This document shows positions 1-64,000 of a DNA stretch of 64,000 bases, in pieces; the stretch's first letter is position 1, and each line of letters opens with the position of its first letter. Both the position numbers and the translations under genes were made by a program. This DNA is from Bacteroidota bacterium (GTDB lineage: Bacteria; Bacteroidota; Bacteroidia; NS11-12g; UBA9320): contig WGNA01000010.1 of assembly GCA_016124755.1 (NCBI GenBank), positions 1 to 64,000 of the forward strand. The letters run 5' to 3'. The notes beneath the pieces are model-generated. The model saw only the letters and a program-made list of their open reading frames with translations. It was not told where the DNA came from and made no database searches.

Positions 1-1416
1 ATTTTTAGACGAACCGTTTGCATTGGCACCGGAGATCACAAAGCCATCGATCACAAAGGAAGTATCGAGGGGTTCTTCACCACCGGAAACCGGCCGGGTG
101 TCGATAATGGAAAGCACATGAAAACAGTTGTCGGAACTATTTCCTGAAATACCGATATCTCCGGAGAGCACAGTTCGGTTGTTTGCAGGATCGCGCTGAT
201 CGCGGGAAGATTCAGAACCGTTGAAACCACCGTAAAGTTTAGTGTTGATATTCGTAAGCAGGAAGGTAGAAGTACGACCGGTTGAACCGTTGTTGTCGGG
301 AGCATAGGTTCCGGCTTTTACCCAGATTTCGACTTTATCGTTAGATGAATTGGCAGCTTCAAGCGCTGAATTCAAGGTGTTAAAGGGAGAACCCCAGTTC
401 AACCCTGATCCATTAGAAGAAGTTCCGGCATCAACAAAAAACTTGTGTTCAATTGATACAATGTACACGTTTAAGCTATCACCACAAGGACTTTGGGAAA
501 TGGTGTCGGCGTATGTACCGGAGGCAGTTATTACTAAACCTTTCGGAGTGGTAAAAGTGTCTGAGGTTGTGATGTAGGTTGTGTCATAGTATGAACTAGA
601 ACCAGTTACAACAACATTTGCGGCAACCCGGGAACTACTATCATAGGAGGAAGTGCTAAGAGTTCTCATTACAACTCTTCCGATTGATCCACTGTTATTG
701 TAGGCTACACCCCAAACGCCAATGTTTTCAGGTAGCGAATTAATTAAATCGTCTTGTTGTCCAAATCGCATGATTTGGGTGCTAACACCATCAATGGTTG
801 TGGTAAAGGGGCCACTCGCATAAGAATTATTAGTTCCCCTTGTGCCTAAAATTCCAATAGTATCGCCGCTTTGAATGAAAATGGCAGTGTCAATGAAATC
901 ATTACTATTTACATTTCTCCAACGACCTAAAAGAGTGATGTTTTTGTTTGGATGAGTGAAATCATTTGAAAGATCATGAACAATCATTACATCTATATTC
1001 TGGGTCCCGGATACATCTGTTGGGACTTTCAGTCCAGTGATATAAAAATCTTTTGGAGCAATAAACCAGTAACCTCTTGCATACAAGGAATAGGTAGTAC
1101 TATAGCCGGGTAAAGAAGAAGTATCTGAACCGCAAACACGATCAACATAATAAGTAGTGCTGGTCGTAACATTGGGTTGGAAAACATTTCCAAAGTGAAG
1201 CAAATTTCCTGAACTGGATGCATCCCACCATCTGGCAATCCCACCGGAAGTGTTGTTCAAAGTTAAGTTAGCCGTTCCTGATGAACACATTGTATCGTGA
1301 AGCACCATAGGCGTATCGCATTGCCCTAAAACATCTGAACTTGAAAATACAACAGAGAATAAACTCACGATAAAAATCTTAGCCCTGAGTTTAAGGGTAG
1401 ACTTAGTTTTTAGCAT
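1..1416 (-). CDS. Secreted Ig-like / beta-helix surface protein, 3' end beyond window
   Basis: An open frame of 472 codons runs from an ATG at 1416 to the left edge without a stop, so only the N-terminal part is present. Residues 1-32 form a signal peptide (basic start, hydrophobic core, ending VLGQ). Residues about 33-95 resemble the CHU_C-associated Ig-like fold (Cys-containing start, ARWWD, TTYYV). Residues about 100-320 are unassigned. From about residue 323 the pattern VDAGTSSNGSGLNWGSPF followed by Asn-rich turns is typical of Bacteroidota right-handed beta-helix proteins. Such proteins are usually exported by T9SS, so a C-terminal sorting domain is expected outside the window. Its substrate is unknown and an adhesin or polysaccharide-binding role is inference. 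I am confident it is coding and secreted, much less so about function. Confidence 0.8.
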   Translation of the reverse strand, partial: MLKTKSTLKLRAKIFIVSLFSVVFSSSDVLGQCDTPMVLHDTMCSSGTANLTLNNTSGGIARWWDASSSGNLLHFGNVFQPNVTTSTTYYVDRVCGSDTSSLPGYSTTYSLYARGYWFIAPKDFYITGLKVPTDVSGTQNIDVMIVHDLSNDFTHPNKNITLLGRWRNVNSNDFIDTAIFIQSGDTIGILGTRGTNNSYASGPFTTTIDGVSTQIMRFGQQDDLINSLPENIGVWGVAYNNSGSIGRVVMRTLSTSSYDSSSRVAANVVVTGSSSYYDTTYITTSDTFTTPKGLVITASGTYADTISQSPCGDSLNVYIVSIEHKFFVDAGTSSNGSGLNWGSPFNTLNSALEAANSSNDKVEIWVKAGTYAPDNNGSTGRTSTFLLTNINTKLYGGFNGSESSRDQRDPANNRTVLSGDIGISGNSSDNCFHVLSIIDTRPVSGGEEPLDTSFVIDGFVISGANANGSSKN

Positions 1417-1911
1417 TTGATAATAATAGTGGTTTCAAAAATCAATCTTAACTGAGATTGGTTTGCAATAATATGGATTTATTCAGGGGGCAAAAAATCC
1501 GGTGTCTTTCAACTGTTAGAAATGAGGCCTATTTACTTATACAATGAATGCTTAATTCAATGGTGATCTGGCGGAAAAACATTTTTTCGGCTAATGTTAA
1601 TAAATAATAAAGGATGAAAATTTTGATCGCCCACCTATTAATTAGTGTTCAATAATTCGTTTGCGGTTTCTCGTATGCTCCGAATCACAGTTACCGGATT
1701 GGATAATTCCGCGAATGATTTTTTCGGGTGTTCCGCAATTGGGGATGAGACCGTGGAAGGAAGTCATCCAGATTCCGTCGCTGCCATCGGGATTTAAATT
1801 GGAGATGAAAGATGATAATACTCCCAACTGATTTTAACGAACGCTTCCCAGATCATTGAAATTTTTGGAGGAAATCTACCAACCTCAAAAGATTATTTCT
1901 TTCGTATAAAC
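1417..1911. other. Intergenic, no convincing gene
   Basis: About 500 bp between the beta-helix gene and the RRM terminator. It is AT-rich near the upstream gene's start (probable promoter region for the minus-strand gene). A 61-codon minus-strand frame at 1642-1827 (ending NRKRIIEH) has protein-like composition but no recognisable domain or signal. It could be a decayed gene end, and I do not call it as a gene. Confidence 0.5.
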
Positions 1912-1944
1912 AAAAAAGGGGACTCCAATGGAATCCCCTTTTTA
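1912..1944 (-). terminator. Rho-independent terminator of the RRM gene
   Basis: The arms at 1918-1926 and 1930-1938 form a 9-bp stem (one G-U) with a 3-nt loop. On the minus strand it is followed by a run of U (A-run at 1912-1917). It sits 27 nt past the stop of the RRM gene. Confidence 0.85.
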
Positions 1945-1970
1945 AAATTATTCAGAATAAATTTTTTGTT

Positions 1971-2477
1971 TTATTCCCAACGGCTGGTGTCGAAACCGTC
2001 GTTTCGCTTGTTGTATCGATCACCTCCTCCGTCGCGGCCACCACCTCTTCGGTCGTTACCTCCACGGAAATCACCGCCACGGTTGTTGTCTCGTCCGCGG
2101 TTGTTGTCTCGTCCACGATCGTTGTTGAAACGGTTTCCACCGCCTCCGCCACCACCGTAGTTGCGGTTCTGGAATCCTCCACCGCCTCCGCCCGGACCAC
2201 GACGCTGGAATCCTCCACCGCCCCGGTTTCCGCCGCCTTCGCGTGGAGCCGATTCTTTAACAACGATAGTGCTGCCTTCAAAATCGGTTTCATTTAAACT
2301 GTCAATTGCGTTGCGCCCCGCATCGTCGTCCATGTCGACGAACCCATAACACTTGGATCTGCCTGTTTCGCGATCCATTACTACTTTAACAGAGTTTACA
2401 CTTCCGAACTGGTCGAATAATCCTCTCAGGCTGTCCTCATCCGTAGTGGGACTGAGCTTAGCTACAAAAATGTTCAT
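1971..2477 (-). CDS. RNA-binding protein, RRM domain with Gly/Arg-rich tail
   Basis: A 168-aa cytosolic protein. The single RRM spans residues 1-77, with RNP2 IFVAKL (3-8) and RNP1 KCYGFVDM (42-49). Cys replaces the usual Gly at RNP1 position 2, while the aromatic residues that stack on RNA are kept. Residues 80-160 are a low-complexity tail of Gly runs with Arg, Asn and Asp, containing a tandem Gly-Arg-Asp-Asn-Asn repeat. Bacteroidota and cyanobacterial RRM proteins of this type are linked to cold response and post-transcriptional control, but the RNA targets here are unknown. The gene stands alone with its own -7 element (2581-2588), a roughly 97-nt leader and a terminator. The start ATG at 2477 fits the RRM N-terminus exactly. 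Confidence 0.93.
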   Translation of the reverse strand: MNIFVAKLSPTTDEDSLRGLFDQFGSVNSVKVVMDRETGRSKCYGFVDMDDDAGRNAIDSLNETDFEGSTIVVKESAPREGGGNRGGGGFQRRGPGGGGGGFQNRNYGGGGGGGNRFNNDRGRDNNRGRDNNRGGDFRGGNDRRGGGRDGGGDRYNKRNDGFDTSRWE

Positions 2478-2580
2478 AGAAAATAAATGTGAATTGTTGA
2501 ATAGAAGGCCGTGGAATCAGCTGTTAAAATAGATCAGTTGAGAATTCATAAAAACGCGCAGGCCGTCGGCCATTCGATCA

Positions 2581-2588
2581 CAAAGATA
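2581..2588 (-). promoter_or_regulatory. -7 element (TATCTTTG) of the RRM gene
   Basis: On the minus strand the sequence matches the Bacteroidota -7 consensus TAnnTTTG perfectly. The start would be near 2574, giving a leader of about 97 nt that opens with a small GC-rich inverted repeat (GGCC-GTC-GGCC at 2561-2571). A TTG at the ideal 19-nt spacing is not seen. A long structured leader would suit a cold-responsive gene, but that is inference. Confidence 0.55.
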
Positions 2589-2620
2589 AACGAACTTATT
2601 TCGATAAATCTGCAAACATT

Positions 2621-4360
2621 TTAATTTGATAACCCAAGCTCGTTCAGTTGGTGCTTATTCAGGACAGAAGGAGCGTCGATCATGAGGTCGCGGCCCATGT
2701 TATTTTTTGGGAAAGCAATTACATCACGAATAGAATCGGTGCCGGAAAGTATCGCGCACAAACGGTCGAAACCAAATGCAATTCCTCCATGTGGCGGAGC
2801 ACCATATTCAAAGGCATTCATTAAAAATCCGAATTGCTCTTTAGCTTCTTCATCGGTGAAGCCGAGCAGCTTGAACATTTTTGCCTGAAGCTCTTTGTTG
2901 TAAATCCGGATCGATCCGCCGCCGACTTCCATTCCGTTAATTGCCATGTCGTAGGCATTTGCCCGAACTTTTCCGGGATCGGAATCGAGCATATTTTCAT
3001 CTTCCGGTAACGGACTGGTGAACGGATGATGCATTGCATGAAATCTTTTACTCTCCTCATCCCATTCAAGTAGCGGGAAATCCACAACCCAGCAAGCTTT
3101 GAAATTTTCCGGATTTCTCAATCCCTTCAAACCGGCTACATGAAGTCGCAATTCATTCATTTGTTTTAAAACAGTTGAATGATCACCGCTCAAAACGAGA
3201 ATCAAATCGCCCGGTTGTGATGCACAAACCGATGCCCATTGGCTGAGTGCTTCGCGATCAAAAAATTTGTCGACCGAAGATTTCAGACTTCCGTCTTCGT
3301 TTACCCGGCAATAAATCATTCCTTTTGCTCCGATCTGCGGACGCTTCACGTAATCTGTGATGGCATCCAATTCTTTTCGGGTAAAAGCATTTCCGTCGGT
3401 TACATTAATGGCAACAATAGTTTCAGCCTGATCAAAAATGGCGAAGTCTTTTCCTTTAGCGACATCGGTGAGGTAGCAGAAGGTCATTCCGAATCGCAAG
3501 TCCGGTTTGTCGGAACCATACAATCGCATGGCATCATCATAAGAGATTACCGGAATTTCACCAAGGTCATATTGCCGAACATCTAAAAACACTTTGCGGA
3601 TCATTCCTTCAAAAACGGAGATTATGTCGTCTCGTTCCACAAAAGACATTTCGCAATCTATCTGGGTAAATTCCGGCTGACGGTCGGCACGGAAATCTTC
3701 GTCCCGGAAACATTTCACAATCTGATAATACCGGTCGTAACCCGAAACCATCAGCAACTGTTTGAAAGTTTGCGGCGATTGTGGCAGCGCATAATATTGT
3801 CCCTCATTTAATCTTGACGGGACCACAAAATCACGGGCACCTTCCGGAGTTGATTTTATGAGATAAGGAGTTTCCACCTCAATAAATTCTTTGGCGTTTA
3901 AATATTCCCGAACCGATTTATTGGTCTGATGTCGCAACACCAAACGGTTCTTAACCGGATTTCTCCGCAAATCGAGATACCGGTATTTCATCCGGATTTC
4001 TTCACCACCGTCGGTTTCGTCTTCAATCGTAAAAGGAGGCGTTAGCGCACGGTTTAATAAATGAATGCGGGTTACTTCAATTTCAACATCGCCGGTAGAA
4101 AGATTCGGATTTTTATTACTTCGTTCCCGAACTATCCCGGTAATCTGAACCACAAACTCGCGGGCAAGTGAACGGGCTTCGTCCAGAATGACAGCATTCG
4201 TTTCTTCATTAAAAGCGAGTTGGGTAATTCCGTACCGATCGCGCAAATCGAAAAATGACATGCTTCCAAAATCCCGTCTTCTCTGAATCCAGCCACACAG
4301 AGTGACTTCGGTTCCCTGATCTTCAATTCTCAATTCTCCGCAGGTGTGCGATCGTAACAT
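2621..4360 (-). CDS. aspS: Aspartate--tRNA ligase
   Basis: A 579-aa class IIb aminoacyl-tRNA synthetase that charges tRNA-Asp in the cytosol. The OB-fold anticodon-binding domain occupies residues 1-105 ([19 protein letters not shown]). The catalytic core follows, with motif 2 [18 protein letters not shown] (218-235) and motif 3 GIAFGFDRL (526-534). The GAD-type insertion characteristic of bacterial AspRS lies between them (roughly 290-420). Length and order are those of a complete bacterial enzyme. The start ATG at 4360 lies just below a perfect -7 element at 4381-4388, giving a short leader. Whether it is discriminating or also charges tRNA-Asn was not determined. The gene is monocistronic or first of its unit. 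Confidence 0.98.
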
Positions 4361-4380
4361 TTAGACTTTTTATTAGGCTG

Positions 4381-4388
4381 CAAATATA
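4381..4388 (-). promoter_or_regulatory. -7 element (TATATTTG) of aspS
   Basis: A perfect TAnnTTTG match on the minus strand, 20 nt upstream of the aspS ATG. No good -33 TTG at the ideal spacing, because the region upstream is the GGAGAATT repeat tract. Confidence 0.6.
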
Positions 4389-4403
4389 AACCGGGGAAGG
4401 ATG

Positions 4404-4460
4404 GTGAATTGGAGAATTGGTGAATTGGAGAATTGGAGAATTGGAGAATTGGAGAATTAC
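4404..4460. repeat. Tandem 8-bp repeat (GGAGAATT / GGTGAATT)
   Basis: About seven consecutive copies of GGAGAATT with GGTGAATT variants, directly upstream of aspS. A degenerate tract of GAATTGG words recurs at 4521-4590. This is microsatellite-like sequence and its copy number may vary between strains. Confidence 0.9.
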
Positions 4461-4591
4461 TAACGAATGCCATAGGGGCGTTGGTTTCAAATAAAGATTC
4501 GTTGAGGCATTGTCAACATAGATGGGTGAATTGGAGAATTGGGAATTTGGAATTGGGGACTTGGAATTGGTGAATTTGGAATTGGGGAATG

Positions 4592-4625
4592 GATCTGTCG
4601 GTAGCGGGGACGCTACCGACAGATC
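4592..4625. repeat. Perfect inverted repeat, 15-bp stem
   Basis: The arms at 4592-4606 and 4611-4625 are perfect complements with a 4-nt loop (core TGTCGGTAGCG / CGCTACCGACA). There is no adjacent T-run, so it is not a standard terminator. An imperfect copy (GTCGGTAG...CTACAGACA) lies about 70 bp downstream, which suggests a REP-like element. Confidence 0.85.
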
Positions 4626-4736
4626 ATTTGTAATTAAGAATGAAAGGAATGAAAAGAATGAAAAGAAATGAAGTCGGTAGTGAGGATACTACAGACAGGT
4701 TTGGTTTAATGGGGTGGTGAGGTTTTGTTGGGAGAT

Positions 4737-4790
4737 GGTATTTAAAGAGGTAGGGGTACGGCATGCCTTACCCCTACCTCTTTAAATACC
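4737..4790. repeat. Perfect inverted repeat, 22-bp stem with palindromic loop
   Basis: The arms at 4737-4758 and 4769-4790 are exact complements (outer GGTATTTAAAGAGG, inner TAGGGGTA). The 10-nt loop contains the 8-bp palindrome GGCATGCC. A perfect stem this long with no coding context suggests a small mobile palindromic element or a bidirectional structure rather than an ordinary terminator. Confidence 0.85.
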
Positions 4791-4921
4791 GTTTTAAATG
4801 CCGTTGCCCGTAAAAAACCGCTCAAAAATTAGATGAAAAAATTCGGGGAAATACTATATGTGAATTCGAGAAAAGAAAATTGATCCGCCAGTTGATAGTT
4901 CATGCGTGCGCCGAAGCTTTA

Positions 4922-4953
4922 GCGTAGGAGTACGGCGGACGGTCCGCCTACGC
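4922..4953. repeat. Interrupted GC-rich inverted repeat
   Basis: The outer arms GCGTAGG / CCTACGC and inner arms CGGAC / GTCCG are separated on one side by a 7-nt bulge. It resembles decayed REP-type palindromes. Confidence 0.55.
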
Positions 4954-5222
4954 AATTGCAGACGCAATAACTTCGGCGGACGAGGGCTTAACGATTGAAG
5001 CGGTTACGGAAGGCGGGCAAACGGATGGCGGTGGCCAAACAAAAAAGCGCCCAAAGGAAGCTCTTTTTGTTGGCAACAGCGCCCCGTGAGCTCGACTGAA
5101 GTTTGAGCGGAAAGCGTGTTAAAAGCCCCGTATAAAGTGGGAAGGCAGATCGACGATTGACGAAGGTTTTGTCGAGTGAAGGGATTGCGTAGAAAAATTT
5201 ATCTTCGCATCAGCCACCCGAA

Positions 5223-5627
5223 ATGTTTAAAACCGTTTTGTCTTTGTTCTTTATCTGGGTTCACCTGATCGCGAGTGTCGGTGTTCCGGTAAGTGTACAT
5301 CTGTGCAACGGAAAGATTAAGGAAGTTTCGATATTAACGGTTTCAAAATCTTGTTGTAAACAGCGTTCGTGTGATGTTGAGGTTGAAAAACATACATCTG
5401 CACTCAACAAAATTCCGTGTTGCAAAAACATTCAACAGGAAGCGATTCGGCTTCATTCTGTTGAGACTAGAAGTGGTAAGACGCTCAACAATTATTCGGT
5501 TCTTCACGGTCAGAAGTTAATTAAGTTCTTTTCTTTAAGCGGTTTTTTTGTTCGGCACTGCGAAGCGTTTAATGTTGCTTTAGTCAGGAGGGATCTGATA
5601 AAACTTCACCGTAATTTTCGAATTTGA
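5223..5627 (+). CDS. HYC_CC_PP-type small secreted protein
   Basis: A 134-aa protein with an N-terminal hydrophobic signal or anchor (residues 1-24). It has the pattern HLCNGK (residues about 26-31), KSCC (about 42-45) and PCC (about 65-67). This fits the Bacteroidota HYC_CC_PP family of short Cys-rich exported proteins often found beside metal, especially copper, handling genes. The biochemical role is not established. Paired Cys and His residues suggest metal binding, which is inference. It is the first gene of a plus-strand cluster followed by an MbnP-like protein and two diheme enzymes, which supports a copper-related role. Start ATG at 5223, with a near-match -7 box (TATCTTCG) 16 nt upstream. 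Confidence 0.75.
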   Translation: MFKTVLSLFFIWVHLIASVGVPVSVHLCNGKIKEVSILTVSKSCCKQRSCDVEVEKHTSALNKIPCCKNIQQEAIRLHSVETRSGKTLNNYSVLHGQKLIKFFSLSGFFVRHCEAFNVALVRRDLIKLHRNFRI

Positions 5628-5738
5628 GAAAAGCCTCAAACCGGATCGGATTCGGTTCACTTCATCTCTGTTTCAATTCTCTTTTCTAATTTTTAAACCA
5701 CCGGATTGGCATTGGCCGATCTGAAAAAATTAATTACA

Positions 5739-6704
5739 ATGAACTTAAAAAATATTTTTATTTCTTTTTTGGCGTTGGGTGCATTCACCGTTTCTGCCAA
5801 AACCTATGTTCAGTTTAAAATTGATCACAAGTTAAAAGATGCTGAATTTGGATTTAATAAAGCAACATCAAACGATCTCAATAATTCATTAAATGTTACC
5901 CGTCTTCAGTATTATGTTTCGGGCATTTCCATTACCCACGACGGGGGTGTGAAAAGTCTGGCCAGCGGAGTTTATATTCTAGCCGACGCCGGTGTTGCCA
6001 CACAAGTGGATCTGGGCGATTTCGAAAACATCACAAAAATTGAATCTATTAATTTTTCGGTGGGAGTAGATCCTTTTGTGAATAATGAAGATCCTTCTCA
6101 ATGGCCGAGCGACCATCCGCTTTCTCCTAAAAGTCCGTCGATGCACTGGGGATGGGCGAGTGGTTATCGGTTTGTTGCCATGGAAGGTTTTGCCGGAACG
6201 GGACTCAGTAATAAATATGAAATTCATGCAATCGGAAATGAGAACTATTTTAATATTTCACTTCCGTTAGATATGAGTGTTACGGGAGACACCACTCAGA
6301 TCGAAATTGTTGCGGATTATACTATGGCGTTATCCGGAATTGATGTGAGTTCGGGAATGATTGAACACGGCACTGATATGGGAGCCTACCTTTTGAGAAA
6401 TTTCCAGTTAAAAGTATTTAAAACACTCGATGGTTCCGGGAATTCGGTGAGTCTGAAAAGCATAAACCTTTCTTCAACTGTTACCGCATTTCCGAATCCG
6501 GTTAATGCGAATCAATCCTTTTTTGTGCAGTTTGAAAACGCGATGAATTTTACAGTTGAGATGTACGATTTATGCGGACAAAAAATTTGTGAATGGAAAG
6601 CCGTAAATGCAAAAACGCCGCTGCAATTTCAAAATTCGGGGTTATATATTTTAAGAATTAATGCGGGGGATATAAACGGAACCACACGAATTAGCATTCG
6701 ATAA
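5739..6704 (+). CDS. MbnP-like copper-binding protein with T9SS type A sorting domain
   Basis: A 321-aa protein counted from the ATG at 5739, which gives a clean signal peptide (MNLKNIFISFLALG...VSA); a TTG 33 nt upstream would bury it. Residues about 20-235 match the MbnP/CorA family: F.ID.....L..T..NV..LQYYVSG, then HPLSP and MHWGWASGYRFVAMEG (135-150). In characterised methanotroph MbnP/CorA proteins a tryptophan is oxidised to kynurenine by the partner diheme enzyme MbnH and helps bind copper. The two Trp in MHWGW are candidates, but the exact residue cannot be assigned here. Residues about 245-321 are a T9SS type A domain (FPNPVNANQSF, then SGLYILRI and a short tail), so the protein should be surface-attached or released. 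It ends 2 nt before the first diheme gene. Confidence 0.85.
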   Translation: MNLKNIFISFLALGAFTVSAKTYVQFKIDHKLKDAEFGFNKATSNDLNNSLNVTRLQYYVSGISITHDGGVKSLASGVYILADAGVATQVDLGDFENITKIESINFSVGVDPFVNNEDPSQWPSDHPLSPKSPSMHWGWASGYRFVAMEGFAGTGLSNKYEIHAIGNENYFNISLPLDMSVTGDTTQIEIVADYTMALSGIDVSSGMIEHGTDMGAYLLRNFQLKVFKTLDGSGNSVSLKSINLSSTVTAFPNPVNANQSFFVQFENAMNFTVEMYDLCGQKICEWKAVNAKTPLQFQNSGLYILRINAGDINGTTRISIR

Positions 6705-6706
6705 AA

Positions 6707-7714
6707 TTGTCACCGTTTAAATTCATATTTTATCTTTTGTGTTTCGGGATTTTTACATCGTGTTCTAAAGATCCCGAAATTCAAAAAAAATCAGGTCTGC
6801 CGGATTTAATTTTTCCGGAGGTAGTTCATCCGGTAGACAACCAGCCGAATGCGATTCGCTGGGAACTCGGAAAAAAATTATTTTACGACCGTGCTCTTTC
6901 AAGAGACAGTTCAATAAGTTGTGCTTCTTGTCATAATCCGGATTTAGCTTTTAGTGATAAAGTTTCGTTTAGTAAAGGCGTTGATGGTTTAATAGGAACC
7001 CGCAATGCACCAACGCTTGGTAACGTGGCTTATCATCCGTATTACACCCGGGAAGGCGGTGTTAAAACATTGGAAATGCAAATTCTGGTTCCCGTTCAGG
7101 AGCACAATGAATTTGATTTTAATATTGTTGAAATAGGTTACCGACTGGCAAAAGATTCTAATTATGTTCAATTAGCCAAACGTGCGTATGATCGCAATCC
7201 TGATTATTTTGTTATTACCCGGGCAATTTCTGTTTTTGAGAGAAGTTTGATTTCAAAGAATAGCCGCTTTGATCAATATCTGAATGGAAACAAAACGATT
7301 TTAAATAATTCAGAAATTCAAGGCGCCAATTTATTTTATAGTTCAAAAACGGGATGTTCCGGTTGCCATGACGGATTTAATTTTTCGAATTATTCATTTG
7401 AGAATAATGGATTGTATATCAATTATACCGATCCGGGTAGAAAGCGATTAACCGGAAAATCAGCAGATGAAGCCTTATTTAAAGTGCCCACACTTCGCAA
7501 CATTGAACTGACTGCTCCGTATATGCACGATGGTTCATTTAACGATTTAAAATCTGTTATTAATCATTACAATTCCGGCGGACAAAATCATCCGCATAAA
7601 AGTGAATTGATTCGTCCTTTACATTTAACGGAATACGAAATGGATTGTCTGGTTGCCTTTTTAAAATCATTAACCGATGAATCGTTCATCAACAACCCAA
7701 TTTTTCATGAATAG
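6707..7714 (+). CDS. Diheme cytochrome c peroxidase / MauG-MbnH-like lipoprotein 1
   Basis: A 335-aa lipoprotein with lipobox IFTSC (Cys19) and two c-type heme motifs, CASCH (72-76) and CSGCH (217-221). The conserved APYMHDGSF (270-278) and VINHYNSGG (284-292) follow. Tyr288 lies where MauG/MbnH-type enzymes carry the axial Tyr and classical peroxidases a Met, so a protein-oxidising role is likely (inference). The WDGR motif seen in the next gene is replaced by a TREGG-like stretch here. The start is TTG at 6707: an in-frame stop at 6692-6694 and the signal peptide leave no better choice. It begins 2 nt after the MbnP-like gene, so they are almost certainly co-transcribed. The expected role is Trp oxidation or redox chemistry on the MbnP-like neighbour. 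Confidence 0.87.
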   Translation: MSPFKFIFYLLCFGIFTSCSKDPEIQKKSGLPDLIFPEVVHPVDNQPNAIRWELGKKLFYDRALSRDSSISCASCHNPDLAFSDKVSFSKGVDGLIGTRNAPTLGNVAYHPYYTREGGVKTLEMQILVPVQEHNEFDFNIVEIGYRLAKDSNYVQLAKRAYDRNPDYFVITRAISVFERSLISKNSRFDQYLNGNKTILNNSEIQGANLFYSSKTGCSGCHDGFNFSNYSFENNGLYINYTDPGRKRLTGKSADEALFKVPTLRNIELTAPYMHDGSFNDLKSVINHYNSGGQNHPHKSELIRPLHLTEYEMDCLVAFLKSLTDESFINNPIFHE

Positions 7715-8813
7715 GTTTGTATCACTAAGCAAGAATTCACTTGTTTTAATAATTTGCTTTTGCATTGGAATTTATAGTTGTAAAGACAATGATGCTGTAA
7801 TTTCAGATTCACCCAAACAGGATTTTACACTTTACAATCTGGAAGTCGGAAATTTTCCGCCACCAACCATAGCTGCTGACAACCCGCTTTTAGTGGAAGG
7901 TGTTAAACTCGGCAGAATGTTGTTTTACGAGCCGTTATTATCAAAAGACGGATCAATAACATGTGCGAGTTGTCACCAACAAAAATTTGCTTTTAGCGAC
8001 ACATCCCGTTTTTCAATTGGTGTGCGTGGCTTGCCCGGTAAACGTCAGGCAATGGCGGTTTTTAATATGGCCTGGAATACCAATGAATTTTTTTGGGACG
8101 GACGGGCGCATCTGCTTCGGCATCAATCGTTGAAACCCATTCAGGATGAACTGGAAATGGATGAAACTCTCGAAAATGTCGTGGCAAAACTGCATAATAA
8201 CCAAACGTACCGCGATCAGTTTATACGGGTTTTTGGCTCCGATGAAATTACCCCGGAAAAAATCTCATTGGCGCTTGAGCAATTCATGAATTCCATTGTT
8301 TCCCATCAGTCTAAATACGATCGGTTTTTAAAAGATTCGACAGTATTTAACGAAAGTGAAAAAAGAGGATTTGCTTTATTTAATTTGGAATACAATGCCT
8401 TTTTTCCGGAGAACAGCGGTGCCGATTGCGCCCATTGTCACGGCGGAAATAATTTTGAAAACAATCAGTACACGAATAATGGTCTCGATGGCGATGCTGA
8501 AATAGAGGATGCCGGCAGAAAACAAGTTACCGGTGCTGATGCGGATAATGGTAAATTCAAAATTCCTTCACTTCGAAATATTGCCTTAACTCCGCCATAC
8601 ATGCACGATGGCCGATTTGCAACGTTGGAAGAGGTAATTGATCATTACGATCATGGATTAAAAAAATCGCAAACAATTGATCCTGCTTTGGAAAACACAC
8701 GCGATTCAGGATTGCGGCTTACCGAACAGGACAAAAAAGATTTGATTGCTTTTTTGAGAACCTTAACCGACGAAGTTTTTATCTCGGATCCGAAATACAG
8801 CTCACCTTTTTAA
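7707..8813 (+). CDS. Diheme cytochrome c peroxidase / MauG-MbnH-like lipoprotein 2
   Basis: A 368-aa protein from the ATG at 7707, which overlaps the previous gene by 8 nt. It has a lipoprotein signal with GIYSC (Cys25), heme motifs CASCH (86-90) and CAHCH (241-245), FFWDGRA (128-134), PPYMHDGRF (296-304) and VIDHYDHG (310-317). Tyr314 again sits at the presumed axial-ligand position. It is a clear paralog of the upstream gene but longer and with the WDGR motif intact. An earlier in-frame start at 7677 would add ten residues ahead of the signal and is unlikely. The two paralogs may act on different Trp residues or partners, or form a heterodimer. An ordinary H2O2-detoxifying peroxidase is the main alternative. 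Confidence 0.88.
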   Translation: MNRFVSLSKNSLVLIICFCIGIYSCKDNDAVISDSPKQDFTLYNLEVGNFPPPTIAADNPLLVEGVKLGRMLFYEPLLSKDGSITCASCHQQKFAFSDTSRFSIGVRGLPGKRQAMAVFNMAWNTNEFFWDGRAHLLRHQSLKPIQDELEMDETLENVVAKLHNNQTYRDQFIRVFGSDEITPEKISLALEQFMNSIVSHQSKYDRFLKDSTVFNESEKRGFALFNLEYNAFFPENSGADCAHCHGGNNFENNQYTNNGLDGDAEIEDAGRKQVTGADADNGKFKIPSLRNIALTPPYMHDGRFATLEEVIDHYDHGLKKSQTIDPALENTRDSGLRLTEQDKKDLIAFLRTLTDEVFISDPKYSSPF

Positions 8814-9014
8814 AATGAAAAAGTCGGGATTGTAATCGGGATAATTAGACTTTGGGCGTTTGCGGGCCATCTCTTCAATTCGCTTGCAATGCCTTGTAAT
8901 TGCAACCGCAAAAAAGAGCTCATTGCCAATCGCTTTTTTTGTCGGGCAATTACAGTCGGCATCACGGCACTCATTTCCGCAACTGTCCCTAACGCAATTT
9001 GCGTTTCCAAAAAT
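8802..9014 (-). CDS. Possible small Cys-rich protein, non-ATG start
   Basis: The minus-strand frame closing at 8802-8804 has protein-like content: a Cys cluster with spacing C-x4-C-x3-C-x4-C-x-C (NCVRDSCGNECRDADCNCP), then a basic stretch and RPKSNYPDYNPDFF near the end. There is no ATG, GTG or TTG at a sensible place. An ATT at 9014-9012, overlapping the stop of the 41-aa lipoprotein gene, would give about 70 residues by translational coupling. The competing frame with a TTG at 9010 has unconvincing composition. It ends convergently over the 3' end of the diheme gene. I do not recognise the family. It may instead be a decayed gene. Confidence 0.35.
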   Translation of the reverse strand: MFGNANCVRDSCGNECRDADCNCPTKKAIGNELFFAVAITRHCKRIEEMARKRPKSNYPDYNPDFFILKR

Positions 9015-9139
9015 TACATATAACCCATGTTTACTTTGGTCTTTCCTTTTTTCGAACAGGTTTTTTTCGAAGCACAGGAAGACATGCTTAATGCGAAGAA
9101 TGCAATTAAAATAACGGAGAGGATTCGACGGGTTTTCAT
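9014..9139 (-). CDS. Small lipoprotein, 41 aa
   Basis: A short gene running from ATG (9139) to TAA (9014). Residues 1-21 are a classic lipoprotein signal (basic MKTRR, hydrophobic core) with lipobox SMSSC (Cys22). The mature part is only 20 residues, basic and with one further Cys (TCSKKGKTKVNMGYM). Tiny Bacteroidota lipoproteins of this style, basic and ending in a MG(Y/W)M-like motif, are conserved but uncharacterised as far as I know. It faces the diheme cluster tail to tail, so co-regulation is not implied. The complete lipobox is the main reason to accept it. Confidence 0.7.
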   Translation of the reverse strand: MKTRRILSVILIAFFALSMSSCASKKTCSKKGKTKVNMGYM

Positions 9140-9278
9140 ATGCTTTGCTTTCGTTATCCGGAAGTACATTCCTCCGGTTTACATGGGAACGGGATTTTTT
9201 TTTCGTGAAGTATATGCGAAAAACGAAAATTCAAAATTTAAAATCGAAAACTATTTCAGGCTTCGACAGACATTTCGA

Positions 9279-9325
9279 TTTTCTTTCTTCGCTTTTCATT
9301 TTTCACTTTTCTTTCTTCGCTTTTC
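9279..9325. repeat. Polypyrimidine direct repeat
   Basis: The 19-mer TTTTCTTTCTTCGCTTTTC occurs at 9279-9297 and again at 9307-9325 within a pyrimidine-rich tract just past the 3' end of the formimidoylglutamase-like gene. No terminator fold is obvious. Confidence 0.8.
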
Positions 9326-9330
9326 GCTTT

Positions 9331-10461
9331 TCACCTTGGCATTCTCTGCAAAGCTTTAAAAAAGCGATCCGGCATTTCGTTGCGTGTTGCCATTTGGTAA
9401 TCGTTATATGTGCAGGGAATCACCACGTTTTTGCGATTAGAAGGATGGTATAAATTCGGAATTTCCATCCACCACCGGTCGGTTCTTTTACTTTTATAAA
9501 ACAGAATATCCGGCTGACGATCATTTAATGTGCAACGGTATTTCAGGAATTCGTTGTGCAGATTCGGATGGTCTCCACTACGGTGATAAAAACCGTCGAC
9601 GAAATACCAGATAATTTGTGCGCCGAGTTTGGAAGTGGTGTCGCGGTAATCAAATTCCGGATTTATTTCAAATGTTCCGAACGCCGAAACTTTATCGGAT
9701 ATACCGGAATACCACGCAAGCTGACAAGCTTCTTCCGCGGTAAATCCATTCGGGTTGTTGTAATAATTTCCGGGAGCATCGGCCTGTTTAACCGCTCCGA
9801 TGTCGATGGAAATCATATCAGCATTTCGCAAAATCGGTTCGGCTTCGTTTATTCTCGCTTTTACAACACCCAATCGCTGAGCATCAAAATACATTTTACC
9901 GAACGTATGAACTTCCCGCGGATCGGTATAATGACTCTGGTAACCGATCACACTCATATTAAAAAGATGATTCGGTTCAAATGCACAAATACGATCGATC
10001 AGCGAACCCTCATCCAATTGCAGATACGGTGAAATAAAACTGATGTCGATATTGTCGCGGTACTTGGTAAGTGCGCTGTAGATGGAGTAGGAGAGTCCCA
10101 TCGAACCGCCGAGAATCACCGGAATTACTCCCGCTTCAAGCATTACAGAAACCACTTCGTTGATGGCAGCTTCTGTGTCTTCCGCACTCTCTCCTGCATC
10201 AATGTTTCCGATATCGGCGAGTTTCATTCCGTTGTGCTGCACCTTTAACCGGTACAAAGCCTTTCGAATGAAATCCGGGGCAGTTGAACATTCCCGGTTT
10301 TTATGATTGTCGCGACCGTCTTTTACTCCGAATAAAACAATGTCGGCTTCTTCCCACGCAGGAAGTTCATGAATGTGCATAGCCGTCACCGCACCGAATG
10401 AGTTTTGTTTCGGATGATCAACAATGTGTTGTGGAATGGGTTTCAGGACTTCTTTCAGCAT
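9331..10461 (-). CDS. Formimidoylglutamase-like arginase-fold protein, probably inactive
   Basis: A 376-aa protein from the ATG at 10461 (MLKEVLKPIPQHIV). An in-frame extension to 10554 has no family support. The overall pattern follows the Bacteroidota formimidoylglutamase/ureohydrolase family: ADIVLFGV, LADIGNID.G, EAEPILRNADMISIDIGA, APGNYY.NPNGF, AFGTFEINPEFD and YKSKRTDRWWMEIP. The manganese motifs of true arginases are changed. GGDHS is GGSMGLS (118-124), DAHxD is FISPY (142-146), and SxDxDxxDPxxAPG is SIDIGAVKQADAPG (218-231). Only one of the usual Asp ligands remains there, so histidine or arginine catabolism activity is doubtful. In several relatives this gene neighbours topA and gld genes; here it is divergent from an SDR gene. 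Confidence 0.85.
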   Translation of the reverse strand: MLKEVLKPIPQHIVDHPKQNSFGAVTAMHIHELPAWEEADIVLFGVKDGRDNHKNRECSTAPDFIRKALYRLKVQHNGMKLADIGNIDAGESAEDTEAAINEVVSVMLEAGVIPVILGGSMGLSYSIYSALTKYRDNIDISFISPYLQLDEGSLIDRICAFEPNHLFNMSVIGYQSHYTDPREVHTFGKMYFDAQRLGVVKARINEAEPILRNADMISIDIGAVKQADAPGNYYNNPNGFTAEEACQLAWYSGISDKVSAFGTFEINPEFDYRDTTSKLGAQIIWYFVDGFYHRSGDHPNLHNEFLKYRCTLNDRQPDILFYKSKRTDRWWMEIPNLYHPSNRKNVVIPCTYNDYQMATRNEMPDRFFKALQRMPR

Positions 10462-10569
10462 CAATTTCCTTCGTCGGGTCGGGCAAAAATAAATGTGTTT
10501 TTGCATTGCGAAGTGATGTTTTGATCGCTTACCGGAAATCTCATTCCCCGTCATGATTAACTTTACCGC

Positions 10570-11604
10570 ATGATTTGCGACGACCTTGTAACCGGTGGAA
10601 CCGGACTCACCGGAAGTTACCTGATTTGTTATTTGCTGAAATCGGGGAGAAAGGTTCGCGCCATGAAAAGAAGTTCTTCCGATTTACAATGGTTTGAAAA
10701 AATTGCAAAGCGTGAATTAGGAAATGAAAAAGCCAACTTGCTTCAAAATCTCGAATGGATTGATGCGGATATTCTCGATGTGGTAAGTCTTGAAGATGCG
10801 GTGAAAGGATGCTCCAGGGTTTATCATACCGCAGCAATTGTTTCATTCAAGAAGGCTGACGGCGATTGGGTGATGAAAACCAATGTTGAAGGTACGGCCA
10901 ATGTGGTGAATGTTTGTTTGGGAGTAAATCCGAAACCAGAACTCTGCCATTTCAGCTCAACCGCAGCTATTGGCCGGAAAGCCGGGAACGGTGCGGAAAT
11001 CAACGAAGACGATGATTATGTCGACGAAGATGTGAGTGATTATTCGAGAAGTAAGTACAGGGCAGAACTGGAAGTTTATCGTGGAAGAGAGGAAGGTTTA
11101 AGGGCTGCTGTTATTAATCCGTGTATTATTCTTGGTTACGGAAACTGGAATTCGGGACCTTCCGGTTTTTTTAAAAATGCGTGGAAGGAATTTCCGTTTT
11201 ACACAACCGGGTCGAATGCTTTTGTTGATGTTCGTGACTTGGTAAAGGCATCTGTTGGAATGATGGAAAATCAGATTTTTTCCGGCAGATATTTATGTAT
11301 CGGTTCCAATAAGGCATATCTGGCATTGTTTGATTCTATTAGTTCGGAGTTTAAAAAGAAGAAACCCGGAATAAAGGTCTCATCGTTTATGGCTGAAATA
11401 GCCTGGCGTCTGGCTGGGATTTACAATGCGCTTGGCGGCAATGCGCTGATTACAAAAGCAAGTGCCCGATCGGGACTGGAAAGTCGCTCTTTCAGTGCGG
11501 AAAGACTTGTTGATGAACTCAAATTTGAGTTCATGTCATTTGAAGAAACCATTCGGAATCATTCTCAGTCTTATTTGCTGGATCCGGATTTTGTGAAAAT
11601 GTGA
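10570..11604 (+). CDS. NAD-dependent epimerase/dehydratase (extended SDR)
   Basis: A 344-aa Rossmann-fold oxidoreductase. The N-terminal nucleotide-binding motif is GGTGLTG (9-15), with HTAAIVSF at 86-93, a Ser in HFSSTAAIG (127-135) and the catalytic YSRSK (158-162). The FVDVRDLVKA segment is typical of the dihydroflavonol-reductase-like and nucleotide-sugar SDR branch. The exact substrate cannot be assigned. The ATG at 10570 begins only eight residues ahead of the glycine motif, as is normal. It is transcribed away from the formimidoylglutamase-like gene across a 108-bp divergent spacer. Confidence 0.9.
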   Translation: MICDDLVTGGTGLTGSYLICYLLKSGRKVRAMKRSSSDLQWFEKIAKRELGNEKANLLQNLEWIDADILDVVSLEDAVKGCSRVYHTAAIVSFKKADGDWVMKTNVEGTANVVNVCLGVNPKPELCHFSSTAAIGRKAGNGAEINEDDDYVDEDVSDYSRSKYRAELEVYRGREEGLRAAVINPCIILGYGNWNSGPSGFFKNAWKEFPFYTTGSNAFVDVRDLVKASVGMMENQIFSGRYLCIGSNKAYLALFDSISSEFKKKKPGIKVSSFMAEIAWRLAGIYNALGGNALITKASARSGLESRSFSAERLVDELKFEFMSFEETIRNHSQSYLLDPDFVKM

Positions 11605-11644
11605 ATTGAGATTCGCGGTACCAATGCCGGACTTTTGTTGCTGC

Positions 11645-11820
11645 AAAATTCTGCGGGCTAAAGCCACCCCTCCCCAAATGAAAGTTCGGGATTTCGGAAG
11701 TAAGTCGCAAGAATGGCAGTTGATTTAAGTGTTTATTTGGGTTCGGAAGCTGGTTCTTCAGTTTTAGGTTTTCACGCAGAGGCGCAGGGGATTGAGGAAA
11801 TTGAGCAGTAAAGATTGCAG
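11645..11820 (+). repeat. Dispersed non-coding repeat, copy A
   Basis: The first of four related segments between 11.6 and 13.2 kb. Shared landmarks are CTGCGGGCTAAAGCCACCCC, AAGTTCGGGATTTCGGAAG, TTCACGCAGAGGCGCAGGGG and AGCAGTAAAGATTGCAG. It lies between the SDR gene and the orphan secreted protein gene. The GCTAAAGCC and CGCAGAGGCGCAG words resemble REP-like intergenic elements seen in Bacteroidota. Confidence 0.85.
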
Positions 11821-11919
11821 TTGGCTCTGTTGTACTTAGGTTTGCGGTAATTGCAGCGCATCAGTAGTTGCCCAGTTGAAATATCAAAGCCTATATGAAA
11901 TCTACCTAATTCATAAATT

Positions 11920-12504
11920 ATGAAATTTCTCAGTTTCATGTTCCTGTTTTGCTACCTACATGTACAAGGTATGGCTCAGAAAGTCCACATAACTTCAAAC
12001 ATCGATGGGAAATATATAATTACTCCTTTGTACATGTTTCCTGATAGCATATTTAATACACAATCATTTGAGATAACCAAAGAAAATCAATATGTCCCAG
12101 TAGCATTGACTGGTGATATAGAAATAATTATGAGTCATAATGAACATTCTGTCCGCTATGAAATTCATAATTTCAAACCAGTAGATAATGACACAATGCA
12201 TCTAGTTTTTTATGAATTTCATGCTATTGACACCACAAAATATTCTGCCGGGTGCCTTGATGGACAACATCAAGAATCGCAAATCAATATTGAGGAGTTT
12301 AATTTAGGAAGCCAAGAAATAGAATCACTTCCAGATAGCATAATTGTAAAAACCAAATCAGATATCATGGTGTTTAAAAAATCTGTGCGTGTATCCGTTT
12401 CTATCAACAAAGGGCGTGGAATGAAATACGGAGAAAAGTGGGGATTTATCGAAAGTACCTCATATCATGAGGTAATCTATACCTATAACCATAGTAAAGA
12501 GTAA
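11920..12504 (+). CDS. Orphan secreted protein of unknown function
   Basis: A 194-aa protein with a signal peptide (residues 1-19, ending in GMAQ). The mature part is beta-strand-like, with alternating hydrophobic residues and no recognised domain, few Cys and no C-terminal sorting motif. A periplasmic or outer-membrane-associated location is possible. Base composition is more AT-rich than its neighbours, and the gene is bracketed by copies of a dispersed repeat (copy A upstream, copies B-D downstream). That suggests relatively recent acquisition or mobility. I do not recognise a family. The start ATG at 11920 is the only one giving a signal peptide. Confidence 0.75.
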   Translation: MKFLSFMFLFCYLHVQGMAQKVHITSNIDGKYIITPLYMFPDSIFNTQSFEITKENQYVPVALTGDIEIIMSHNEHSVRYEIHNFKPVDNDTMHLVFYEFHAIDTTKYSAGCLDGQHQESQINIEEFNLGSQEIESLPDSIIVKTKSDIMVFKKSVRVSVSINKGRGMKYGEKWGFIESTSYHEVIYTYNHSKE

Positions 12505-12527
12505 CTACCGCTAACAGTACCTCCCAG

Positions 12528-12699
12528 CAATTGGCGGTTGATTTAAGTGGTTATTTTGGTGCGGAAACTGGTTCTTCAGTTTTGGGTTTTCACGCAGAGG
12601 CGCAGGGGATGGAGAAAATAAAGCAGTAAAGATTGCAGATCATTCAGGTGTTCTTAGAAACAAAAAATGGAGATCGCAGAGTTCACATATAAATGTGTG
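12528..12699 (+). repeat. Dispersed non-coding repeat, copy B
   Basis: Lacks the GCTAAAGCC module but shares the rest: GGCGGTTGATTTAAG, GGAAACTGGTTCTTCAG, TTCACGCAGAGGCGCAGGGG, AGCAGTAAAGATTGCAGATC and a downstream module AGAAACAAAAAATGGAGA. It starts 24 bp past the stop of the orphan gene. Confidence 0.85.
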
Positions 12700-12764
12700 G
12701 GAATTCGGGAAAGATTTAGGATATATCAGAATTCAGACTCGGTCGAAATGTTGGTTATGTTTTG

Positions 12765-13003
12765 CTGAAAAAATCGGGGCTAAAGCCATCCCGCCCCGGA
12801 TGAAAGTTCTGGATTTCGGAAGTAAGTCGCAAGAATGGCGGTTGATTTAAGTGTTTATTTGGGTTCGGAAACTGGTTCTACAGTTTTAGGTTTTCACGCA
12901 GAGGCGCAGGGGATGGAGAAAATAAAGCAGTAAAGATTGCAGATCATTCATTTGTTCTAAGAAACAAAAAATGGAGAACGCAGAGTTTACAGATAAATGT
13001 GTG
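12765..13003 (+). repeat. Dispersed non-coding repeat, copy C (longest)
   Basis: Contains all modules: GGGGCTAAAGCCATCCCG, GGAAGTAAGTCGCAAGAATG, TTCACGCAGAGGCGCAGGGG, AGCAGTAAAGATTGCAG, AGAAACAAAAAATGGAGA and the ATAAATGTGTG end. An 88-codon antisense frame across it (ending LHPLRLCVKT) is a by-product of the repeat and not a gene. Confidence 0.88.
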
Positions 13004-13084
13004 TGGGTATAGGGGAAACCATTGGGTATAATTTGAATTAATGCTTGGGCAAATACATCAAATTTGAAGTTTGATTCGGTAATG

Positions 13085-13133
13085 AAAATTCTGCGGGCTA
13101 TAGCCACCCCTCCCCGGATGAAAGTTCGGGATT
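13085..13133 (+). repeat. Dispersed non-coding repeat, partial copy D
   Basis: Only the 5' module is present, closest to copy A: AAAATTCTGCGGGCTATAGCC, then a CCCCTCCCC tract and GATGAAAGTTCGGG. It ends about 100 bp before the rplY terminator. Between copies B, C and D the remaining sequence shows no gene. Confidence 0.8.
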
Positions 13134-13234
13134 CGATATGATAGATCAACAATCAGTTGAAATCTTAAACACTTATTAAAAGGAATGTGGTGAGTTTCCC
13201 AACCCCAACTGATTCAATTCAAAAAATTGCAAAT

Positions 13235-13272
13235 AAAAAAGGGGCGACACTGGCTCTTTGGTCACCCCTTAA
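13235..13272 (-). terminator. Rho-independent terminator of prs-rplY
   Basis: On the minus strand, arms 13241-13248 and 13261-13268 form an 8-bp stem including one G-U pair, with a 12-nt loop, followed by a U-run (A-run at 13235-13240). It lies just past the rplY stop. Confidence 0.8.
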
Positions 13273-13300
13273 TTTATTGTTGAACAAAAATTCTTTGTTC

Positions 13301-13900
13301 TTATTCTGCTGTTTCTTCCTCTTCTTCCTGACCGGCAGTTGCACCAGCGGATCTTGAAGCTCTGGTAATTACAACAGAAACGATTGAGTTTTCCGGTGTA
13401 TCGAGAAGTTCGATGTTCTCAACACTAAGGTCTTTAACCCGAACCGATTTTCCAAGTTGAAGTTTGTCGATATTCACTTCGATGAAATCCGGCATATCCT
13501 GAATCAGACCTTTAACCGTAAGTTTCTTAATTTTAGTTCTGAGTTTTCCCCCTGCTCTTACACCCGGAGAGTTTCCAACTACCTGAATTGGCAATTGAAG
13601 TACTTGCGGATTGCTTAAGTCGATTGCATAAAAATCTGCGTGAAGAATGGCCTCTGATACAGGATGATACTGGATGTCCTGTAATTTGGCGATCACCTGA
13701 TTTCCTCCAGTGTCGAGTCTTACTAAATAAGTGTTTGGCGTGTAAACAAGATTTTTGAAATCCGCTTCGTAAAGAGCAAAGTGCACGTTATCGCCGGCAC
13801 CATAAAGAACGCACGGAGTCATTCCTTTTGCTCTCAGTTGTTTGTTGGCCGCTTTTCCCAGCGACCCGCGCAATTCTCCTTTCAGAGCTATTGTTTTCAT
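13301..13900 (-). CDS. rplY: 50S ribosomal protein L25 (Ctc type)
   Basis: A 199-aa 5S-rRNA-binding ribosomal protein of the long TL5/CTC form. The N-terminal L25 domain covers residues 1-90 (MKTIALKGELRGSLGK, then PCVLYG and YHPVSEAILHADFY). A C-terminal beta domain follows (GVRAGGKL, DMPDFIEVNIDKLQLGKSVRVKDL). The acidic Glu-rich tail (EEEEETAE) is usual in this phylum. It sits 22 nt downstream of prs on the same strand, the standard bacterial pairing, and ends at a terminator. The start ATG at 13900 aligns with the family N-terminus. Confidence 0.96.
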   Translation of the reverse strand: MKTIALKGELRGSLGKAANKQLRAKGMTPCVLYGAGDNVHFALYEADFKNLVYTPNTYLVRLDTGGNQVIAKLQDIQYHPVSEAILHADFYAIDLSNPQVLQLPIQVVGNSPGVRAGGKLRTKIKKLTVKGLIQDMPDFIEVNIDKLQLGKSVRVKDLSVENIELLDTPENSIVSVVITRASRSAGATAGQEEEEETAE

Positions 13901-13922
13901 TCTGATATAATATTTGACGTGT

Positions 13923-14894
13923 TTAAATTCCTAATTTGGATTGATATGCATTGTCGATATTGAACAGGGAACTGATGGATCCGTATTCACAGACATTGCG
14001 AATTGCATTTGCAAAAAGTCTGTCGACAGAAATGGTTTTAATTTTTTTCGATTCTCCTTTTAACGGAATGGTGTCTGTAACTAATAATTCGGTGAGCATA
14101 GAACTCTCAATGTTTTCGTAGGCTTTCCCGGAAAGCACGGGATGCGTGCAAACTGCTCTAACACTTGCAGCACCTTCTTCAGTAAGTAATTTTGCCGCTT
14201 TGCAAAGTGTATTGGCCGTATCGCAGATGTCGTCGACTAAAACCACATTCTTACCTTTCACATCTCCGATTACTACCATCGATGCAACTTCATTTGCCCG
14301 CTTCCTTTCTTTGTCGCAGATTACCATGTCGCAATTCAGAACTTTGGCAAATTCCCGAACCCGCTTAGATGCTCCGATATCCGGTGCTGCTAATATGATG
14401 TTGTCGAGTTCCAGACTTCGGATATATGGAATAAATATCACCAGAGAATCGAGGTGGTCAACCGGAATATCAAAAAATCCCTGAATCTGCGGTGCATGAA
14501 GATCCATAGTCATCACCCGGTCGGCTCCTGCAGCCACCAGAATATTTGCAACCATTTTGGAACCTATCGGAACACGGGGTTTGTCTTTGCGATCCTGGCG
14601 TGCAAGTCCGAAATACGGAATTACTGCCACAACCATGTGGGCACTGGCTCTTTTGGCAGCATCAATTAAAAGGAGCAGTTCTAAAAGATTATCCCCCGGA
14701 GGATTTGTAGACTGAATAAAGAATACGTCGCATCCGCGAACCGATTCATCTATACTGGGTTGAAACTCCCCGTCGCTAAATCGGGGAACGGTAACATCGC
14801 CAAGAGGTTGCCCGTAAGACAACGAGATTTTCTCTGCGAGTTGGCGGCTGTTGGTGCCGCTGAAGATTTTTACTTTATTTATTAACGAAGGCAT
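13923..14894 (-). CDS. prs: Ribose-phosphate pyrophosphokinase
   Basis: A 323-aa cytosolic enzyme making PRPP from ribose-5-phosphate and ATP, feeding purine, pyrimidine, His and Trp synthesis. Recognisable parts are KIFSGTNS at the start, the flexible loop region YFGLARQDRKD, MDLHAPQIQGFFDIPVDHL and the PRPP-binding signature VLVDDICDTANTL. Length is normal for class I enzymes. The start ATG at 14894 lies 20 nt below a perfect -7 element (14915-14922). It forms an operon with rplY. Confidence 0.98.
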   Translation of the reverse strand: MPSLINKVKIFSGTNSRQLAEKISLSYGQPLGDVTVPRFSDGEFQPSIDESVRGCDVFFIQSTNPPGDNLLELLLLIDAAKRASAHMVVAVIPYFGLARQDRKDKPRVPIGSKMVANILVAAGADRVMTMDLHAPQIQGFFDIPVDHLDSLVIFIPYIRSLELDNIILAAPDIGASKRVREFAKVLNCDMVICDKERKRANEVASMVVIGDVKGKNVVLVDDICDTANTLCKAAKLLTEEGAASVRAVCTHPVLSGKAYENIESSMLTELLVTDTIPLKGESKKIKTISVDRLFANAIRNVCEYGSISSLFNIDNAYQSKLGI

Positions 14895-14914
14895 GTCGCT
14901 TTACTTTCACCGCT

Positions 14915-14922
14915 CAAAAATA
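14915..14922 (-). promoter_or_regulatory. -7 element (TATTTTTG) of prs-rplY
   Basis: A perfect TAnnTTTG on the minus strand. The leader would be about 14 nt. A TTG at ideal spacing is absent. Confidence 0.55.
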
Positions 14923-15056
14923 CGGTTATCATAAACGCTCCGGGTAGTCTCAAAATCACTATGGCGAATAATTCAACCATTGTTGCTTTGGATTTATCTG
15001 ATCAATTTAAATCTTGTTTTACTCAACTTAAATCGGATCAGTTAACCCGGAAAAAG

Positions 15057-15127
15057 TTGCCCGAGAAGGATTCGAACCTCCACAAGCTGCACCAAAAACA
15101 GCGGTCCTGCCATTAGACGATCGGGCA
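15057..15127 (-). tRNA. tRNA-Gln (anticodon UUG)
   Basis: A 71-nt cloverleaf read on the minus strand. The acceptor TGCCCGA pairs with TCGGGCA. The D stem is GTCT/GGAC. The anticodon stem GCTGT/GCAGC carries loop TTTTGGT, so positions 34-36 read TTG. The T stem GGAGG/CCTTC has loop TTCGAAT. The discriminator is A and CCA is not encoded. A strong promoter lies immediately upstream (15137-15166). Confidence 0.97.
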
Positions 15128-15136
15128 ATGGGGCTG

Positions 15137-15166
15137 CAAATTTATCTTTTATTCGATATTCTGCAA
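15137..15166 (-). promoter_or_regulatory. Full Bacteroidota promoter of tRNA-Gln
   Basis: On the minus strand, TTG (15166-15164), exactly 19 nt, then TAAATTTG (15144-15137). This is a full -33/-7 match, with initiation predicted at about 15130, just ahead of the tRNA 5' end. Confidence 0.75.
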
Positions 15167-15206
15167 CTACCTGAAAATTATTTTCACGGTGTGTCGGCTC
15201 AACAAA

Positions 15207-17399
15207 TTAGTTAGCCACTTCACTAATAAACTGTATGCGGAATAATTGCATTTCATCGTGGGTGAAATCACCGTCGAACTCTTCCACTGCCAGATCCAGA
15301 TTATTGTCTTCGTTGGAACGGAAGTATTCGAAAATTTCATCCTTCACTTCTTCATCGATCAACTCATCTATATAATAAGAGAGGTCGAGTTTGGTACCGG
15401 CATATACTATGTTCTCGATTTCGTTCAGCAATTCCTGCAATTCGAGCCCTTGAGATCGGGCGATATCCAGCAAACTCAATTTTTTATCGATGTTCTGAAT
15501 GATGGCGATTTTTCGTCCGGATTTATTGGCAACCGTTTTTAAAACCAGATCCTGTGGCCTGTCGATGTCGTTTTCCTCAACGTAGTTTTCAATCAGTTCA
15601 AGGAAGGGCTTTCCGTATTTCTGGGCTTTGTTTTTTCCAACTCCGGAAATGTTCTCCAACTCCTCCATGGTAATCGGATACTTGGTGGCCATATCTTCCA
15701 GAGAAGTTTCCTGGAAAATCACATATGGAGGGAGATTTTTTCGGGCTGCAACTTCGCGTTGAAGTTCTTTTAGTTTAATATAAAGCTCTTCATCGTAGAC
15801 GGCTTCGATTTCAACTGATTCGAATTTCTCGTCATCCACGTTTTCGAATTCAGTATCAACCGGCATACTGATTTTTGTTGGTTTGCCTAAAAAGTCCTTG
15901 CCTTTTTGGGTGGTGGAAAGCAAGCCATATTGTTCGATGTTCTTATCGATCAGATTTTCAAGCAGACCGAGTCGAATGGCCGATTTCCAGAATACCGGAT
16001 CGTGCTCTTTTCCGATACCAAACTCCTCCCATGCATTATGCTTGTATGCCTTCACATCATTGGATGCCGTTCCGGTGAGAATTTCCACCACGTGATCCAT
16101 ATCAACTTTGCCATCGGTTTTGTCAACTACCTTTAGCATTTGTACGAACTCTTTGCTCACGTCGTGCATTTTTTTAGGATGACGGCAGTTGTCGCACATT
16201 TTGTCGCAGTTGTCTGCATCGAAATCTTCACCGAAATAATGCAACAAGAATTTTCGACGGCACTGACTGCTTTCGGCGTATGAAGCCATTTCTAAAATTA
16301 ACTGAGTGCCGATTTCGCGTTCGGCAACCGGTTTATCTTTTAAGAACTTCTCAAGTTTTTCGTTGTCGTTCGGATTATAAAACAGCAGACAATCGCCGTC
16401 TTTTCCGTCACGTCCTGCCCGCCCGGTTTCCTGATAGTATCCTTCCAGACTTTTGGGTACATCGTAATGAATTACAAAACGTACATCCGGTTTGTCGATT
16501 CCCATTCCGAAGGCAATTGTGGCAACGATAACATCCGCTTCTTCCATCAGAAATTTATCCTGATGATCAGATCGGGTTTTAGCGTCGAGACCGGCGTGGT
16601 AGGGAAGTGCTTTAATTCCGTTTGCGACTAATATTTCCGAAATCTCTTCTACCTTTTTACGGCTAAGGCAATACACGATTCCGGATTTGCCGGCACGCTT
16701 ATTAATAAAGGCGAGCATATCTTTTAATGTCTGCGCCTTTTTTCCTTTTGCTTTTACCTCGTAATAAAGGTTGGTTCGGTTAAAAGAACTTTTGAAAACC
16801 TTGGCTTCGGTCATCGTGAGGTTCTTCTGAATATCCGACTGAACCTTTGGAGTTGCCGTTGCCGTTAAAGCCATCATCGGAACTTCGTCGATAGCTTTCA
16901 CTATTTGTTTTATTCTTCGGTATTCCGGTCTGAAATCATGTCCCCATTCGCTGATACAATGGGCTTCATCAACCGCAACGAACGAAACTTCAACCGATCG
17001 GAGAAAATCGATGGTTTCGTCTTTCTTTAAAGTTTCGGGAGCGACATAAAGCATTTTAGTTCTACCGCTCATTACATCATCCATCACCTGTTTCGATTGT
17101 GTTTTGGTGAGTGATGAATTGAGGAAATGTGCCACTGCATCGTTCTCTCCGAAACCTCTGATCGCATCAACCTGATTCTTCATCAGCGCGATAAGGGGAG
17201 AAATAATAATTGCAGTTCCTTTCTGCATCAACGCAGGAAGTTGATAGCAGAGCGATTTCCCTGCCCCGGTTGGCATTATGACAAAGCAGTCTTCTTTATT
17301 CAGAATTGCCTTAATCACTGCTTCCTGGTTTCCTTTAAAATTATCGAAACCAAAAAACTCCTTGAGACTCTTATGGATGTCAGCCAATTGTTGTGTCAT
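15207..17399 (-). CDS. recQ: ATP-dependent DNA helicase RecQ
   Basis: A 730-aa superfamily 2 3'-5' DNA helicase acting in recombination and replication-fork repair. Walker A is MPTGAGKS (42-49), the Walker B box is DEAH (144-147), motif III is ALTATATPK, and motif VI lies in GYYQETGRAGRDG. A four-Cys zinc module in the RQC region (C..KFLLHYFGEDF...CDKMCDNC) precedes a winged helix. An HRDC domain follows (about 520-600, PPYVIFQ...ISGVGKNKAQKYG). The C-terminal 120 acidic residues are an extension found in the longer Bacteroidota RecQ form. The ATG start at 17399 is well placed ahead of the helicase core. Monocistronic. Confidence 0.96.
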   Translation of the reverse strand: MTQQLADIHKSLKEFFGFDNFKGNQEAVIKAILNKEDCFVIMPTGAGKSLCYQLPALMQKGTAIIISPLIALMKNQVDAIRGFGENDAVAHFLNSSLTKTQSKQVMDDVMSGRTKMLYVAPETLKKDETIDFLRSVEVSFVAVDEAHCISEWGHDFRPEYRRIKQIVKAIDEVPMMALTATATPKVQSDIQKNLTMTEAKVFKSSFNRTNLYYEVKAKGKKAQTLKDMLAFINKRAGKSGIVYCLSRKKVEEISEILVANGIKALPYHAGLDAKTRSDHQDKFLMEEADVIVATIAFGMGIDKPDVRFVIHYDVPKSLEGYYQETGRAGRDGKDGDCLLFYNPNDNEKLEKFLKDKPVAEREIGTQLILEMASYAESSQCRRKFLLHYFGEDFDADNCDKMCDNCRHPKKMHDVSKEFVQMLKVVDKTDGKVDMDHVVEILTGTASNDVKAYKHNAWEEFGIGKEHDPVFWKSAIRLGLLENLIDKNIEQYGLLSTTQKGKDFLGKPTKISMPVDTEFENVDDEKFESVEIEAVYDEELYIKLKELQREVAARKNLPPYVIFQETSLEDMATKYPITMEELENISGVGKNKAQKYGKPFLELIENYVEENDIDRPQDLVLKTVANKSGRKIAIIQNIDKKLSLLDIARSQGLELQELLNEIENIVYAGTKLDLSYYIDELIDEEVKDEIFEYFRSNEDNNLDLAVEEFDGDFTHDEMQLFRIQFISEVAN

Positions 17400-17695
17400 T
17401 AATTAATTGCTCAAAATTCTCTTATAAGTTGTAGTTGGCCTGACCAAATTACTAAATCTTCTTTCAAACTTTCAAAAAAAGCTTCGAATCATTCACCGCT
17501 AATTTAAGAAATGAACTCAGCTCAAAGATTTTAGGAAACATGACAAAGCCAGATTAAAACAATACAAGCTCGAACAGGTTCAGATACTTTGCAAAATTGC
17601 ACACTTTTCTGATGTTGTACCCCTCCTTTTTCAGGTGTGCAAAAATCTTAAAAGGCGTTGATCAATTTACTTTTATTTTGCGGGAAAATCGCACT

Positions 17696-18664
17696 TTGCA
17701 CAACGCAGAAAACATCGTTGCCTGGGCTCGCGAAACCATTGAAACAGAGGTTAGCGCAGTCCGACAACTCTCTGATCGAATCGATCGGGATTTTGTGGAA
17801 GTGGTGAATCTCATCCTCAATTCTAAAGGGAGAGTGGTTATCACAGGTATCGGTAAAAGCGCTGCGATCGCCATGAAATTGGTGGCTACACTTAACAGTA
17901 CCGGAACACCATCTATGTTTATGCATGCCGCCGACGCCGTGCACGGAGATCTCGGAATGATTCGGGAAGACGATGTAGTTGTAGGTGTTTCTAAAAGTGG
18001 CAACACTCCGGAAATAAAAGTGTTAGCTCCGTTACTCAAAACTTCGGGCAATAAGCTCATCGCCATGGTGGGGAATCGTGATTCGTATCTCGCATCGATG
18101 AGCGATTTTATTCTTGATTACTCGGTAGACAAAGAAGCGTGTCCGAATAATCTGGCTCCCACTTCAAGCACAACAGCTCAATTGGTTTTGGGGGATGCTC
18201 TGGCCGTTTGCCTGTTGAATGCCCGTGGATTTACTTCGGGAGATTTTGCGAAATACCACCCCGGAGGCGCTTTGGGTAAAAGGCTTTACACCCGGTTATA
18301 CGATCTTTCTTCTGCGAATGAAAAACCGGAAGTGGATCGGCTTGCATCGGTTCGGGAAGTAATTGTTGAAATGACTTCCGGAAGGTTGGGAGCAGTTGCT
18401 GTTACCAATCACGGGAATGTGGTGGGAATTATTACCGATGGCGATATACGCAGAATGCTCGAGAAATACGACTCAACAACTTCTTTAAAAGCGGAAGATA
18501 TTATGAGCATTAATCCCGTTACGATGGACGAGAATGAGCTGGCCGCAGATGGTGCGAAACTAATGGCCGAAAAAAAAATCGGGCAGATTATTACAACCAG
18601 AAATGAAAAGTATTCGGGTATGGTGCATATCCACGACCTGAGCAGAGAAGGAATATTATTATGA
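17696..18664 (+). CDS. kdsD: Arabinose-5-phosphate isomerase, KpsF/GutQ family
   Basis: A 322-aa SIS-CBS protein interconverting ribulose-5-phosphate and arabinose-5-phosphate for Kdo synthesis. The SIS domain spans about 30-170: VVITGIGKSA (47-56), HAADAVHGDLGM and VGVSKSGNTPE (97-106), with the characteristic LAPTSSTTAQLVLGDALA. A CBS pair fills about 205-322. No ATG gives a family-like start. I chose TTG at 17696 (HNAENIVAWARETIETE), which yields the usual length, although the open frame continues up to 17597. The stop overlaps the next ATG by 4 nt, so translation is coupled to the mannose-1-phosphate guanylyltransferase. It heads an envelope polysaccharide group. Confidence 0.9.
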   Translation: MHNAENIVAWARETIETEVSAVRQLSDRIDRDFVEVVNLILNSKGRVVITGIGKSAAIAMKLVATLNSTGTPSMFMHAADAVHGDLGMIREDDVVVGVSKSGNTPEIKVLAPLLKTSGNKLIAMVGNRDSYLASMSDFILDYSVDKEACPNNLAPTSSTTAQLVLGDALAVCLLNARGFTSGDFAKYHPGGALGKRLYTRLYDLSSANEKPEVDRLASVREVIVEMTSGRLGAVAVTNHGNVVGIITDGDIRRMLEKYDSTTSLKAEDIMSINPVTMDENELAADGAKLMAEKKIGQIITTRNEKYSGMVHIHDLSREGILL

Positions 18665-19740
18665 CAAGATACGCCGTAATTATGGCAGGTGGAGTTGGAA
18701 CGCGGTTCTGGCCGGTAAGCCGTATCGATAAACCCAAGCAGTTCCTGGATATTCTGGGAATGGGTGAGAGTCTTTTGCAGATGACCTACAAACGTTTTTG
18801 TAAGATTCTGCCGGAAGAACACATTTATGTTGTAACCAACGAATCTTACCGGGATTTAATAAAAGAACAAATTCCGGGAATCTCGAATGATCAGATTCTG
18901 GGTGAACCCTCGGCTAAAAATACGGCCACTTGTATTGCATACGCCTGCAGTAAAATTGCTTTTAAAGATCCCAATGCTGTTGTGGTGGTCGCACCATCAG
19001 ATCATTTGATTCTTGATACGGAGGCCTTTCTTCATCAGGTGAAAGAAGGGCTGCATTTTGCCGAGCACAATCAGGCTTTGGTTACTTTGGGCATTAAGCC
19101 CACACGACCCGATACCGGTTACGGATATATTCAGTACCTCGACAAACACGATGATTCGGCGGTATTTAAGGTGAAGACTTTTACCGAAAAACCTAATGAT
19201 GAACTGGCGCGCCAATTCATCGACAGCGGAGATTTTTTATGGAATGCCGGGATTTTCATTTGGAAAACTCAGGTAATTCTGGATGCGTTAGAAGAATTCC
19301 TACCCGACATTTCAGATTTATTTAAACAAGGCAAAGACTACTTCTTTACCGATAAGGAAAAGGCATTTATTAATAAAATTTATCCGGTTTGTCCAAGCAT
19401 TTCTATTGATTACGGAATAATAGAAAAAGCCGAAAATGTTTATGTTTTGCCTTCTGAGTTTGGATGGTCTGATCTCGGAACATGGAAGTCGTTGTACGAA
19501 ATAACCGAGAAGCAACAAGATGAAAATGTGTTGATCGGTGATGAAATCGAATTGCACGAATCTTCCGGAAATTTGGTTTACACCGAATGCCCTAAAAAGA
19601 TTGTCGTTCTGGAAGGTGTAAACAATATGTTTGTGCTCGATACCGAAGACGCCTTGCTGGTGTGTCCGGTTGAAAAAGAACAGGAGGTTAAACGAATTGT
19701 AGGCGAACTGAAGTTGAAGTATAAAGGCTCTTACATCTGA
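18661..19740 (+). CDS. manC: Mannose-1-phosphate guanylyltransferase
   Basis: A 359-aa nucleotidyltransferase making GDP-mannose from mannose-1-phosphate and GTP. The signature MAGGVGTRFWPVSR (8-21) with PKQFLD is diagnostic, and VVVAPSDHLI, PDTGYGYI, FTEKPN, WNAGIFIW and EFGWSDLGTWKSL follow in order. It is the short, single-domain form without the C-terminal cupin isomerase domain. It overlaps kdsD by 4 nt (ATGA) and is followed 6 nt later by the SGNH gene, so all are likely one operon supplying sugars to lipopolysaccharide or exopolysaccharide. Confidence 0.95.
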   Translation: MTRYAVIMAGGVGTRFWPVSRIDKPKQFLDILGMGESLLQMTYKRFCKILPEEHIYVVTNESYRDLIKEQIPGISNDQILGEPSAKNTATCIAYACSKIAFKDPNAVVVVAPSDHLILDTEAFLHQVKEGLHFAEHNQALVTLGIKPTRPDTGYGYIQYLDKHDDSAVFKVKTFTEKPNDELARQFIDSGDFLWNAGIFIWKTQVILDALEEFLPDISDLFKQGKDYFFTDKEKAFINKIYPVCPSISIDYGIIEKAENVYVLPSEFGWSDLGTWKSLYEITEKQQDENVLIGDEIELHESSGNLVYTECPKKIVVLEGVNNMFVLDTEDALLVCPVEKEQEVKRIVGELKLKYKGSYI

Positions 19741-19746
19741 TATTTA

Positions 19747-20973
19747 ATGCTGAGAAACACGGGAATCATATTGCTTTTGTTGATGGCGACTTCCTTTGGT
19801 CCCAAATCTCAGCTTTTGGCTCCTCTCAGCGAACAGACGGCTTCTGTTGTTTTGTACGATGAAAACATAATTCAGAACGGGCAGGCACTCAACAATTTTT
19901 ATAATCAGATCGATCTGTACATCGCCAATCACAAAGACAGAATTGTGATTACGCACATTGGCGATAGTCATATTCAGGCAGATTATCTCACACAGGAGAC
20001 CCGGATTTTATTCCAGAAAACTTTCGGCAATGCCGGCAGGGGTTATATTTTTCCGTATCGAATGATCCGGTCGAACGGCCCGGTAAATCTCGGAACTCAG
20101 TATGGAGGAACCTGGGAATCGTGCCGAAGCGTTTTACTCAGCAACGACTGCAACTTCGGAATTTGCGGAATTACGGCAACCACTTTTGACAGTGCAGCTT
20201 ATTTTAGGATAGACCCTAATTCGTATGTTGATATGAATTACGAATTCGATCGTGTAAAACTCTTTCACTACCAGTCACCGCATTCCTTTGATATCGCTTT
20301 GCGCAAATCAGACAGTTCGGTTCTGGATTACGATATTCAACCCCGTGGGGAAACCGTTTCCGAAATTTATTTTGCTGAAATGCAGGATAGTCTTTGGTTT
20401 ACATTTAATAATCAGGGGCCGCAGAAGTATTTTCAGTTTTTCGGAATGAGTCTGGAAAACGGGCGACGAGGCGTCTTGTATAATGCAATCGGACAAAACG
20501 GAGCATTTGTAAAAAGCTATTTGCGCAATACATATTTTGAGGAAGAGATGAAGGCACTCGAATCTGATATGGTAGTTGTTTCGCTCGGAACCAACGACGG
20601 ATACATGAGCGAGGGAATGTTCTGCAAAGCCTGTTTTACAGAAAATTACCGGGAACTGCTCAATCGCATCAGAAGGGCAAATCCGGATGTTACCATACTT
20701 CTCACAACACCCGGCGATTTCTACATTCGCCAACGCAATCACAATTCGAATATTGAGAAAATGAACGAAGCTATATATGAACTGGCTCGTGAGTTTAAAG
20801 CAGGTGTGTGGGATTTTAATAAGGTTATGGGCGGAGATTACAGCATAAAAAAATGGAAAAGCAACGGATTGGCTCAGAACGATCTGGTTCACTTTACCGA
20901 AACCGGTTATCAGCTTCAGGGCAGACTGCTTTATGAAGCCATTATGAACGGATTTGAAAAACGCTTCGACTGA
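19747..20973 (+). CDS. Secreted SGNH/GDSL-type esterase or O-acetyltransferase partner
   Basis: A 408-aa protein with an N-terminal signal or anchor (residues 1-24). Block I is HIGDSHIQAD (70-79) with the nucleophile Ser at 74. Block III, the oxyanion Asn, is SLGTNDG (about 278-284). The catalytic dyad is DLVHFTETGY (about 379-388, Asp and His). The fold matches the SGNH hydrolases paired with MBOAT acyltransferases (AlgX/AlgJ or PatB-like roles), where the periplasmic SGNH protein transfers the acyl group to a polysaccharide or peptidoglycan. The MBOAT gene begins 9 nt downstream, which strongly supports that pairing. The substrate is unknown. Peptidoglycan or an exported polysaccharide are both possible. 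Confidence 0.88.
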   Translation: MLRNTGIILLLLMATSFGPKSQLLAPLSEQTASVVLYDENIIQNGQALNNFYNQIDLYIANHKDRIVITHIGDSHIQADYLTQETRILFQKTFGNAGRGYIFPYRMIRSNGPVNLGTQYGGTWESCRSVLLSNDCNFGICGITATTFDSAAYFRIDPNSYVDMNYEFDRVKLFHYQSPHSFDIALRKSDSSVLDYDIQPRGETVSEIYFAEMQDSLWFTFNNQGPQKYFQFFGMSLENGRRGVLYNAIGQNGAFVKSYLRNTYFEEEMKALESDMVVVSLGTNDGYMSEGMFCKACFTENYRELLNRIRRANPDVTILLTTPGDFYIRQRNHNSNIEKMNEAIYELAREFKAGVWDFNKVMGGDYSIKKWKSNGLAQNDLVHFTETGYQLQGRLLYEAIMNGFEKRFD

Positions 20974-20981
20974 TATTTCTT

Positions 20982-22505
20982 ATGCTGACTTTTCGGGAGA
21001 TCTTCCTTTATTCAGACAAAAATCCGCTGATCTTTAGTCAGTATCTCTTTCTGTTCTGGTTCACCATTTCTTTTATTGTCTTTTCTTTTATCTATAAAAA
21101 GCCAACCTGGAGAAATACATATTTACTGGCCTTCAGCCTTTTCTTTTATTACAAATCCGGAGGGCTGTATTTCTGGTTGCTTATTTTGTCAACGGTTGTT
21201 GATTACTACTGCGGGAAGGCAATTTATAAATCCGATAAGCAAAATTTCAGGCGTCTTTTGCTGGTCGTCAGTCTTGTTTTAAATCTGGGTTTACTCGCTT
21301 TCTTTAAATATTCGGGTTACTTCGTCGGGCTAATTAATGATTGGTTTGGTACCGAATTAAAAGCCATCAATTTTCTGGCTGCGTTTGCCAATGGTTTCGG
21401 AAGTCATTTTGATATTTATGAAATCATTCTTCCGGTTGGAATTTCATTTTATACTTTTCAGACACTCAGTTATACAATCGATATTTATCGCAGGGAGCTT
21501 GAACCGGCGAAGAACATTGTTGACTTCGGGTTTTTCGTAACCTTTTTTCCTCAACTCGTCGCTGGTCCGATCGTTCGGGCTGCAGACTTTCTACCGCAGA
21601 TTTACAAGAAATACAGCCTGACCCGGGAGCAACTCGGGGCAGCGATTTTTTTAATTCTGTGTGGTTTGTTCAAGAAAGTTGTGATCTCGGATTACATCTC
21701 TGTCAACTTTGTGGATCGTGTTTTTGATGAACCACTGAAATATTCGGGATTTAATAATCTGATGGCAATTTATGGTTACAGCATTCAGATTTACTGCGAT
21801 TTCAGTGGTTATTCGGATATGGCGATTGGTCTTGCCGCGCTCCTGGGTTTTCATTTGCCGCCCAATTTTAAAAGTCCGTATAAATCGGTTTCCATTACTG
21901 ATTTCTGGAGGCGATGGCATATCTCACTTTCCTCCTGGCTACGGGATTATCTGTACATTTCGTTGGGTGGAAACAGGAAGGGGAAAATCAGAACGTATAT
22001 TAATCTTATGCTCACGATGCTTTTGGGCGGATTGTGGCATGGAGCAGCAACCCGCTTTGTTATTTGGGGCGGATTGCACGGAGTTGCTTTAGCAATTCAC
22101 AAAGTATGGATGCAGTTATTTCCGGGTTTGGCGAAGAAGAACGACTGGTGGTATAAATTACTGGTCGGAATTTTTACCTTTCATTTTGTTGCCTTTTGCT
22201 GGATTTACTTCCGGGCCGATAGCCTTGTCATTGTAAGGAATATGCTGTCGCAAGTGGGAACTCTTTTCACACATTTCGACGGAGCCGAAGTAACTACACG
22301 AATTCAGGCAATGTGGAAGCCGATGGCGGTTATTGTTCTTGGTTTTATAATTCACTTTTTGCCCAAATCCTGGAAAGATGAAAGCCGTGAATGGTTTACT
22401 TACACACCACAGGTCGCCAAAGTTTTAATTGTTACCGCTGTTATTTTTGTTTGTTATCAGATGAAGTCGGCCGACGTTCAGCCCTTTATTTATTTCCAAT
22501 TCTGA
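20982..22505 (+). CDS. MBOAT family O-acyltransferase (AlgI/DltB-like)
   Basis: A 507-aa integral membrane protein with about ten hydrophobic segments. Family marks are PVGISFYTFQTLSYTIDIYR, FVTFFPQLVAGPIVRA, DFWRRWHISLSSWLRDYLYI, and LLGGLWHGAATRF with the conserved His at about 352. A second His lies in WGGLHGVALAIHK (about 367). These proteins move an acyl group, usually acetyl, across the inner membrane to a periplasmic SGNH partner. The partner gene lies directly upstream. The ATG at 20982 gives the expected N-terminus. It is the last gene of the kdsD-manC-SGNH-MBOAT group. Acetylation of a mannose-containing polysaccharide is a reasonable inference. Confidence 0.93.
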   Translation: MLTFREIFLYSDKNPLIFSQYLFLFWFTISFIVFSFIYKKPTWRNTYLLAFSLFFYYKSGGLYFWLLILSTVVDYYCGKAIYKSDKQNFRRLLLVVSLVLNLGLLAFFKYSGYFVGLINDWFGTELKAINFLAAFANGFGSHFDIYEIILPVGISFYTFQTLSYTIDIYRRELEPAKNIVDFGFFVTFFPQLVAGPIVRAADFLPQIYKKYSLTREQLGAAIFLILCGLFKKVVISDYISVNFVDRVFDEPLKYSGFNNLMAIYGYSIQIYCDFSGYSDMAIGLAALLGFHLPPNFKSPYKSVSITDFWRRWHISLSSWLRDYLYISLGGNRKGKIRTYINLMLTMLLGGLWHGAATRFVIWGGLHGVALAIHKVWMQLFPGLAKKNDWWYKLLVGIFTFHFVAFCWIYFRADSLVIVRNMLSQVGTLFTHFDGAEVTTRIQAMWKPMAVIVLGFIIHFLPKSWKDESREWFTYTPQVAKVLIVTAVIFVCYQMKSADVQPFIYFQF

Positions 22506-22608
22506 TACTTCTGCCGATTAACCGCAACTCTTGGTGCCGCTCTGTGATTCTCCATTCACCATTGTATTAATTTGCGAATCATTTAGCAAAAATTAAAACA
22601 CATAGAAA

Positions 22609-23808
22609 ATGAAACAACTACTCGTAGCTCTTGTACTAATGGGCAGTCTGTTCGCAATTCAGCTTCAGGCGCAGGACACATTGCGGAATAAAAAAGACGG
22701 CAAGTATTACTTCACCGTTGATAAAGACATTGAAGCCAACGAAGTACAAAACCAGAGCAGAACCGGAACCTGTTGGAGTTTTAGCGCACTGTCCTTTCTG
22801 GAGAGTGAACTTATCCGGATGGGAAAGGGAAAAATAAAACTCTCTGAAATGTACATCGTACGTAAGGCGTATGAAGATAAAGCGGAGAAATACATTCGAA
22901 TGCATGGTACAATTAACTTCGGACAGGGTGGTGCATTTCACGACATTCCTTACGTAATCGAGAATTATGGTATTGTTCCCGAATCGGCGTATGAAGGCTT
23001 GAACTACGGAGAAGAAAAACACAACCACAGTGAGATGGAGTCGATGTTAAAGGCAATGTGCGATGTGGTAATCGCGAACAAACAAGGTCATTTAACCACG
23101 GCTTGGAAAGGTGCAATTAAAGGTGTTCTCGATTCGTACCTCGGCATTGTTCCGGATTCGTTTATGTATGAAGGGAAAAAATATACACCGAAATCGTACG
23201 CGAAATTTCTCGGATTAAATATGTCGGATTACATCGTAGTGAGTTCATTTACACACCATCCGTTTTATCAGCCGTTTATTCTTGAAGTACAGGATAATTG
23301 GATGATGGGCTCGGTTTATAATATGCCTTTGGAAGAAATGATGAGTGTAATTGATGGTTCGCTCGACAAAGGATACAGTGTTGCTTGGGCTGCCGATGTG
23401 AGTGAAAAAGGCTTTTCATTCTGGAATGGTTTGGCAATTGTTCCGGTCGACGATAACAATCTGAAACAAAAAGGAAGTGATAACAAAAACTTCAACGACG
23501 GTGGTGCCGAAAGAACCGGTACTCAATTCGATTCACCGGGAGAGGAAAAGAAGATTACGCAGGAAATGCGTCAAAAGGCTTTCGATAATTATCTTACAAC
23601 CGACGATCATGGGATGCATATTACCGGAATCGTTCACGACCAGAACGGAAAGCGTTATTACATCGTGAAAAATTCATGGGGAACCGACAACGATTGCGAC
23701 GGATATATGTATGCGTCTGTACCGTATGTTCAGTATAAGACCATGAACGTGATGATCCACAAAGACACACTTCCGAAAGCTCTGAAGAAAAAATTGGGAA
23801 TTAATTAA
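22609..23808 (+). CDS. Secreted C1 cysteine aminopeptidase, bleomycin hydrolase-like
   Basis: A 399-aa protein with a signal peptide (1-21, ending LQAQ), so it acts outside the cytosol, unlike classical PepC. The papain-like triad is visible: Cys55 in QSRTGTCWSFSALSF, His337 in DDHGMHITGI and Asn355 in IVKNSWG. The Gln upstream of Cys (Gln49) supplies the oxyanion hole. The RM.G..NFGQGGAFHD block is typical of the bleomycin-hydrolase branch. The C-terminal residues that cap the active site and set aminopeptidase specificity are extended beyond the usual end (KKLGIN), so exact specificity is uncertain. It is monocistronic, with a weak TTAATTTG box about 40 nt upstream. Confidence 0.92.
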   Translation: MKQLLVALVLMGSLFAIQLQAQDTLRNKKDGKYYFTVDKDIEANEVQNQSRTGTCWSFSALSFLESELIRMGKGKIKLSEMYIVRKAYEDKAEKYIRMHGTINFGQGGAFHDIPYVIENYGIVPESAYEGLNYGEEKHNHSEMESMLKAMCDVVIANKQGHLTTAWKGAIKGVLDSYLGIVPDSFMYEGKKYTPKSYAKFLGLNMSDYIVVSSFTHHPFYQPFILEVQDNWMMGSVYNMPLEEMMSVIDGSLDKGYSVAWAADVSEKGFSFWNGLAIVPVDDNNLKQKGSDNKNFNDGGAERTGTQFDSPGEEKKITQEMRQKAFDNYLTTDDHGMHITGIVHDQNGKRYYIVKNSWGTDNDCDGYMYASVPYVQYKTMNVMIHKDTLPKALKKKLGIN

Positions 23809-23833
23809 TTCTCACGAAAACAAAATCAGATAA

Positions 23834-24721
23834 TTAAGCGGTTTCAGCTCCTTCTTTTCGGTCGGTTCTGAAATCGCTTTTTATATGCAAGTCCCTTTGA
23901 GGGAAAGGAATGGTAATATGATTGGCTTTTAATGCATCGTGAATCATAAAGCGCAAATCACTTTTTACATCTTCAATCCGAAAATTATTCTTCGACCAAA
24001 AGAGGAGTTCAAAGTCGAGGGAAGAATCTCCGAAATTGGTGAACCGGCAAATAGGCTTCGGCGAGTTGCTTACCTCTTTGTGTCCGGATGCGCATTTTAG
24101 TAGTATATCTCTCACTAATATCGGATCTGAACCGTAAGCCACTCCTACATTCACTTTAAAACGGGTCATCCTGCTTTCGGTAGTCCAGTTAATAACCGAA
24201 TTGCTCACGATTTTGGAATTGGGAATCACCACAACGATGCCATCCCGGTTTTTAACTTTTGAAGTGCGTACGCCGATTTCCACAACCCGACTCACCATTC
24301 CGTCGACCTCTACAATGTCACCAACTCTTACGGTATCTTCGAATAGCAGGAGGAATCCGGAAACGAGATCGTTAAATAATTGTTGAATACCGATACCTAC
24401 ACCCACTAAGAGAGCTGCGGAACCAATCCAGATCGAAGCGAGATTTTGTTTCAGACTGGTGAGTGTCAGCAAAAAAGTGATCGCAGTAATGATGTACTTG
24501 CTTAATTGATAGTAGGCATATTGCTGCCCAACTGTAATCGTTTGTTTGCGATACGATCGTTGCAGAATACGCTTTATCCATTTTAACAGGAGAAAAGCGC
24601 AGCCTACAATAATTATAACTTCAACGACATCAAACAGGAAAATTTTCTTATCCCGGATCGAGAAGAGTTCGTAGTTTAAAAAGTTTTTAGCGAGTAAGAT
24701 CAGATGTATCATCCCTGGCAA
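23834..24721 (-). CDS. Small-conductance mechanosensitive channel, MscS family
   Basis: A 295-aa inner-membrane channel that opens on membrane tension during hypo-osmotic shock. Three hydrophobic helices lie in residues 1-120. The pore-lining third helix is Gly/Ala-rich (SAALLVGVGIGIQQLFNDLVSG). The MscS beta domain follows (DTVRVGDIVEVDG, then VPNSK-like VVVIPNSKIVSNSVINW), and then the C-terminal cage domain. The minimal length matches E. coli MscS-type channels. The start ATG at 24721 lies within the 3' end of the upstream zinc-ribbon gene (35-nt overlap). An alternative ATG three codons later (24712) would shorten the overlap. Confidence 0.93.
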   Translation of the reverse strand: MPGMIHLILLAKNFLNYELFSIRDKKIFLFDVVEVIIIVGCAFLLLKWIKRILQRSYRKQTITVGQQYAYYQLSKYIITAITFLLTLTSLKQNLASIWIGSAALLVGVGIGIQQLFNDLVSGFLLLFEDTVRVGDIVEVDGMVSRVVEIGVRTSKVKNRDGIVVVIPNSKIVSNSVINWTTESRMTRFKVNVGVAYGSDPILVRDILLKCASGHKEVSNSPKPICRFTNFGDSSLDFELLFWSKNNFRIEDVKSDLRFMIHDALKANHITIPFPQRDLHIKSDFRTDRKEGAETA

Positions 24722-25052
24722 TCAGGGCAAAATAATCATTTTCGTGAGGAAAGTACCCGACATCATAACAAAAGTAACAGGGTTGGCCGTCATCAACCGT
24801 TAATTTTTTAGTGTAATAACTAAAGTCAAATCCGCTGTTTTGCAGTTCTCTTTTGCGCACCAGGTTTTTTGAAGAGTCGAGATAACTGATGAGGATCCGG
24901 TGATTTTGTCGCAATCGATTATTAATGTCGCGGATCATTGCAATGGTTCCATAACTTCTGTGGTTGTGGAACCGGTTGCGGCATTGATAGTTGCAGAATT
25001 TTTTGTCGGCGCGTCCTTTGAGATCGCGACCGCAGGTGTTACATGTTTTCAT
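24687..25052 (-). CDS. DUF2116-like zinc-ribbon protein
   Basis: A 121-aa protein from the ATG at 25052 (MKTCNTCGRDLKGRADKKFC), which places the zinc ribbon at the N-terminus as in relatives. An upstream in-frame extension to 25100 is hydrophobic and unlikely. Four Cys at C4, C7 and the pair CNYQC form the metal site. The rest is helical and basic (IRDINNRLRQNHRILISYL), then KKLTVDDGQPCYFCYDVGYF. Small Bacteroidota proteins of this pattern are of unknown function and may bind nucleic acid or protein partners. It overlaps mscS by 35 nt in another frame, suggesting coupled expression. Confidence 0.78.
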   Translation of the reverse strand: MKTCNTCGRDLKGRADKKFCNYQCRNRFHNHRSYGTIAMIRDINNRLRQNHRILISYLDSSKNLVRKRELQNSGFDFSYYTKKLTVDDGQPCYFCYDVGYFPHENDYFALIARDDTSDLTR

Positions 25053-25156
25053 GTTTTGTTGGTTTAATAAATAATAAGCAAAACAAACGACCGGTAACAA
25101 TTAGACAGGCAGCGTTGGGATAATTCGCCGGATAAAAAAACCTTTTGCCGGTTAAC

Positions 25157-25186
25157 TTGAATTTGATTGGATAAATATTATTTTTG
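25157..25186 (+). promoter_or_regulatory. Full Bacteroidota promoter of rpmH-rnpA-yidD
   Basis: TTG (25157-25159), exactly 19 nt, then TATTTTTG (25179-25186), matching both elements of the phylum's housekeeping promoter. Initiation is predicted near 25193, leaving a leader of about 40 nt before rpmH. Confidence 0.75.
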
Positions 25187-25232
25187 CCATCCTTTTTTGC
25201 AGGGCAGAAGGGGATATTAAGTTTATAAAAAG

Positions 25233-25391
25233 ATGAAACGTACATTTCAGCCATCCAACAGAAAGCGCAAAAACAAGCACGGTTTCCGCGAAAGAATGAG
25301 CACTAAGAACGGGCGAAAAGTGTTGGCTGCGCGCAGGGCTAAAGGTCGTAAGAAACTTACTGTTTCCGACGAACCAGGTCATAAGAGATAA
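25233..25391 (+). CDS. rpmH: 50S ribosomal protein L34
   Basis: A 52-aa, very basic protein of the large subunit. The start [19 protein letters not shown] and the RM.TKNGR.VLA.RR.KGR motif are universal for L34. The C-terminal VSDEPGHKR extension is slightly longer than in E. coli. It is followed 20 nt later by rnpA, the classical bacterial order, and preceded by a strong promoter. ATG at 25233. Confidence 0.98.
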
Positions 25392-25411
25392 TAATTCTCT
25401 TCGATGAAGCG

Positions 25412-25798
25412 ATGGCTTCATTTTCGAAAAACGAGCGTTTAACAGGAGCCCGAAACACCGGGTTGCTGTTCGATAAGGGCAGTTCATCTTTCAGAGTATT
25501 CCCGCTTCTTTATATTGTTCGTCCGATGAATTTTACGGATGGAGCAAATTGTAAATCACTGATCTCTGTTTCTAAAAGGAGATTCAAAAAAGCTGTTGAC
25601 CGAAATTTATTAAAGCGTCGGATTCGAGCGGTACATCAGGAAAATAAGGAACAGTTCTATCATCTCTTGGCGGATGGCGAGTCGGTTGCTTTGGGTATCT
25701 TATATAACACTTCCGAAATTTGTGATTACCGAACTTTGGAAAAGTCTTACCAAAAATTTCTCAGGAAATATGCTGAAACCCGTGCTCAAATTCATTAG
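25412..25798 (+). CDS. rnpA: Ribonuclease P protein component
   Basis: A 128-aa basic cofactor of RNase P that binds precursor-tRNA leaders and the catalytic RNA. The RNR signature is visible as [16 protein letters not shown]-like [19 protein letters not shown] (residues about 59-77), and the N-terminal FSKNERL is typical. It lies between rpmH (20 nt) and yidD (29-nt overlap), as in most bacteria. The RNase P RNA gene is not in the window. ATG at 25412; no other in-frame start fits. Confidence 0.95.
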
Positions 25799-26003
25799 TG
25801 GTATTTTCATCTTTATCATCCGGATTTACCAAAAGGTTATTTCTCCTTTTTTGCCAAATTCCTGTCGATATACTCCCACCTGTTCTCATTATGCAGTTGA
25901 AGCACTTCAGAAGCACGGACCCTTCAAAGGTTTTTGGTTGGCACTGAAACGAATTCTGCGATGTCATCCCTGGGGCGGTCATGGTTATGATCCGGTTCCG
26001 TAA
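25770..26003 (+). CDS. yidD: Membrane protein insertion efficiency factor YidD
   Basis: A 77-aa protein from the ATG at 25770, overlapping the end of rnpA by 29 nt. The conserved block [22 protein letters not shown] is followed by [12 protein letters not shown], then [19 protein letters not shown]. The Cys-containing S-C-R-Y-x-P-T-C motif and the end CHPWGGxGYDPVP are diagnostic. It aids YidC-dependent insertion at the inner membrane. An upstream in-frame start inside rnpA would add 32 unrelated residues and was rejected. Confidence 0.97.
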
Positions 26004-26339
26004 CACCGGTAACCTAAATCAATATTTTCCCTGTTTCTTAATCCGCATCTTTGCCGTTGAAATAGTCTTCTTATTCTCGAACAAAGTTCAACCGAAAAAA
26101 TCGTATTGAAATTATTTGGCCTTTGTTGAGATAAAATGCAGAAAATGAGCTGTATGCATTTTGGTTCAAATCGTATTAACGGGAGATTTTTTTAATAAGG
26201 CTCTAAAAAGTGTGATCTGTTTAGCAAGAATTAAATTTTGTAATCGACAGGAAGACTGTTCAACGGGATTTACCAAATCCGGAGATGACACCATGCAAAT
26301 ATTGCGAACGTTACTTTTGTGGTTCAACGAAAAGACGCT
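26004..26339. other. Intergenic leader region, no gene
   Basis: 336 bp between yidD and the S41 peptidase. A second box resembling a -7 element (CATCTTTG, about 26046) and the clear element at 26312-26319 suggest promoter content. A 60-codon plus-strand frame at 26161-26343 has no family features. A small RNA cannot be excluded from sequence alone. Confidence 0.5.
26312..26319 (+). promoter_or_regulatory. -7 element (TACTTTTG) of the S41 peptidase gene
   Basis: A perfect TAnnTTTG with a predicted leader of about 14 nt before the ATG at 26340. The start of the longer reading frame (GTG 26319) overlaps this element, which argues for the later ATG. Confidence 0.6.
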
Positions 26340-28004
26340 ATGACAAGGAAGAGCAAATTGCGATTGAGTAAAAGAGTATTGTGGGTATTAATCCCGGTGA
26401 TTGGTTTGAGCGCAATGGCGTTCCGGCAGGTTGAAGATTATTTCGAAGTTTCAAAAAATCTGGATATTTTTTCTACCGTATACAGAGAAGTAAACCTAAG
26501 TTATGTCGATGAGGTAAAACCGGGAAATCTTATTCGTGAAGCAATCGACGCCATGTTGTTGTCATTGGATCCATATACCAATTTCTACAGTGAAGCACAG
26601 GCAGAAGATTATCGATTTCAATTCACCGGTTCTTATGGAGGAATAGGCGCAACCGTTAGAAACAAAGGGAAACAGCTTGTAATTGACAAGCCTTATGAAG
26701 GATATCCGGCTCAAAAGGCAGGTCTTCGGGCCGGAGATATTCTCCTTACCATAGACGGGAAAACAGTTGAAGGGAAAAAAAGTACCGACCTCAATGAATT
26801 ACTGAAAGGAACGGCAGGAACGGCTGTGGTTATTAGTGTTGAAAGACCCGGAATCGGAAAGATGGATTTCACACTTGAACGAGCCCAGATTCATGTTAAG
26901 AACGTACCCTACTTCGGAATGGTGAACAACCAAACCGGATACATAAAACTAACCGGCTTTACGGCAGACGCAGGAAAGGAAGTAAGAGATGCAGCCGCTT
27001 CTTTGATTGCAGGAGGAGCCAAAAATCTGATTCTGGACTTGCGAGGAAATGGCGGCGGTCTTCTGCATGAGGCAGTGAATATTGTAAATGTCTTTGTTAA
27101 AAAGAACCAATTGGTTGTTACCACAAAGGGCAGAGACAAGGAAAATGACAGAGAATACAAAACACTCAATACACCGGTAAATTTGGAAATTCCTCTGGTT
27201 GTGCTAATTGATGAGGGTTCAGCCTCCGCTTCTGAAATTGTGAGCGGAACCATTCAGGATCTTGATCGGGGAGTTTTAATTGGTGTGCGCAGTTTCGGTA
27301 AAGGGTTGGTTCAGACTTCCCGCGGTTTGAGTTACAACACCCAGATGAAAATTACCACAGCAAAGTACTATATCCCTTCAGGTCGTTGCATTCAAAAGCT
27401 TGATTACGCGCACAAGTCGAACGGTAAAGCAATAACGGTTGCGGACTCTTTAAAACAGGTGTTTTACACCGTTAATAAAAGAAAAGTAATGGATGGTGAA
27501 GGTGTTACTCCGGATATAATTATGGGTGTTACACCGCTGAGCAAGATTGCCGAAAGTCTGCAGAAGAAAGATATTCTTTTCGACTTTGCGACTCTCTATC
27601 GAAACCGTATTGATTCGATTCAGCCTGCCAAAGAATTCAGGGTTTCACATAAAGACTTCAGCGACTTTAAGTCATACCTGAAAGACAAGGATTACGGATA
27701 TACAACAGATACAGAAAGGGCACTCGATGATTTGGAACAAAAGGCGAAAGACGAGGAATATCTGGCATCTCTGCAGGATGATATCAATAAACTGAGATCC
27801 AGTTTTACCAGTAATAAAGAGGCGGATATTGACAGACACGAATCCGAGATTTCAAATCTGTTGGCTACAGAAATTGCGTCGAGATATTATTTCGACCGGG
27901 CGGTGGTGGAATCAACTTTTGATTTTGACCGCGATATTCAGGAAGCGCTGAGGTTGTTCTCAGACATTAATCGGTACAACAATATTTTAAAAGGAAAGAA
28001 CTAA
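26340..28004 (+). CDS. S41 family C-terminal processing peptidase
   Basis: A 554-aa periplasmic, membrane-anchored protease that trims or degrades envelope proteins from their C-termini. Residues 13-35 are an uncleaved signal-anchor. A PDZ domain covers about 80-160 (SYGGIGATVR, GYPAQKAGLRAGDILLTIDG). The S41 core includes GYIKLTGF, LILDLRGNGGG, the nucleophile region DEGSASASEIVSG (about 291-303) and the catalytic Lys in RSFGKG (about 321). It ends with a helical C-terminal domain of about 170 residues (DDLEQKAKDEEYL). The ATG at 26340 was preferred over GTG 26319 because of the -7 element. The TauE gene follows without a gap. Confidence 0.95.
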   Translation: MTRKSKLRLSKRVLWVLIPVIGLSAMAFRQVEDYFEVSKNLDIFSTVYREVNLSYVDEVKPGNLIREAIDAMLLSLDPYTNFYSEAQAEDYRFQFTGSYGGIGATVRNKGKQLVIDKPYEGYPAQKAGLRAGDILLTIDGKTVEGKKSTDLNELLKGTAGTAVVISVERPGIGKMDFTLERAQIHVKNVPYFGMVNNQTGYIKLTGFTADAGKEVRDAAASLIAGGAKNLILDLRGNGGGLLHEAVNIVNVFVKKNQLVVTTKGRDKENDREYKTLNTPVNLEIPLVVLIDEGSASASEIVSGTIQDLDRGVLIGVRSFGKGLVQTSRGLSYNTQMKITTAKYYIPSGRCIQKLDYAHKSNGKAITVADSLKQVFYTVNKRKVMDGEGVTPDIIMGVTPLSKIAESLQKKDILFDFATLYRNRIDSIQPAKEFRVSHKDFSDFKSYLKDKDYGYTTDTERALDDLEQKAKDEEYLASLQDDINKLRSSFTSNKEADIDRHESEISNLLATEIASRYYFDRAVVESTFDFDRDIQEALRLFSDINRYNNILKGKN

Positions 28005-28820
28005 GTGGAAAATGTTCAGCTGTTGGTATATCTGCTCTTCGGTTTAATAGGAGGAGTACTTTCGGGACTATTAGGAGTAGGTGGCGGTATTATTTTTATA
28101 CCGGTTTTTGATCACGTCTTCCGATCCATGGGAATTGAAGGTGAAGAATTAGTGAGATACATCTTAGCCAATTCCTTTCTTTCAATACTTTTTGCGGGAG
28201 TATCCAGCAGCTTTAAGCACCACCGAATGGGTAACTTCCATTTGAAGGAAGTTCTCACCATTGCCATCCCGGCTATAATTACCGGTACCATTCTCACACG
28301 GCTTATCACGCATGCATCGTGGTATAAAGTCGAATATTTTAAGGCAGTTTTTATTGCTGTTATTGCTGTAACTCTCTGGCGCCAATGGTCTCATCACAAA
28401 AAAAGAATTGTGCATGAACCCAGACCTTTTAGTTATAAAACTTATGGAGCAATCGGACTTGTAACCGGTTTGATATCGGCAATTTCCGGATTGGGTGGTG
28501 GAATTGCCATGATTCCGCTTCTGACCTTGTTCGCCCGGTTAGACATTAAAAAAGCCAGTGCAATTTCCATCAGTGTTATACCCATAATGGTGGTTCCGTT
28601 TTTAATAACCTATGCGCGTGGATTGCCCGAAAAACATTTCGACTGGAGTGTTGGCTACCTTCAATTTATGTTAATCCTTCCTGTTGTTGTGGGAGTTCTT
28701 ATTGGGTCACCACTCGGAGTTCGTCTCGCTCATAAACTCAATAGCCGCACACTACAACTTATATTTGCCATCCTTCTAATCGTGATCATCATTCGTGAAA
28801 TCGTAAAGTTGATCCATTAA
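28005..28820 (+). CDS. TSUP family sulfite exporter TauE/SafE-like permease
   Basis: A 271-aa inner-membrane protein with eight or so hydrophobic helices in two homologous halves. Each half opens with the family's Gly-rich motif: LIGGVLSGLLGVGGGIIFIP near residue 15 and GLVTGLISAISGLGGGIAMI near residue 150. Members export sulfite, sulfoacetate or other organic anions; the substrate here is unknown. The start is GTG at 28005, immediately after the S41 stop codon, which implies translational coupling. An ATG 7 nt later is out of frame. Confidence 0.92.
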   Translation: MENVQLLVYLLFGLIGGVLSGLLGVGGGIIFIPVFDHVFRSMGIEGEELVRYILANSFLSILFAGVSSSFKHHRMGNFHLKEVLTIAIPAIITGTILTRLITHASWYKVEYFKAVFIAVIAVTLWRQWSHHKKRIVHEPRPFSYKTYGAIGLVTGLISAISGLGGGIAMIPLLTLFARLDIKKASAISISVIPIMVVPFLITYARGLPEKHFDWSVGYLQFMLILPVVVGVLIGSPLGVRLAHKLNSRTLQLIFAILLIVIIIREIVKLIH

Positions 28821-28841
28821 CAAAAGGCAAATACATTTTAA

Positions 28842-30542
28842 ATGATTAAACATTTCAGTTTACTCTGTTCGGCTTTCCTGATTACAACCTCTTCTCTTCA
28901 GGCTCAAAAGCTCAGGTGCAAGGAAAAACATGCAGTAAAACGGGTTCAGTCGGTAGTTGGATATCTGGCATCTGATGAACTTGAAGGAAGAGCGACCGGT
29001 TCAAACGGAGAGAAGGCAAGTGCAAATTATATCGCAGAACAGTTTGCTAAATACGGGCTTTCTCCCAAAGGCGAAAACGGTTTTATTCAGACTTTTTCTA
29101 TCACTACACTCCGAATTGCAGATGGTTCAAGTGAATTGACCATCGGCGGAAGAAGAATGAAAATGTTCTCCGATTACTTCCCACTTTCTTATTCCTCGAA
29201 TTCGGCTGAAGTTAACGCAGACATGATTGATGTGAGCTTCGGAATTTCAACGGAGAAACGCAACGACTATAAAGACAAAGATGTTAAAGGAAAGATAGTC
29301 GCTATTAATATCAGCAGTCCCGACGGGATTCATCCGCATTCTGAATGGCTGGCCTGGCATGGTATCAATATTCGGGTTGATGAAGCGGTTAAACACGGAG
29401 CCGTAGGGGTTCTATTTTATAAGACTAATGACAAAACCGAATCGCCCGAAACGGAAATGAGTTTGAAGATGAAGCCGTCTTCGGTTCCGGTTTTGTATTT
29501 AACAGAAGTTCAGCCACAGGGCTTTTTGCCTTTGAAGACAAGTATCAAACTAAAGGTTCTTACCGATCAGGATGAAGGCCATAATGTAATCGGGTTTAAA
29601 GATAACGGAGCCAAAACTACTGTAATCATTGGCGCTCATCACGATCATCTGGGTATGGGTGAGCACGGGAATTCGTTGGCAGAAGATCCGAATCAGATTC
29701 ACAATGGTGCCGATGATAATGCGAGCGGGGTTGCGGCTCTGATTGAACTCGCCAGAAATCTGAAGAAATCAAAGAAGTGGAATCGGTCTAATAACTATTT
29801 GTTCATCGCATTTTCAGGAGAGGAAATGGGGCTGATCGGTTCTAAGTACTTTACAGAAAACCCTACAATTGATCTGGCCACCGTAAACTATATGATCAAT
29901 ATGGATATGGTGGGGATGTTGAAAAAGGAACACGCGACCTTAATTATTAATGGTGTCGGAACCGGCAATTACTGGCAGCAAAGTATTCAATTAGTTAATA
30001 CAGATAAGAGAGGAATTGATACGGTGGTTACAACCATCAGTGGAATCGGGCCATCAGACCACACATCATTTTATCTGAAAGAAATACCGGCAATTCACTT
30101 CTTCACAGGAGCACACGAATATTATCACAAACCAACCGACGACGCAGGCAATCTCAATTACCCGGGAGAAGTCTTCGTAATCGAATTCATTACTGAACTT
30201 ATAAAAGATCTGAATTCAAGAGATCGCCAGACTTTTCAATCAACTGCGTCTGCCGATTCGGCGAATCAGAATTCCGGAAGATCTTCTTTTAAAGTAACTC
30301 TGGGAGTAGTTCCGAACTATACATTCGAAGGTGAAGGCATGCAGATCGATGCGGTTCGGGAAGGCAAACCTGCTGCTCTGGCGGGAATTGTTGCCGGCGA
30401 TGTAATTGTTGGTATGAATGGTATGTCGATCGGAAGTATGGGTGATTACATGGAAGCACTTAAGGTTCTCAATCCGGGAGATTCAATCGATGTGCAGGTG
30501 AGAAGAGGAGTCGACATTATTACCATAAAGGTTCAGTTCTAA
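28842..30542 (+). CDS. Secreted M28 aminopeptidase with PA and C-terminal PDZ domains
   Basis: A 566-aa protein with a signal peptide (1-21, ending LQAQ). The N-terminal part contains an inserted PA-type domain (about 110-245). The M28 di-zinc core shows AHHDHLGMG (265-273, His266), NGADDNASG (288-296, Asp291), SGEEMGLIGS (Glu327/328), NMDMVGM and the late His in HEYYHKPTDD. Residues about 485-566 form a PDZ domain (GEGMQIDAVREG, GIVAGDVIVGMNG). Removal of N-terminal residues from extracellular peptides is expected. The tail PDZ may select substrates or partners (inference). It lies 21 nt past the TauE gene and 18 nt before metF. Confidence 0.93.
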   Translation: MIKHFSLLCSAFLITTSSLQAQKLRCKEKHAVKRVQSVVGYLASDELEGRATGSNGEKASANYIAEQFAKYGLSPKGENGFIQTFSITTLRIADGSSELTIGGRRMKMFSDYFPLSYSSNSAEVNADMIDVSFGISTEKRNDYKDKDVKGKIVAINISSPDGIHPHSEWLAWHGINIRVDEAVKHGAVGVLFYKTNDKTESPETEMSLKMKPSSVPVLYLTEVQPQGFLPLKTSIKLKVLTDQDEGHNVIGFKDNGAKTTVIIGAHHDHLGMGEHGNSLAEDPNQIHNGADDNASGVAALIELARNLKKSKKWNRSNNYLFIAFSGEEMGLIGSKYFTENPTIDLATVNYMINMDMVGMLKKEHATLIINGVGTGNYWQQSIQLVNTDKRGIDTVVTTISGIGPSDHTSFYLKEIPAIHFFTGAHEYYHKPTDDAGNLNYPGEVFVIEFITELIKDLNSRDRQTFQSTASADSANQNSGRSSFKVTLGVVPNYTFEGEGMQIDAVREGKPAALAGIVAGDVIVGMNGMSIGSMGDYMEALKVLNPGDSIDVQVRRGVDIITIKVQF

Positions 30543-30560
30543 AAGTAAATTACAGCCGCA

Positions 30561-31514
30561 TTGAAACTGACGGAGCACATTGAATTGTCTGACCGGACGC
30601 TTTTTTCGTTTGAAATTCTGCCACCATTAAAAGGAGGCAGCATAGATTCCTTATATCGCACCATTGATGCGCTAATGGAGTTGAAACCATCTTTCGTTGA
30701 TGTAACCTATCACCGGGAAGAAACCATTATGCGAAAACGCGAAGACGGAACTTACGACCGGATCTCGGTTCGTAAAAGACCGGGTACAGTTGCCATTTGT
30801 GCAGCAATAATGAACCGGTATCAGGTTGAGGCAGTTCCGCATCTTATCTGTGGAGGTTTTAGTAAAGATGAGACTGAGAATGCACTAATTGATCTGCACT
30901 TTCTGGGAATAGAAAACGTACTGGCACTTCGCGGTGACAACGAGAGAGGCGAAAGAAACTTCAGACCGGAACCAAACGGGAACAAACATTCACTCGATCT
31001 TATTGAACAAATCGTGGACATGAATTCGGGTAAATATCTCGACGAAGAACTCCGTAATCCCAACCCAACCAATTTCTGTATTGGAGCAGCAGCCTATCCC
31101 GAAAAGCATATTGATGCTCCTAATATGCAAAGTGATGTGAACTTCCTGAAACGAAAGGTGGAAGCAGGCGCCAGTTACGCAACAACCCAGATGTTTTTTG
31201 ATAATTCGGTATACTTTGATTACGTGGACCGTTGTCGGGAGAACGGAATTTCGATCCCGATCATTCCTGGTTTAAAACCACTTACCCGCAAATCACAACT
31301 TTACTCGCTGCCGAAGATTTTTAATATTGATATACCGGAAGATCTGTGCAGGGAGATGGAAAAAACCAAAACCGATGAGGCAGCCGAACAGGTCGGAAAA
31401 GAATGGTGCATTCAACAATGCCGGGAATTGATTGAGAAGAAAGCTCCGGTACTACATTTCTATACCATGGGTTTGGCGAATGCGACCCGGGAAATTGCCA
31501 CAGCCGTATTCTGA
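30561..31514 (+). CDS. metF: Methylenetetrahydrofolate reductase
   Basis: A 317-aa TIM-barrel flavoenzyme that reduces 5,10-methylene-THF to 5-methyl-THF for methionine synthesis. The start MKLTEHIELSDRTLFSFEIL followed by PPLKGGSI is a standard MetF N-terminus with the catalytic Glu in FEILPP. FIDVTYHRE-like FVDVTYHREE, ENVLALRGDNERGE, FCIGAAAYPEKH, QMFFDN and IPIIPGLKPL follow. The start codon is TTG at 30561, 18 nt after the M28 stop, and gives the exact family start. The rsgA gene begins 4 nt after its stop. Confidence 0.96.
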   Translation: MKLTEHIELSDRTLFSFEILPPLKGGSIDSLYRTIDALMELKPSFVDVTYHREETIMRKREDGTYDRISVRKRPGTVAICAAIMNRYQVEAVPHLICGGFSKDETENALIDLHFLGIENVLALRGDNERGERNFRPEPNGNKHSLDLIEQIVDMNSGKYLDEELRNPNPTNFCIGAAAYPEKHIDAPNMQSDVNFLKRKVEAGASYATTQMFFDNSVYFDYVDRCRENGISIPIIPGLKPLTRKSQLYSLPKIFNIDIPEDLCREMEKTKTDEAAEQVGKEWCIQQCRELIEKKAPVLHFYTMGLANATREIATAVF

Positions 31515-31518
31515 AATC

Positions 31519-32421
31519 ATGATAAAAGGTACCGTAATTAGCTCTACTGGTTTGTGGTATACGGTACTCCCGGAAGGCGGGGAAGAAGTTAAAGCCAGAT
31601 TAAAAGGCAAGTTCAGACTAAAAGGCCGTGAGCTCACAAATCCGGTAGCAGTTGGTGATGAGGTAATACTGGAAGGATCCGGTGACGACATGGTAATTTC
31701 GCAAATACTCCAGCGAAGGAATTATCTGATTCGAAAGGCGACCCGGCAAAGTAGTCAGTTTCATGTGGTAGCTTCCAATCTGGATTTGGCTATTATATTA
31801 GTGACACTCCGCAATCCCCGGACATCGATTGGATTCATCGACAGGTTTCTGGTTACCTGCGAGGCATTCGATATTCCCGTTCTTATACTTATTAATAAGG
31901 TAGATATCCTCAACAATGAAGAACTGGAAAATGCCACGCAACTCAGTACATTATATAAAGGTATCGGATATCCGGTAATTACAACTTCACTCAAAACAAT
32001 AGACGACCTTTCAGAAATCAGGAGTTATGTAAATCATAAAACGGTACTGTTGTTTGGTCACTCCGGAGTTGGAAAGTCCACGCTTATTAATATGCTTGTT
32101 CCTGATGCCCGCCAGCAGGTTGCGGAAATCAGCGATGCAAACAGTAAAGGACGACACACAACCACATTTGCGCGAATGGTTTTAAGTGCAGATATGAGGT
32201 TGATAGATATTCCCGGAATAAAGGAGTTTGGTTTGCTTCCTATGGAGGGTTGGCAGATAGCGCATTACTTTCCGGAATTTCGTGAGGTGCTGCCCAACTG
32301 CCGATTCAATAATTGTCTACACATGCGGGAGCCGGGTTGCGCAATTCGGGAAGCAGTTGAATCCGGTTTACTGTCTTCCGGAAGATATAACAGTTACAAA
32401 AGTATGTTGGAAGGGGAATAA
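31519..32421 (+). CDS. rsgA: Ribosome small subunit-dependent GTPase A
   Basis: A 300-aa circularly permuted GTPase that assists 30S maturation. An OB-fold (1-68) is followed by the permuted G domain: G4 NKVD (126-129) precedes G1 GHSGVGKS (180-187) and G3 DIPG (230-233), with the switch region GRHTTTF (211-217). The C-terminal zinc site is C261, C266, H268, C274 (NCRFNNCLHMREPGC). The ATG at 31519 lies 4 nt after metF and fits the OB-fold start. An in-frame extension back into metF was rejected. The end, SMLEGE, is slightly short. A neighbouring frame continues past it (see findings). Confidence 0.95.
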   Translation: MIKGTVISSTGLWYTVLPEGGEEVKARLKGKFRLKGRELTNPVAVGDEVILEGSGDDMVISQILQRRNYLIRKATRQSSQFHVVASNLDLAIILVTLRNPRTSIGFIDRFLVTCEAFDIPVLILINKVDILNNEELENATQLSTLYKGIGYPVITTSLKTIDDLSEIRSYVNHKTVLLFGHSGVGKSTLINMLVPDARQQVAEISDANSKGRHTTTFARMVLSADMRLIDIPGIKEFGLLPMEGWQIAHYFPEFREVLPNCRFNNCLHMREPGCAIREAVESGLLSSGRYNSYKSMLEGE

Positions 32422-32607
32422 CAAACCCTGCAAACTGGCGGACTTTGATCTGACAAAACTTAGCAAAAAGAAAAAACAGAGGTGATTTTTTGTTCCTGAA
32501 AAAACCTTAAAATGGGAGCGAAAAATCGTGTCTTATTCGGTTGACATTTAACGAAATAAGAGGCCTACATAAATTTCGTCAAAAATTTTTTTTTGAAAAT
32601 ATCTTCC

Positions 32608-32615
32608 TATTTTTG
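32608..32615 (+). promoter_or_regulatory. -7 element (TATTTTTG) of the giant adhesin operon
   Basis: A perfect TAnnTTTG, preceded by a long A/T-run (32581-32594) instead of a clear TTG. The predicted start near 32622 places it after an earlier possible start of the frame (32593) and 19 nt before ATG 32641, supporting the latter as the real start. Confidence 0.6.
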
Positions 32616-32640
32616 CCACCTGTACAAATTATGTGATCAA

Positions 32641-35600
32641 ATGACTAATAGTAGATTTGCCTTCGGTGAAGGATCTTCATTAACTACCTCAAAATCATTC
32701 GTCAAGCATTTGTTTCTATTGGCACTTGTTGCCTTGGTTTCAATGTCTGAAGTGTTTGCTACGATCAACGTAACATCTAAGCCTCAAACAAACAATGATT
32801 TTTGTGGTTCTGGTGGACCTACGCTTACCCTGCCCGTAGTTGCTACCAGTTCTTGTGGTTCCGGCACCATTGGTTACAAGTGGTATGTGGGGAGTGTGGC
32901 ACCAGCCAACCAGATTACTTCTTCCGGAGCAGCGTCTTATTCAGGGTGGACAACATCCACGCTTTTGGTGAACAACGCCTCAGTTCTCGGAACATCAACA
33001 ACCTACTATGCGGTCTTAAGTGAGACTTCTGGTGCCTGTGCCGACATCGACACAATCGGGCCCTTTAACTTCACTAAAGTATCAACTACTCCTACGGTTA
33101 ACATAGGTAGTTCTCCAAAGGAGGTTTGTCAAAACTCAACCGCTTCCTATACGGTGAGTATCACTGCTCCATCCCCAACCGGTTCTGTAAATTACAACTG
33201 GTACCGGGCTCCATACAGCGGTGCATTTTCAAATGTTAAAAACACAAGTACTTCATCTACATCAGATAATTATTCATATCTGGCAACTGCTCTTAGAGAT
33301 CAGGATCGCGTATATGTTACAGTAACCAATACATGTGGATCTACAAATAGTGATACCATCACTCTTGATGTGAACCCGTCACCGATTGTTACGGTTCCGC
33401 CGAGCATGTCAACTTTGAGTATGTGTCAGGGTGACTCGGTACAAGTGACCTATTCAATCGATACAGCACATTATCAAAACAGAGCCGGAAATATTGCCTG
33501 GACCATTCATCGGTCTGGCAGTTCTGCATTAGTTGCTCTTCTCGATACTACCGGTGTCGGAAATACAACAGTTACAAAATGGATTAAAGGATTGGCTCCG
33601 GGAGTTTACACAGTAACTTTTGGAAGCATCACAAATACTACAGAAGGTTGTACAAGAGTAATCTCAACCAACGCAATTAATATAACTGTATATCCGAGAC
33701 CGATGATCACATTCTCGGGTGTAACTCCACACAACTATTGTACAGGTACAGATACAACATCTTTCAAGATCACAGTTTCAAATGCTACTTATAATAATGG
33801 TGCATCAACGGTTAATGTAAACTGGAGTGCTTCCATACTACAGCAATCTGTAAACATCAATGGAAACTGTACCAGCGGTAATGCAAATATTCTTACCTCC
33901 GGAACTTTAACCGGTTCAGGTAACGGAACATTCTATTACTATCCATCAACAAATCTTTCACCGGGTACTTATACGTATAAGTTAACCGGCATTACAAATA
34001 CTTCGAACGGGTGTGTCGGTTCAACTACCGGAACAGACAGTATCGGATGGAGCGTTCGACCAAGACCAACATTAACGGTTGCACCGTCATCAACTTCTGT
34101 TTGTGAAGGCACCTCAACCAACTTTAATATAAATGTTCAGAACGCCAGATACTGTGTTGGAAATACTCCGACAAATGCAGACTGGAGTTTTTCATTTGTA
34201 GATTCTACCATGAGCACAATCGGTGCTTCTCCTTTGGTAGGATCAGGTAACGGTGTTGTTGGGCCATTCACTACAAAAGATACCTTACCAGAAGGTACTT
34301 ATGTATTTACTCCGGGAACAATTACCAACACAACGGTTGGTCACGGAGCTTGTGCCAGAACAATTACCGGTAATACTTTTACATTAACCATTAACCCGAC
34401 TCCGCATGTCACATTTGATATGGATTCAATCCATCAGTGTCAGGGAACAGCTGGAACTCAATTCCACATGACTGTTTCCAATGCTTCACTTAATGGAGTT
34501 GGTCAGAACTGGAGTGTTAATTATACCGGAACAGGTGCCAGCGCGCTTAGCTCAACAGCTTGTGCGGCGGGTACGCCTGCTGGTATCATTACCGGTGGAC
34601 AGACTGGAACAGGTAATCTTACCAAAACGTTCACAGTTCCAACCGGTCTTTCTCCAGGGGTTTATTTCTACCAGTTGAATTTTATTACCAATACATCCTC
34701 AGGATGTTTGACTTCACCATCTTCAGCTTCGGTAGGTGCTCATGATTCTATTACCATTATTATAGACCCGGCCCCGGTTATTACTATGAACCCGGACATT
34801 AAAGAGGTTTGTGAAAATGATCCTGAAACGTTCAACCTTCAGATCACAAACACGAAGGGTTGTAATAATATCGGGTCTGCTTACAATGCCGACTGGACAC
34901 TTCAGGGCTTAACCGACAATGTTCAATCGGATCTGGCGACTATGCCTTGGTATCCGGATAGCACTGGTAACGCTATTATTAAAGTAAATGTGAATACTGC
35001 ACTTACTTTATCTCCGGACGATCATTCACTTATTTCTTCTGTATATAATACTACAGCAGGAAGCGTTTGTGGTATTTCAAATAAAACTACAGACACATTT
35101 ATTTTAAGTGTTGATCCTAGACCTGAATTAAAAATCAACAACAACGGTTCTGCAACTGTTACAATGAACATCTGCGAAGGAACTCAGGATTCTTTCTACT
35201 TCGCGGTGTCGAATGCCAAACAAAATGGCAATCCTATTAACTGGGAAATTACGTATTCAGAATCTTCAGGTAACCTGAACACTTCATGTAATAATACGAC
35301 CGGTGCTAATCAGGATCTTCCTGGTGCTGCAGGTGCTTACACCGGTTTAGGAGATACTTCAATGTATATCCAAATCCCAAGTTCATTGCCGGTTGGTCGA
35401 TATACTTATACAGTTTCTAACATTGTTAATACAGATGGTCCTTGTACCGGAACAATTAACGGTGTAACACTGGGTAACCAAACGATCGTAATTAATGTTT
35501 ATCCGAAACCAGAACTGACAGTTACTCCGTCAGATTCTTTTGTTTGTGAACACTCCGTTCTTACAAACGCATTCAATATAAATGTTACCAACGCTGAATA

Positions 35601-38600
35601 CTGTTCAGCTGCCAATACAAAGAGTAATGTAAGTTATGAAATCAGTTACAGTACTGATGATGTAGATAGTGATGCACCAGCTTCTCCGATCACTGGATCA
35701 GGAAACGGAACTCACACTTACGATGCAGATACTTCTCAATCTCTGGCAGCAGGTACTTACCGTTTCATTACTTCCAGCATTACTACAACTGGTTTACCTA
35801 CCAATTGTCCCAATACACAGATCGATACTTTCACGCTTACGGTTAATCCAGAGCCGATTGCATCTTTCTCAGCCGATACAATTCACCTTTGTGAAGAAAC
35901 CGGTGGATCTGTTAACATAACTGTTTCTAACGCAGAACTTAATAGTGCGAATGTTAACTGGAGAATGATTATCACGGAAGCCAGCGGTAACATTCCGGTA
36001 TCAAATTGCGGTATTTCCGCTGCGGCCAATGCCAATATCATCAGCGACACAATAATTGGATCAGGAAACAAATCTGGATCACAGATTTCCTTCACTATTC
36101 CGGATACACTTGCTCCAGGTAGATATACTTACACTATTTCAAGCATTACAAATACTGATGCTAACTGTGTAGGTTCTGCTACTCCAAATGCTACCTTATA
36201 TATATATGTATATCCTCGTCCGGTTGTTACCGTAAATTCACATGCGGAAGTTTGCGAAAACAATGTGGGAACAGGATCTCTGAGCTTGCAGGTAACAAAT
36301 GCTCAATACTGTCCTTCAACATCGGCAGCTAATGTGAGTTACGATATTTATTTTTCTGATGATGTAAATTCCACAACAGGTGGTTCACCTTTGAATCACT
36401 CCGGAAACTGGAGCACATCTTTTAACGTAAATTCTCCTTCTACAAAAACAGAGGGTTACTACTATTTCGTAGTTGATTCTATTCAAACAACCGGTTTGCC
36501 TGTTGCTTGTACTTACCCGAACATCGATTCATTCGAATTACAGGTTAACCCGAACCCAATCGCAACTTTCGCTAATCACGTAATCACCATTTGTGAAGGT
36601 AACAGTGATTCAGTAGGAGTTGAAGTTACAAATGCAATGTTGGGTACTTCTGATGTTAACTGGAAAGTTACTGTTGCAGAATCTGCCGGTAACTTAGTTA
36701 CATCTTGTATCGAATCAAATACGGCTCACGCTAATGTTGTTCCGGATACCATTACCGGTAGCGGAAACAAATCGGGAGCTTCGACTTTGTACTACACAGT
36801 TCCGAATACACTCTCTCCGGGTGTTTATATTTATGTAATCAACAGCGTTCAGAACACCGATAAAAATTGTACCGGTACTTCTACTCCAAATGACTCTGTA
36901 ATCGTTTATGTATATCCTAAAATTCACGTAGTGGTATCACCGGATTCTGCGGAAGTGTGTGAAGGAGACGTAACAAACTTTGGTATTAAAGTTACTAATG
37001 CTAAATACTGTTCTGCCATTAACGTAGCTTCTACAAACGTTGACTGGCAGATGCCATATACGGATGCGACCAACAGTAACATCTTCCCTCCGGATACTTT
37101 GATTGGTTCCGGAAACTCTAGTTTTACTTTAACTGCTAATATGGGCGGCTTCCTTGGAGCAGGTTACTATAACTTCGTCGCGAATGAAGTGTTGTACACA
37201 ACTCCTGCTGCTTGTAATATCACCCTTACAGATTCAAACAAATTCACACTTCAGGTAAATCCAGAACCAACTGTAACGTTCAGTACTTCTAATGTGAATA
37301 TTTGTCAGGGAGAATCTGATTCTGTTTACATGATTGTAACCAATGCACAACTCGGTTCAACCGGTGTTAACTGGTCGGTTAAAGCAACAAGTGAAAGCGG
37401 TCTTGTAACAACATCTTGTGTTACGGGTGGTACTACTTCAGCATTTTTAACCGGTAATGGAAATGATTCGGTTGCTATCGTATTCCCGAATGATCTTGCA
37501 GTTGGCGTTTATGAAATTACACTCGACAGCATTTATAACGTAACACCTCCATGTACGGGAGTAATCGGAGCTACTCCGGTTCTTACCATTACTGTATATC
37601 CGAAACCGGATGTTGATCTGAGTGCAGACACACTTACCATTTGTGAGAATACTCAGGAAACATTTGATGTAGCGGTAACCAATGCTAAATACTGTGCTTC
37701 TATCGGAGGTTCGGTTATTAATGTTGGATGGGAAATTCAGTACGACGATTTTGTTGATAGTGATTTAACTCCTTCTATCTGGGTTGGTGCGGGTGATTCT
37801 ACCTTTACTGGTAACCATGTTAACAGTACTTACTCATTAACTAATGGTGGTTCACCGTTCGTACTTGACATTCAGAAAATTACAAATACAACTCATAGTT
37901 GTGTTAACACAGATAGTTTCCCTTCAAGCGAATTGACGGTAATTGTTAATGATCTTCCGGTTCTTACAGTAGACAGAATCACTTCTGATACTTGTAAATA
38001 CAATCCGGCGAGAATCGACTATACCGTTTCTGACGTTGATACAACAAATGGTTGGTGGTTCAGCATCACCGCTAATGGTTCAACAGATACTGTTTCCGGA
38101 ACAGGACCTTATACAGGAGTATTCTATACAGCTCCTTATGTAACTCCTGGAATAAAAGGAATCAGCTTCTCAGCGATCACAAATACTGCAACCGGTTGTG
38201 TTGGAAACACTCCGGCAGCAGGTTCAGTTAATATTCTTGCCTTGCCAGACGTAACCAGCTTTGATGTTAATGCATCAACTGCAACTGTTTGTTCCGGTGA
38301 CACGACTTACTTCGACTTCACTGTAATTAACAGTGCCGGTAAGAACTGGGTAATCACTTACGATATTGATGGTGGTTCAAGTAAAACATGGACTGGTACA
38401 GGTAACGGAGCATTCACAAGAGGTATTGAAAGACAATATCATCAAGATGCTGCCGGTGCGGATACAACTGTAACCGTTACTCTCTTGAACATCACATGGT
38501 CTGGTACTACTCCGGTTTGTGGTAATGACACTATTACAGATAGTACTGCTACAATCCTTATTCATCCAAGACCATATATCTCACTCGATGCTCCTTCTAA

Positions 38601-41600
38601 TGTGTGTGTGAACTATTCAACAGATGTTCAATACACGGTTTCAGGTGTTAAGCCGGCAGAAGATTGGGAATTTAACTGGTACACTACTGGTCCAACTGAT
38701 GGCCCGAACGTAGTGGACAGCACAGGTTCTTTGAGCCACTACTTCACAACTGCTCCGTTAACTCCGGTTGGAACTTCAACTGTTTATGTACCGATGGTGA
38801 CAAACACTACCACCGGTTGTGACAGTTCAAATTCAACCTGGGCGGATACAATGACTGTAGATCCTCCTACAGTTCCGGGTACTCTTTCTCCATCATACAC
38901 AATTTGTGATGGTGATGTAGGGCCATTTACATTTACATTAACGGGTTACACAGGTGTTATTCAACACTGGGATTCTTCTGAAAATCTTGGATACCTGTGG
39001 TTTGATATAGGAAACGATAGCAATAACACACACACTGTGGTTAGCCCACACCTCACAACAAACTATCAGGTTGTTGTTAAGAGCGGTGCTTGTCCTGCAG
39101 ATACATCGAATGATGTAATCCTCTTCGTTCATCCTCAGCCAAACGCTACTTTAGTAAGTGTTACAGACAGCATTTGTAGTGGTTCTAACATCGATGTTGT
39201 ATTCGACGTTATCGGTGTTCCAAACACACATAGCTGGACTCTTGACTATACGGTTAAAATTGGAGCTGGTGCTCCGACTTCAGGTTCATGGACAGGAACC
39301 GGTTCTTCTTCCAATATTGCTAAAACACTCACCAATGGTGGTGGCGGATTTGGAAGTGGCCCGGTTGTAATAACACTTACTAATATTACAAACAACAACA
39401 CGAATTGTGATACCGCCCTCACTCAGAGCGCAACAACACTCGTGAAAACTGCTCCTAACGGCGCAACCGTTACCGGAACAGATACCTTGTGTCAAAATTC
39501 AAATGGTTTCATTACTTGGGACGGAACTGCTGCTGATGGTTATGTAACCGGATGGCAGAAGAAAGTAGGTTCAGGTTCATGGACTACAATCAGTGGTGCG
39601 TCAGGTGATACGCTTGAGTTTACTCAGATTCAAACAACTACTCAGTTCAGAGCGATAGTTAAGAATGCACCTTGTACTGGAACAGATTACTCTGCACCGG
39701 CTACCGTTGCTGTAGTTGCTTCAAATCCAACTGCTGATTACATTGGATTCCTGCCATCAAATTATAAATTCTGTGCATCTCCGACAGCGACAACCTCATT
39801 GACATATAAAGTTCTTGGAACTAATGGTAATGACTGGACACTTCAAATTTTGGAAGACGATAGCCTGCACACAGTGACTGGTCACGGAGATGATACATTA
39901 ACATTCACTACTACTCCGGGTGAAATGCAAGAATCATTTGACGTGGTTCTCGTGAGATTGCAAATCACTTCCGGTTCGGTAATGTGTACTAAGAACCTTG
40001 ACAATGCTTCAACTGCAAGAGTGGTAATTCTGGCTCAGCCGGCGGTAACACTTAACAGCGTTACAGCTTCGGTTTGTGATGGAGACACCGTTAGCATGTC
40101 AATTACAGTTTCTAATGTTAAGTCTACTGAAAACTGGACTTTGAATTACAGCATTAACGGAAATAGTAAAACAACTTCCGGCACTGGTCCAGGATCGTAT
40201 ACAGTTAAAATTCCTTACTCAGTATCTGGTGGAAATGCAACACAAACCGTGTCGCTTACCAGCATTACAAATACAACTTTGAAAAACTCTGCCGGTAATA
40301 CGTGTACCAATACATTGTCTGGTCAGTCAATGACATACAAAGTACGAGGTACTACAGTGGCAGGCACAATTGGAACAAGCACCAGCGTTTGTAAAGGCGC
40401 AAGCGGATTTGTAACACAATCAGCGGCTAGTTCAAATGGTTCTACACTTACAGATTGGCAAAGCAGCACATGGACAGGTTCAGCATGGACTTCATGGACA
40501 AGCCTTGGCAACACTTCAACTACACAAGCTTACGTAACGCTGCAAAACACAACTCGCTACAAAGCTATCTACGCCAACAGCCCTTGTGATACTGCAAGTT
40601 CTAACGTGGTAACCATTACAGTTCGTGAACTTCCTTATGCAGTGGTTTCTCTTACTGCCGGTAACGACACAATTTGTGAAGGTTCTACTTCAACTGTAAC
40701 TCTTACGGTTTCCAACATTGATAACGGACAGTCATTTACAGTTAATTATGTAGAAGGTTCGGTAAGCAAAACCAAAACATTCACAAACAACAGTACAGGA
40801 GTTCACACCTTTACTACCGGAACAATTACATCCACTACGGATATCAGCTTAAGTTCAATAGCTACAACCAGCGGTGTAACTTGTTCTAATTCTTCTCTGA
40901 ATTCAACTGTAACCATTACGGTTCAGGAGAAACCAACAGGTACAATTGCGAGTTACGATAACCCGCTTTGTCAAGGTCAAACGGTTAATTACACAATCAC
41001 AATTGGTAATGTCGGATCAACAGACAAGTGGACTGCTAACCTCACTCTTGATGGTAATACAGAAACTGTAACAGGAACTGGAACCGGTACATTCTCGGCG
41101 ACCACTACCAATACAGTTACCAGCACATCAGACAATCTGGTTTTGGTGAGTGTGGTAAATAATTCAACTCAGGATGCTTGTGCTACAACAGTTAATCAGA
41201 CAAAGGTTATTACGGTTGCTGCTCCTACTACAGCCGGAACAATCGGAACTTCAACAAGTGTTTGTAAAGGTGCCAGCGGTTCGGTTTCTCAAACAGCGAG
41301 CGGTAACGGATCACTCACTTACTGGTTAACACGTAGCTGGAATGGTTCAAGCTGGGGATCTTGGTCAAGCATTGGAAACACTGCTACCACCCAGACTTAC
41401 ACCAACCTTCAGAACACAACTCAATACCGTGCAGTTTATACAAATTCACCTTGTGATACAGCAGGTTCAAACACTGTAACGATAACCGTTAAAGAATTGC
41501 CAACTGCTACTTTATCGCTTTCTGCAGGTAACGACACAATTTGTGAAGGAACAACCACAACTGTAAACATTACAGTTGCCAATATCTCTTCAGGTCAGAC

Positions 41601-44600
41601 ATTCAGAGTTGACTTTACTGAAGGTTCAACAACCCGATTCAAAACATTCACCCACAACGGTGGATCTACTTATACATTTACAACGAACGCATTATCCTCA
41701 AGTACTGTAATCTCAATTGATCAGATTCAGACAACTTCCGGAGTAATGTGTTCTAATACTAATTTGAATTCTTCTGTAACAGTTACTGTTAATGAGAATC
41801 CAACCGCCACTATCGCTTATGCTGACCAAACCCTTTGTCAGGGAGAAACAGTTGACTTTGCTGTAACTGTAGGAAGCCTTGGTTCAAGTGATAACTGGAC
41901 ATTGAAATATAACCTCGACGGAACTAATGAGACAGTAACAGGAACAGGTACGGGTACATTCAGCTTTACCACCACTGCAACTGTAACTGCTACATCAGAT
42001 GTTCTTAAACTTGATCTCATCACCAATAACTCAATTCAGGATGCTTGTAACTCAACACTTAGTGATTCTAAAACAATCACTGTTGATACTACCACAGTTC
42101 CTGGTATTGTAGGTACATCAGCAATTTCTAAAGACACAACGATCTGTGTTGGAGGAAGTGCTCAATTGGTAGAATATCAAGCTGGAACCGGTAACATTAA
42201 CAAATGGCAATCTAAAGTAAGTTCATCTTCAACCTGGGTTGACATCAATACAACCGGTACAGTGATGAATGTTTATAATGTAAACGATACAACACTTTAC
42301 AGAGCGGTTTATCAAAACGGAGTTTGTGCTTCTGCGGTTTCAAACTCAGTGGCTGTTAATCCAAAACAACTTCCGCTTGCTGTAATCTCTACTGTTGTTG
42401 ATGATTCTATATGTGCTGGAACAACTGCCGATTTTGAAATCACAGTTACCAATGTTTCAGCAGGTCAGAACTTCACAGTTTACTATAAAGAAGGTTCTGT
42501 TAACAGACAGCAAAACCTAACACAAAATGGAAGCGGTGTTCATACCATTACAACAGGAACACTTACAACCTCATCGTTGATTCAATTGACAAGTATTAAT
42601 GTGACCAGTGGTCATCCACAATGTTCTGATACCTTGTCGAGCAATGCTACCATTACAGTTCTGGATCTTCCTTTTGCAACTATCACTTCAGGTCCTGATA
42701 CACTTTGTCAGAACGATAAGATTGTGTTCACTGTCAACATCAGTAACGTTGCTTCAACAGATAGCTGGAAACTTATTTACGAATTGGAAAGCGACCTTGA
42801 TACCATTACAGGTACAGGTCCTGGAAGCTTTACCAGAGTAGATACGGATTCAAATACAGCGGAGTCTGCTAAGATCCAGTTGGTGGAGATTACGAATCTC
42901 TCTAACCTCGGAGTTTGTAAATCAGTTAATACTGATGATTGGGATATTTATATCTACAAACCAACCGAGCCGGGAACTATCGGAACAAACGACACTATTT
43001 GTAAAGGTGGATCAACTGCAATTTCTGAAATCGTAGGAACTCCAAAACAAGGTGTAACCGTAAGTTGGGAATACAGACCGGAAAGTGCATCTAACTGGAC
43101 TGGTCTCAGCAACAGCAACACTACGTTGAACGTGATCAACCTTCAGGAGACCACACATTACCGTGCAGTTTATAAGAGCGGAGTTTGTGATACAGCACAT
43201 TCTAATGTTGTAACTATCACAGTTCGTGAATTGCCGGTTGCTACCCTTTCCGGATCAACAACTATTTGTCAGGGAGATTCAGCTGATCTTACTATCACCG
43301 TTTCAAACGTGGGTTCAGGTCAGGATTGGGAAATTGACTTCCTCGAAGGAACTCAGTTTAAAACCATCACCGGAACAGGTAATGGTAACCACACTTTGAG
43401 AGTATACAATGTTCAGACAACAACTGATGTAACATTACGTGAAATCAGAACTGTATCTCTTGTTCCTCAATGTGTGAATAATAAACTATCAAGCAATGCG
43501 ACTGCTACAGTTCGTGTTAATCAAAGACCTTACGCAAGTCTGAATGGAGTTAATACTCCGGTTTGTCAGGGAAGCACTTCTTCATTCACTGTTTCAATCT
43601 CTAATGTTAAGAGCAATGAGAACTGGACATTGACTTACGATGTGGACGATGCAACCTTTGGCGCTACTTATTCAGGTAAAGGTCCTGGAACATACACCAT
43701 CACAACTCCAAGTCTTAATACAGATAAGACTTACTATGTGAAACTTAATAACATCCTGAATACTTCTACAGGTTGTGATTCTAACCTCACATCGCAGCTC
43801 GGTATCGTAGTTGACGCAACAACACAACCGGGTTCAGTAGCGTCAGACACAACAGTATGTTATGCATCTCATGTTGGAACTGTACGTCACACAGGTGGTA
43901 ACGGTTCAATTGTTCGATGGGAAACTTCTCAGGACAATGGAGTAAGTTGGGCTACTATTTCTTCTACAGCAAGTAACTATACTTACAGCAACCTTACTAA
44001 AACAAGTAAGTTCAGAGTTGTTAAGCAAAATGGTGTTTGTTCAGAAGCAGCTACTTCTCCGATTACTGTTACAGTTAATCAACTACCGGTGGCTACTGTA
44101 TCTGGTTCTGATACGATTTGTGCCGGAACATCAGGTACTTTAACTGTAACTGCGACCAACACTCAGGGTCAAAACTGGAAAGTTTCTTACCTCGTTGGAA
44201 CCAGAATCGATACTTTGAGTGTTTCTGGTCCATTGACAACTGGAACAATCAATACCGGAACACTTTCTAAAACAACAGATGTTACCCTGAAGAAAATCTG
44301 GATGACATCAGGTGCTCCACAATGTGAAAACAACAACCTTACTAATAATGCGACAGGAACGGTTGAGGTTAATGATCTGCCAGCAGCTACATTAATTTCA
44401 CTTACCGATTCTGTATGTACAGGACACCCTGCTTATGGTAAGGCTACAGTTTCTAATGTTCGTTCTTATGAGAAGTGGAAGTTATACTGGTCTATTAACG
44501 GTGGTGCTGCTGATTCAGCAACAGGTACCGGTGCCGGAAGCTTCAATTTCACAACTAAGAATCTGACTGTTAATCCTTCTACACTCAGACTTACTAAGAT

Positions 44601-47600
44601 TGTAAATAGTTCAACCGGATGTAATTATCTCCCAACTGATCAGGATTCAGTAATTGTAAGTCCTGTTACAGTAGGTGGTACATTGTCTAGTGCTGATACT
44701 GTATGTAAAGGATCTAACAACGGAACATTGGTTCTCGGTGCCGACGCAAGAGGTTCTATCCTCAAATGGGAATACAGTACTGACAACGGATCAACTTGGT
44801 CAACAATCAATAACACTGCATCCAGCTACACATATAACAATATCTCAACCTCAACATGGTACAGGGTATTAGTTAAAAATGGTGCTTGTGATGCCGCTTA
44901 CTCTAGCACAGTTAAAATTACTGTTAATGAGTTGCCGGTTGCTGCAATTACCTCAGTTGGTGCAAACAGTATTTGCGAAGGTTCCAGCACTTATGTAGTG
45001 TTAACACTGAGCAACGTTGGATCTGGTCAGAACTGGGAGCTTAAATATCTCCAGGGATCATCAGTGAAAACTCTCAGCGGAACAGGTCCGGGTAAAGACA
45101 CAATCTTCACCGGAACATTGATCGCAACAACTGATATTACGCTTCAAACTTTGAAGATTACAAGTGGATCACCACGATGTGAAAATCTCAATATCACCAA
45201 CAATTACACAACAACTATTAATGTAATTGATAACCCGACAGCTACAATCACGAATTATCCTTCTAACATCTGTAAAGGAGAAACTCCATCCGTAACTGTA
45301 CTGGTTGATGATGTTAAGTCTTCACAATCTTGGACTTTGATCTATCGTGTGAATAATGGTTCAAACCGTACAACTTCAGGTGTTGGTTCCGGATCATTCT
45401 CACTGAACAATATGCCTTCATTGACTAAAGAAGGTCCAAATGGCATCAGATTGATGTCTATTACTAATACTTCAACTTCACCAAATTGTACCGGTGCCCT
45501 TTCTGACTCAATCACCATTATGGTTGACTCTACATCAGTAGGTGGTACAATCGCAGGTGTTAGCAAAGTTTGTAAAGGTTCATCTGCAGCTCTGCTGTTA
45601 AATGGTGAAAGAGGATCTGTTCAGAAATGGCAGTACTCTACCGACGGTATTAACTACTACGACATTGCTAATACTTCAGATTCTCTGAATACTGCAGCGT
45701 TGAATGTTAAAACCTGGTTCAGAGCGGTTGTTCAGAACGGAGTTTGTGCACCTGCTAATTCTTCAGTGAAAATTGTGGATGTTCAAGAGTTGCCAACTGT
45801 TTCAATAAACAACCCGACTCAAACTATCTGTTCAGGTTCAACTGTTACTCTTAACCTTTCTATTGGTAATGTGTCTTCAAGTGATACCTGGACACTCACT
45901 TATAAAGAAAACGGAACTGCTTCTACATACAGCAGCGGAACCGGTACTTCAGAGTCTATAACCTTCGGGCCTTACACTCAGACAACAACTATTGAGATTA
46001 CCGGAATTACACTCAAAACCGGCTTAGGATGTTCGAATACAATTAGTGAAAAAGCTGTGATTACGGTTACTCCTAATCCTACTGCAACTATCACTTCTGT
46101 ACCGGATTCACTTTGTGAGGATGATGTGTTGTCATTCTATGTAACGGTTGACGATGTAGCAACGGGAACTCAATGGGCACTTGATTATGAGATTGACGGT
46201 GTTGCCGCAACTACTAAGAAAGGAACAGGATCAGGAACATTTGTAGTTAATACTGCAAGAAAAGTTTCGCCATCCTCTGTGAAAATTGAATTGAAGAGCA
46301 TCAAGCTTGACAATACATTAGGTTGTGCTTCCACACTGAAGGATACCAGAACAATAATGGTGAGTCCTAAAACAGTTGGAGGTTCATTATCACCTGCTTC
46401 TACACTTATCTGCTCAGGTGCAAGTACCAACATTACACTAAGTGGTCATACCGGCAGAATCGTAAGATGGGAATACAGTACAGACAATGGAGCAACTTGG
46501 ACAGCAACTGCTAATACAGATAAAACTCTTCAGCCTAAGAACCTGACTCAGACTACTCAATACAGAGTGTTTGTACAGAGTGGATCTTGTAACGGTGCTT
46601 ACTCTTCAGTTGCTACTGTTACTATTAAACCTGCTCCTGAGGCTACTGTAACATCAAATGATGTTGTTTGTCCTGGAGAAGATGCGGTGTTCACAGTTCA
46701 TGTAACAAATGTTGGAGCCGGTGAAAACTGGTCATTGAGATACAGAAAAGATGGCGGAGGATTCCGAATTGTTACCGGAACGGGTAGTGGAGACTTTACT
46801 TTCAATGTAGTAGGTTCTTCTTACGCTGGTAACCCAACGTATATCACTGTAGATCTGTATGACATCACGAACACCACGTTTGGTTGTACTAATGCGGATC
46901 TCAACAGTTCAGCAACTGCTAGAGTCACTCCAAAACCAGTTGTTGACTTCACTGTGAGCGATAATTGTCAGGATAGCATGTTCCACTTCAACAACCTCTC
47001 TTCTATCAAAGAAGGTAACATCACTAATTATAAGTGGTACTTTGGAGATGGAGATTCAAGCATCGACATTTCACCGGATCATATGTACGGAGCTCCTGCT
47101 ACCTATACTGTAACTCTTAAGGCTACCAGTGAAAACGGTTGCTCAAGTTCAGCAACTAAAGATGTGAAGGTTTATCCGTTGCCAGTTGCCTTGTTCGACG
47201 CTAACAATGTTTGTCAGAACGCGGCATTCTCAGCGACAGATCGCTCTTCAATTTCTTCAGGTTCTATAGCTTCAAGATTCTGGACATTCGGTGACGGTTC
47301 AACTTCAACAGTGAAGAACCCAACTCATACCTACGCAACATCTGGTAACTTCGATGTTACACTTACTGTAGTTTCTACTAATGGTTGTAGTGCAACTTAT
47401 ACGAAAACAATTACCGTATATCTGCTTCCGGAAGCCAACTTCGTAGCTAACCCGGTTTGTGAAGGTCTCGCTATGAATTTTACAAACTCATCCGCTATCG
47501 GATATGGTTCAATGACTTACCAGTGGAACTTCGCTGGTCAGGGTACATCACAAGCGAAGGATCCTAACTTTACATTCAATGGTTATGGAACCTTCGGTGT

Positions 47601-48681
47601 ACGAATGATTGCAGTAAGCAACAACGGATGTAAAGACACCATCGACAGAAATGTAACTGTTTATCCTTCGCCTACTGCGTTGTTTACAGTGTCTTCTGTT
47701 TGTATCGGTGATCCAAGCGCATTTAAAGATGCTTCAACTGTTCCATCAGGTACTATCACAGAACATTACTGGAATTTCGGAGATCAAAACTTCAGTGGTC
47801 TTACTAATCCAATGCATACTTATGCTGCTCCGGGTACATACAATGTAACCTTGAGAGTTAAGTCTAACAATGGTTGTGAGGATACTTACACGAATACTGC
47901 TGATGTAATCGACTTGCCAAAAGTTGATCTCAAGGCTAACGGCCCAACAGAATTCTGTCAAGGTAAAAACGTTGTGTTGTCTGCGAATCCAAGTGCCAGA
48001 GATTATCAATGGACTTGGGATGGTGGATCAGCGACTACCTCTTCCATCACTGTTACCAAGTCTGGATGGTATAAAGTGCGTATCACTTCAGCACCTCTTG
48101 GTTGTGCCAATGAAGATTCTATCTACGTAACAGTTTGGCCATTGCCAACTGCTAAGGCTTGGCCACGTGATAAGGTAACTCAGTCTATCGATACCGTAAG
48201 CAAAGGTCAATCTATTGATCTCCATGCATCAGGTGGTGAGGTTTATGACTGGAATCCTGGAACATACCTGAGTTCAACTGTATCTCCGGATGTTATTGCC
48301 CGAAGAGTTGAAACCGATATCACTTACACCGTTACTGTAACAGATTCAAATGGATGTAGAAATTCTGCGAATGTTTCAGTTGTAGTTCTTGATGATTTCG
48401 AACTGGTGGTTTACAACACTGTAACACCTAACGGCGACGGATTGAACGACACATGGTACATCGAAAACATCTGGGCTTATCCGGATGCTGAGGTGATTGT
48501 CTTCAACCGATACGGTATGCAGGTGTACCGAAACACTGGATATAAAAATACCTGGGCTGGTACTTACCAGAAAACAGGTGAAGACTTACCGGATGGACCG
48601 TACTACTATGTAATTACGCATCCAGACTTTAAGGATAAAGTTTATAAAGGTGTAATCAACATCATCAGAGAGAAGAAATAA
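32641..48681 (+). CDS. Giant Ig-like/PKD repeat adhesin with T9SS type B sorting domain
   Basis: A predicted 5346-aa protein. Start ATG 32641 lies below the -7 element; 16 further upstream codons are open but precede the transcript. An unusually long N-region is followed by a hydrophobic signal (about 22-40). More than 40 Ig-like modules of about 85-120 aa follow, each marked by (V/I)C(E/Q/K)G and a later Cys that may form a disulfide. Modules alternate in pairs at 34.1-37.9 kb and in threes at 39.4-46.9 kb. Four PKD domains (46.93-47.91 kb), two further beta domains and a C-terminal CHU_C domain (48391-48678; TPNGDGLNDTW, VIVFNRYGMQVY) complete it. The CHU_C end marks T9SS export of SprB/gliding-adhesin type. 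Surface attachment, gliding or prey/particle binding are possible. It is followed by its likely outer-membrane partner 22 nt later. Confidence 0.93.
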   Translation: MTNSRFAFGEGSSLTTSKSFVKHLFLLALVALVSMSEVFATINVTSKPQTNNDFCGSGGPTLTLPVVATSSCGSGTIGYKWYVGSVAPANQITSSGAASYSGWTTSTLLVNNASVLGTSTTYYAVLSETSGACADIDTIGPFNFTKVSTTPTVNIGSSPKEVCQNSTASYTVSITAPSPTGSVNYNWYRAPYSGAFSNVKNTSTSSTSDNYSYLATALRDQDRVYVTVTNTCGSTNSDTITLDVNPSPIVTVPPSMSTLSMCQGDSVQVTYSIDTAHYQNRAGNIAWTIHRSGSSALVALLDTTGVGNTTVTKWIKGLAPGVYTVTFGSITNTTEGCTRVISTNAINITVYPRPMITFSGVTPHNYCTGTDTTSFKITVSNATYNNGASTVNVNWSASILQQSVNINGNCTSGNANILTSGTLTGSGNGTFYYYPSTNLSPGTYTYKLTGITNTSNGCVGSTTGTDSIGWSVRPRPTLTVAPSSTSVCEGTSTNFNINVQNARYCVGNTPTNADWSFSFVDSTMSTIGASPLVGSGNGVVGPFTTKDTLPEGTYVFTPGTITNTTVGHGACARTITGNTFTLTINPTPHVTFDMDSIHQCQGTAGTQFHMTVSNASLNGVGQNWSVNYTGTGASALSSTACAAGTPAGIITGGQTGTGNLTKTFTVPTGLSPGVYFYQLNFITNTSSGCLTSPSSASVGAHDSITIIIDPAPVITMNPDIKEVCENDPETFNLQITNTKGCNNIGSAYNADWTLQGLTDNVQSDLATMPWYPDSTGNAIIKVNVNTALTLSPDDHSLISSVYNTTAGSVCGISNKTTDTFILSVDPRPELKINNNGSATVTMNICEGTQDSFYFAVSNAKQNGNPINWEITYSESSGNLNTSCNNTTGANQDLPGAAGAYTGLGDTSMYIQIPSSLPVGRYTYTVSNIVNTDGPCTGTINGVTLGNQTIVINVYPKPELTVTPSDSFVCEHSVLTNAFNINVTNAEYCSAANTKSNVSYEISYSTDDVDSDAPASPITGSGNGTHTYDADTSQSLAAGTYRFITSSITTTGLPTNCPNTQIDTFTLTVNPEPIASFSADTIHLCEETGGSVNITVSNAELNSANVNWRMIITEASGNIPVSNCGISAAANANIISDTIIGSGNKSGSQISFTIPDTLAPGRYTYTISSITNTDANCVGSATPNATLYIYVYPRPVVTVNSHAEVCENNVGTGSLSLQVTNAQYCPSTSAANVSYDIYFSDDVNSTTGGSPLNHSGNWSTSFNVNSPSTKTEGYYYFVVDSIQTTGLPVACTYPNIDSFELQVNPNPIATFANHVITICEGNSDSVGVEVTNAMLGTSDVNWKVTVAESAGNLVTSCIESNTAHANVVPDTITGSGNKSGASTLYYTVPNTLSPGVYIYVINSVQNTDKNCTGTSTPNDSVIVYVYPKIHVVVSPDSAEVCEGDVTNFGIKVTNAKYCSAINVASTNVDWQMPYTDATNSNIFPPDTLIGSGNSSFTLTANMGGFLGAGYYNFVANEVLYTTPAACNITLTDSNKFTLQVNPEPTVTFSTSNVNICQGESDSVYMIVTNAQLGSTGVNWSVKATSESGLVTTSCVTGGTTSAFLTGNGNDSVAIVFPNDLAVGVYEITLDSIYNVTPPCTGVIGATPVLTITVYPKPDVDLSADTLTICENTQETFDVAVTNAKYCASIGGSVINVGWEIQYDDFVDSDLTPSIWVGAGDSTFTGNHVNSTYSLTNGGSPFVLDIQKITNTTHSCVNTDSFPSSELTVIVNDLPVLTVDRITSDTCKYNPARIDYTVSDVDTTNGWWFSITANGSTDTVSGTGPYTGVFYTAPYVTPGIKGISFSAITNTATGCVGNTPAAGSVNILALPDVTSFDVNASTATVCSGDTTYFDFTVINSAGKNWVITYDIDGGSSKTWTGTGNGAFTRGIERQYHQDAAGADTTVTVTLLNITWSGTTPVCGNDTITDSTATILIHPRPYISLDAPSNVCVNYSTDVQYTVSGVKPAEDWEFNWYTTGPTDGPNVVDSTGSLSHYFTTAPLTPVGTSTVYVPMVTNTTTGCDSSNSTWADTMTVDPPTVPGTLSPSYTICDGDVGPFTFTLTGYTGVIQHWDSSENLGYLWFDIGNDSNNTHTVVSPHLTTNYQVVVKSGACPADTSNDVILFVHPQPNATLVSVTDSICSGSNIDVVFDVIGVPNTHSWTLDYTVKIGAGAPTSGSWTGTGSSSNIAKTLTNGGGGFGSGPVVITLTNITNNNTNCDTALTQSATTLVKTAPNGATVTGTDTLCQNSNGFITWDGTAADGYVTGWQKKVGSGSWTTISGASGDTLEFTQIQTTTQFRAIVKNAPCTGTDYSAPATVAVVASNPTADYIGFLPSNYKFCASPTATTSLTYKVLGTNGNDWTLQILEDDSLHTVTGHGDDTLTFTTTPGEMQESFDVVLVRLQITSGSVMCTKNLDNASTARVVILAQPAVTLNSVTASVCDGDTVSMSITVSNVKSTENWTLNYSINGNSKTTSGTGPGSYTVKIPYSVSGGNATQTVSLTSITNTTLKNSAGNTCTNTLSGQSMTYKVRGTTVAGTIGTSTSVCKGASGFVTQSAASSNGSTLTDWQSSTWTGSAWTSWTSLGNTSTTQAYVTLQNTTRYKAIYANSPCDTASSNVVTITVRELPYAVVSLTAGNDTICEGSTSTVTLTVSNIDNGQSFTVNYVEGSVSKTKTFTNNSTGVHTFTTGTITSTTDISLSSIATTSGVTCSNSSLNSTVTITVQEKPTGTIASYDNPLCQGQTVNYTITIGNVGSTDKWTANLTLDGNTETVTGTGTGTFSATTTNTVTSTSDNLVLVSVVNNSTQDACATTVNQTKVITVAAPTTAGTIGTSTSVCKGASGSVSQTASGNGSLTYWLTRSWNGSSWGSWSSIGNTATTQTYTNLQNTTQYRAVYTNSPCDTAGSNTVTITVKELPTATLSLSAGNDTICEGTTTTVNITVANISSGQTFRVDFTEGSTTRFKTFTHNGGSTYTFTTNALSSSTVISIDQIQTTSGVMCSNTNLNSSVTVTVNENPTATIAYADQTLCQGETVDFAVTVGSLGSSDNWTLKYNLDGTNETVTGTGTGTFSFTTTATVTATSDVLKLDLITNNSIQDACNSTLSDSKTITVDTTTVPGIVGTSAISKDTTICVGGSAQLVEYQAGTGNINKWQSKVSSSSTWVDINTTGTVMNVYNVNDTTLYRAVYQNGVCASAVSNSVAVNPKQLPLAVISTVVDDSICAGTTADFEITVTNVSAGQNFTVYYKEGSVNRQQNLTQNGSGVHTITTGTLTTSSLIQLTSINVTSGHPQCSDTLSSNATITVLDLPFATITSGPDTLCQNDKIVFTVNISNVASTDSWKLIYELESDLDTITGTGPGSFTRVDTDSNTAESAKIQLVEITNLSNLGVCKSVNTDDWDIYIYKPTEPGTIGTNDTICKGGSTAISEIVGTPKQGVTVSWEYRPESASNWTGLSNSNTTLNVINLQETTHYRAVYKSGVCDTAHSNVVTITVRELPVATLSGSTTICQGDSADLTITVSNVGSGQDWEIDFLEGTQFKTITGTGNGNHTLRVYNVQTTTDVTLREIRTVSLVPQCVNNKLSSNATATVRVNQRPYASLNGVNTPVCQGSTSSFTVSISNVKSNENWTLTYDVDDATFGATYSGKGPGTYTITTPSLNTDKTYYVKLNNILNTSTGCDSNLTSQLGIVVDATTQPGSVASDTTVCYASHVGTVRHTGGNGSIVRWETSQDNGVSWATISSTASNYTYSNLTKTSKFRVVKQNGVCSEAATSPITVTVNQLPVATVSGSDTICAGTSGTLTVTATNTQGQNWKVSYLVGTRIDTLSVSGPLTTGTINTGTLSKTTDVTLKKIWMTSGAPQCENNNLTNNATGTVEVNDLPAATLISLTDSVCTGHPAYGKATVSNVRSYEKWKLYWSINGGAADSATGTGAGSFNFTTKNLTVNPSTLRLTKIVNSSTGCNYLPTDQDSVIVSPVTVGGTLSSADTVCKGSNNGTLVLGADARGSILKWEYSTDNGSTWSTINNTASSYTYNNISTSTWYRVLVKNGACDAAYSSTVKITVNELPVAAITSVGANSICEGSSTYVVLTLSNVGSGQNWELKYLQGSSVKTLSGTGPGKDTIFTGTLIATTDITLQTLKITSGSPRCENLNITNNYTTTINVIDNPTATITNYPSNICKGETPSVTVLVDDVKSSQSWTLIYRVNNGSNRTTSGVGSGSFSLNNMPSLTKEGPNGIRLMSITNTSTSPNCTGALSDSITIMVDSTSVGGTIAGVSKVCKGSSAALLLNGERGSVQKWQYSTDGINYYDIANTSDSLNTAALNVKTWFRAVVQNGVCAPANSSVKIVDVQELPTVSINNPTQTICSGSTVTLNLSIGNVSSSDTWTLTYKENGTASTYSSGTGTSESITFGPYTQTTTIEITGITLKTGLGCSNTISEKAVITVTPNPTATITSVPDSLCEDDVLSFYVTVDDVATGTQWALDYEIDGVAATTKKGTGSGTFVVNTARKVSPSSVKIELKSIKLDNTLGCASTLKDTRTIMVSPKTVGGSLSPASTLICSGASTNITLSGHTGRIVRWEYSTDNGATWTATANTDKTLQPKNLTQTTQYRVFVQSGSCNGAYSSVATVTIKPAPEATVTSNDVVCPGEDAVFTVHVTNVGAGENWSLRYRKDGGGFRIVTGTGSGDFTFNVVGSSYAGNPTYITVDLYDITNTTFGCTNADLNSSATARVTPKPVVDFTVSDNCQDSMFHFNNLSSIKEGNITNYKWYFGDGDSSIDISPDHMYGAPATYTVTLKATSENGCSSSATKDVKVYPLPVALFDANNVCQNAAFSATDRSSISSGSIASRFWTFGDGSTSTVKNPTHTYATSGNFDVTLTVVSTNGCSATYTKTITVYLLPEANFVANPVCEGLAMNFTNSSAIGYGSMTYQWNFAGQGTSQAKDPNFTFNGYGTFGVRMIAVSNNGCKDTIDRNVTVYPSPTALFTVSSVCIGDPSAFKDASTVPSGTITEHYWNFGDQNFSGLTNPMHTYAAPGTYNVTLRVKSNNGCEDTYTNTADVIDLPKVDLKANGPTEFCQGKNVVLSANPSARDYQWTWDGGSATTSSITVTKSGWYKVRITSAPLGCANEDSIYVTVWPLPTAKAWPRDKVTQSIDTVSKGQSIDLHASGGEVYDWNPGTYLSSTVSPDVIARRVETDITYTVTVTDSNGCRNSANVSVVVLDDFELVVYNTVTPNGDGLNDTWYIENIWAYPDAEVIVFNRYGMQVYRNTGYKNTWAGTYQKTGEDLPDGPYYYVITHPDFKDKVYKGVINIIREKK
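34050..37960 (+). repeat. Two-module alternating repeat within the adhesin
   Basis: Two Ig-like module types alternate. Type A carries N(A/T)xxC, mostly NAxYC, at 34141, 34849, 35590, 36298, 36997 and 37681, giving periods of 708, 741, 708, 699 and 684 nt. Type B has NAxLN/NAxLG followed by VNW about 340 nt later in each unit. Both end in Y/N-P-x-P linkers and share TGSGN and PGxYxY motifs. Confidence 0.85.
39460..46925 (+). repeat. Three-module superrepeat within the adhesin
   Basis: Units of three different Ig-like modules: (i) ELPxAT...ICEG...SGQ, (ii) PTATI...LCQG...NW(T), (iii) GTIG...CKG...W...TTxYRAV. The type iii start recurs at 39460, 40362, 41236, 42103, 42973, 43831, 44677, 45544 and 46381, that is every 837-902 nt. 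Copies keep protein motifs but differ at many synonymous sites. Confidence 0.85.
46931..47905 (+). repeat. Four tandem PKD domains of the adhesin
   Basis: Four copies of about 80 aa with W.FGDG-type cores (KWYFGDGDSS, FWTFGDGSTS, QWNFAGQGTS, YWNFGDQNFS) followed by YxxxGTYxVTL-like strands. The third copy has lost the FGDG motif. They separate the Ig array from the sorting domain. Confidence 0.9.
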
Positions 48682-48702
48682 TAACAGGAATTGAATAACA
48701 AA

Positions 48703-50196
48703 ATGATTAAAATGAAAAAGCTAATCATTCTAGCAGCAGTTGCAGTTCTCGGAATCACAGGAGCGATTGCACAGCAGGTACCGTTGTATAGCCATTTCTA
48801 TTACAACCAATTCCTGTACAACCCTTCACTGGCAGGAACCAAACCTTTCGGCCAGTTGTTTCTTGTGAATCGTAATCAGTGGAACAGCATTCCTGGTGCT
48901 CCCAGAACACAGGCTTTAACTGTAGATGGTCCGCTTAAGAATAATAAAGTAGGTATCGGCTTGGGTGTTTATCACGACCAAGCCGGTATCTTCAATATTA
49001 CCGGTGCACAGGCAGCTTATCGTTACAGTCTGGATTTCGGAAAGAACAGAATGCTATCATTCGGATTAGGTTTGGGTGTTCTTAACAACCGACTAGACCT
49101 TAATGATGTTAAAGTTAAAGATGTTCTCGATCCGGATATTTATAACGCGTATCAATCTGCAACAGGATTTGATGCTAACATCGGATTGAATTACAAGTGG
49201 AATAATTTGGTGGTTGGTTTCACTGTACCGCAAATCATTGGTGGTGAATTGGCATATGAAGCTATTCAAAATAAAATCACGAATGGTACTGTGCAGTATG
49301 GAATGATTCGTCATTTCCTCGTTCACGCGAATTACGAATGGGATGTTTTTGGAAACGAAAAATGGTTCTATCAACCAAACGTAATTGTACGTGTTACTCC
49401 TAATGCACCTACCAGTTTCGATATCAACGGAGTTGTTAGTTACAAACATCTCTACTGGGGTGGTATTATGTACCGTCGTCAATATGCGATTACTGCATCT
49501 GCAGGTTTAAGAATTGGTGAGCAGATTGTTGCGGGTTACGCTTACGATTTCGCGATTCATGATGTTAGTCAATACACTCGTGGAGCACATGAAGTAATGG
49601 TTGGCTGGCAGTGGGGTGGAAGTCCGTCTGACGATCCGAAAATCAAAGCTCAGTTGAAAGCTATCAATGATAAAATCAACAGCACAGATCAAAAGGTGGA
49701 TTCAATTGGTAAAGAAGTTAAGAAAACTCAGAAGGATCTTGACGAAACCAAAGATGACGTAAAAGATCAGGAAGATGAAATTGATGAACTCCGTCAGAAG
49801 ATCAAAACATTTGAAGATTTCATGAAGGATGTTAAAGATGGAAAAATCGGCAGTGGTTCAAAAAGCGGCGATGTTTTCACTTTCAATAACGTGTACTTCG
49901 AAACTAATAAGTGGGATCTGAATGGTGTTTCAACTGAGGAATTGGATAACCTTGCTACCGTTCTTAAGGAAAATCCAAATCTTAAAATTGAAATTGCTGG
50001 TCACGCTGATAAGAGAGGTTCTGTTTCTTATAATATCTGGTTGTCAAACAAACGAGCTAATGCTGTAAGAGACTACCTGATTAAAAAAGGAGTAAGCGCT
50101 TCTCAACTTGAAGTGAAAGGATACGGAGCTTCTGAACCAGCAAGTACAAAACTGGATGAAAACAGAAGAGTAGAATTCAAGATTCTTTCGAAATAA
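48703..50196 (+). CDS. PorP/SprF-like outer-membrane protein fused to OmpA domain
   Basis: A 497-aa protein from ATG 48703 (a second ATG at 48712 is equally possible; both give a signal peptide ending AIAQ). Residues about 25-305 are a PorP/SprF beta-barrel-like domain: VPLYSHFYYNQFLYNPSLAG, NQWNSIPGAPRTQ, YRYSLDFGKNRMLSFGL, GLRIGEQIVAGYAYDF. A charged coiled coil (about 315-380, KAINDKINSTDQKVDSIGK...) leads to an OmpA/MotB peptidoglycan-binding domain (about 392-497) with AGHADKRGS and ENRRVEFKIL. It should tie an outer-membrane T9SS accessory barrel to the cell wall. It begins 22 nt after the giant adhesin gene, like SprF after SprB, and ends at a strong terminator. Confidence 0.93.
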   Translation: MIKMKKLIILAAVAVLGITGAIAQQVPLYSHFYYNQFLYNPSLAGTKPFGQLFLVNRNQWNSIPGAPRTQALTVDGPLKNNKVGIGLGVYHDQAGIFNITGAQAAYRYSLDFGKNRMLSFGLGLGVLNNRLDLNDVKVKDVLDPDIYNAYQSATGFDANIGLNYKWNNLVVGFTVPQIIGGELAYEAIQNKITNGTVQYGMIRHFLVHANYEWDVFGNEKWFYQPNVIVRVTPNAPTSFDINGVVSYKHLYWGGIMYRRQYAITASAGLRIGEQIVAGYAYDFAIHDVSQYTRGAHEVMVGWQWGGSPSDDPKIKAQLKAINDKINSTDQKVDSIGKEVKKTQKDLDETKDDVKDQEDEIDELRQKIKTFEDFMKDVKDGKIGSGSKSGDVFTFNNVYFETNKWDLNGVSTEELDNLATVLKENPNLKIEIAGHADKRGSVSYNIWLSNKRANAVRDYLIKKGVSASQLEVKGYGASEPASTKLDENRRVEFKILSK

Positions 50197-50220
50197 GATT
50201 GTTAAGTAAATTAATAAGCA

Positions 50221-50252
50221 AAGGGAGTCAATCAATTGACTCCCTTTTTTGT
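50221..50252 (+). terminator. Rho-independent terminator of the adhesin-PorP operon
   Basis: GGGAGTCAA (50223-50231), a 4-nt loop, then TTGACTCCC (50236-50244), followed by six T. The stem may extend by two A-T pairs. It lies 25 nt after the PorP-OmpA stop and just before the next gene. Confidence 0.93.
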
Positions 50253-50263
50253 TTAAAAGAAAT

Positions 50264-50845
50264 ATGAAGGCATTAAAGAGGATTGGAAGTCTTGTTTCTG
50301 GTTTAATAGTAATGGCGGGTTGTGGTAATTCAGGTAAAGTTTTAGAACCAAAAAATATGGTAACAAAAGGGCAATCGATTTATGATTTATCAATTCAGAG
50401 TTTAGATAGTACCAACACAATTGAATTTGCTAATTATAAAGGCAAATTTCTGTTGTTGGTTAATGTCGCAAGCAAATGTGGTTATACTCCACAATACGAA
50501 GATTTACAAAAGCTCTATGAGCAATTTGGTGACACGCTTGAAATTGTTGGTTTCCCATGTAATCAGTTCATGGGGCAGGAACCAGGATCTTCTGAGGAAA
50601 TTGCAAACTTTTGTTCGTTAAATTATGGTGTTACATTTCCTCTCACTGCAAAGATTGATGTGAAAGGTGATCGTCAGCATGATGTGTATCAATGGCTAAC
50701 AAAAAAGGAATTAAATGGAGTCGGAGATTTTTCGATTAGTTGGAATTTTAATAAGTTTCTGATTTCTCCTGATGGTAAGCTACTGGAACATTTTGTGTCT
50801 GATGTAAAACCTTTAGATGATAAAATTACGCACTATTTGAAATAG
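50264..50845 (+). CDS. Glutathione peroxidase family lipoprotein
   Basis: A 193-aa protein from ATG 50264. The signal has lipobox VMAGC (Cys22-24 region), so it is a periplasmic or outer-membrane lipoprotein. The thioredoxin-fold GPx signature is complete: catalytic Cys in NVASKCGYTPQY, GFPCNQFMGQEPGS (Gln of the tetrad), and WNFNKFLISPDG (Trp and Asn). Cys rather than selenocysteine indicates a thioredoxin-dependent peroxidase removing lipid or hydrogen peroxide. An in-frame TTG upstream falls inside the preceding terminator and was rejected. Monocistronic. Confidence 0.95.
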   Translation: MKALKRIGSLVSGLIVMAGCGNSGKVLEPKNMVTKGQSIYDLSIQSLDSTNTIEFANYKGKFLLLVNVASKCGYTPQYEDLQKLYEQFGDTLEIVGFPCNQFMGQEPGSSEEIANFCSLNYGVTFPLTAKIDVKGDRQHDVYQWLTKKELNGVGDFSISWNFNKFLISPDGKLLEHFVSDVKPLDDKITHYLK

Positions 50846-50965
50846 CCTTCAATGCGTTCAGTATTTTAATCCGGCGTTCGGTAAAACAGAGCTTCCGGAT
50901 TTAAATCCTTCTTATTTTCTTCGAGTAAACCAAACTGTGTTCTGCATCTACAGAACAAATTCGCT

Positions 50966-52504
50966 ATGCTAAATAAAGTTTATGGCAGTGCATTGCTGGG
51001 TATTGATGCAACATTAATTACTGTTGAAGTGCATCTGGGGCAAGGAAATAAATACTACACGGTCGGACTTCCGGATAACGCAGTAAAGGAAAGTCAGTAC
51101 AGGGTTTCCTCAGCAATTATTAATTCAGGATTCAGAATGCCGCGTTGCGGAATAATTGTAAATCTTGCACCTGCTGATATCAGAAAGGAGGGTTCCTCTT
51201 ACGATCTTGCAATAGCCGCAGGATTGCTCGCTTCAACAGGTCAGATCTTTACACAGAATCTTGGTAAGATGATTATTATGGGGGAGCTTAATCTAAATGG
51301 TGAGGTGCTGCCTTTGAAAGGAGCCTTATCCATGGCTATTCAAGCGAAGGAAGATGGCTTTGATACCTTGGTGCTTCCAAAACGAAATGCCATGGAAGCA
51401 GCAGTTGTTGAGGGCATAAATATTTATGGAGTTGAAAGCCTTCGGGAATTGGTTGAATTAGTCGAGTTAGGAGATGTGTCTCACTTCAGATTTGAGAATA
51501 GACTATTCACCCAATCGTTGGAACGGGAACAGGAAGTAGATTTTTCAGAAGTAAAAGGTCAGGAAAATATTAAACGGGCTATGGAGGTTGCAGCGGCCGG
51601 TGGTCATAATATTTTGTTGATCGGACCTCCGGGTGCTGGAAAGACCATGTTAGCCAGAAGACTTTCCGGTATTCTTCCTCCGCTTGATCTTGATGAGTCT
51701 CTTGAAACAACGAGAATACATTCGGTGGCCGGCAAGCTTTCGGGTGGCGAAGGCATAATTACGATGAGACCATTCCGGAATCCGCATCATACAATTAGTG
51801 ATGTTGCTCTGGTTGGCGGTGGAAATCATCCTCAGCCGGGTGAGATTTCACTGGCTCATAACGGTGTACTTTTTCTTGATGAATTACCGGAGTTTAAACG
51901 TGCTGTGTTGGAGGTTATGAGGCAACCGATGGAAGAGAGAAAAGTCACGATATCCCGAGCAAGATTTACAGTTGAATTCCCCGCATCATTTATGTTGGTC
52001 GCAAGTATGAATCCATGCCCCTGCGGATATTTTAATCATCCGGATAAAGAATGTGTTTGCCCGCCGGGTGCAGTTCAACGTTATCTGAATCGTATTTCCG
52101 GGCCATTACTGGATAGAATTGATATTCAAATAGAAGTTACACCAGTTGAGTTTGATGAATTATCAGACGTGAGAAAATCTGAGTCCAGTAGGAGGGTTCG
52201 TGAACGTGTTTTATCAGCAAGAAATATTCAAACAGTTCGATTCAATAATTCCGGGATTATTCGAAACAATGCTCAAATGAATTCTGCATGGATTTCCAAA
52301 TGCTGTAACCTCGATTCTTCTGGAGCAGCTTTACTAAAAACGGCAATGAAACGACTCGACTTATCAGCGCGGGCCTATAACAGAATTATAAAAGTGGGCA
52401 GAACCATCGCGGATCTGGATAATTCTGATAAAATACTTCCGGTCCATATTGCCGAGGCAATCCAATACAGAAGCCTAGACAGAGGACAGTGGTCAGGTAA
52501 GTAA
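50966..52504 (+). CDS. comM: YifB/ComM family Mg-chelatase-like AAA ATPase
   Basis: A 512-aa protein. The N-terminal Lon-like domain (1-170) contains VEVHLGQGNKYYTVGLPDNAVKESQYRV-type sequence and GELNLNGEVLPLKGAL. The AAA+ module has Walker A GPPGAGKT (220-227), Walker B LFLDELPEF and sensor VASMNPCPCGYF. The C-terminal domain with LDRIDIQIEV and a helical lid follows. ComM promotes branch migration during integration of transforming DNA in naturally competent bacteria; conservation here hints at DNA uptake but does not prove it. ATG at 50966. Confidence 0.95.
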   Translation: MLNKVYGSALLGIDATLITVEVHLGQGNKYYTVGLPDNAVKESQYRVSSAIINSGFRMPRCGIIVNLAPADIRKEGSSYDLAIAAGLLASTGQIFTQNLGKMIIMGELNLNGEVLPLKGALSMAIQAKEDGFDTLVLPKRNAMEAAVVEGINIYGVESLRELVELVELGDVSHFRFENRLFTQSLEREQEVDFSEVKGQENIKRAMEVAAAGGHNILLIGPPGAGKTMLARRLSGILPPLDLDESLETTRIHSVAGKLSGGEGIITMRPFRNPHHTISDVALVGGGNHPQPGEISLAHNGVLFLDELPEFKRAVLEVMRQPMEERKVTISRARFTVEFPASFMLVASMNPCPCGYFNHPDKECVCPPGAVQRYLNRISGPLLDRIDIQIEVTPVEFDELSDVRKSESSRRVRERVLSARNIQTVRFNNSGIIRNNAQMNSAWISKCCNLDSSGAALLKTAMKRLDLSARAYNRIIKVGRTIADLDNSDKILPVHIAEAIQYRSLDRGQWSGK

Positions 52505-52689
52505 GTGTGCCATTTTAAAGTTCATTCAGTGCTTCATTTCACCAGTTATTTAATTCCTGATTGGATTTTCCCGCTTCCCACTTTGGGAGAGTTGGAAACG
52601 ATGATCTGAGCTAAACTGTATAAAATTAAGACTATATAAACATGGCGTCTCTCTTGGTATTAGTCTGATACTACTAAGTTATTACTAAG

Positions 52690-53268
52690 ATGAATTTTAT
52701 CAGGCGTTCTACAGCATTGCTCATAATGCTGCATTTGGCTGTGATTTCTTACAGCCAGGATTTAAACCAAAATTCTCAAAATGTTCAGATTGATATTCCG
52801 GAAGTTGCCATCATGGATTTGGAAGCGGCCTCAGGAACATCAATAGTATTGAACATTGATGCTCCCGAAGATGCCGGTGATCCCGTAAGTTTTGAACATG
52901 CTGTTGACTCTTCAATTTGGATTAATTATTCTTCTATTCGGGGTTCGGCAAATGAGCCTTCCCGAAAAATTACAGCTAAAATTATTTCCGGTACTGTTCC
53001 CGGTGGAATGCGTTTAAAGGTGAGTGCTTCGAACGATGTCGGACAAGGAGGCGGAGATATGGGTGTGAATACAGGTGAGCATATTCTTAATGGCAACAGT
53101 AAAAATATCATACGAAACATTCGTTCTTGTTATACCGGTGATGGTGCGGGAAAGGGACATTATTTGAAATATGTGCTTGAGTTGAAACCCGGAAACAATA
53201 AATATCGTCAGCTTGATTTTGATGATGCGACAACCCTTACAATACTTTATACCATTACAGACGAATAG
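52690..53268 (+). CDS. Secreted protein of a tandem paralog family, copy 1
   Basis: A 192-aa protein with a signal peptide (1-22, ending SYSQ). The mature part is beta-rich with landmarks QIDIPEVAIMDLEA, GTSIVLNIDAP, SSIWINYSSI, IISGTVPGGMRLKV, RSCYTGDGAGKGHYLKYVLEL and LDFDDATTLTILYTITD. It is followed by two homologous genes on the same strand. The alternating hydrophobic strand near the N-terminus and the YTI end resemble some fimbrial or DUF4402/WxL-type beta sandwiches, but I cannot assign a known family. No T9SS tail or lipobox is present. It has its own terminator at 53298-53332. A TACTAAGATGA context at the start is shared with copy 2. Confidence 0.8.
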   Translation: MNFIRRSTALLIMLHLAVISYSQDLNQNSQNVQIDIPEVAIMDLEAASGTSIVLNIDAPEDAGDPVSFEHAVDSSIWINYSSIRGSANEPSRKITAKIISGTVPGGMRLKVSASNDVGQGGGDMGVNTGEHILNGNSKNIIRNIRSCYTGDGAGKGHYLKYVLELKPGNNKYRQLDFDDATTLTILYTITDE

Positions 53269-53297
53269 TCTTAGAGAATAATTTAAAAGTTACAAAG

Positions 53298-53332
53298 AGG
53301 CGGATTCCTGATTCAGGAGCCGCCTTTTTTAT
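53298..53332 (+). terminator. Rho-independent terminator after copy 1
   Basis: Arms AGGCGG...TCCTGA and TCAGGA...CCGCCT with a small internal mismatch, followed by six T (53325-53330). Confidence 0.8.
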
Positions 53333-53498
53333 TTTGCCTTTTACAAGTCTTCCCAATCTGCTCAAATCTTCTTTAGTTAATTCCAGATTCGGGAACAAAT
53401 CAGAAGTAATTATTTCTTAAGTGTCTTATAATGAGTTGCATGAAACTGTGGCAATTCTCTTGAATAAATTAATCTGCACTTCGGGTGCAACTACTAAG

Positions 53499-54080
53499 AT
53501 GAAAAGAAAATTATTTGCCCTTGCAACTCTGGGAGTTGTATTCGCTTTCAACTTTACCGCCTCAGCACAAGACGACAACGACGACGATCATACGATACAG
53601 ATTTCCATTCCGGAAGTTGCTATTCTGGATCTTGAAGCTACTTCAGGAACATCGGTGGTATTGAATGTTTCGGCTCCATCAGAAGCTGGTTTGCCGGTAA
53701 GTTTCGCAAATGCCAAAGACAGTTCTGTATGGATTAATTATTCTTCAATTGTTGGTTCATCAACAGAAGCTTCAAGAAATGTTTCTGCAAAAATCTCCGG
53801 AGGCTCAGTTCCAGGCGGGATGTTACTGAAGGTAACTGCAGCAAATGATGCTGGAAATGGAGATGGCAAAACCGGTTCTTCTTCAGGAGTAATTACCTTA
53901 TCAAATACTAATCAAACGGTAATTACCGGAATAGGAAGTTGCTATACCGGAAATGGTGCAAACAACGGTCACAACCTGTATTACTCTCTGGAATTAGATC
54001 CTGCCGCCGGAAGTTATGCGAACATCGATTTTGATGACGCTACTACTCTTACCATCATCTACACTATTTCCAATAATTAA
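53499..54080 (+). CDS. Secreted protein of a tandem paralog family, copy 2
   Basis: A 193-aa protein from ATG 53499, chosen because it starts a signal peptide (MKRKLFALATLGVVFAFN, ending TASAQ). An in-frame ATG at 53421 would add 26 unrelated residues. After an acidic linker (DDNDDDH) it repeats the family landmarks: ISIPEVAILDLEA, GTSVVLNVSAP, SSVWINYSSI, GSCYTGNGANNGHNLYYSLEL, IDFDDATTLTIIYTIS. Spacing between landmarks is kept relative to copies 1 and 3, so the fold is conserved. The gene is separated from copy 1 by a terminator, so it probably has its own promoter. Confidence 0.8.
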   Translation: MKRKLFALATLGVVFAFNFTASAQDDNDDDHTIQISIPEVAILDLEATSGTSVVLNVSAPSEAGLPVSFANAKDSSVWINYSSIVGSSTEASRNVSAKISGGSVPGGMLLKVTAANDAGNGDGKTGSSSGVITLSNTNQTVITGIGSCYTGNGANNGHNLYYSLELDPAAGSYANIDFDDATTLTIIYTISNN

Positions 54081-54158
54081 TTCTAAAACCGGAATTAGCG
54101 GAAGTGCAAAATGTTCAGTTTTCATTTCCGGATTAATGAAATTTAAAGCATTGCATAG

Positions 54159-54737
54159 ATGAAAAGGTATTTTGTAATTAAGTTGATGTTTTGGTCAGCG
54201 ATCATTTTTTCAGGGAGTTCTTTTGCTCAGGATAAAAAGGATGCGGGTCAATCAGTAACGATAGATATTCCGGAAGTTGCGTTGTTGGATCTGGAATCAT
54301 CTTCCGGGACTTCTATTGTTCTGAATATTGAAGCACCCAAGGAAGCTGGTCAGCCGGTTAGTTTCGCCAGCGCAGTCGACAGCTCTATCTGGATTAATTA
54401 TTCTTCAATCGCCGGTAACGGAAAATCTGCCAAAAGGGATATTAGTGCGAAAATTATTTCGGGTAAACTCCCGAGTTATTTTGATCTGAACGTGGTTGCC
54501 GCATCTGATGCCGGAGCCGGAGACGGGACCATGGGAACACCATCCGGAGCTATCAAACTCACCAACGGAAATCAAAAAATTATCAGGAATATCGGTAGCT
54601 GTTATACAGGAGACGGGGCTGGGAAAGGACATGCACTTTATTATGCCTTATCACTAAAAAACGGAAGTAATCGATATCGTCAGATCGACTTCGACGATGC
54701 AACCACCATTACCGTACTTTATACGATTTCAGACTAA
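54159..54737 (+). CDS. Secreted protein of a tandem paralog family, copy 3
   Basis: A 192-aa protein with a signal peptide (ending SSFAQ) and the same landmark series: IDIPEVALLDLES, GTSIVLNIEAP, SSIWINYSSI, IISGKLPSYFDLNV, GSCYTGDGAGKGHALYYALSL, IDFDDATTITVLYTIS. It is closer to copy 1 than to copy 2 in the middle (IISG, NIGSCYTGDGAGKGH, RYRQ.DFDDATT). It lies 78 bp after copy 2 without an evident terminator, so the two may be co-transcribed. The GNAT gene converges on it, 3 bp away. Function unknown: abundant surface or matrix structural subunits are a possibility. Confidence 0.8.
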   Translation: MKRYFVIKLMFWSAIIFSGSSFAQDKKDAGQSVTIDIPEVALLDLESSSGTSIVLNIEAPKEAGQPVSFASAVDSSIWINYSSIAGNGKSAKRDISAKIISGKLPSYFDLNVVAASDAGAGDGTMGTPSGAIKLTNGNQKIIRNIGSCYTGDGAGKGHALYYALSLKNGSNRYRQIDFDDATTITVLYTISD

Positions 54738-54740
54738 TAA

Positions 54741-55169
54741 TTACGAATTCCGGAACACCATTTTGTAGTGATCGATTCCGGCTTCACTAAACATTTCTCC
54801 TTCCGGTTTAAATCCGTGTTTTTGGTATAATTCACAAACCTGAACCTGAGAATGCAAATAGACATTTTGCAAATCCGGAAGATCTTGTAGTATGCTGTTG
54901 ATTAGCCCAGATGCCAATCCTTTGCGGCGGTATTCCGGTAATACAGCAAATCGTTCGAGTTTAATTCCGTTGGGTGTTCTTCTCCATCTGGCTGTTCCCG
55001 CAGGAACGTTGTTATAAAGCGCAATAAAATGGGTGCAGCGATCCTCGAATTCATCATACTCCAATTCCGGATCAACTTGCTGCTCTTCCACAAAAACCTT
55101 TTGTCGTATCTCAAATATTTTTTCCAGTTCCCCGGCGGTATTCACCGTTCTGATTTCAATCGTTTCCAT
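54741..55169 (-). CDS. GNAT family N-acetyltransferase
   Basis: A 142-aa cytosolic acetyltransferase from ATG 55169 (METIEIRTVN); a GTG three codons earlier is possible. The GNAT core is clear: IRQKVFVEEQQV (beta1-alpha1), GTARWRR, the acetyl-CoA pyrophosphate loop LPEYRRKGLASGL (Q/R-x-x-G-x-G/A), VYLHSQ.Q and the final Y-KHGF. The ElaA-like N-terminus suggests a small-molecule or protein N-acetylation role. The substrate is unknown. It is convergent with copy 3 of the secreted family. Confidence 0.9.
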   Translation of the reverse strand: METIEIRTVNTAGELEKIFEIRQKVFVEEQQVDPELEYDEFEDRCTHFIALYNNVPAGTARWRRTPNGIKLERFAVLPEYRRKGLASGLINSILQDLPDLQNVYLHSQVQVCELYQKHGFKPEGEMFSEAGIDHYKMVFRNS

Positions 55170-55241
55170 AGATAACACTCAGGCCAATTTATGCTAAAAA
55201 TGCCATAAAGCGGTGGAATGCAGATTTTCTTGAAAAGCGGT

Positions 55242-55249
55242 TAAATTTG
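55242..55249 (+). promoter_or_regulatory. -7 element (TAAATTTG) of the aldolase gene
   Basis: A perfect TAnnTTTG, 19 nt ahead of the ATG at 55269. Confidence 0.6.
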
Positions 55250-55268
55250 CCGACCCAAAAAGTTACGC

Positions 55269-56324
55269 ATGAGCATTACCGCTATCGAAAATATTCTGGG
55301 CCAGGAAGCCGAATATTTACTGAATCACACATCCAAGACTATTTCAAAAGATCATTTGCACTTGCCGGGTCCGGGTCACATTGATGACAACTGGGCGATG
55401 GCAAACCGCAGCCCTCAGGTTTTGAGAAATCTTGCTTCTATTCTGGATCACGGTCGATTGGGAGGAACCGGATATGTATCTATCCTGCCGGTGGATCAGG
55501 GAATTGAACATTCTGCCGGTGCCAGCTTTGCCCCGAATCCGGAATATTTTGATCCGGAAAATATTGTGAAGCTTGCAATTGAAGGCGGATGCAATGCGGT
55601 TGCTTCTACATTTGGAGTGCTCTCCTCTGTGTCAAGAAAATATGCGCATAGAATTCCGTTCGTTGTTAAAATCAACCACAATGAATTTTTGACCTACCCG
55701 AACAAGTTTGATCAGATTATGTTTGGTACGGTTGAAGAAGCATGGAATCTTGGTGCGGCTGCTGTAGGTGCAACTATTTATTTTGGTTCACCAGAATCTT
55801 CACGACAAATTGTTGAAGTTGCTGAGGCGTTTGAACGTGCACACGAATTGGGAATGGCAACGATTCTCTGGTGTTATTTGCGAAACAGTGATTTCAAAAA
55901 AGACGGTGTGGATTATCACACTTCTGCAGATTTAACCGGTCAGGCAAATCACCTTGGAGTTACCATTCAAGCTGATATTATTAAACAAAAACTTCCGGAA
56001 AATAACGGTGGTTATAATGCACTTAAGTTCGGTAAAACCCACCCGAAGGTTTATTCAGAACTTACCAGTGACCACCCAATTGATCTCTGTAGATATCAGG
56101 TTGCCAATTGCTATATGGGCAAAGTCGGCCTCATTAATTCAGGCGGAGCTTCCGGAGCAAACGATATGTTTGATGCCGTTAAAACTGCTGTTATTAATAA
56201 ACGTGCTGGTGGATGCGGATTAATTTCCGGAAGAAAAGCCTTCCAGAAACCCATGACTGAAGGTGTTGAATTACTCAATGCGATTCAGGATGTTTATCTC
56301 GATAACGGGGTAACCATCGCCTAA
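55269..56324 (+). CDS. fbaB: Class I fructose-bisphosphate aldolase (DhnA type)
   Basis: A 351-aa TIM-barrel Schiff-base aldolase of glycolysis and gluconeogenesis, from the archaeal/DhnA-type family rather than the zinc-dependent class II. The sequence shows [16 protein letters not shown] and the Schiff-base Lys region VVKINHN (Lys134). [28 protein letters not shown] and the C-terminal [13 protein letters not shown] and [14 protein letters not shown] phosphate-binding loops follow. Length is normal for the larger bacterial DhnA subgroup. It ends at a terminator before accD. Confidence 0.95.
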
Positions 56325-56345
56325 GCAACCGCATGGTTGTTTTTA
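56325..56345 (+). terminator. Rho-independent terminator after fbaB
   Basis: GCAACC (56325-56330) pairs with GGTTGT (56335-56340) across a 4-nt loop GCAT, followed by TTTT. It is short but directly after the stop codon. Confidence 0.7.
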
Positions 56346-56346
56346 G

Positions 56347-56354
56347 TACTTTTG
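56347..56354 (+). promoter_or_regulatory. -7 element (TACTTTTG) of accD
   Basis: A perfect TAnnTTTG, 10 nt before the accD ATG, implying a very short or nearly leaderless transcript, squeezed between the terminator and the gene. Confidence 0.55.
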
Positions 56355-56364
56355 ATATTCCTCT

Positions 56365-57255
56365 ATGAGTTGGTTTAAGCGTGTAAAGGAGGGGATTCTC
56401 ACCAAGACGCAGGATAAGAAATTTACCCCTGACGGACTGTGGTATCAATGCCCCGAATGTAAATCCCCACAAGCCTCAAAGGATTTTGTTGCTAATAATT
56501 GGGTATGCATGACCTGCGATCATCATGAACGAATTGGTTCTGTTGAATACTTTAATCTCTTCTTCGACGAAGGGAAATTTACAGAATTGGATGCTCACAT
56601 GATTTCGGCAGATCCGCTCGAATTTGTCGATAGCAAACCCTATCCGGCAAGAATTGCAGAAGCCCGCAAAAAATCCGGCTTGCTCGATGCCGCACGAACT
56701 GCTCACGGCAAAATGAATGGTAGCAAAATCGTAATCGCCTGTATGGATTTTTCATTCGTAGGTGGTTCTATGGGGACTGTTGTCGGTGAAAAAATTGCCA
56801 GAGCAATTGATTACGGAAGGGAAAATAAAATTCCGGTGATGGTAATAACCAAATCCGGTGGAGCAAGAATGCAGGAAGCCGCTTTCAGTTTAATGCAAAT
56901 GGCTAAAACCAGCGCTAAGCTTGCATTGCTAGCTCAGGATGGCATTCCTTACATATCTTACCTTACCGATCCGACAACCGGAGGAGTAACCGCTTCTTTT
57001 GCTATGCTGGGTGATTTTAATATCGCAGAACCCAACGCCTTAATTGGTTTTGCCGGCCCGAGAGTTATTCGTGAAACCATTGGCAAAGACTTACCAAAAG
57101 GATTTCAACGAAGCGAATTTTTGGTAGAGCACGGTTTTGTTGATTTTATTGTTCATCGTAAAGAAGCAAAAGATAAAATTTCTAATCTGCTCAGCATGAT
57201 TACTGATAAAAAGACACGATCTAAATCGGACGAGTCTGCGGTAACTAATGCCTGA
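56365..57255 (+). CDS. accD: Acetyl-CoA carboxylase carboxyltransferase subunit beta
   Basis: A 296-aa subunit that, with AccA, transfers CO2 from biotin to acetyl-CoA, the first step of fatty-acid synthesis. The four-Cys zinc ribbon (C29, C32, C48, C51) opens the protein. The crotonase-type core follows: FVGGSMGTVVGEKI, VMVITKSGGARMQEAAFSLMQM, YLTDPTTGGVTASFA, ALIGFAGPRVI. Length and order are standard for the beta subunit; accA is not in the window. ATG at 56365. Confidence 0.97.
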   Translation: MSWFKRVKEGILTKTQDKKFTPDGLWYQCPECKSPQASKDFVANNWVCMTCDHHERIGSVEYFNLFFDEGKFTELDAHMISADPLEFVDSKPYPARIAEARKKSGLLDAARTAHGKMNGSKIVIACMDFSFVGGSMGTVVGEKIARAIDYGRENKIPVMVITKSGGARMQEAAFSLMQMAKTSAKLALLAQDGIPYISYLTDPTTGGVTASFAMLGDFNIAEPNALIGFAGPRVIRETIGKDLPKGFQRSEFLVEHGFVDFIVHRKEAKDKISNLLSMITDKKTRSKSDESAVTNA

Positions 57256-57309
57256 TTGTGCTGATCATTTGAATGAAAAAACTTATTTCGCAGAAACAAT
57301 TTAATACAA

Positions 57310-57690
57310 ATGAATTTTCCTGATTCTCTCAAATACACTAAAGACCACGAATGGGTTAAAGTTGAAGGCGATGTCGCTGTTATTGGTATTACTGATTTTG
57401 CTCAAAGCGAATTAGGTGATGTGGTTTTTGTAGAAATAGAAACGGAAGGAGAAACGCTCGATTCCGAAGCGACTTTCGGAACAGTTGAAGCCGTAAAAAC
57501 CGTCTCTGATTTATACATGCCTGTGAGCGGTGAAATTATCGAAGTGAATAGTGGCCTCGAAGGAAATCCGGAAAATGTGAACACCGATCCTTATGGAAGC
57601 GGTTGGATGATCAAAGTAAAAATGAGCGATCCATCTCAGGTTGATGCTCTCATGGATGCTGCCGCCTACACCGAAATGGTAGGTGCTTAA
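57310..57690 (+). CDS. gcvH: Glycine cleavage system H protein
   Basis: A 126-aa lipoyl carrier of the glycine decarboxylase complex. The start [20 protein letters not shown] and the lipoylated Lys63 in [15 protein letters not shown] are diagnostic, followed by [10 protein letters not shown] and GWMIKVKM. Length is normal. gcvT and gcvP are not nearby, as is common. It lies 54 bp after accD on the same strand and overlaps the VanZ gene by 8 nt. ATG at 57310. Confidence 0.97.
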
Positions 57691-58081
57691 CCATTCATTA
57701 AAATCCTTTAAATTCACAATAGCACTCGGATTAATAATTCTGGTGCTGAGCGCAATTCCGGGTAATCGAATGCCCGAACTGTCCTTTAAAGCCGGTGATA
57801 AAGTCGAGCACTTTCTTGCCTATTTTTCTTTGGCTTTTGTTGTCTGTATCGAATTCGCAAACAGTCACCATTGGTTAAACAGATTCGGCCTTTGGTTAAT
57901 CTACGTGGTGCTTTTTTGTTCGGCTTACGGGGCTTTGCTTGAGGTTTTTCAGGGGTTGTTCTTTTATCAGCGGACTTTCGATTACGCTGATATGCTGGCG
58001 AATACGACCGGAAGTGTTATCGGAACGCTTGTTTATCTGCCTTCTTCAAAAGCTCAGAATTTTTGGAAGAGGCTGATGTGA
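57683..58081 (+). CDS. VanZ-like membrane protein
   Basis: A 132-aa protein with four predicted membrane helices (residues about 12-27, 42-58, 68-90, 108-122). The conserved pattern [22 protein letters not shown] and [16 protein letters not shown] is that of the VanZ/PhnF-like family, small integral proteins of unknown role in most bacteria (teicoplanin resistance in enterococci). The start GTG at 57683 overlaps the gcvH stop by 8 nt, so translational coupling is likely. The gcvH-vanZ pairing is frequent in Bacteroidota. Confidence 0.9.
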
Positions 58082-58131
58082 AGTTTCGTTTACCAATTAT
58101 CTGCAGCATTTATTTACTGACAGATATACCT

Positions 58132-58139
58132 TAATTTTG
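58132..58139 (+). promoter_or_regulatory. -7 element (TAATTTTG) of the TonB gene
   Basis: A perfect TAnnTTTG. It covers a TTG that could otherwise open the reading frame, so the ATG at 58158 is the start. The leader is about 12 nt. Confidence 0.65.
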
Positions 58140-58157
58140 AACGCAATCGGAAATACC

Positions 58158-58847
58158 ATGGAGTTAAAGAAAAGTTTAAAAGCCGATATTAGCCGTTACA
58201 GAATGGTGTTCTTCCTTCTGGGGATGTGCTTGTCCCTCTCGTTTGTTTATGGTGTTATTAACTATAAAAAATACGAGATTGTTGAAGAACAACTTGATGC
58301 TTACGTCTATTCGGAAGACGAATTTGAAGTGGAACAAACTCAACAGGAGGAGAAGCCACCACCACCACCGGAAGCACCTCCGGTAATCGAAATTGTTGAA
58401 GACGATGTGATTATTGAAGACGACCAGCCTGAGATCGAAGACATCGAAATCGACGACGACACAAAAATCGATGATTTTATTCCGTTGCCTGTTGATGACG
58501 AGCCGGTAATTGATGAACCGCTTGAGTTTTATCAGGTACAGGAAAAAGCAAAATTTCAGGGAGGCGACGAAGCAATGATTAAATTCATCCAGCAAAACAT
58601 CGTGGTTCCGGAACTCGCGGTCAACGAAGGGCAAAGCGGTACAGTACTCGTAAGCTTTGTGGTTGAAAAAAATGGCCAGATCACCAACGTGAAAGTGGAT
58701 CCAAGATCAAGAACGGTTGGTTTTGGTTGCGAGGAAGCCGCGGTTGATGTTGTTAAGAAAATGAGTGGTATGTGGTCTCCGGCTCTTCAACGTGATAAGC
58801 CTGTGAGAATGCGATTTGCTATTCCCGTTAAGTTCTCTTTGAACTAA
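58158..58847 (+). CDS. TonB family energy transducer
   Basis: A 229-aa inner-membrane protein that passes proton-motive force to outer-membrane TonB-dependent receptors. One transmembrane anchor (about 15-37) is followed by a short Pro run (EEKPPPPPEAPPV, about 65-77). A long acidic linker rich in Asp, Glu and Ile comes next. The C-terminal TonB domain (about 130-229) contains the strand pattern GGDEAMIKFIQQNI, GTVLVSFVVEKNGQI, VKVDPRSRTVGFGCEEAAVDVV and the terminal MRFAIPVKF. The acidic linker replaces the usual Pro-Lys stretch and is typical of Bacteroidota TonBs. The exbBD genes are not in the window. It is followed by a terminator. Confidence 0.94.
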   Translation: MELKKSLKADISRYRMVFFLLGMCLSLSFVYGVINYKKYEIVEEQLDAYVYSEDEFEVEQTQQEEKPPPPPEAPPVIEIVEDDVIIEDDQPEIEDIEIDDDTKIDDFIPLPVDDEPVIDEPLEFYQVQEKAKFQGGDEAMIKFIQQNIVVPELAVNEGQSGTVLVSFVVEKNGQITNVKVDPRSRTVGFGCEEAAVDVVKKMSGMWSPALQRDKPVRMRFAIPVKFSLN

Positions 58848-58867
58848 GAACGTTTCAAGCCATATTA

Positions 58868-58899
58868 AAGGTGGGTGATTTTCACCCACCTTTTTTTTG
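58868..58899 (+). terminator. Rho-independent terminator of the TonB gene
   Basis: An 11-bp perfect stem AAGGTGGGTGA / TCACCCACCTT (58868-58878 / 58882-58892) with a 3-nt loop and a T-run. Confidence 0.93.
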
Positions 58900-59203
58900 C
58901 TCTTTTTTCAATCCCTTATTAGAAGGTATGCTCATTTCCGGTTGCGGACCTCCCGCCTGATACGATTTTGATCGTTGTATTTTCAATCAATTCAGACAGA
59001 TTTTCCAGTGCTAATTTGATGCAACCTCAACCCGTAACGAATGTGATTCGGAAAATGCATTGATCAATTGCTCAATATTGAATAATGGAGATTGCTGTAT
59101 TTGATAAAAGACATTTTGAGATAGCTTCAAATAAGAACTTCAGGGAAATAATGATGGTGAAACCGGAAAAGGACCTTCGACTAAAATTGAAAAAAGGAAG
59201 TCG
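58900..59203. other. Intergenic, nothing recognised
   Basis: About 300 bp between the TonB terminator and the 3' end of the minus-strand PKD gene. No reading frame, RNA fold or strong hairpin was seen, and no obvious terminator for the minus-strand gene. Confidence 0.6.
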
Positions 59204-61696
59204 TTATTCCAACACGGTAACTGTTCCGCTCACATGGTGTTTTTTTCCGTCGCAACCCCGGTAATCTACGAGATACATAAAGGCTTGCAGTGCTACCCTT
59301 TGGCCATTTATGGTTGCATCCCAGTTTTGTCTTTCCGGATCCGTATCCGAATCAAACACCAACTGACCCCAGCGATTGTAAACCCGAACCCGGTATTCCG
59401 GTTGGTGAATAATTTCGTGATATGGAAAAGTCTCGTTTTTCCCGTCTCCGTTGGGAGAAAAGGCATTCGGAATAAACAAAATGTTCGGAAGAGCATTCAA
59501 ATCAATAGATATATAAACAGAATCGGTTGCTGTACATCCGCTTTCGTCTATCACTTTCAGATAATAATATCCGCTGTCGGATGCTTGTATGTATTGCTCT
59601 TTGCTGCCGGTGCTCCATTCGTAAGCGCTGAATTTCTGATTTACGCCCAATTTTGCAACTGATAGTAAACAAAGACTGGTGTCGTTTCCAAGATCAATTA
59701 CCGGTGAATTGGTACGTGTGAGAAATACCGTGTCGGATTTTTCGCAACCATTTGTGTCTTCAACCCACACATAATATTTACCTGGGACTCTGGTCTCTGA
59801 AGTTTGCTGGTTGGATCCGTCGTACCACAGATATTGCCTCATTCCCGGAGGCGCTTTCATCAGTCTGTAAAGCGAGTCGCAATAATTGGTATCGTTGCCG
59901 AGCTCAAGATCAATAATCGGGTTTTCAACCAGAAGAGTATCCCTTATTACGCAGTGCCGTTGGGTAACCTGCACCCAATGTATTCCGGCAGAAGAAATAG
60001 TATTGAACCGGCCGGTACTGCCATCGTTCCACAAATACTTTGCTTCCGGAATATCTCCGGCGTCCAGTGTTTTTTCAAATTCATTACAAACGAAAAAGTA
60101 CGAACCGATATCCGGTTTTGTGGAGAGGAAAATGGTAATTGAATCTGTTTTAACACAATGCGCGTTTCGAACTCTTACCCAATAAAGACCGGTATCCTGA
60201 ACGTGCAAAGTTTGAAAGGTGTCTTTCGGAGAAGTACTCCAGCGATATTTCATTCCGGAAATTCCCGCGTCCATTATAAAATCAACATCTTCCAACGAAC
60301 AAAAAATGCTATCCGGAGGAATACTGAAATTCACCGGATCCATTTTTAATTCTATCGTGTCGCTGCCAAAGCAACTGCCGTAGAAAACCGTTGCATAATA
60401 TTTTCCGGGCTGATTAACCTGTATGGTATTCCCGAACTTACCGTTGCTCCACTGCACTTTTGTTGCATCGAACAAACGGGCTGTGAGGTATGCGCTCACA
60501 TTATCGCAGAAGTACATATCCGGACCGAGGTCGAACTGTACCTTACTGCGAACTTTAACGGTGAAGGTATATTCGTCTTCACAGATTTCATTTTTCACAT
60601 GAAGCGTTACGAGGTAGTCGCCGTTACCCGGATAAATATAGTATGGGTTGGTTTCGTTGGAGGTATCCGCAAGCGTTTTCGTGTCGCCAAAATCCCATCG
60701 ATAGGTTGTGTTTGAAGACGGGCTGTAACTCTTATTTGTAAAGTGCACCGAATCAGTACAGGAGTATGTTGGAGCAGCAAAAGCAGCTACCAGATTGAAA
60801 GTACATTTTTTAACATTCATCTGGTAGTCTCGATAGGTTTCACCTACCAGAATTCCATTGCGATATTCCTTCACCTTAATGCCTATTACGAACTGCCCGA
60901 CGACCGTTGGAGTTACGGTGAGTTCACCGGTATTAGCATCAATCTTCATAATCGGATCACCGCTCATTTGATCCTGAGTATAATAAGGAGATAGCCACTG
61001 AATAGTTGTGAAAGGAGGTGATTCAAAAAAACCGTTTGTGGTGGTATTATCCGGCCGGGGTTTGCTGTCGGTCGCTCCTTTAAAAGGTTGGTACAGTTCA
61101 TAAACAAGACTATCCCCATCCGGGTCAACTGCAGAATGATCAAATTTCAACGGAGCATCGGTACACAGATAATTGGGGGGCAGCTCTTTAAATACTGCAC
61201 TGCTGTTATTGGTAGTTGTGTTGGTTCCCGGAATTTTCACCCAATACGTAGCTCCTGTGGATTCGGGGTGTACCAGATTTGAAATGGAATTATTCCGGCA
61301 ACATCGCTGAAAGGCCAGAATAATTCCGTCGGTTCCGGGATTCAGATTTACTGTTTTCGTGTAAACATATTCATCTACACAAACGTCTTGCGGCGGAACC
61401 AAACATTTATAATTCACTTTGTTCAGCCGGGTCGGACCGGTTCGTGTAAAACTCATCTGGTCTTTAAGATCAGAGGTTTTCGCATCCCAAACACTGATAA
61501 TAGCAATGGCGTCACTCGAAATTGCTTCCGGCGAACCGTTCTGGCAATCGATATACAGCTTTAATGTAACCTGATAAACATTGTTGCTGATTCGCTTATA
61601 ATAGAAATCGCCACCGACAATATGCGTCGCTCTGGACATCGGAACTGTGATAAATCCAAGCAAAAAGAGCAGGGCAATTCTGCGCATCAGGAACAT
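59204..61696 (-). CDS. PKD-domain surface protein with T9SS type B sorting domain
   Basis: An 830-aa secreted protein. The signal peptide spans residues 1-23 (ending SRA), followed by THIVGGDFYYKRI, a start shared by many Bacteroidota gliding-motility-associated proteins. It contains a long N-terminal beta domain with Cys pairs (about 24-300), one PKD domain (about 305-385, YRWDFGD) and five or so degenerate Ig-like modules with C...G.Y.V.V strands. The CHU_C domain (about 735-830; FIPNAFSPNGDGKNETF, VRVYNRWGQLVFDS, YLVDYRGCDG) is the T9SS type B signal. Its role is unknown, and adhesion or envelope structure is probable. Start ATG 61696 is the upstream of two close ATGs. Confidence 0.92.
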   Translation of the reverse strand: MFLMRRIALLFLLGFITVPMSRATHIVGGDFYYKRISNNVYQVTLKLYIDCQNGSPEAISSDAIAIISVWDAKTSDLKDQMSFTRTGPTRLNKVNYKCLVPPQDVCVDEYVYTKTVNLNPGTDGIILAFQRCCRNNSISNLVHPESTGATYWVKIPGTNTTTNNSSAVFKELPPNYLCTDAPLKFDHSAVDPDGDSLVYELYQPFKGATDSKPRPDNTTTNGFFESPPFTTIQWLSPYYTQDQMSGDPIMKIDANTGELTVTPTVVGQFVIGIKVKEYRNGILVGETYRDYQMNVKKCTFNLVAAFAAPTYSCTDSVHFTNKSYSPSSNTTYRWDFGDTKTLADTSNETNPYYIYPGNGDYLVTLHVKNEICEDEYTFTVKVRSKVQFDLGPDMYFCDNVSAYLTARLFDATKVQWSNGKFGNTIQVNQPGKYYATVFYGSCFGSDTIELKMDPVNFSIPPDSIFCSLEDVDFIMDAGISGMKYRWSTSPKDTFQTLHVQDTGLYWVRVRNAHCVKTDSITIFLSTKPDIGSYFFVCNEFEKTLDAGDIPEAKYLWNDGSTGRFNTISSAGIHWVQVTQRHCVIRDTLLVENPIIDLELGNDTNYCDSLYRLMKAPPGMRQYLWYDGSNQQTSETRVPGKYYVWVEDTNGCEKSDTVFLTRTNSPVIDLGNDTSLCLLSVAKLGVNQKFSAYEWSTGSKEQYIQASDSGYYYLKVIDESGCTATDSVYISIDLNALPNILFIPNAFSPNGDGKNETFPYHEIIHQPEYRVRVYNRWGQLVFDSDTDPERQNWDATINGQRVALQAFMYLVDYRGCDGKKHHVSGTVTVLE

Positions 61697-61821
61697 TCTT
61701 TCTTCAGATGTTTCAACCCGGTAATGAGTTGCACCACTAAGGTAACACTTTCACATACCGCACTATTGCCGCTTGTAAAAAATGTATTTCTTATGATGGC
61801 TTTTTACGAATCAACTCAGTT

Positions 61822-64000
61822 TCATGGAATGCCCATCAACCTTTTGTAGTTGTTGTAATATTCCATGGCCTTGTCTTGCTGTCCGGCTTTCATTAAAACC
61901 TTATACATTCCATTGTACGATTCTGCAAAATTCTGATTGGTCTGAATCGATGCATTAAAATGATTCGCCGCGTTATTCAGATCGTTTAATGCCAGATAAG
62001 CTTCCCCCATTTTATAATACACATAGGCATTGTTGCCCATAAAACTAATGGCAGTTTTGTAATGCTGAATGGCAGAATTCGGGTCATTTCTCGACATGGC
62101 AACATCTCCCAGTCCGTCGTGGCCAGAACTGAAATTCGGTTTGTAAACGATGCACTCTTTAAAGCATTTTTCAGCGCTGTCGAGCTCGCCCATTCTCAGA
62201 TAGGCAAGTCCCTGAAAGTGCAGACTATAAAAACTTTCCGGACATAAATCCAAAGATTTCTGAGCATAATCAATTGCTTTACGCCAGTCTGATTTCATCA
62301 CATATAAATACGAAAGAGTGCGGTACGCTTCCTCTTCCAACGGATCGTATTGGATATATCGCTTTAATAAATATTCCGCCGAATCAAACTGCTGGGTTTT
62401 CATTAATTCATTCGCCTGCGGAATCCACTGATTTTCTCTTTTAACAATCGCGGCTACTGCTTTCCCATCTACATCAATTGTGTGAATGGTTCCTTTCGGC
62501 GGGAAATATCCTTTCTTCAATAAAGTCGGAGAGAGTGTTCGGTTGGTCCAGATTGCATAATCCCACTCGTCTTTTTGCCACTGAAGTTCTCTCGCCCACA
62601 TCACATTAACCTTTTGCATTTTTTCGGCTTCTTCTTTAATCGGAGCCCCTTCTGCATTGAGGGCGTCGAGTTCCATCTTGTGTTCCGCCTCGGTGAGAAT
62701 GCCTTTTTCTTTATAATAATTAATGCGGTCGATGTCGTCGTTTATATCTTCAATTTTGCGTTGAAGTCTGCGCAATTCCTTCCCGTCTTCCTGGTTTTGT
62801 GAAGAATAATAGATCAGACTAAAAACTTCATTATTGGAAATTACCCGCGCTTTATTTTTATCTAATCCTTCATTTTCCTGCAACCACTTCATGGCTTCTT
62901 TCGGAGTCTGGCACCAGTAATCCAGTTCGTAATTTCCGAATGCGCCTTTTACGCCACCAACCAGTTCGTTGTAATACATATACTCATACGGATGATTGCC
63001 AACCATCCAAATTAAAACCCAGATCATTCCTCCGGCGAGTACAACTGTTCCGGCCAACCGAACGATTTTTTGTTTCATGGAAATAATCCAGTCCCAACCT
63101 ACGGCAGCCAGAATGAGTAGTCCCGGCATTACGAAAAGTACGTGCCTCCAAGAATTATAAAGAGCCGAATCTTTATAAATGATGTAGGCAATCGGAAATA
63201 CGATCGTGAAGATCATCGCGATCAAAATGTACCGGCTGTATTTTTTGAAAAAATCGTTTTTAGTAATTAACCCCATGGCAAATCCTATGAGGGAAATGAT
63301 TATTCCCGCAAGAACGAACAGCGGTAAAGTGATGTAAATCATTTTGGGTGCGTAATACCATGGATAATCTTTCATGTAGTACCGAAGTCCTTCGAAGATC
63401 TCATACACATGAACCAGACTGAATTTTTCAAAATTCTTTAATGCCTGTAACGGATGATTCAGCGGATCAGCAATTGCCGCCGGCCAGAAAATCACTCCGA
63501 TGATATAGGCAATTACCAAAGGAATTAATGCTTTTAATCCATAACTCATAAACCTCGCTCCGGCACTCATCGACTTGTCTTTCATCTGCCACAGGAATTT
63601 CAACCCGACAAACATGACGAGATACGGGAAAACGATGAGACCGCCTGCCCGTATGCTAAACAGAATACCCATCGTAAGTCCGGTCATTACAAAGGTCTTC
63701 GTTCGAACTTTCGGAAGCTCCTGCACAAATCGGATGATGTAAAACAAACTCGCTATATAAAAGGCGAGAAAAGGCATGTCTTTCTGATTGTTGGCAGAAT
63801 GCCCGATGAAAACCGGTGTGCAGAGCATTATTAAAAGTGCAATTACTCCGGTTCGCCACGTGCCGGCTTTTCGTGCTAAAAGTGAAGTGAACAGCAAACC
63901 GATAAAAGCAAAAAGACTGATAACAAAATGCCGGGTTTCGTACGTGTCGAATGGCGAAATGTATTCTTCGGCAAACGCACAGGTAAGGTTTACAAACGGA
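61822..64000 (-). CDS. GT39-like membrane glycosyltransferase fused to TPR repeats, 5' end beyond window
   Basis: The frame is open from the stop at 61822 to the right edge (about 725 residues visible), so the N-terminus is missing. The visible first part (about 40-310) has several membrane helices and matches the ArnT/PMT-like GT-C fold: FIGHSANNQKDMPFLAFYIASLF, DYPWYYAPKMIYITLPLFVL, WRHVLFVMPGLLILAAVGWDW. A helical linker with charged coiled coil (about 385-420) leads to five or six TPRs (about 490-725, e.g. SAIQHYKTAISFMGNNAYVYYKMGEAYLALN). Such proteins likely transfer sugars from a lipid carrier at the inner membrane; the TPRs may recruit partners. Acceptor unknown. Confidence 0.85.
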   Translation of the reverse strand, partial: PFVNLTCAFAEEYISPFDTYETRHFVISLFAFIGLLFTSLLARKAGTWRTGVIALLIMLCTPVFIGHSANNQKDMPFLAFYIASLFYIIRFVQELPKVRTKTFVMTGLTMGILFSIRAGGLIVFPYLVMFVGLKFLWQMKDKSMSAGARFMSYGLKALIPLVIAYIIGVIFWPAAIADPLNHPLQALKNFEKFSLVHVYEIFEGLRYYMKDYPWYYAPKMIYITLPLFVLAGIIISLIGFAMGLITKNDFFKKYSRYILIAMIFTIVFPIAYIIYKDSALYNSWRHVLFVMPGLLILAAVGWDWIISMKQKIVRLAGTVVLAGGMIWVLIWMVGNHPYEYMYYNELVGGVKGAFGNYELDYWCQTPKEAMKWLQENEGLDKNKARVISNNEVFSLIYYSSQNQEDGKELRRLQRKIEDINDDIDRINYYKEKGILTEAEHKMELDALNAEGAPIKEEAEKMQKVNVMWARELQWQKDEWDYAIWTNRTLSPTLLKKGYFPPKGTIHTIDVDGKAVAAIVKRENQWIPQANELMKTQQFDSAEYLLKRYIQYDPLEEEAYRTLSYLYVMKSDWRKAIDYAQKSLDLCPESFYSLHFQGLAYLRMGELDSAEKCFKECIVYKPNFSSGHDGLGDVAMSRNDPNSAIQHYKTAISFMGNNAYVYYKMGEAYLALNDLNNAANHFNASIQTNQNFAESYNGMYKVLMKAGQQDKAMEYYNNYKRLMGIP

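Follow-up and report, generated by a model that had tools for sequence, protein, structure and literature searches.

A giant putative type B T9SS adhesin with paired and tripled Ig-like modules and a PorP/SprF-OmpA fusion carrier in a Bacteroidota bacterium

What kind of protein does an unusually long bacterial reading frame encode, and how might such a protein be built and held at the cell surface? We addressed this question for a 16-kb gene on contig WGNA01000010.1 of a Bacteroidota bacterium, within a 64,000-nucleotide stretch (the window). The gene is a single open frame on the forward strand, with a start codon at ATG 32641, a stop codon ending at 48681 and zero internal stops, and it encodes a putative adhesin (Table 1). 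An initial reading of the letters of the window (the first-pass annotation) had described one uninterrupted frame with a 5346-residue product from this ATG, and the stop-free translation, together with open orthologs elsewhere, bears this out. An alternative start, TTG 32593, lies 48 nt upstream of the ATG, the context of which (MTNSRF) is common to the orthologs.

Several ortholog assemblies break within the adhesin gene, as might be expected if the long frame were an artefact of repeats collapsed or joined during assembly. However, modules that share 36–38% identity are too diverged to collapse, and the whole gene, in the same order, occurs in two other assemblies. Ortholog frames are uninterrupted at 4862 and 4866 codons in separate assemblies, making an assembly artefact very unlikely, and we regard this reading as refuted in effect, with a probability close to negligible. 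RsgA upstream and the carrier gene downstream are conserved around the orthologs, RsgA being recognised by its C-terminal sequence as the neighbour in those orthologous loci that have upstream sequence. The nearest named relative is the MAG Bacteroidetes bacterium UBA6491.

Table 1 Features of the adhesin locus, in window coordinates
Feature	Position	Strand	Details
RsgA GTPase gene	31432..32421	+	syntenic marker
Giant adhesin gene	32641..48681	+	5346 aa
Predicted Sec signal peptide	32641..32760	+	residues 1–40, KSFVKHLFLLALVALVSMSEVFA|T; read by eye
N-terminal Ig-like domain	32761..33075	+	cysteines 55, 72, 133; kept in four orthologs
Modules 1–2	33076..33687	+	single Ig-like
Modules 3–14	33688..37941	+	six A-B pairs; relative to the first module Cys, extra Cys at +38 to +43 in A and +17 to +19 in B
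Modules 15–19	37942..39438	+	non-periodic: three singles, one X-type, one Z/Y-like
Modules 20–43	39439..46359	+	eight X-Y-Z triplets; Y position of first triplet is diverged module 21
Modules 44 and 45	46360..46914	+	terminal X module (44), then module 45
Four PKD domains	46915..47907	+	period 82 aa
Ig-like domains I and J	47908..48411	+	J with FG-loop cysteine only (Cys 5239)
Type B T9SS C-terminal sorting domain	48412..48678	+	CHU_C, TIGR04131; without cysteine
Carrier gene	48691..50196	+	PorP/SprF barrel (residues 26–305), coiled-coil-like linker (318–385), OmpA peptidoglycan-binding domain (402–491); without Cys

The C-terminus of the adhesin matches CHU_C (PF13585, E 4.8e-23, 81.5 bits against a cut-off of 27) and TIGR04131 (55.4 bits, cut-off 35), placing the protein among T9SS type B substrates, and a profile search found four PKD_4 stretches preceding this sorting domain, in agreement with the C-terminal CHU_C domain and four PKD domains of the first-pass annotation. 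T9SS machinery is encoded in the genome, with SprA (2395 bits) and GldK (544 bits) both above cut-off. There are 46 Ig-like modules, namely the N-terminal Ig-like domain and 45 more of 86–124 residues each. The type B C-terminal domain and the Ig/PKD modules support the earlier suggestion of a giant, probably rod-like T9SS adhesin, for which adhesion would be the function; no ligand-binding domain was identified in the protein. An AlphaFold model of an X-Y-Z-X segment was confident (pLDDT 92), and its best Foldseek match was MpAFP (PDB 4p99, E 4.9e-13). The A-B-A model was weaker, with a pLDDT of 80 and a value below 60 in the loop that holds an extra cysteine of A; this three-module layout was folded instead of A-B-A-B, for which the alignment slid out of register owing to modules common to its rows. 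Foldseek on the A-B-A model yielded generic beta-sandwich matches with low TM-scores, which were little informative.

The modules are arranged in two arrays of different period. Autocorrelation of the protein gave peaks at 234/228 residues (702/684 nt) between residues 400 and 1800, and at 289/285 residues (867/855 nt) between residues 2400 and 4750, while start-to-start spacings, taken from cysteine positions, were 684–735 nt for pairs and 840–900 nt for triplets; the periods first read from the window, 684–741 nt and 837–902 nt, are thereby borne out. Modules in the same phase of the pair array align with a score of 152 versus 70 for those in the other phase, a difference of 82 that was tied by 24 of 10,000 shuffles, which is the floor of the shuffle test with a 6/6 split. 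For the triplets, the corresponding scores were 134 and 49, and the difference of 86 was reached by 0 of 10,000 shuffles, the largest of which gave 40. Classes A, B, X, Y and Z also separate in a module tree, bar a few weakly placed members. The module order is thus far from random by both the shuffle test and the tree, supporting the proposal of two separate multi-module expansions, one of A-B (six copies) and one of X-Y-Z (eight copies). The arrays had also been credited with a near-identical ordering, which holds for the order of the modules but not for their sequences, since the mean identity within classes is 38% for pairs and 36% for triplets, with a maximum of 69%. No exact 24-mer recurs in the adhesin DNA and TRF returned nothing on it, because the repeats are old and diverged.

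The same order of pairs and triplets is found in separate assemblies, with copy numbers that differ by whole units. The complete frames of G009 and G020 read (AB)5(XYZ)7, ordered as in the adhesin; G014 and G017 keep (AB)6; and more distant genomes keep the XYZ array, the four PKD domains and the end domains. In genus g3, most modules are 45–83% identical to their positional counterparts, compared to 36–38% inside the adhesin, indicating that both expansions are mostly old and that later change occurred by whole units. The pair and triplet expansions mostly predate the split between genera. Modules 26–28, the second full triplet, have no clear counterpart in G009 and G020 and share 57–69% identity with the first, consistent with a recent duplication of a whole triplet.

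How the adhesin is held at the surface is suggested by the gene that follows it. The carrier begins 9 nt past the adhesin stop codon and matches TIGR03519 (228.7 bits), as a cognate PorP/SprF neighbour should, and the same chain continues from this barrel into a coiled-coil-like stretch and an OmpA domain (PF00691, 79.4 bits). The first-pass annotation had missed this fusion, as well as the cysteine pattern described below and the whole-unit changes in copy number. In all 12 of the 12 genomes compared, the carrier contains zero cysteines and keeps the D, N(+8), R(+15) pattern of peptidoglycan contacts expected of an OmpA-type anchor; these residues hydrogen-bond peptidoglycan in PorE (PMC7192894). 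PADLOC matched the carrier as a defence system through its OmpA and coiled-coil parts only, and we rejected this assignment.

The first-pass annotation had compared the adhesin to SprB of Flavobacterium johnsoniae and considered a role in gliding or attachment. In a gliding role, an SprF-like carrier would drag the adhesin along the GldJ/K/N track. Such a glider would account for a type B C-terminal domain with a PorP/SprF gene directly downstream, as in sprB-sprF (PMC12618676), and for a length similar to that of SprB, about 200 nm (PMC12635249). The genome also encodes GldK and a GldJ-like protein that scores 374 bits, under the cut-off of 458. However, sustained movement of SprB on the track requires the Cys-X-Cys C-tail of SprF, which forms a disulfide to GldK (PMC12635249), and the carrier described here lacks this tail. 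The absence of cysteine from the carrier, together with its retention of all three peptidoglycan contacts, leaves SprB-like gliding unsupported; the peptidoglycan-binding domain would moreover keep the carrier immobile. We therefore consider gliding unlikely, and a static, wall-anchored adhesin appears the more likely arrangement from the carrier sequences.

Counting the one described here, the genome has three carriers encoded immediately downstream of a CHU_C gene, and each terminates in an OmpA or SPOR domain, while the PorPs located near gldJ and gldK lack both domains but carry C-tail cysteines. The two other PorP/SprF carriers with a C-terminal SPOR domain lie at L050:9013-10473 and L051:8831-10864, each directly after a CHU_C gene, and a PorP near a GldJ-like gene (L057:3740-4777, reverse strand) has two C-tail cysteines 13 residues apart, resembling the SprF tail. 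Matches spanning nearly the entire carrier occurred in a small number of further families within the class (G222, G240 and G167), showing that the fusion is found repeatedly and is not confined to the family of the adhesin.

Like SprB/SprF, the locus encodes a giant type B T9SS adhesin followed by a PorP/SprF-type carrier gene; it differs in the coiled coil and OmpA domain fused to the carrier, and probably in its module array. In Porphyromonas gingivalis, a single complex contains the type B protein PG1035, PorP and PorE, the last of which binds peptidoglycan (PMC9143113). There, as proposed here, a PorP barrel holds a type B protein and an OmpA domain provides the tie to peptidoglycan (PMC9143113, PMC7192894); in our case, however, PorP and OmpA belong to the same chain, and the cargo exceeds its P. 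gingivalis counterpart more than tenfold in length.

The cysteines of the adhesin follow a regular pattern that bears on how its modules are joined. Each of the 45 modules has two cysteines, one located in the turn that leads into strand B and the other beyond strand F, and in the strand order of the X-Y-Z-X model the first ends the strand preceding B and the second lies just past strand F. In the Ig topology, the AB-turn and FG-loop positions are at opposite poles of the sandwich, and the two cysteines should therefore not meet inside one module, the bottom of which faces the top of the next.

In the CHU_C proteins of the same genome, PKD-type domains with an FG-loop cysteine nearly always carry an AB-turn cysteine as well when they are internal (133 of 134, with one loss), but last domains seldom do (6 of 20, with 14 losses; p 2e-14; this and the p-value below treat related proteins and paralogs as independent and serve as guides). 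First domains show the reverse loss: most of the domains in which the FG-loop cysteine is genuinely missing stand at the head of their string, and among 22 internal PKD-type domains initially scored as lacking it, several (six in the adhesin) have a cysteine just outside the search window. Where a last domain keeps its AB-turn cysteine, a linker cysteine usually occurs 8–18 residues before the C-terminal domain motif. Proteins with and without this linker cysteine numbered 10 and 5 where the AB-turn cysteine was kept versus 1 and 13 where it was lost; the rule was derived from these proteins of the adhesin's own genome, and its subsequent application to a set of 40 proteins encoded in other genomes gave 11 and 3 versus 3 and 14 (combined p 4e-6). 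In L095 (G000:C25:108700-112200), a PKD domain that follows a linker-type cysteine is without an FG-loop cysteine three times running. Exceptions are five last domains in the same genome that have an AB-turn but no linker cysteine, and module 1101 of L073, which the staggered rule leaves unaccounted for.

These losses at the ends of strings suggest disulfides between neighbouring modules, in which the AB-turn cysteine of one module would bond to the FG-loop cysteine of the next. The reverse pairing, from FG-loop to the next AB-turn cysteine, was rejected: it predicts last domains with an AB-turn and without an FG-loop cysteine, the opposite of what is seen. In the adhesin, the final Ig-like domain (J) retains the FG-loop cysteine only, and the BC loop of the N-terminal domain holds an additional cysteine, a possible partner for the FG-loop cysteine of that domain; with this pairing added to the staggered scheme, all 116 cysteines of the adhesin would have a partner. 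Bonding of the two cysteines within each module, in ordinary Ig style, is the conventional expectation, and the presence of both cysteines in most internal modules fits either model, with the end effects then being quirks of lineage. Yet this would require bonds between cysteines located next to strands B and F, on opposite poles of the sandwich, it would leave residues 72 (in the N-terminal domain) and 5239 without a partner, and last domains drop one of the two cysteines where first domains drop the other; we consider intramodule bonding rather unlikely. We found no description of inter-domain disulfides in such proteins in the open-access literature, which is weak evidence that they are undescribed.

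Further CHU_C proteins were also observed. L095 consists in part of a PKD-Ig unit repeated thrice, with the linker cysteine after the Ig domain. An 830-residue protein with Ig-like domains is encoded on the reverse strand of the window at 59204-61696, and its last domain, with an AB-turn and without a linker cysteine, is an exception to the staggered rule. A second giant protein, L066 (G000:C6:79000-92500; about 4194 codons), is on one contig with the adhesin and has 97 cysteines and different domains.

Within the pair array, A modules carry an extra cysteine 38–44 residues after the first module cysteine and B modules carry one 17–19 residues after it. In the near clade, comprising this genome and genus g3, every module examined has its extra cysteine (A, 32 of 32; B, 32 of 32); in the far clade, represented by G003 and G004, where assignment to A or B is less certain, the counts are 0 of 5 for A-like and 0 of 4 for B-like modules. 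Because the array starts with A and finishes with B, the partner of the extra cysteine must sit inside the A-B pair. In the A-B-A model, which is of medium confidence, strand order places the extra cysteine of A past strand C, at the bottom, facing that of B in the BC loop, at the top, suggesting that each A-B pair may be held by a second disulfide staple.

Taken together, we regard it as probable that the adhesin is a T9SS type B protein that forms a long, covalently reinforced rod, anchored to the wall through its carrier. Sec would carry the adhesin to the periplasm and the T9SS translocon would pass it across the outer membrane, with its C-terminal domain staying attached to the carrier's PorP barrel; the coiled coil and OmpA domain would tie this complex to peptidoglycan, so that the rod would stand on the wall, off the gliding track. 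Along the rod, staggered disulfides would link each module to the next, with one more staple per A-B pair, and the pair and triplet arrays would act as spacers, the length of which changes through gain or loss of complete units. We further think it reasonably likely that strings of Ig and PKD modules in type B T9SS proteins of Bacteroidota are generally chains of staggered disulfides running end to end, and that in this adhesin A-B is a doubly stapled unit gained or lost whole.

Other long surface proteins share parts of this architecture. MpAFP, an RTX extender adhesin (PDB 4p99), is likewise a long tandem array of Ig-like extender domains; however, RTX extenders of this kind have nearly identical repeats, are stiffened by calcium and use type 1 secretion (PMC4083281), whereas the modules described here are diverged, occur in pairs and triplets, and would owe their stiffness to disulfides. 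Two F. johnsoniae proteins, RemZ and RemA (PDB 8gl8 and 8gl6), contain X/Y Ig-like modules with the same cysteines, but are much shorter, at 1114 and 1436 residues in the PDB chains. The grappling hook protein GhpA of Aureispira (PDB 9flp and others; 5898 aa in 9flp) is also giant; its Ig/PKD modules are related to those of the adhesin, and the C-terminal domains match. As GhpA, the C-terminus of which is type B-like, ranks among the top two sequence relatives of the X-Y-Z modules in the PDB and first for the end comprising the PKD and C-terminal domains, including a match to its last 86 residues, the adhesin might instead form a GhpA-like, multi-chain hook or filament that catches prey. The matches are nevertheless to common domain families in repeated modules rather than an end-to-end alignment, and we consider such a hook distinctly unlikely beside a wall-anchored rod.

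If the wall-anchored, stapled rod is correct, inter-module stapling would make the rod much stronger and would account for the ability of very long T9SS adhesins to withstand load with neither calcium nor isopeptide bonds. At least two PorP/SprF carrier types would then be distinguishable by sequence, a tail-cysteine type that can couple adhesins to the moving track and a cysteine-free, OmpA- or SPOR-ended type that fixes to the wall, and a genome would predict which giant adhesins move. PKD and Ig modules would also have to be cut differently for expression, as single modules would contain unpaired cysteines.

Downstream of the carrier, on the forward strand of the window at 52690-54737, we observed three tandem paralogous exported proteins of 192–219 residues, which had no functional family match in NCBIfam and have in common the motifs IPEVA.LDLE, SVDSSIWINYSS and IGSCYTGDGA.
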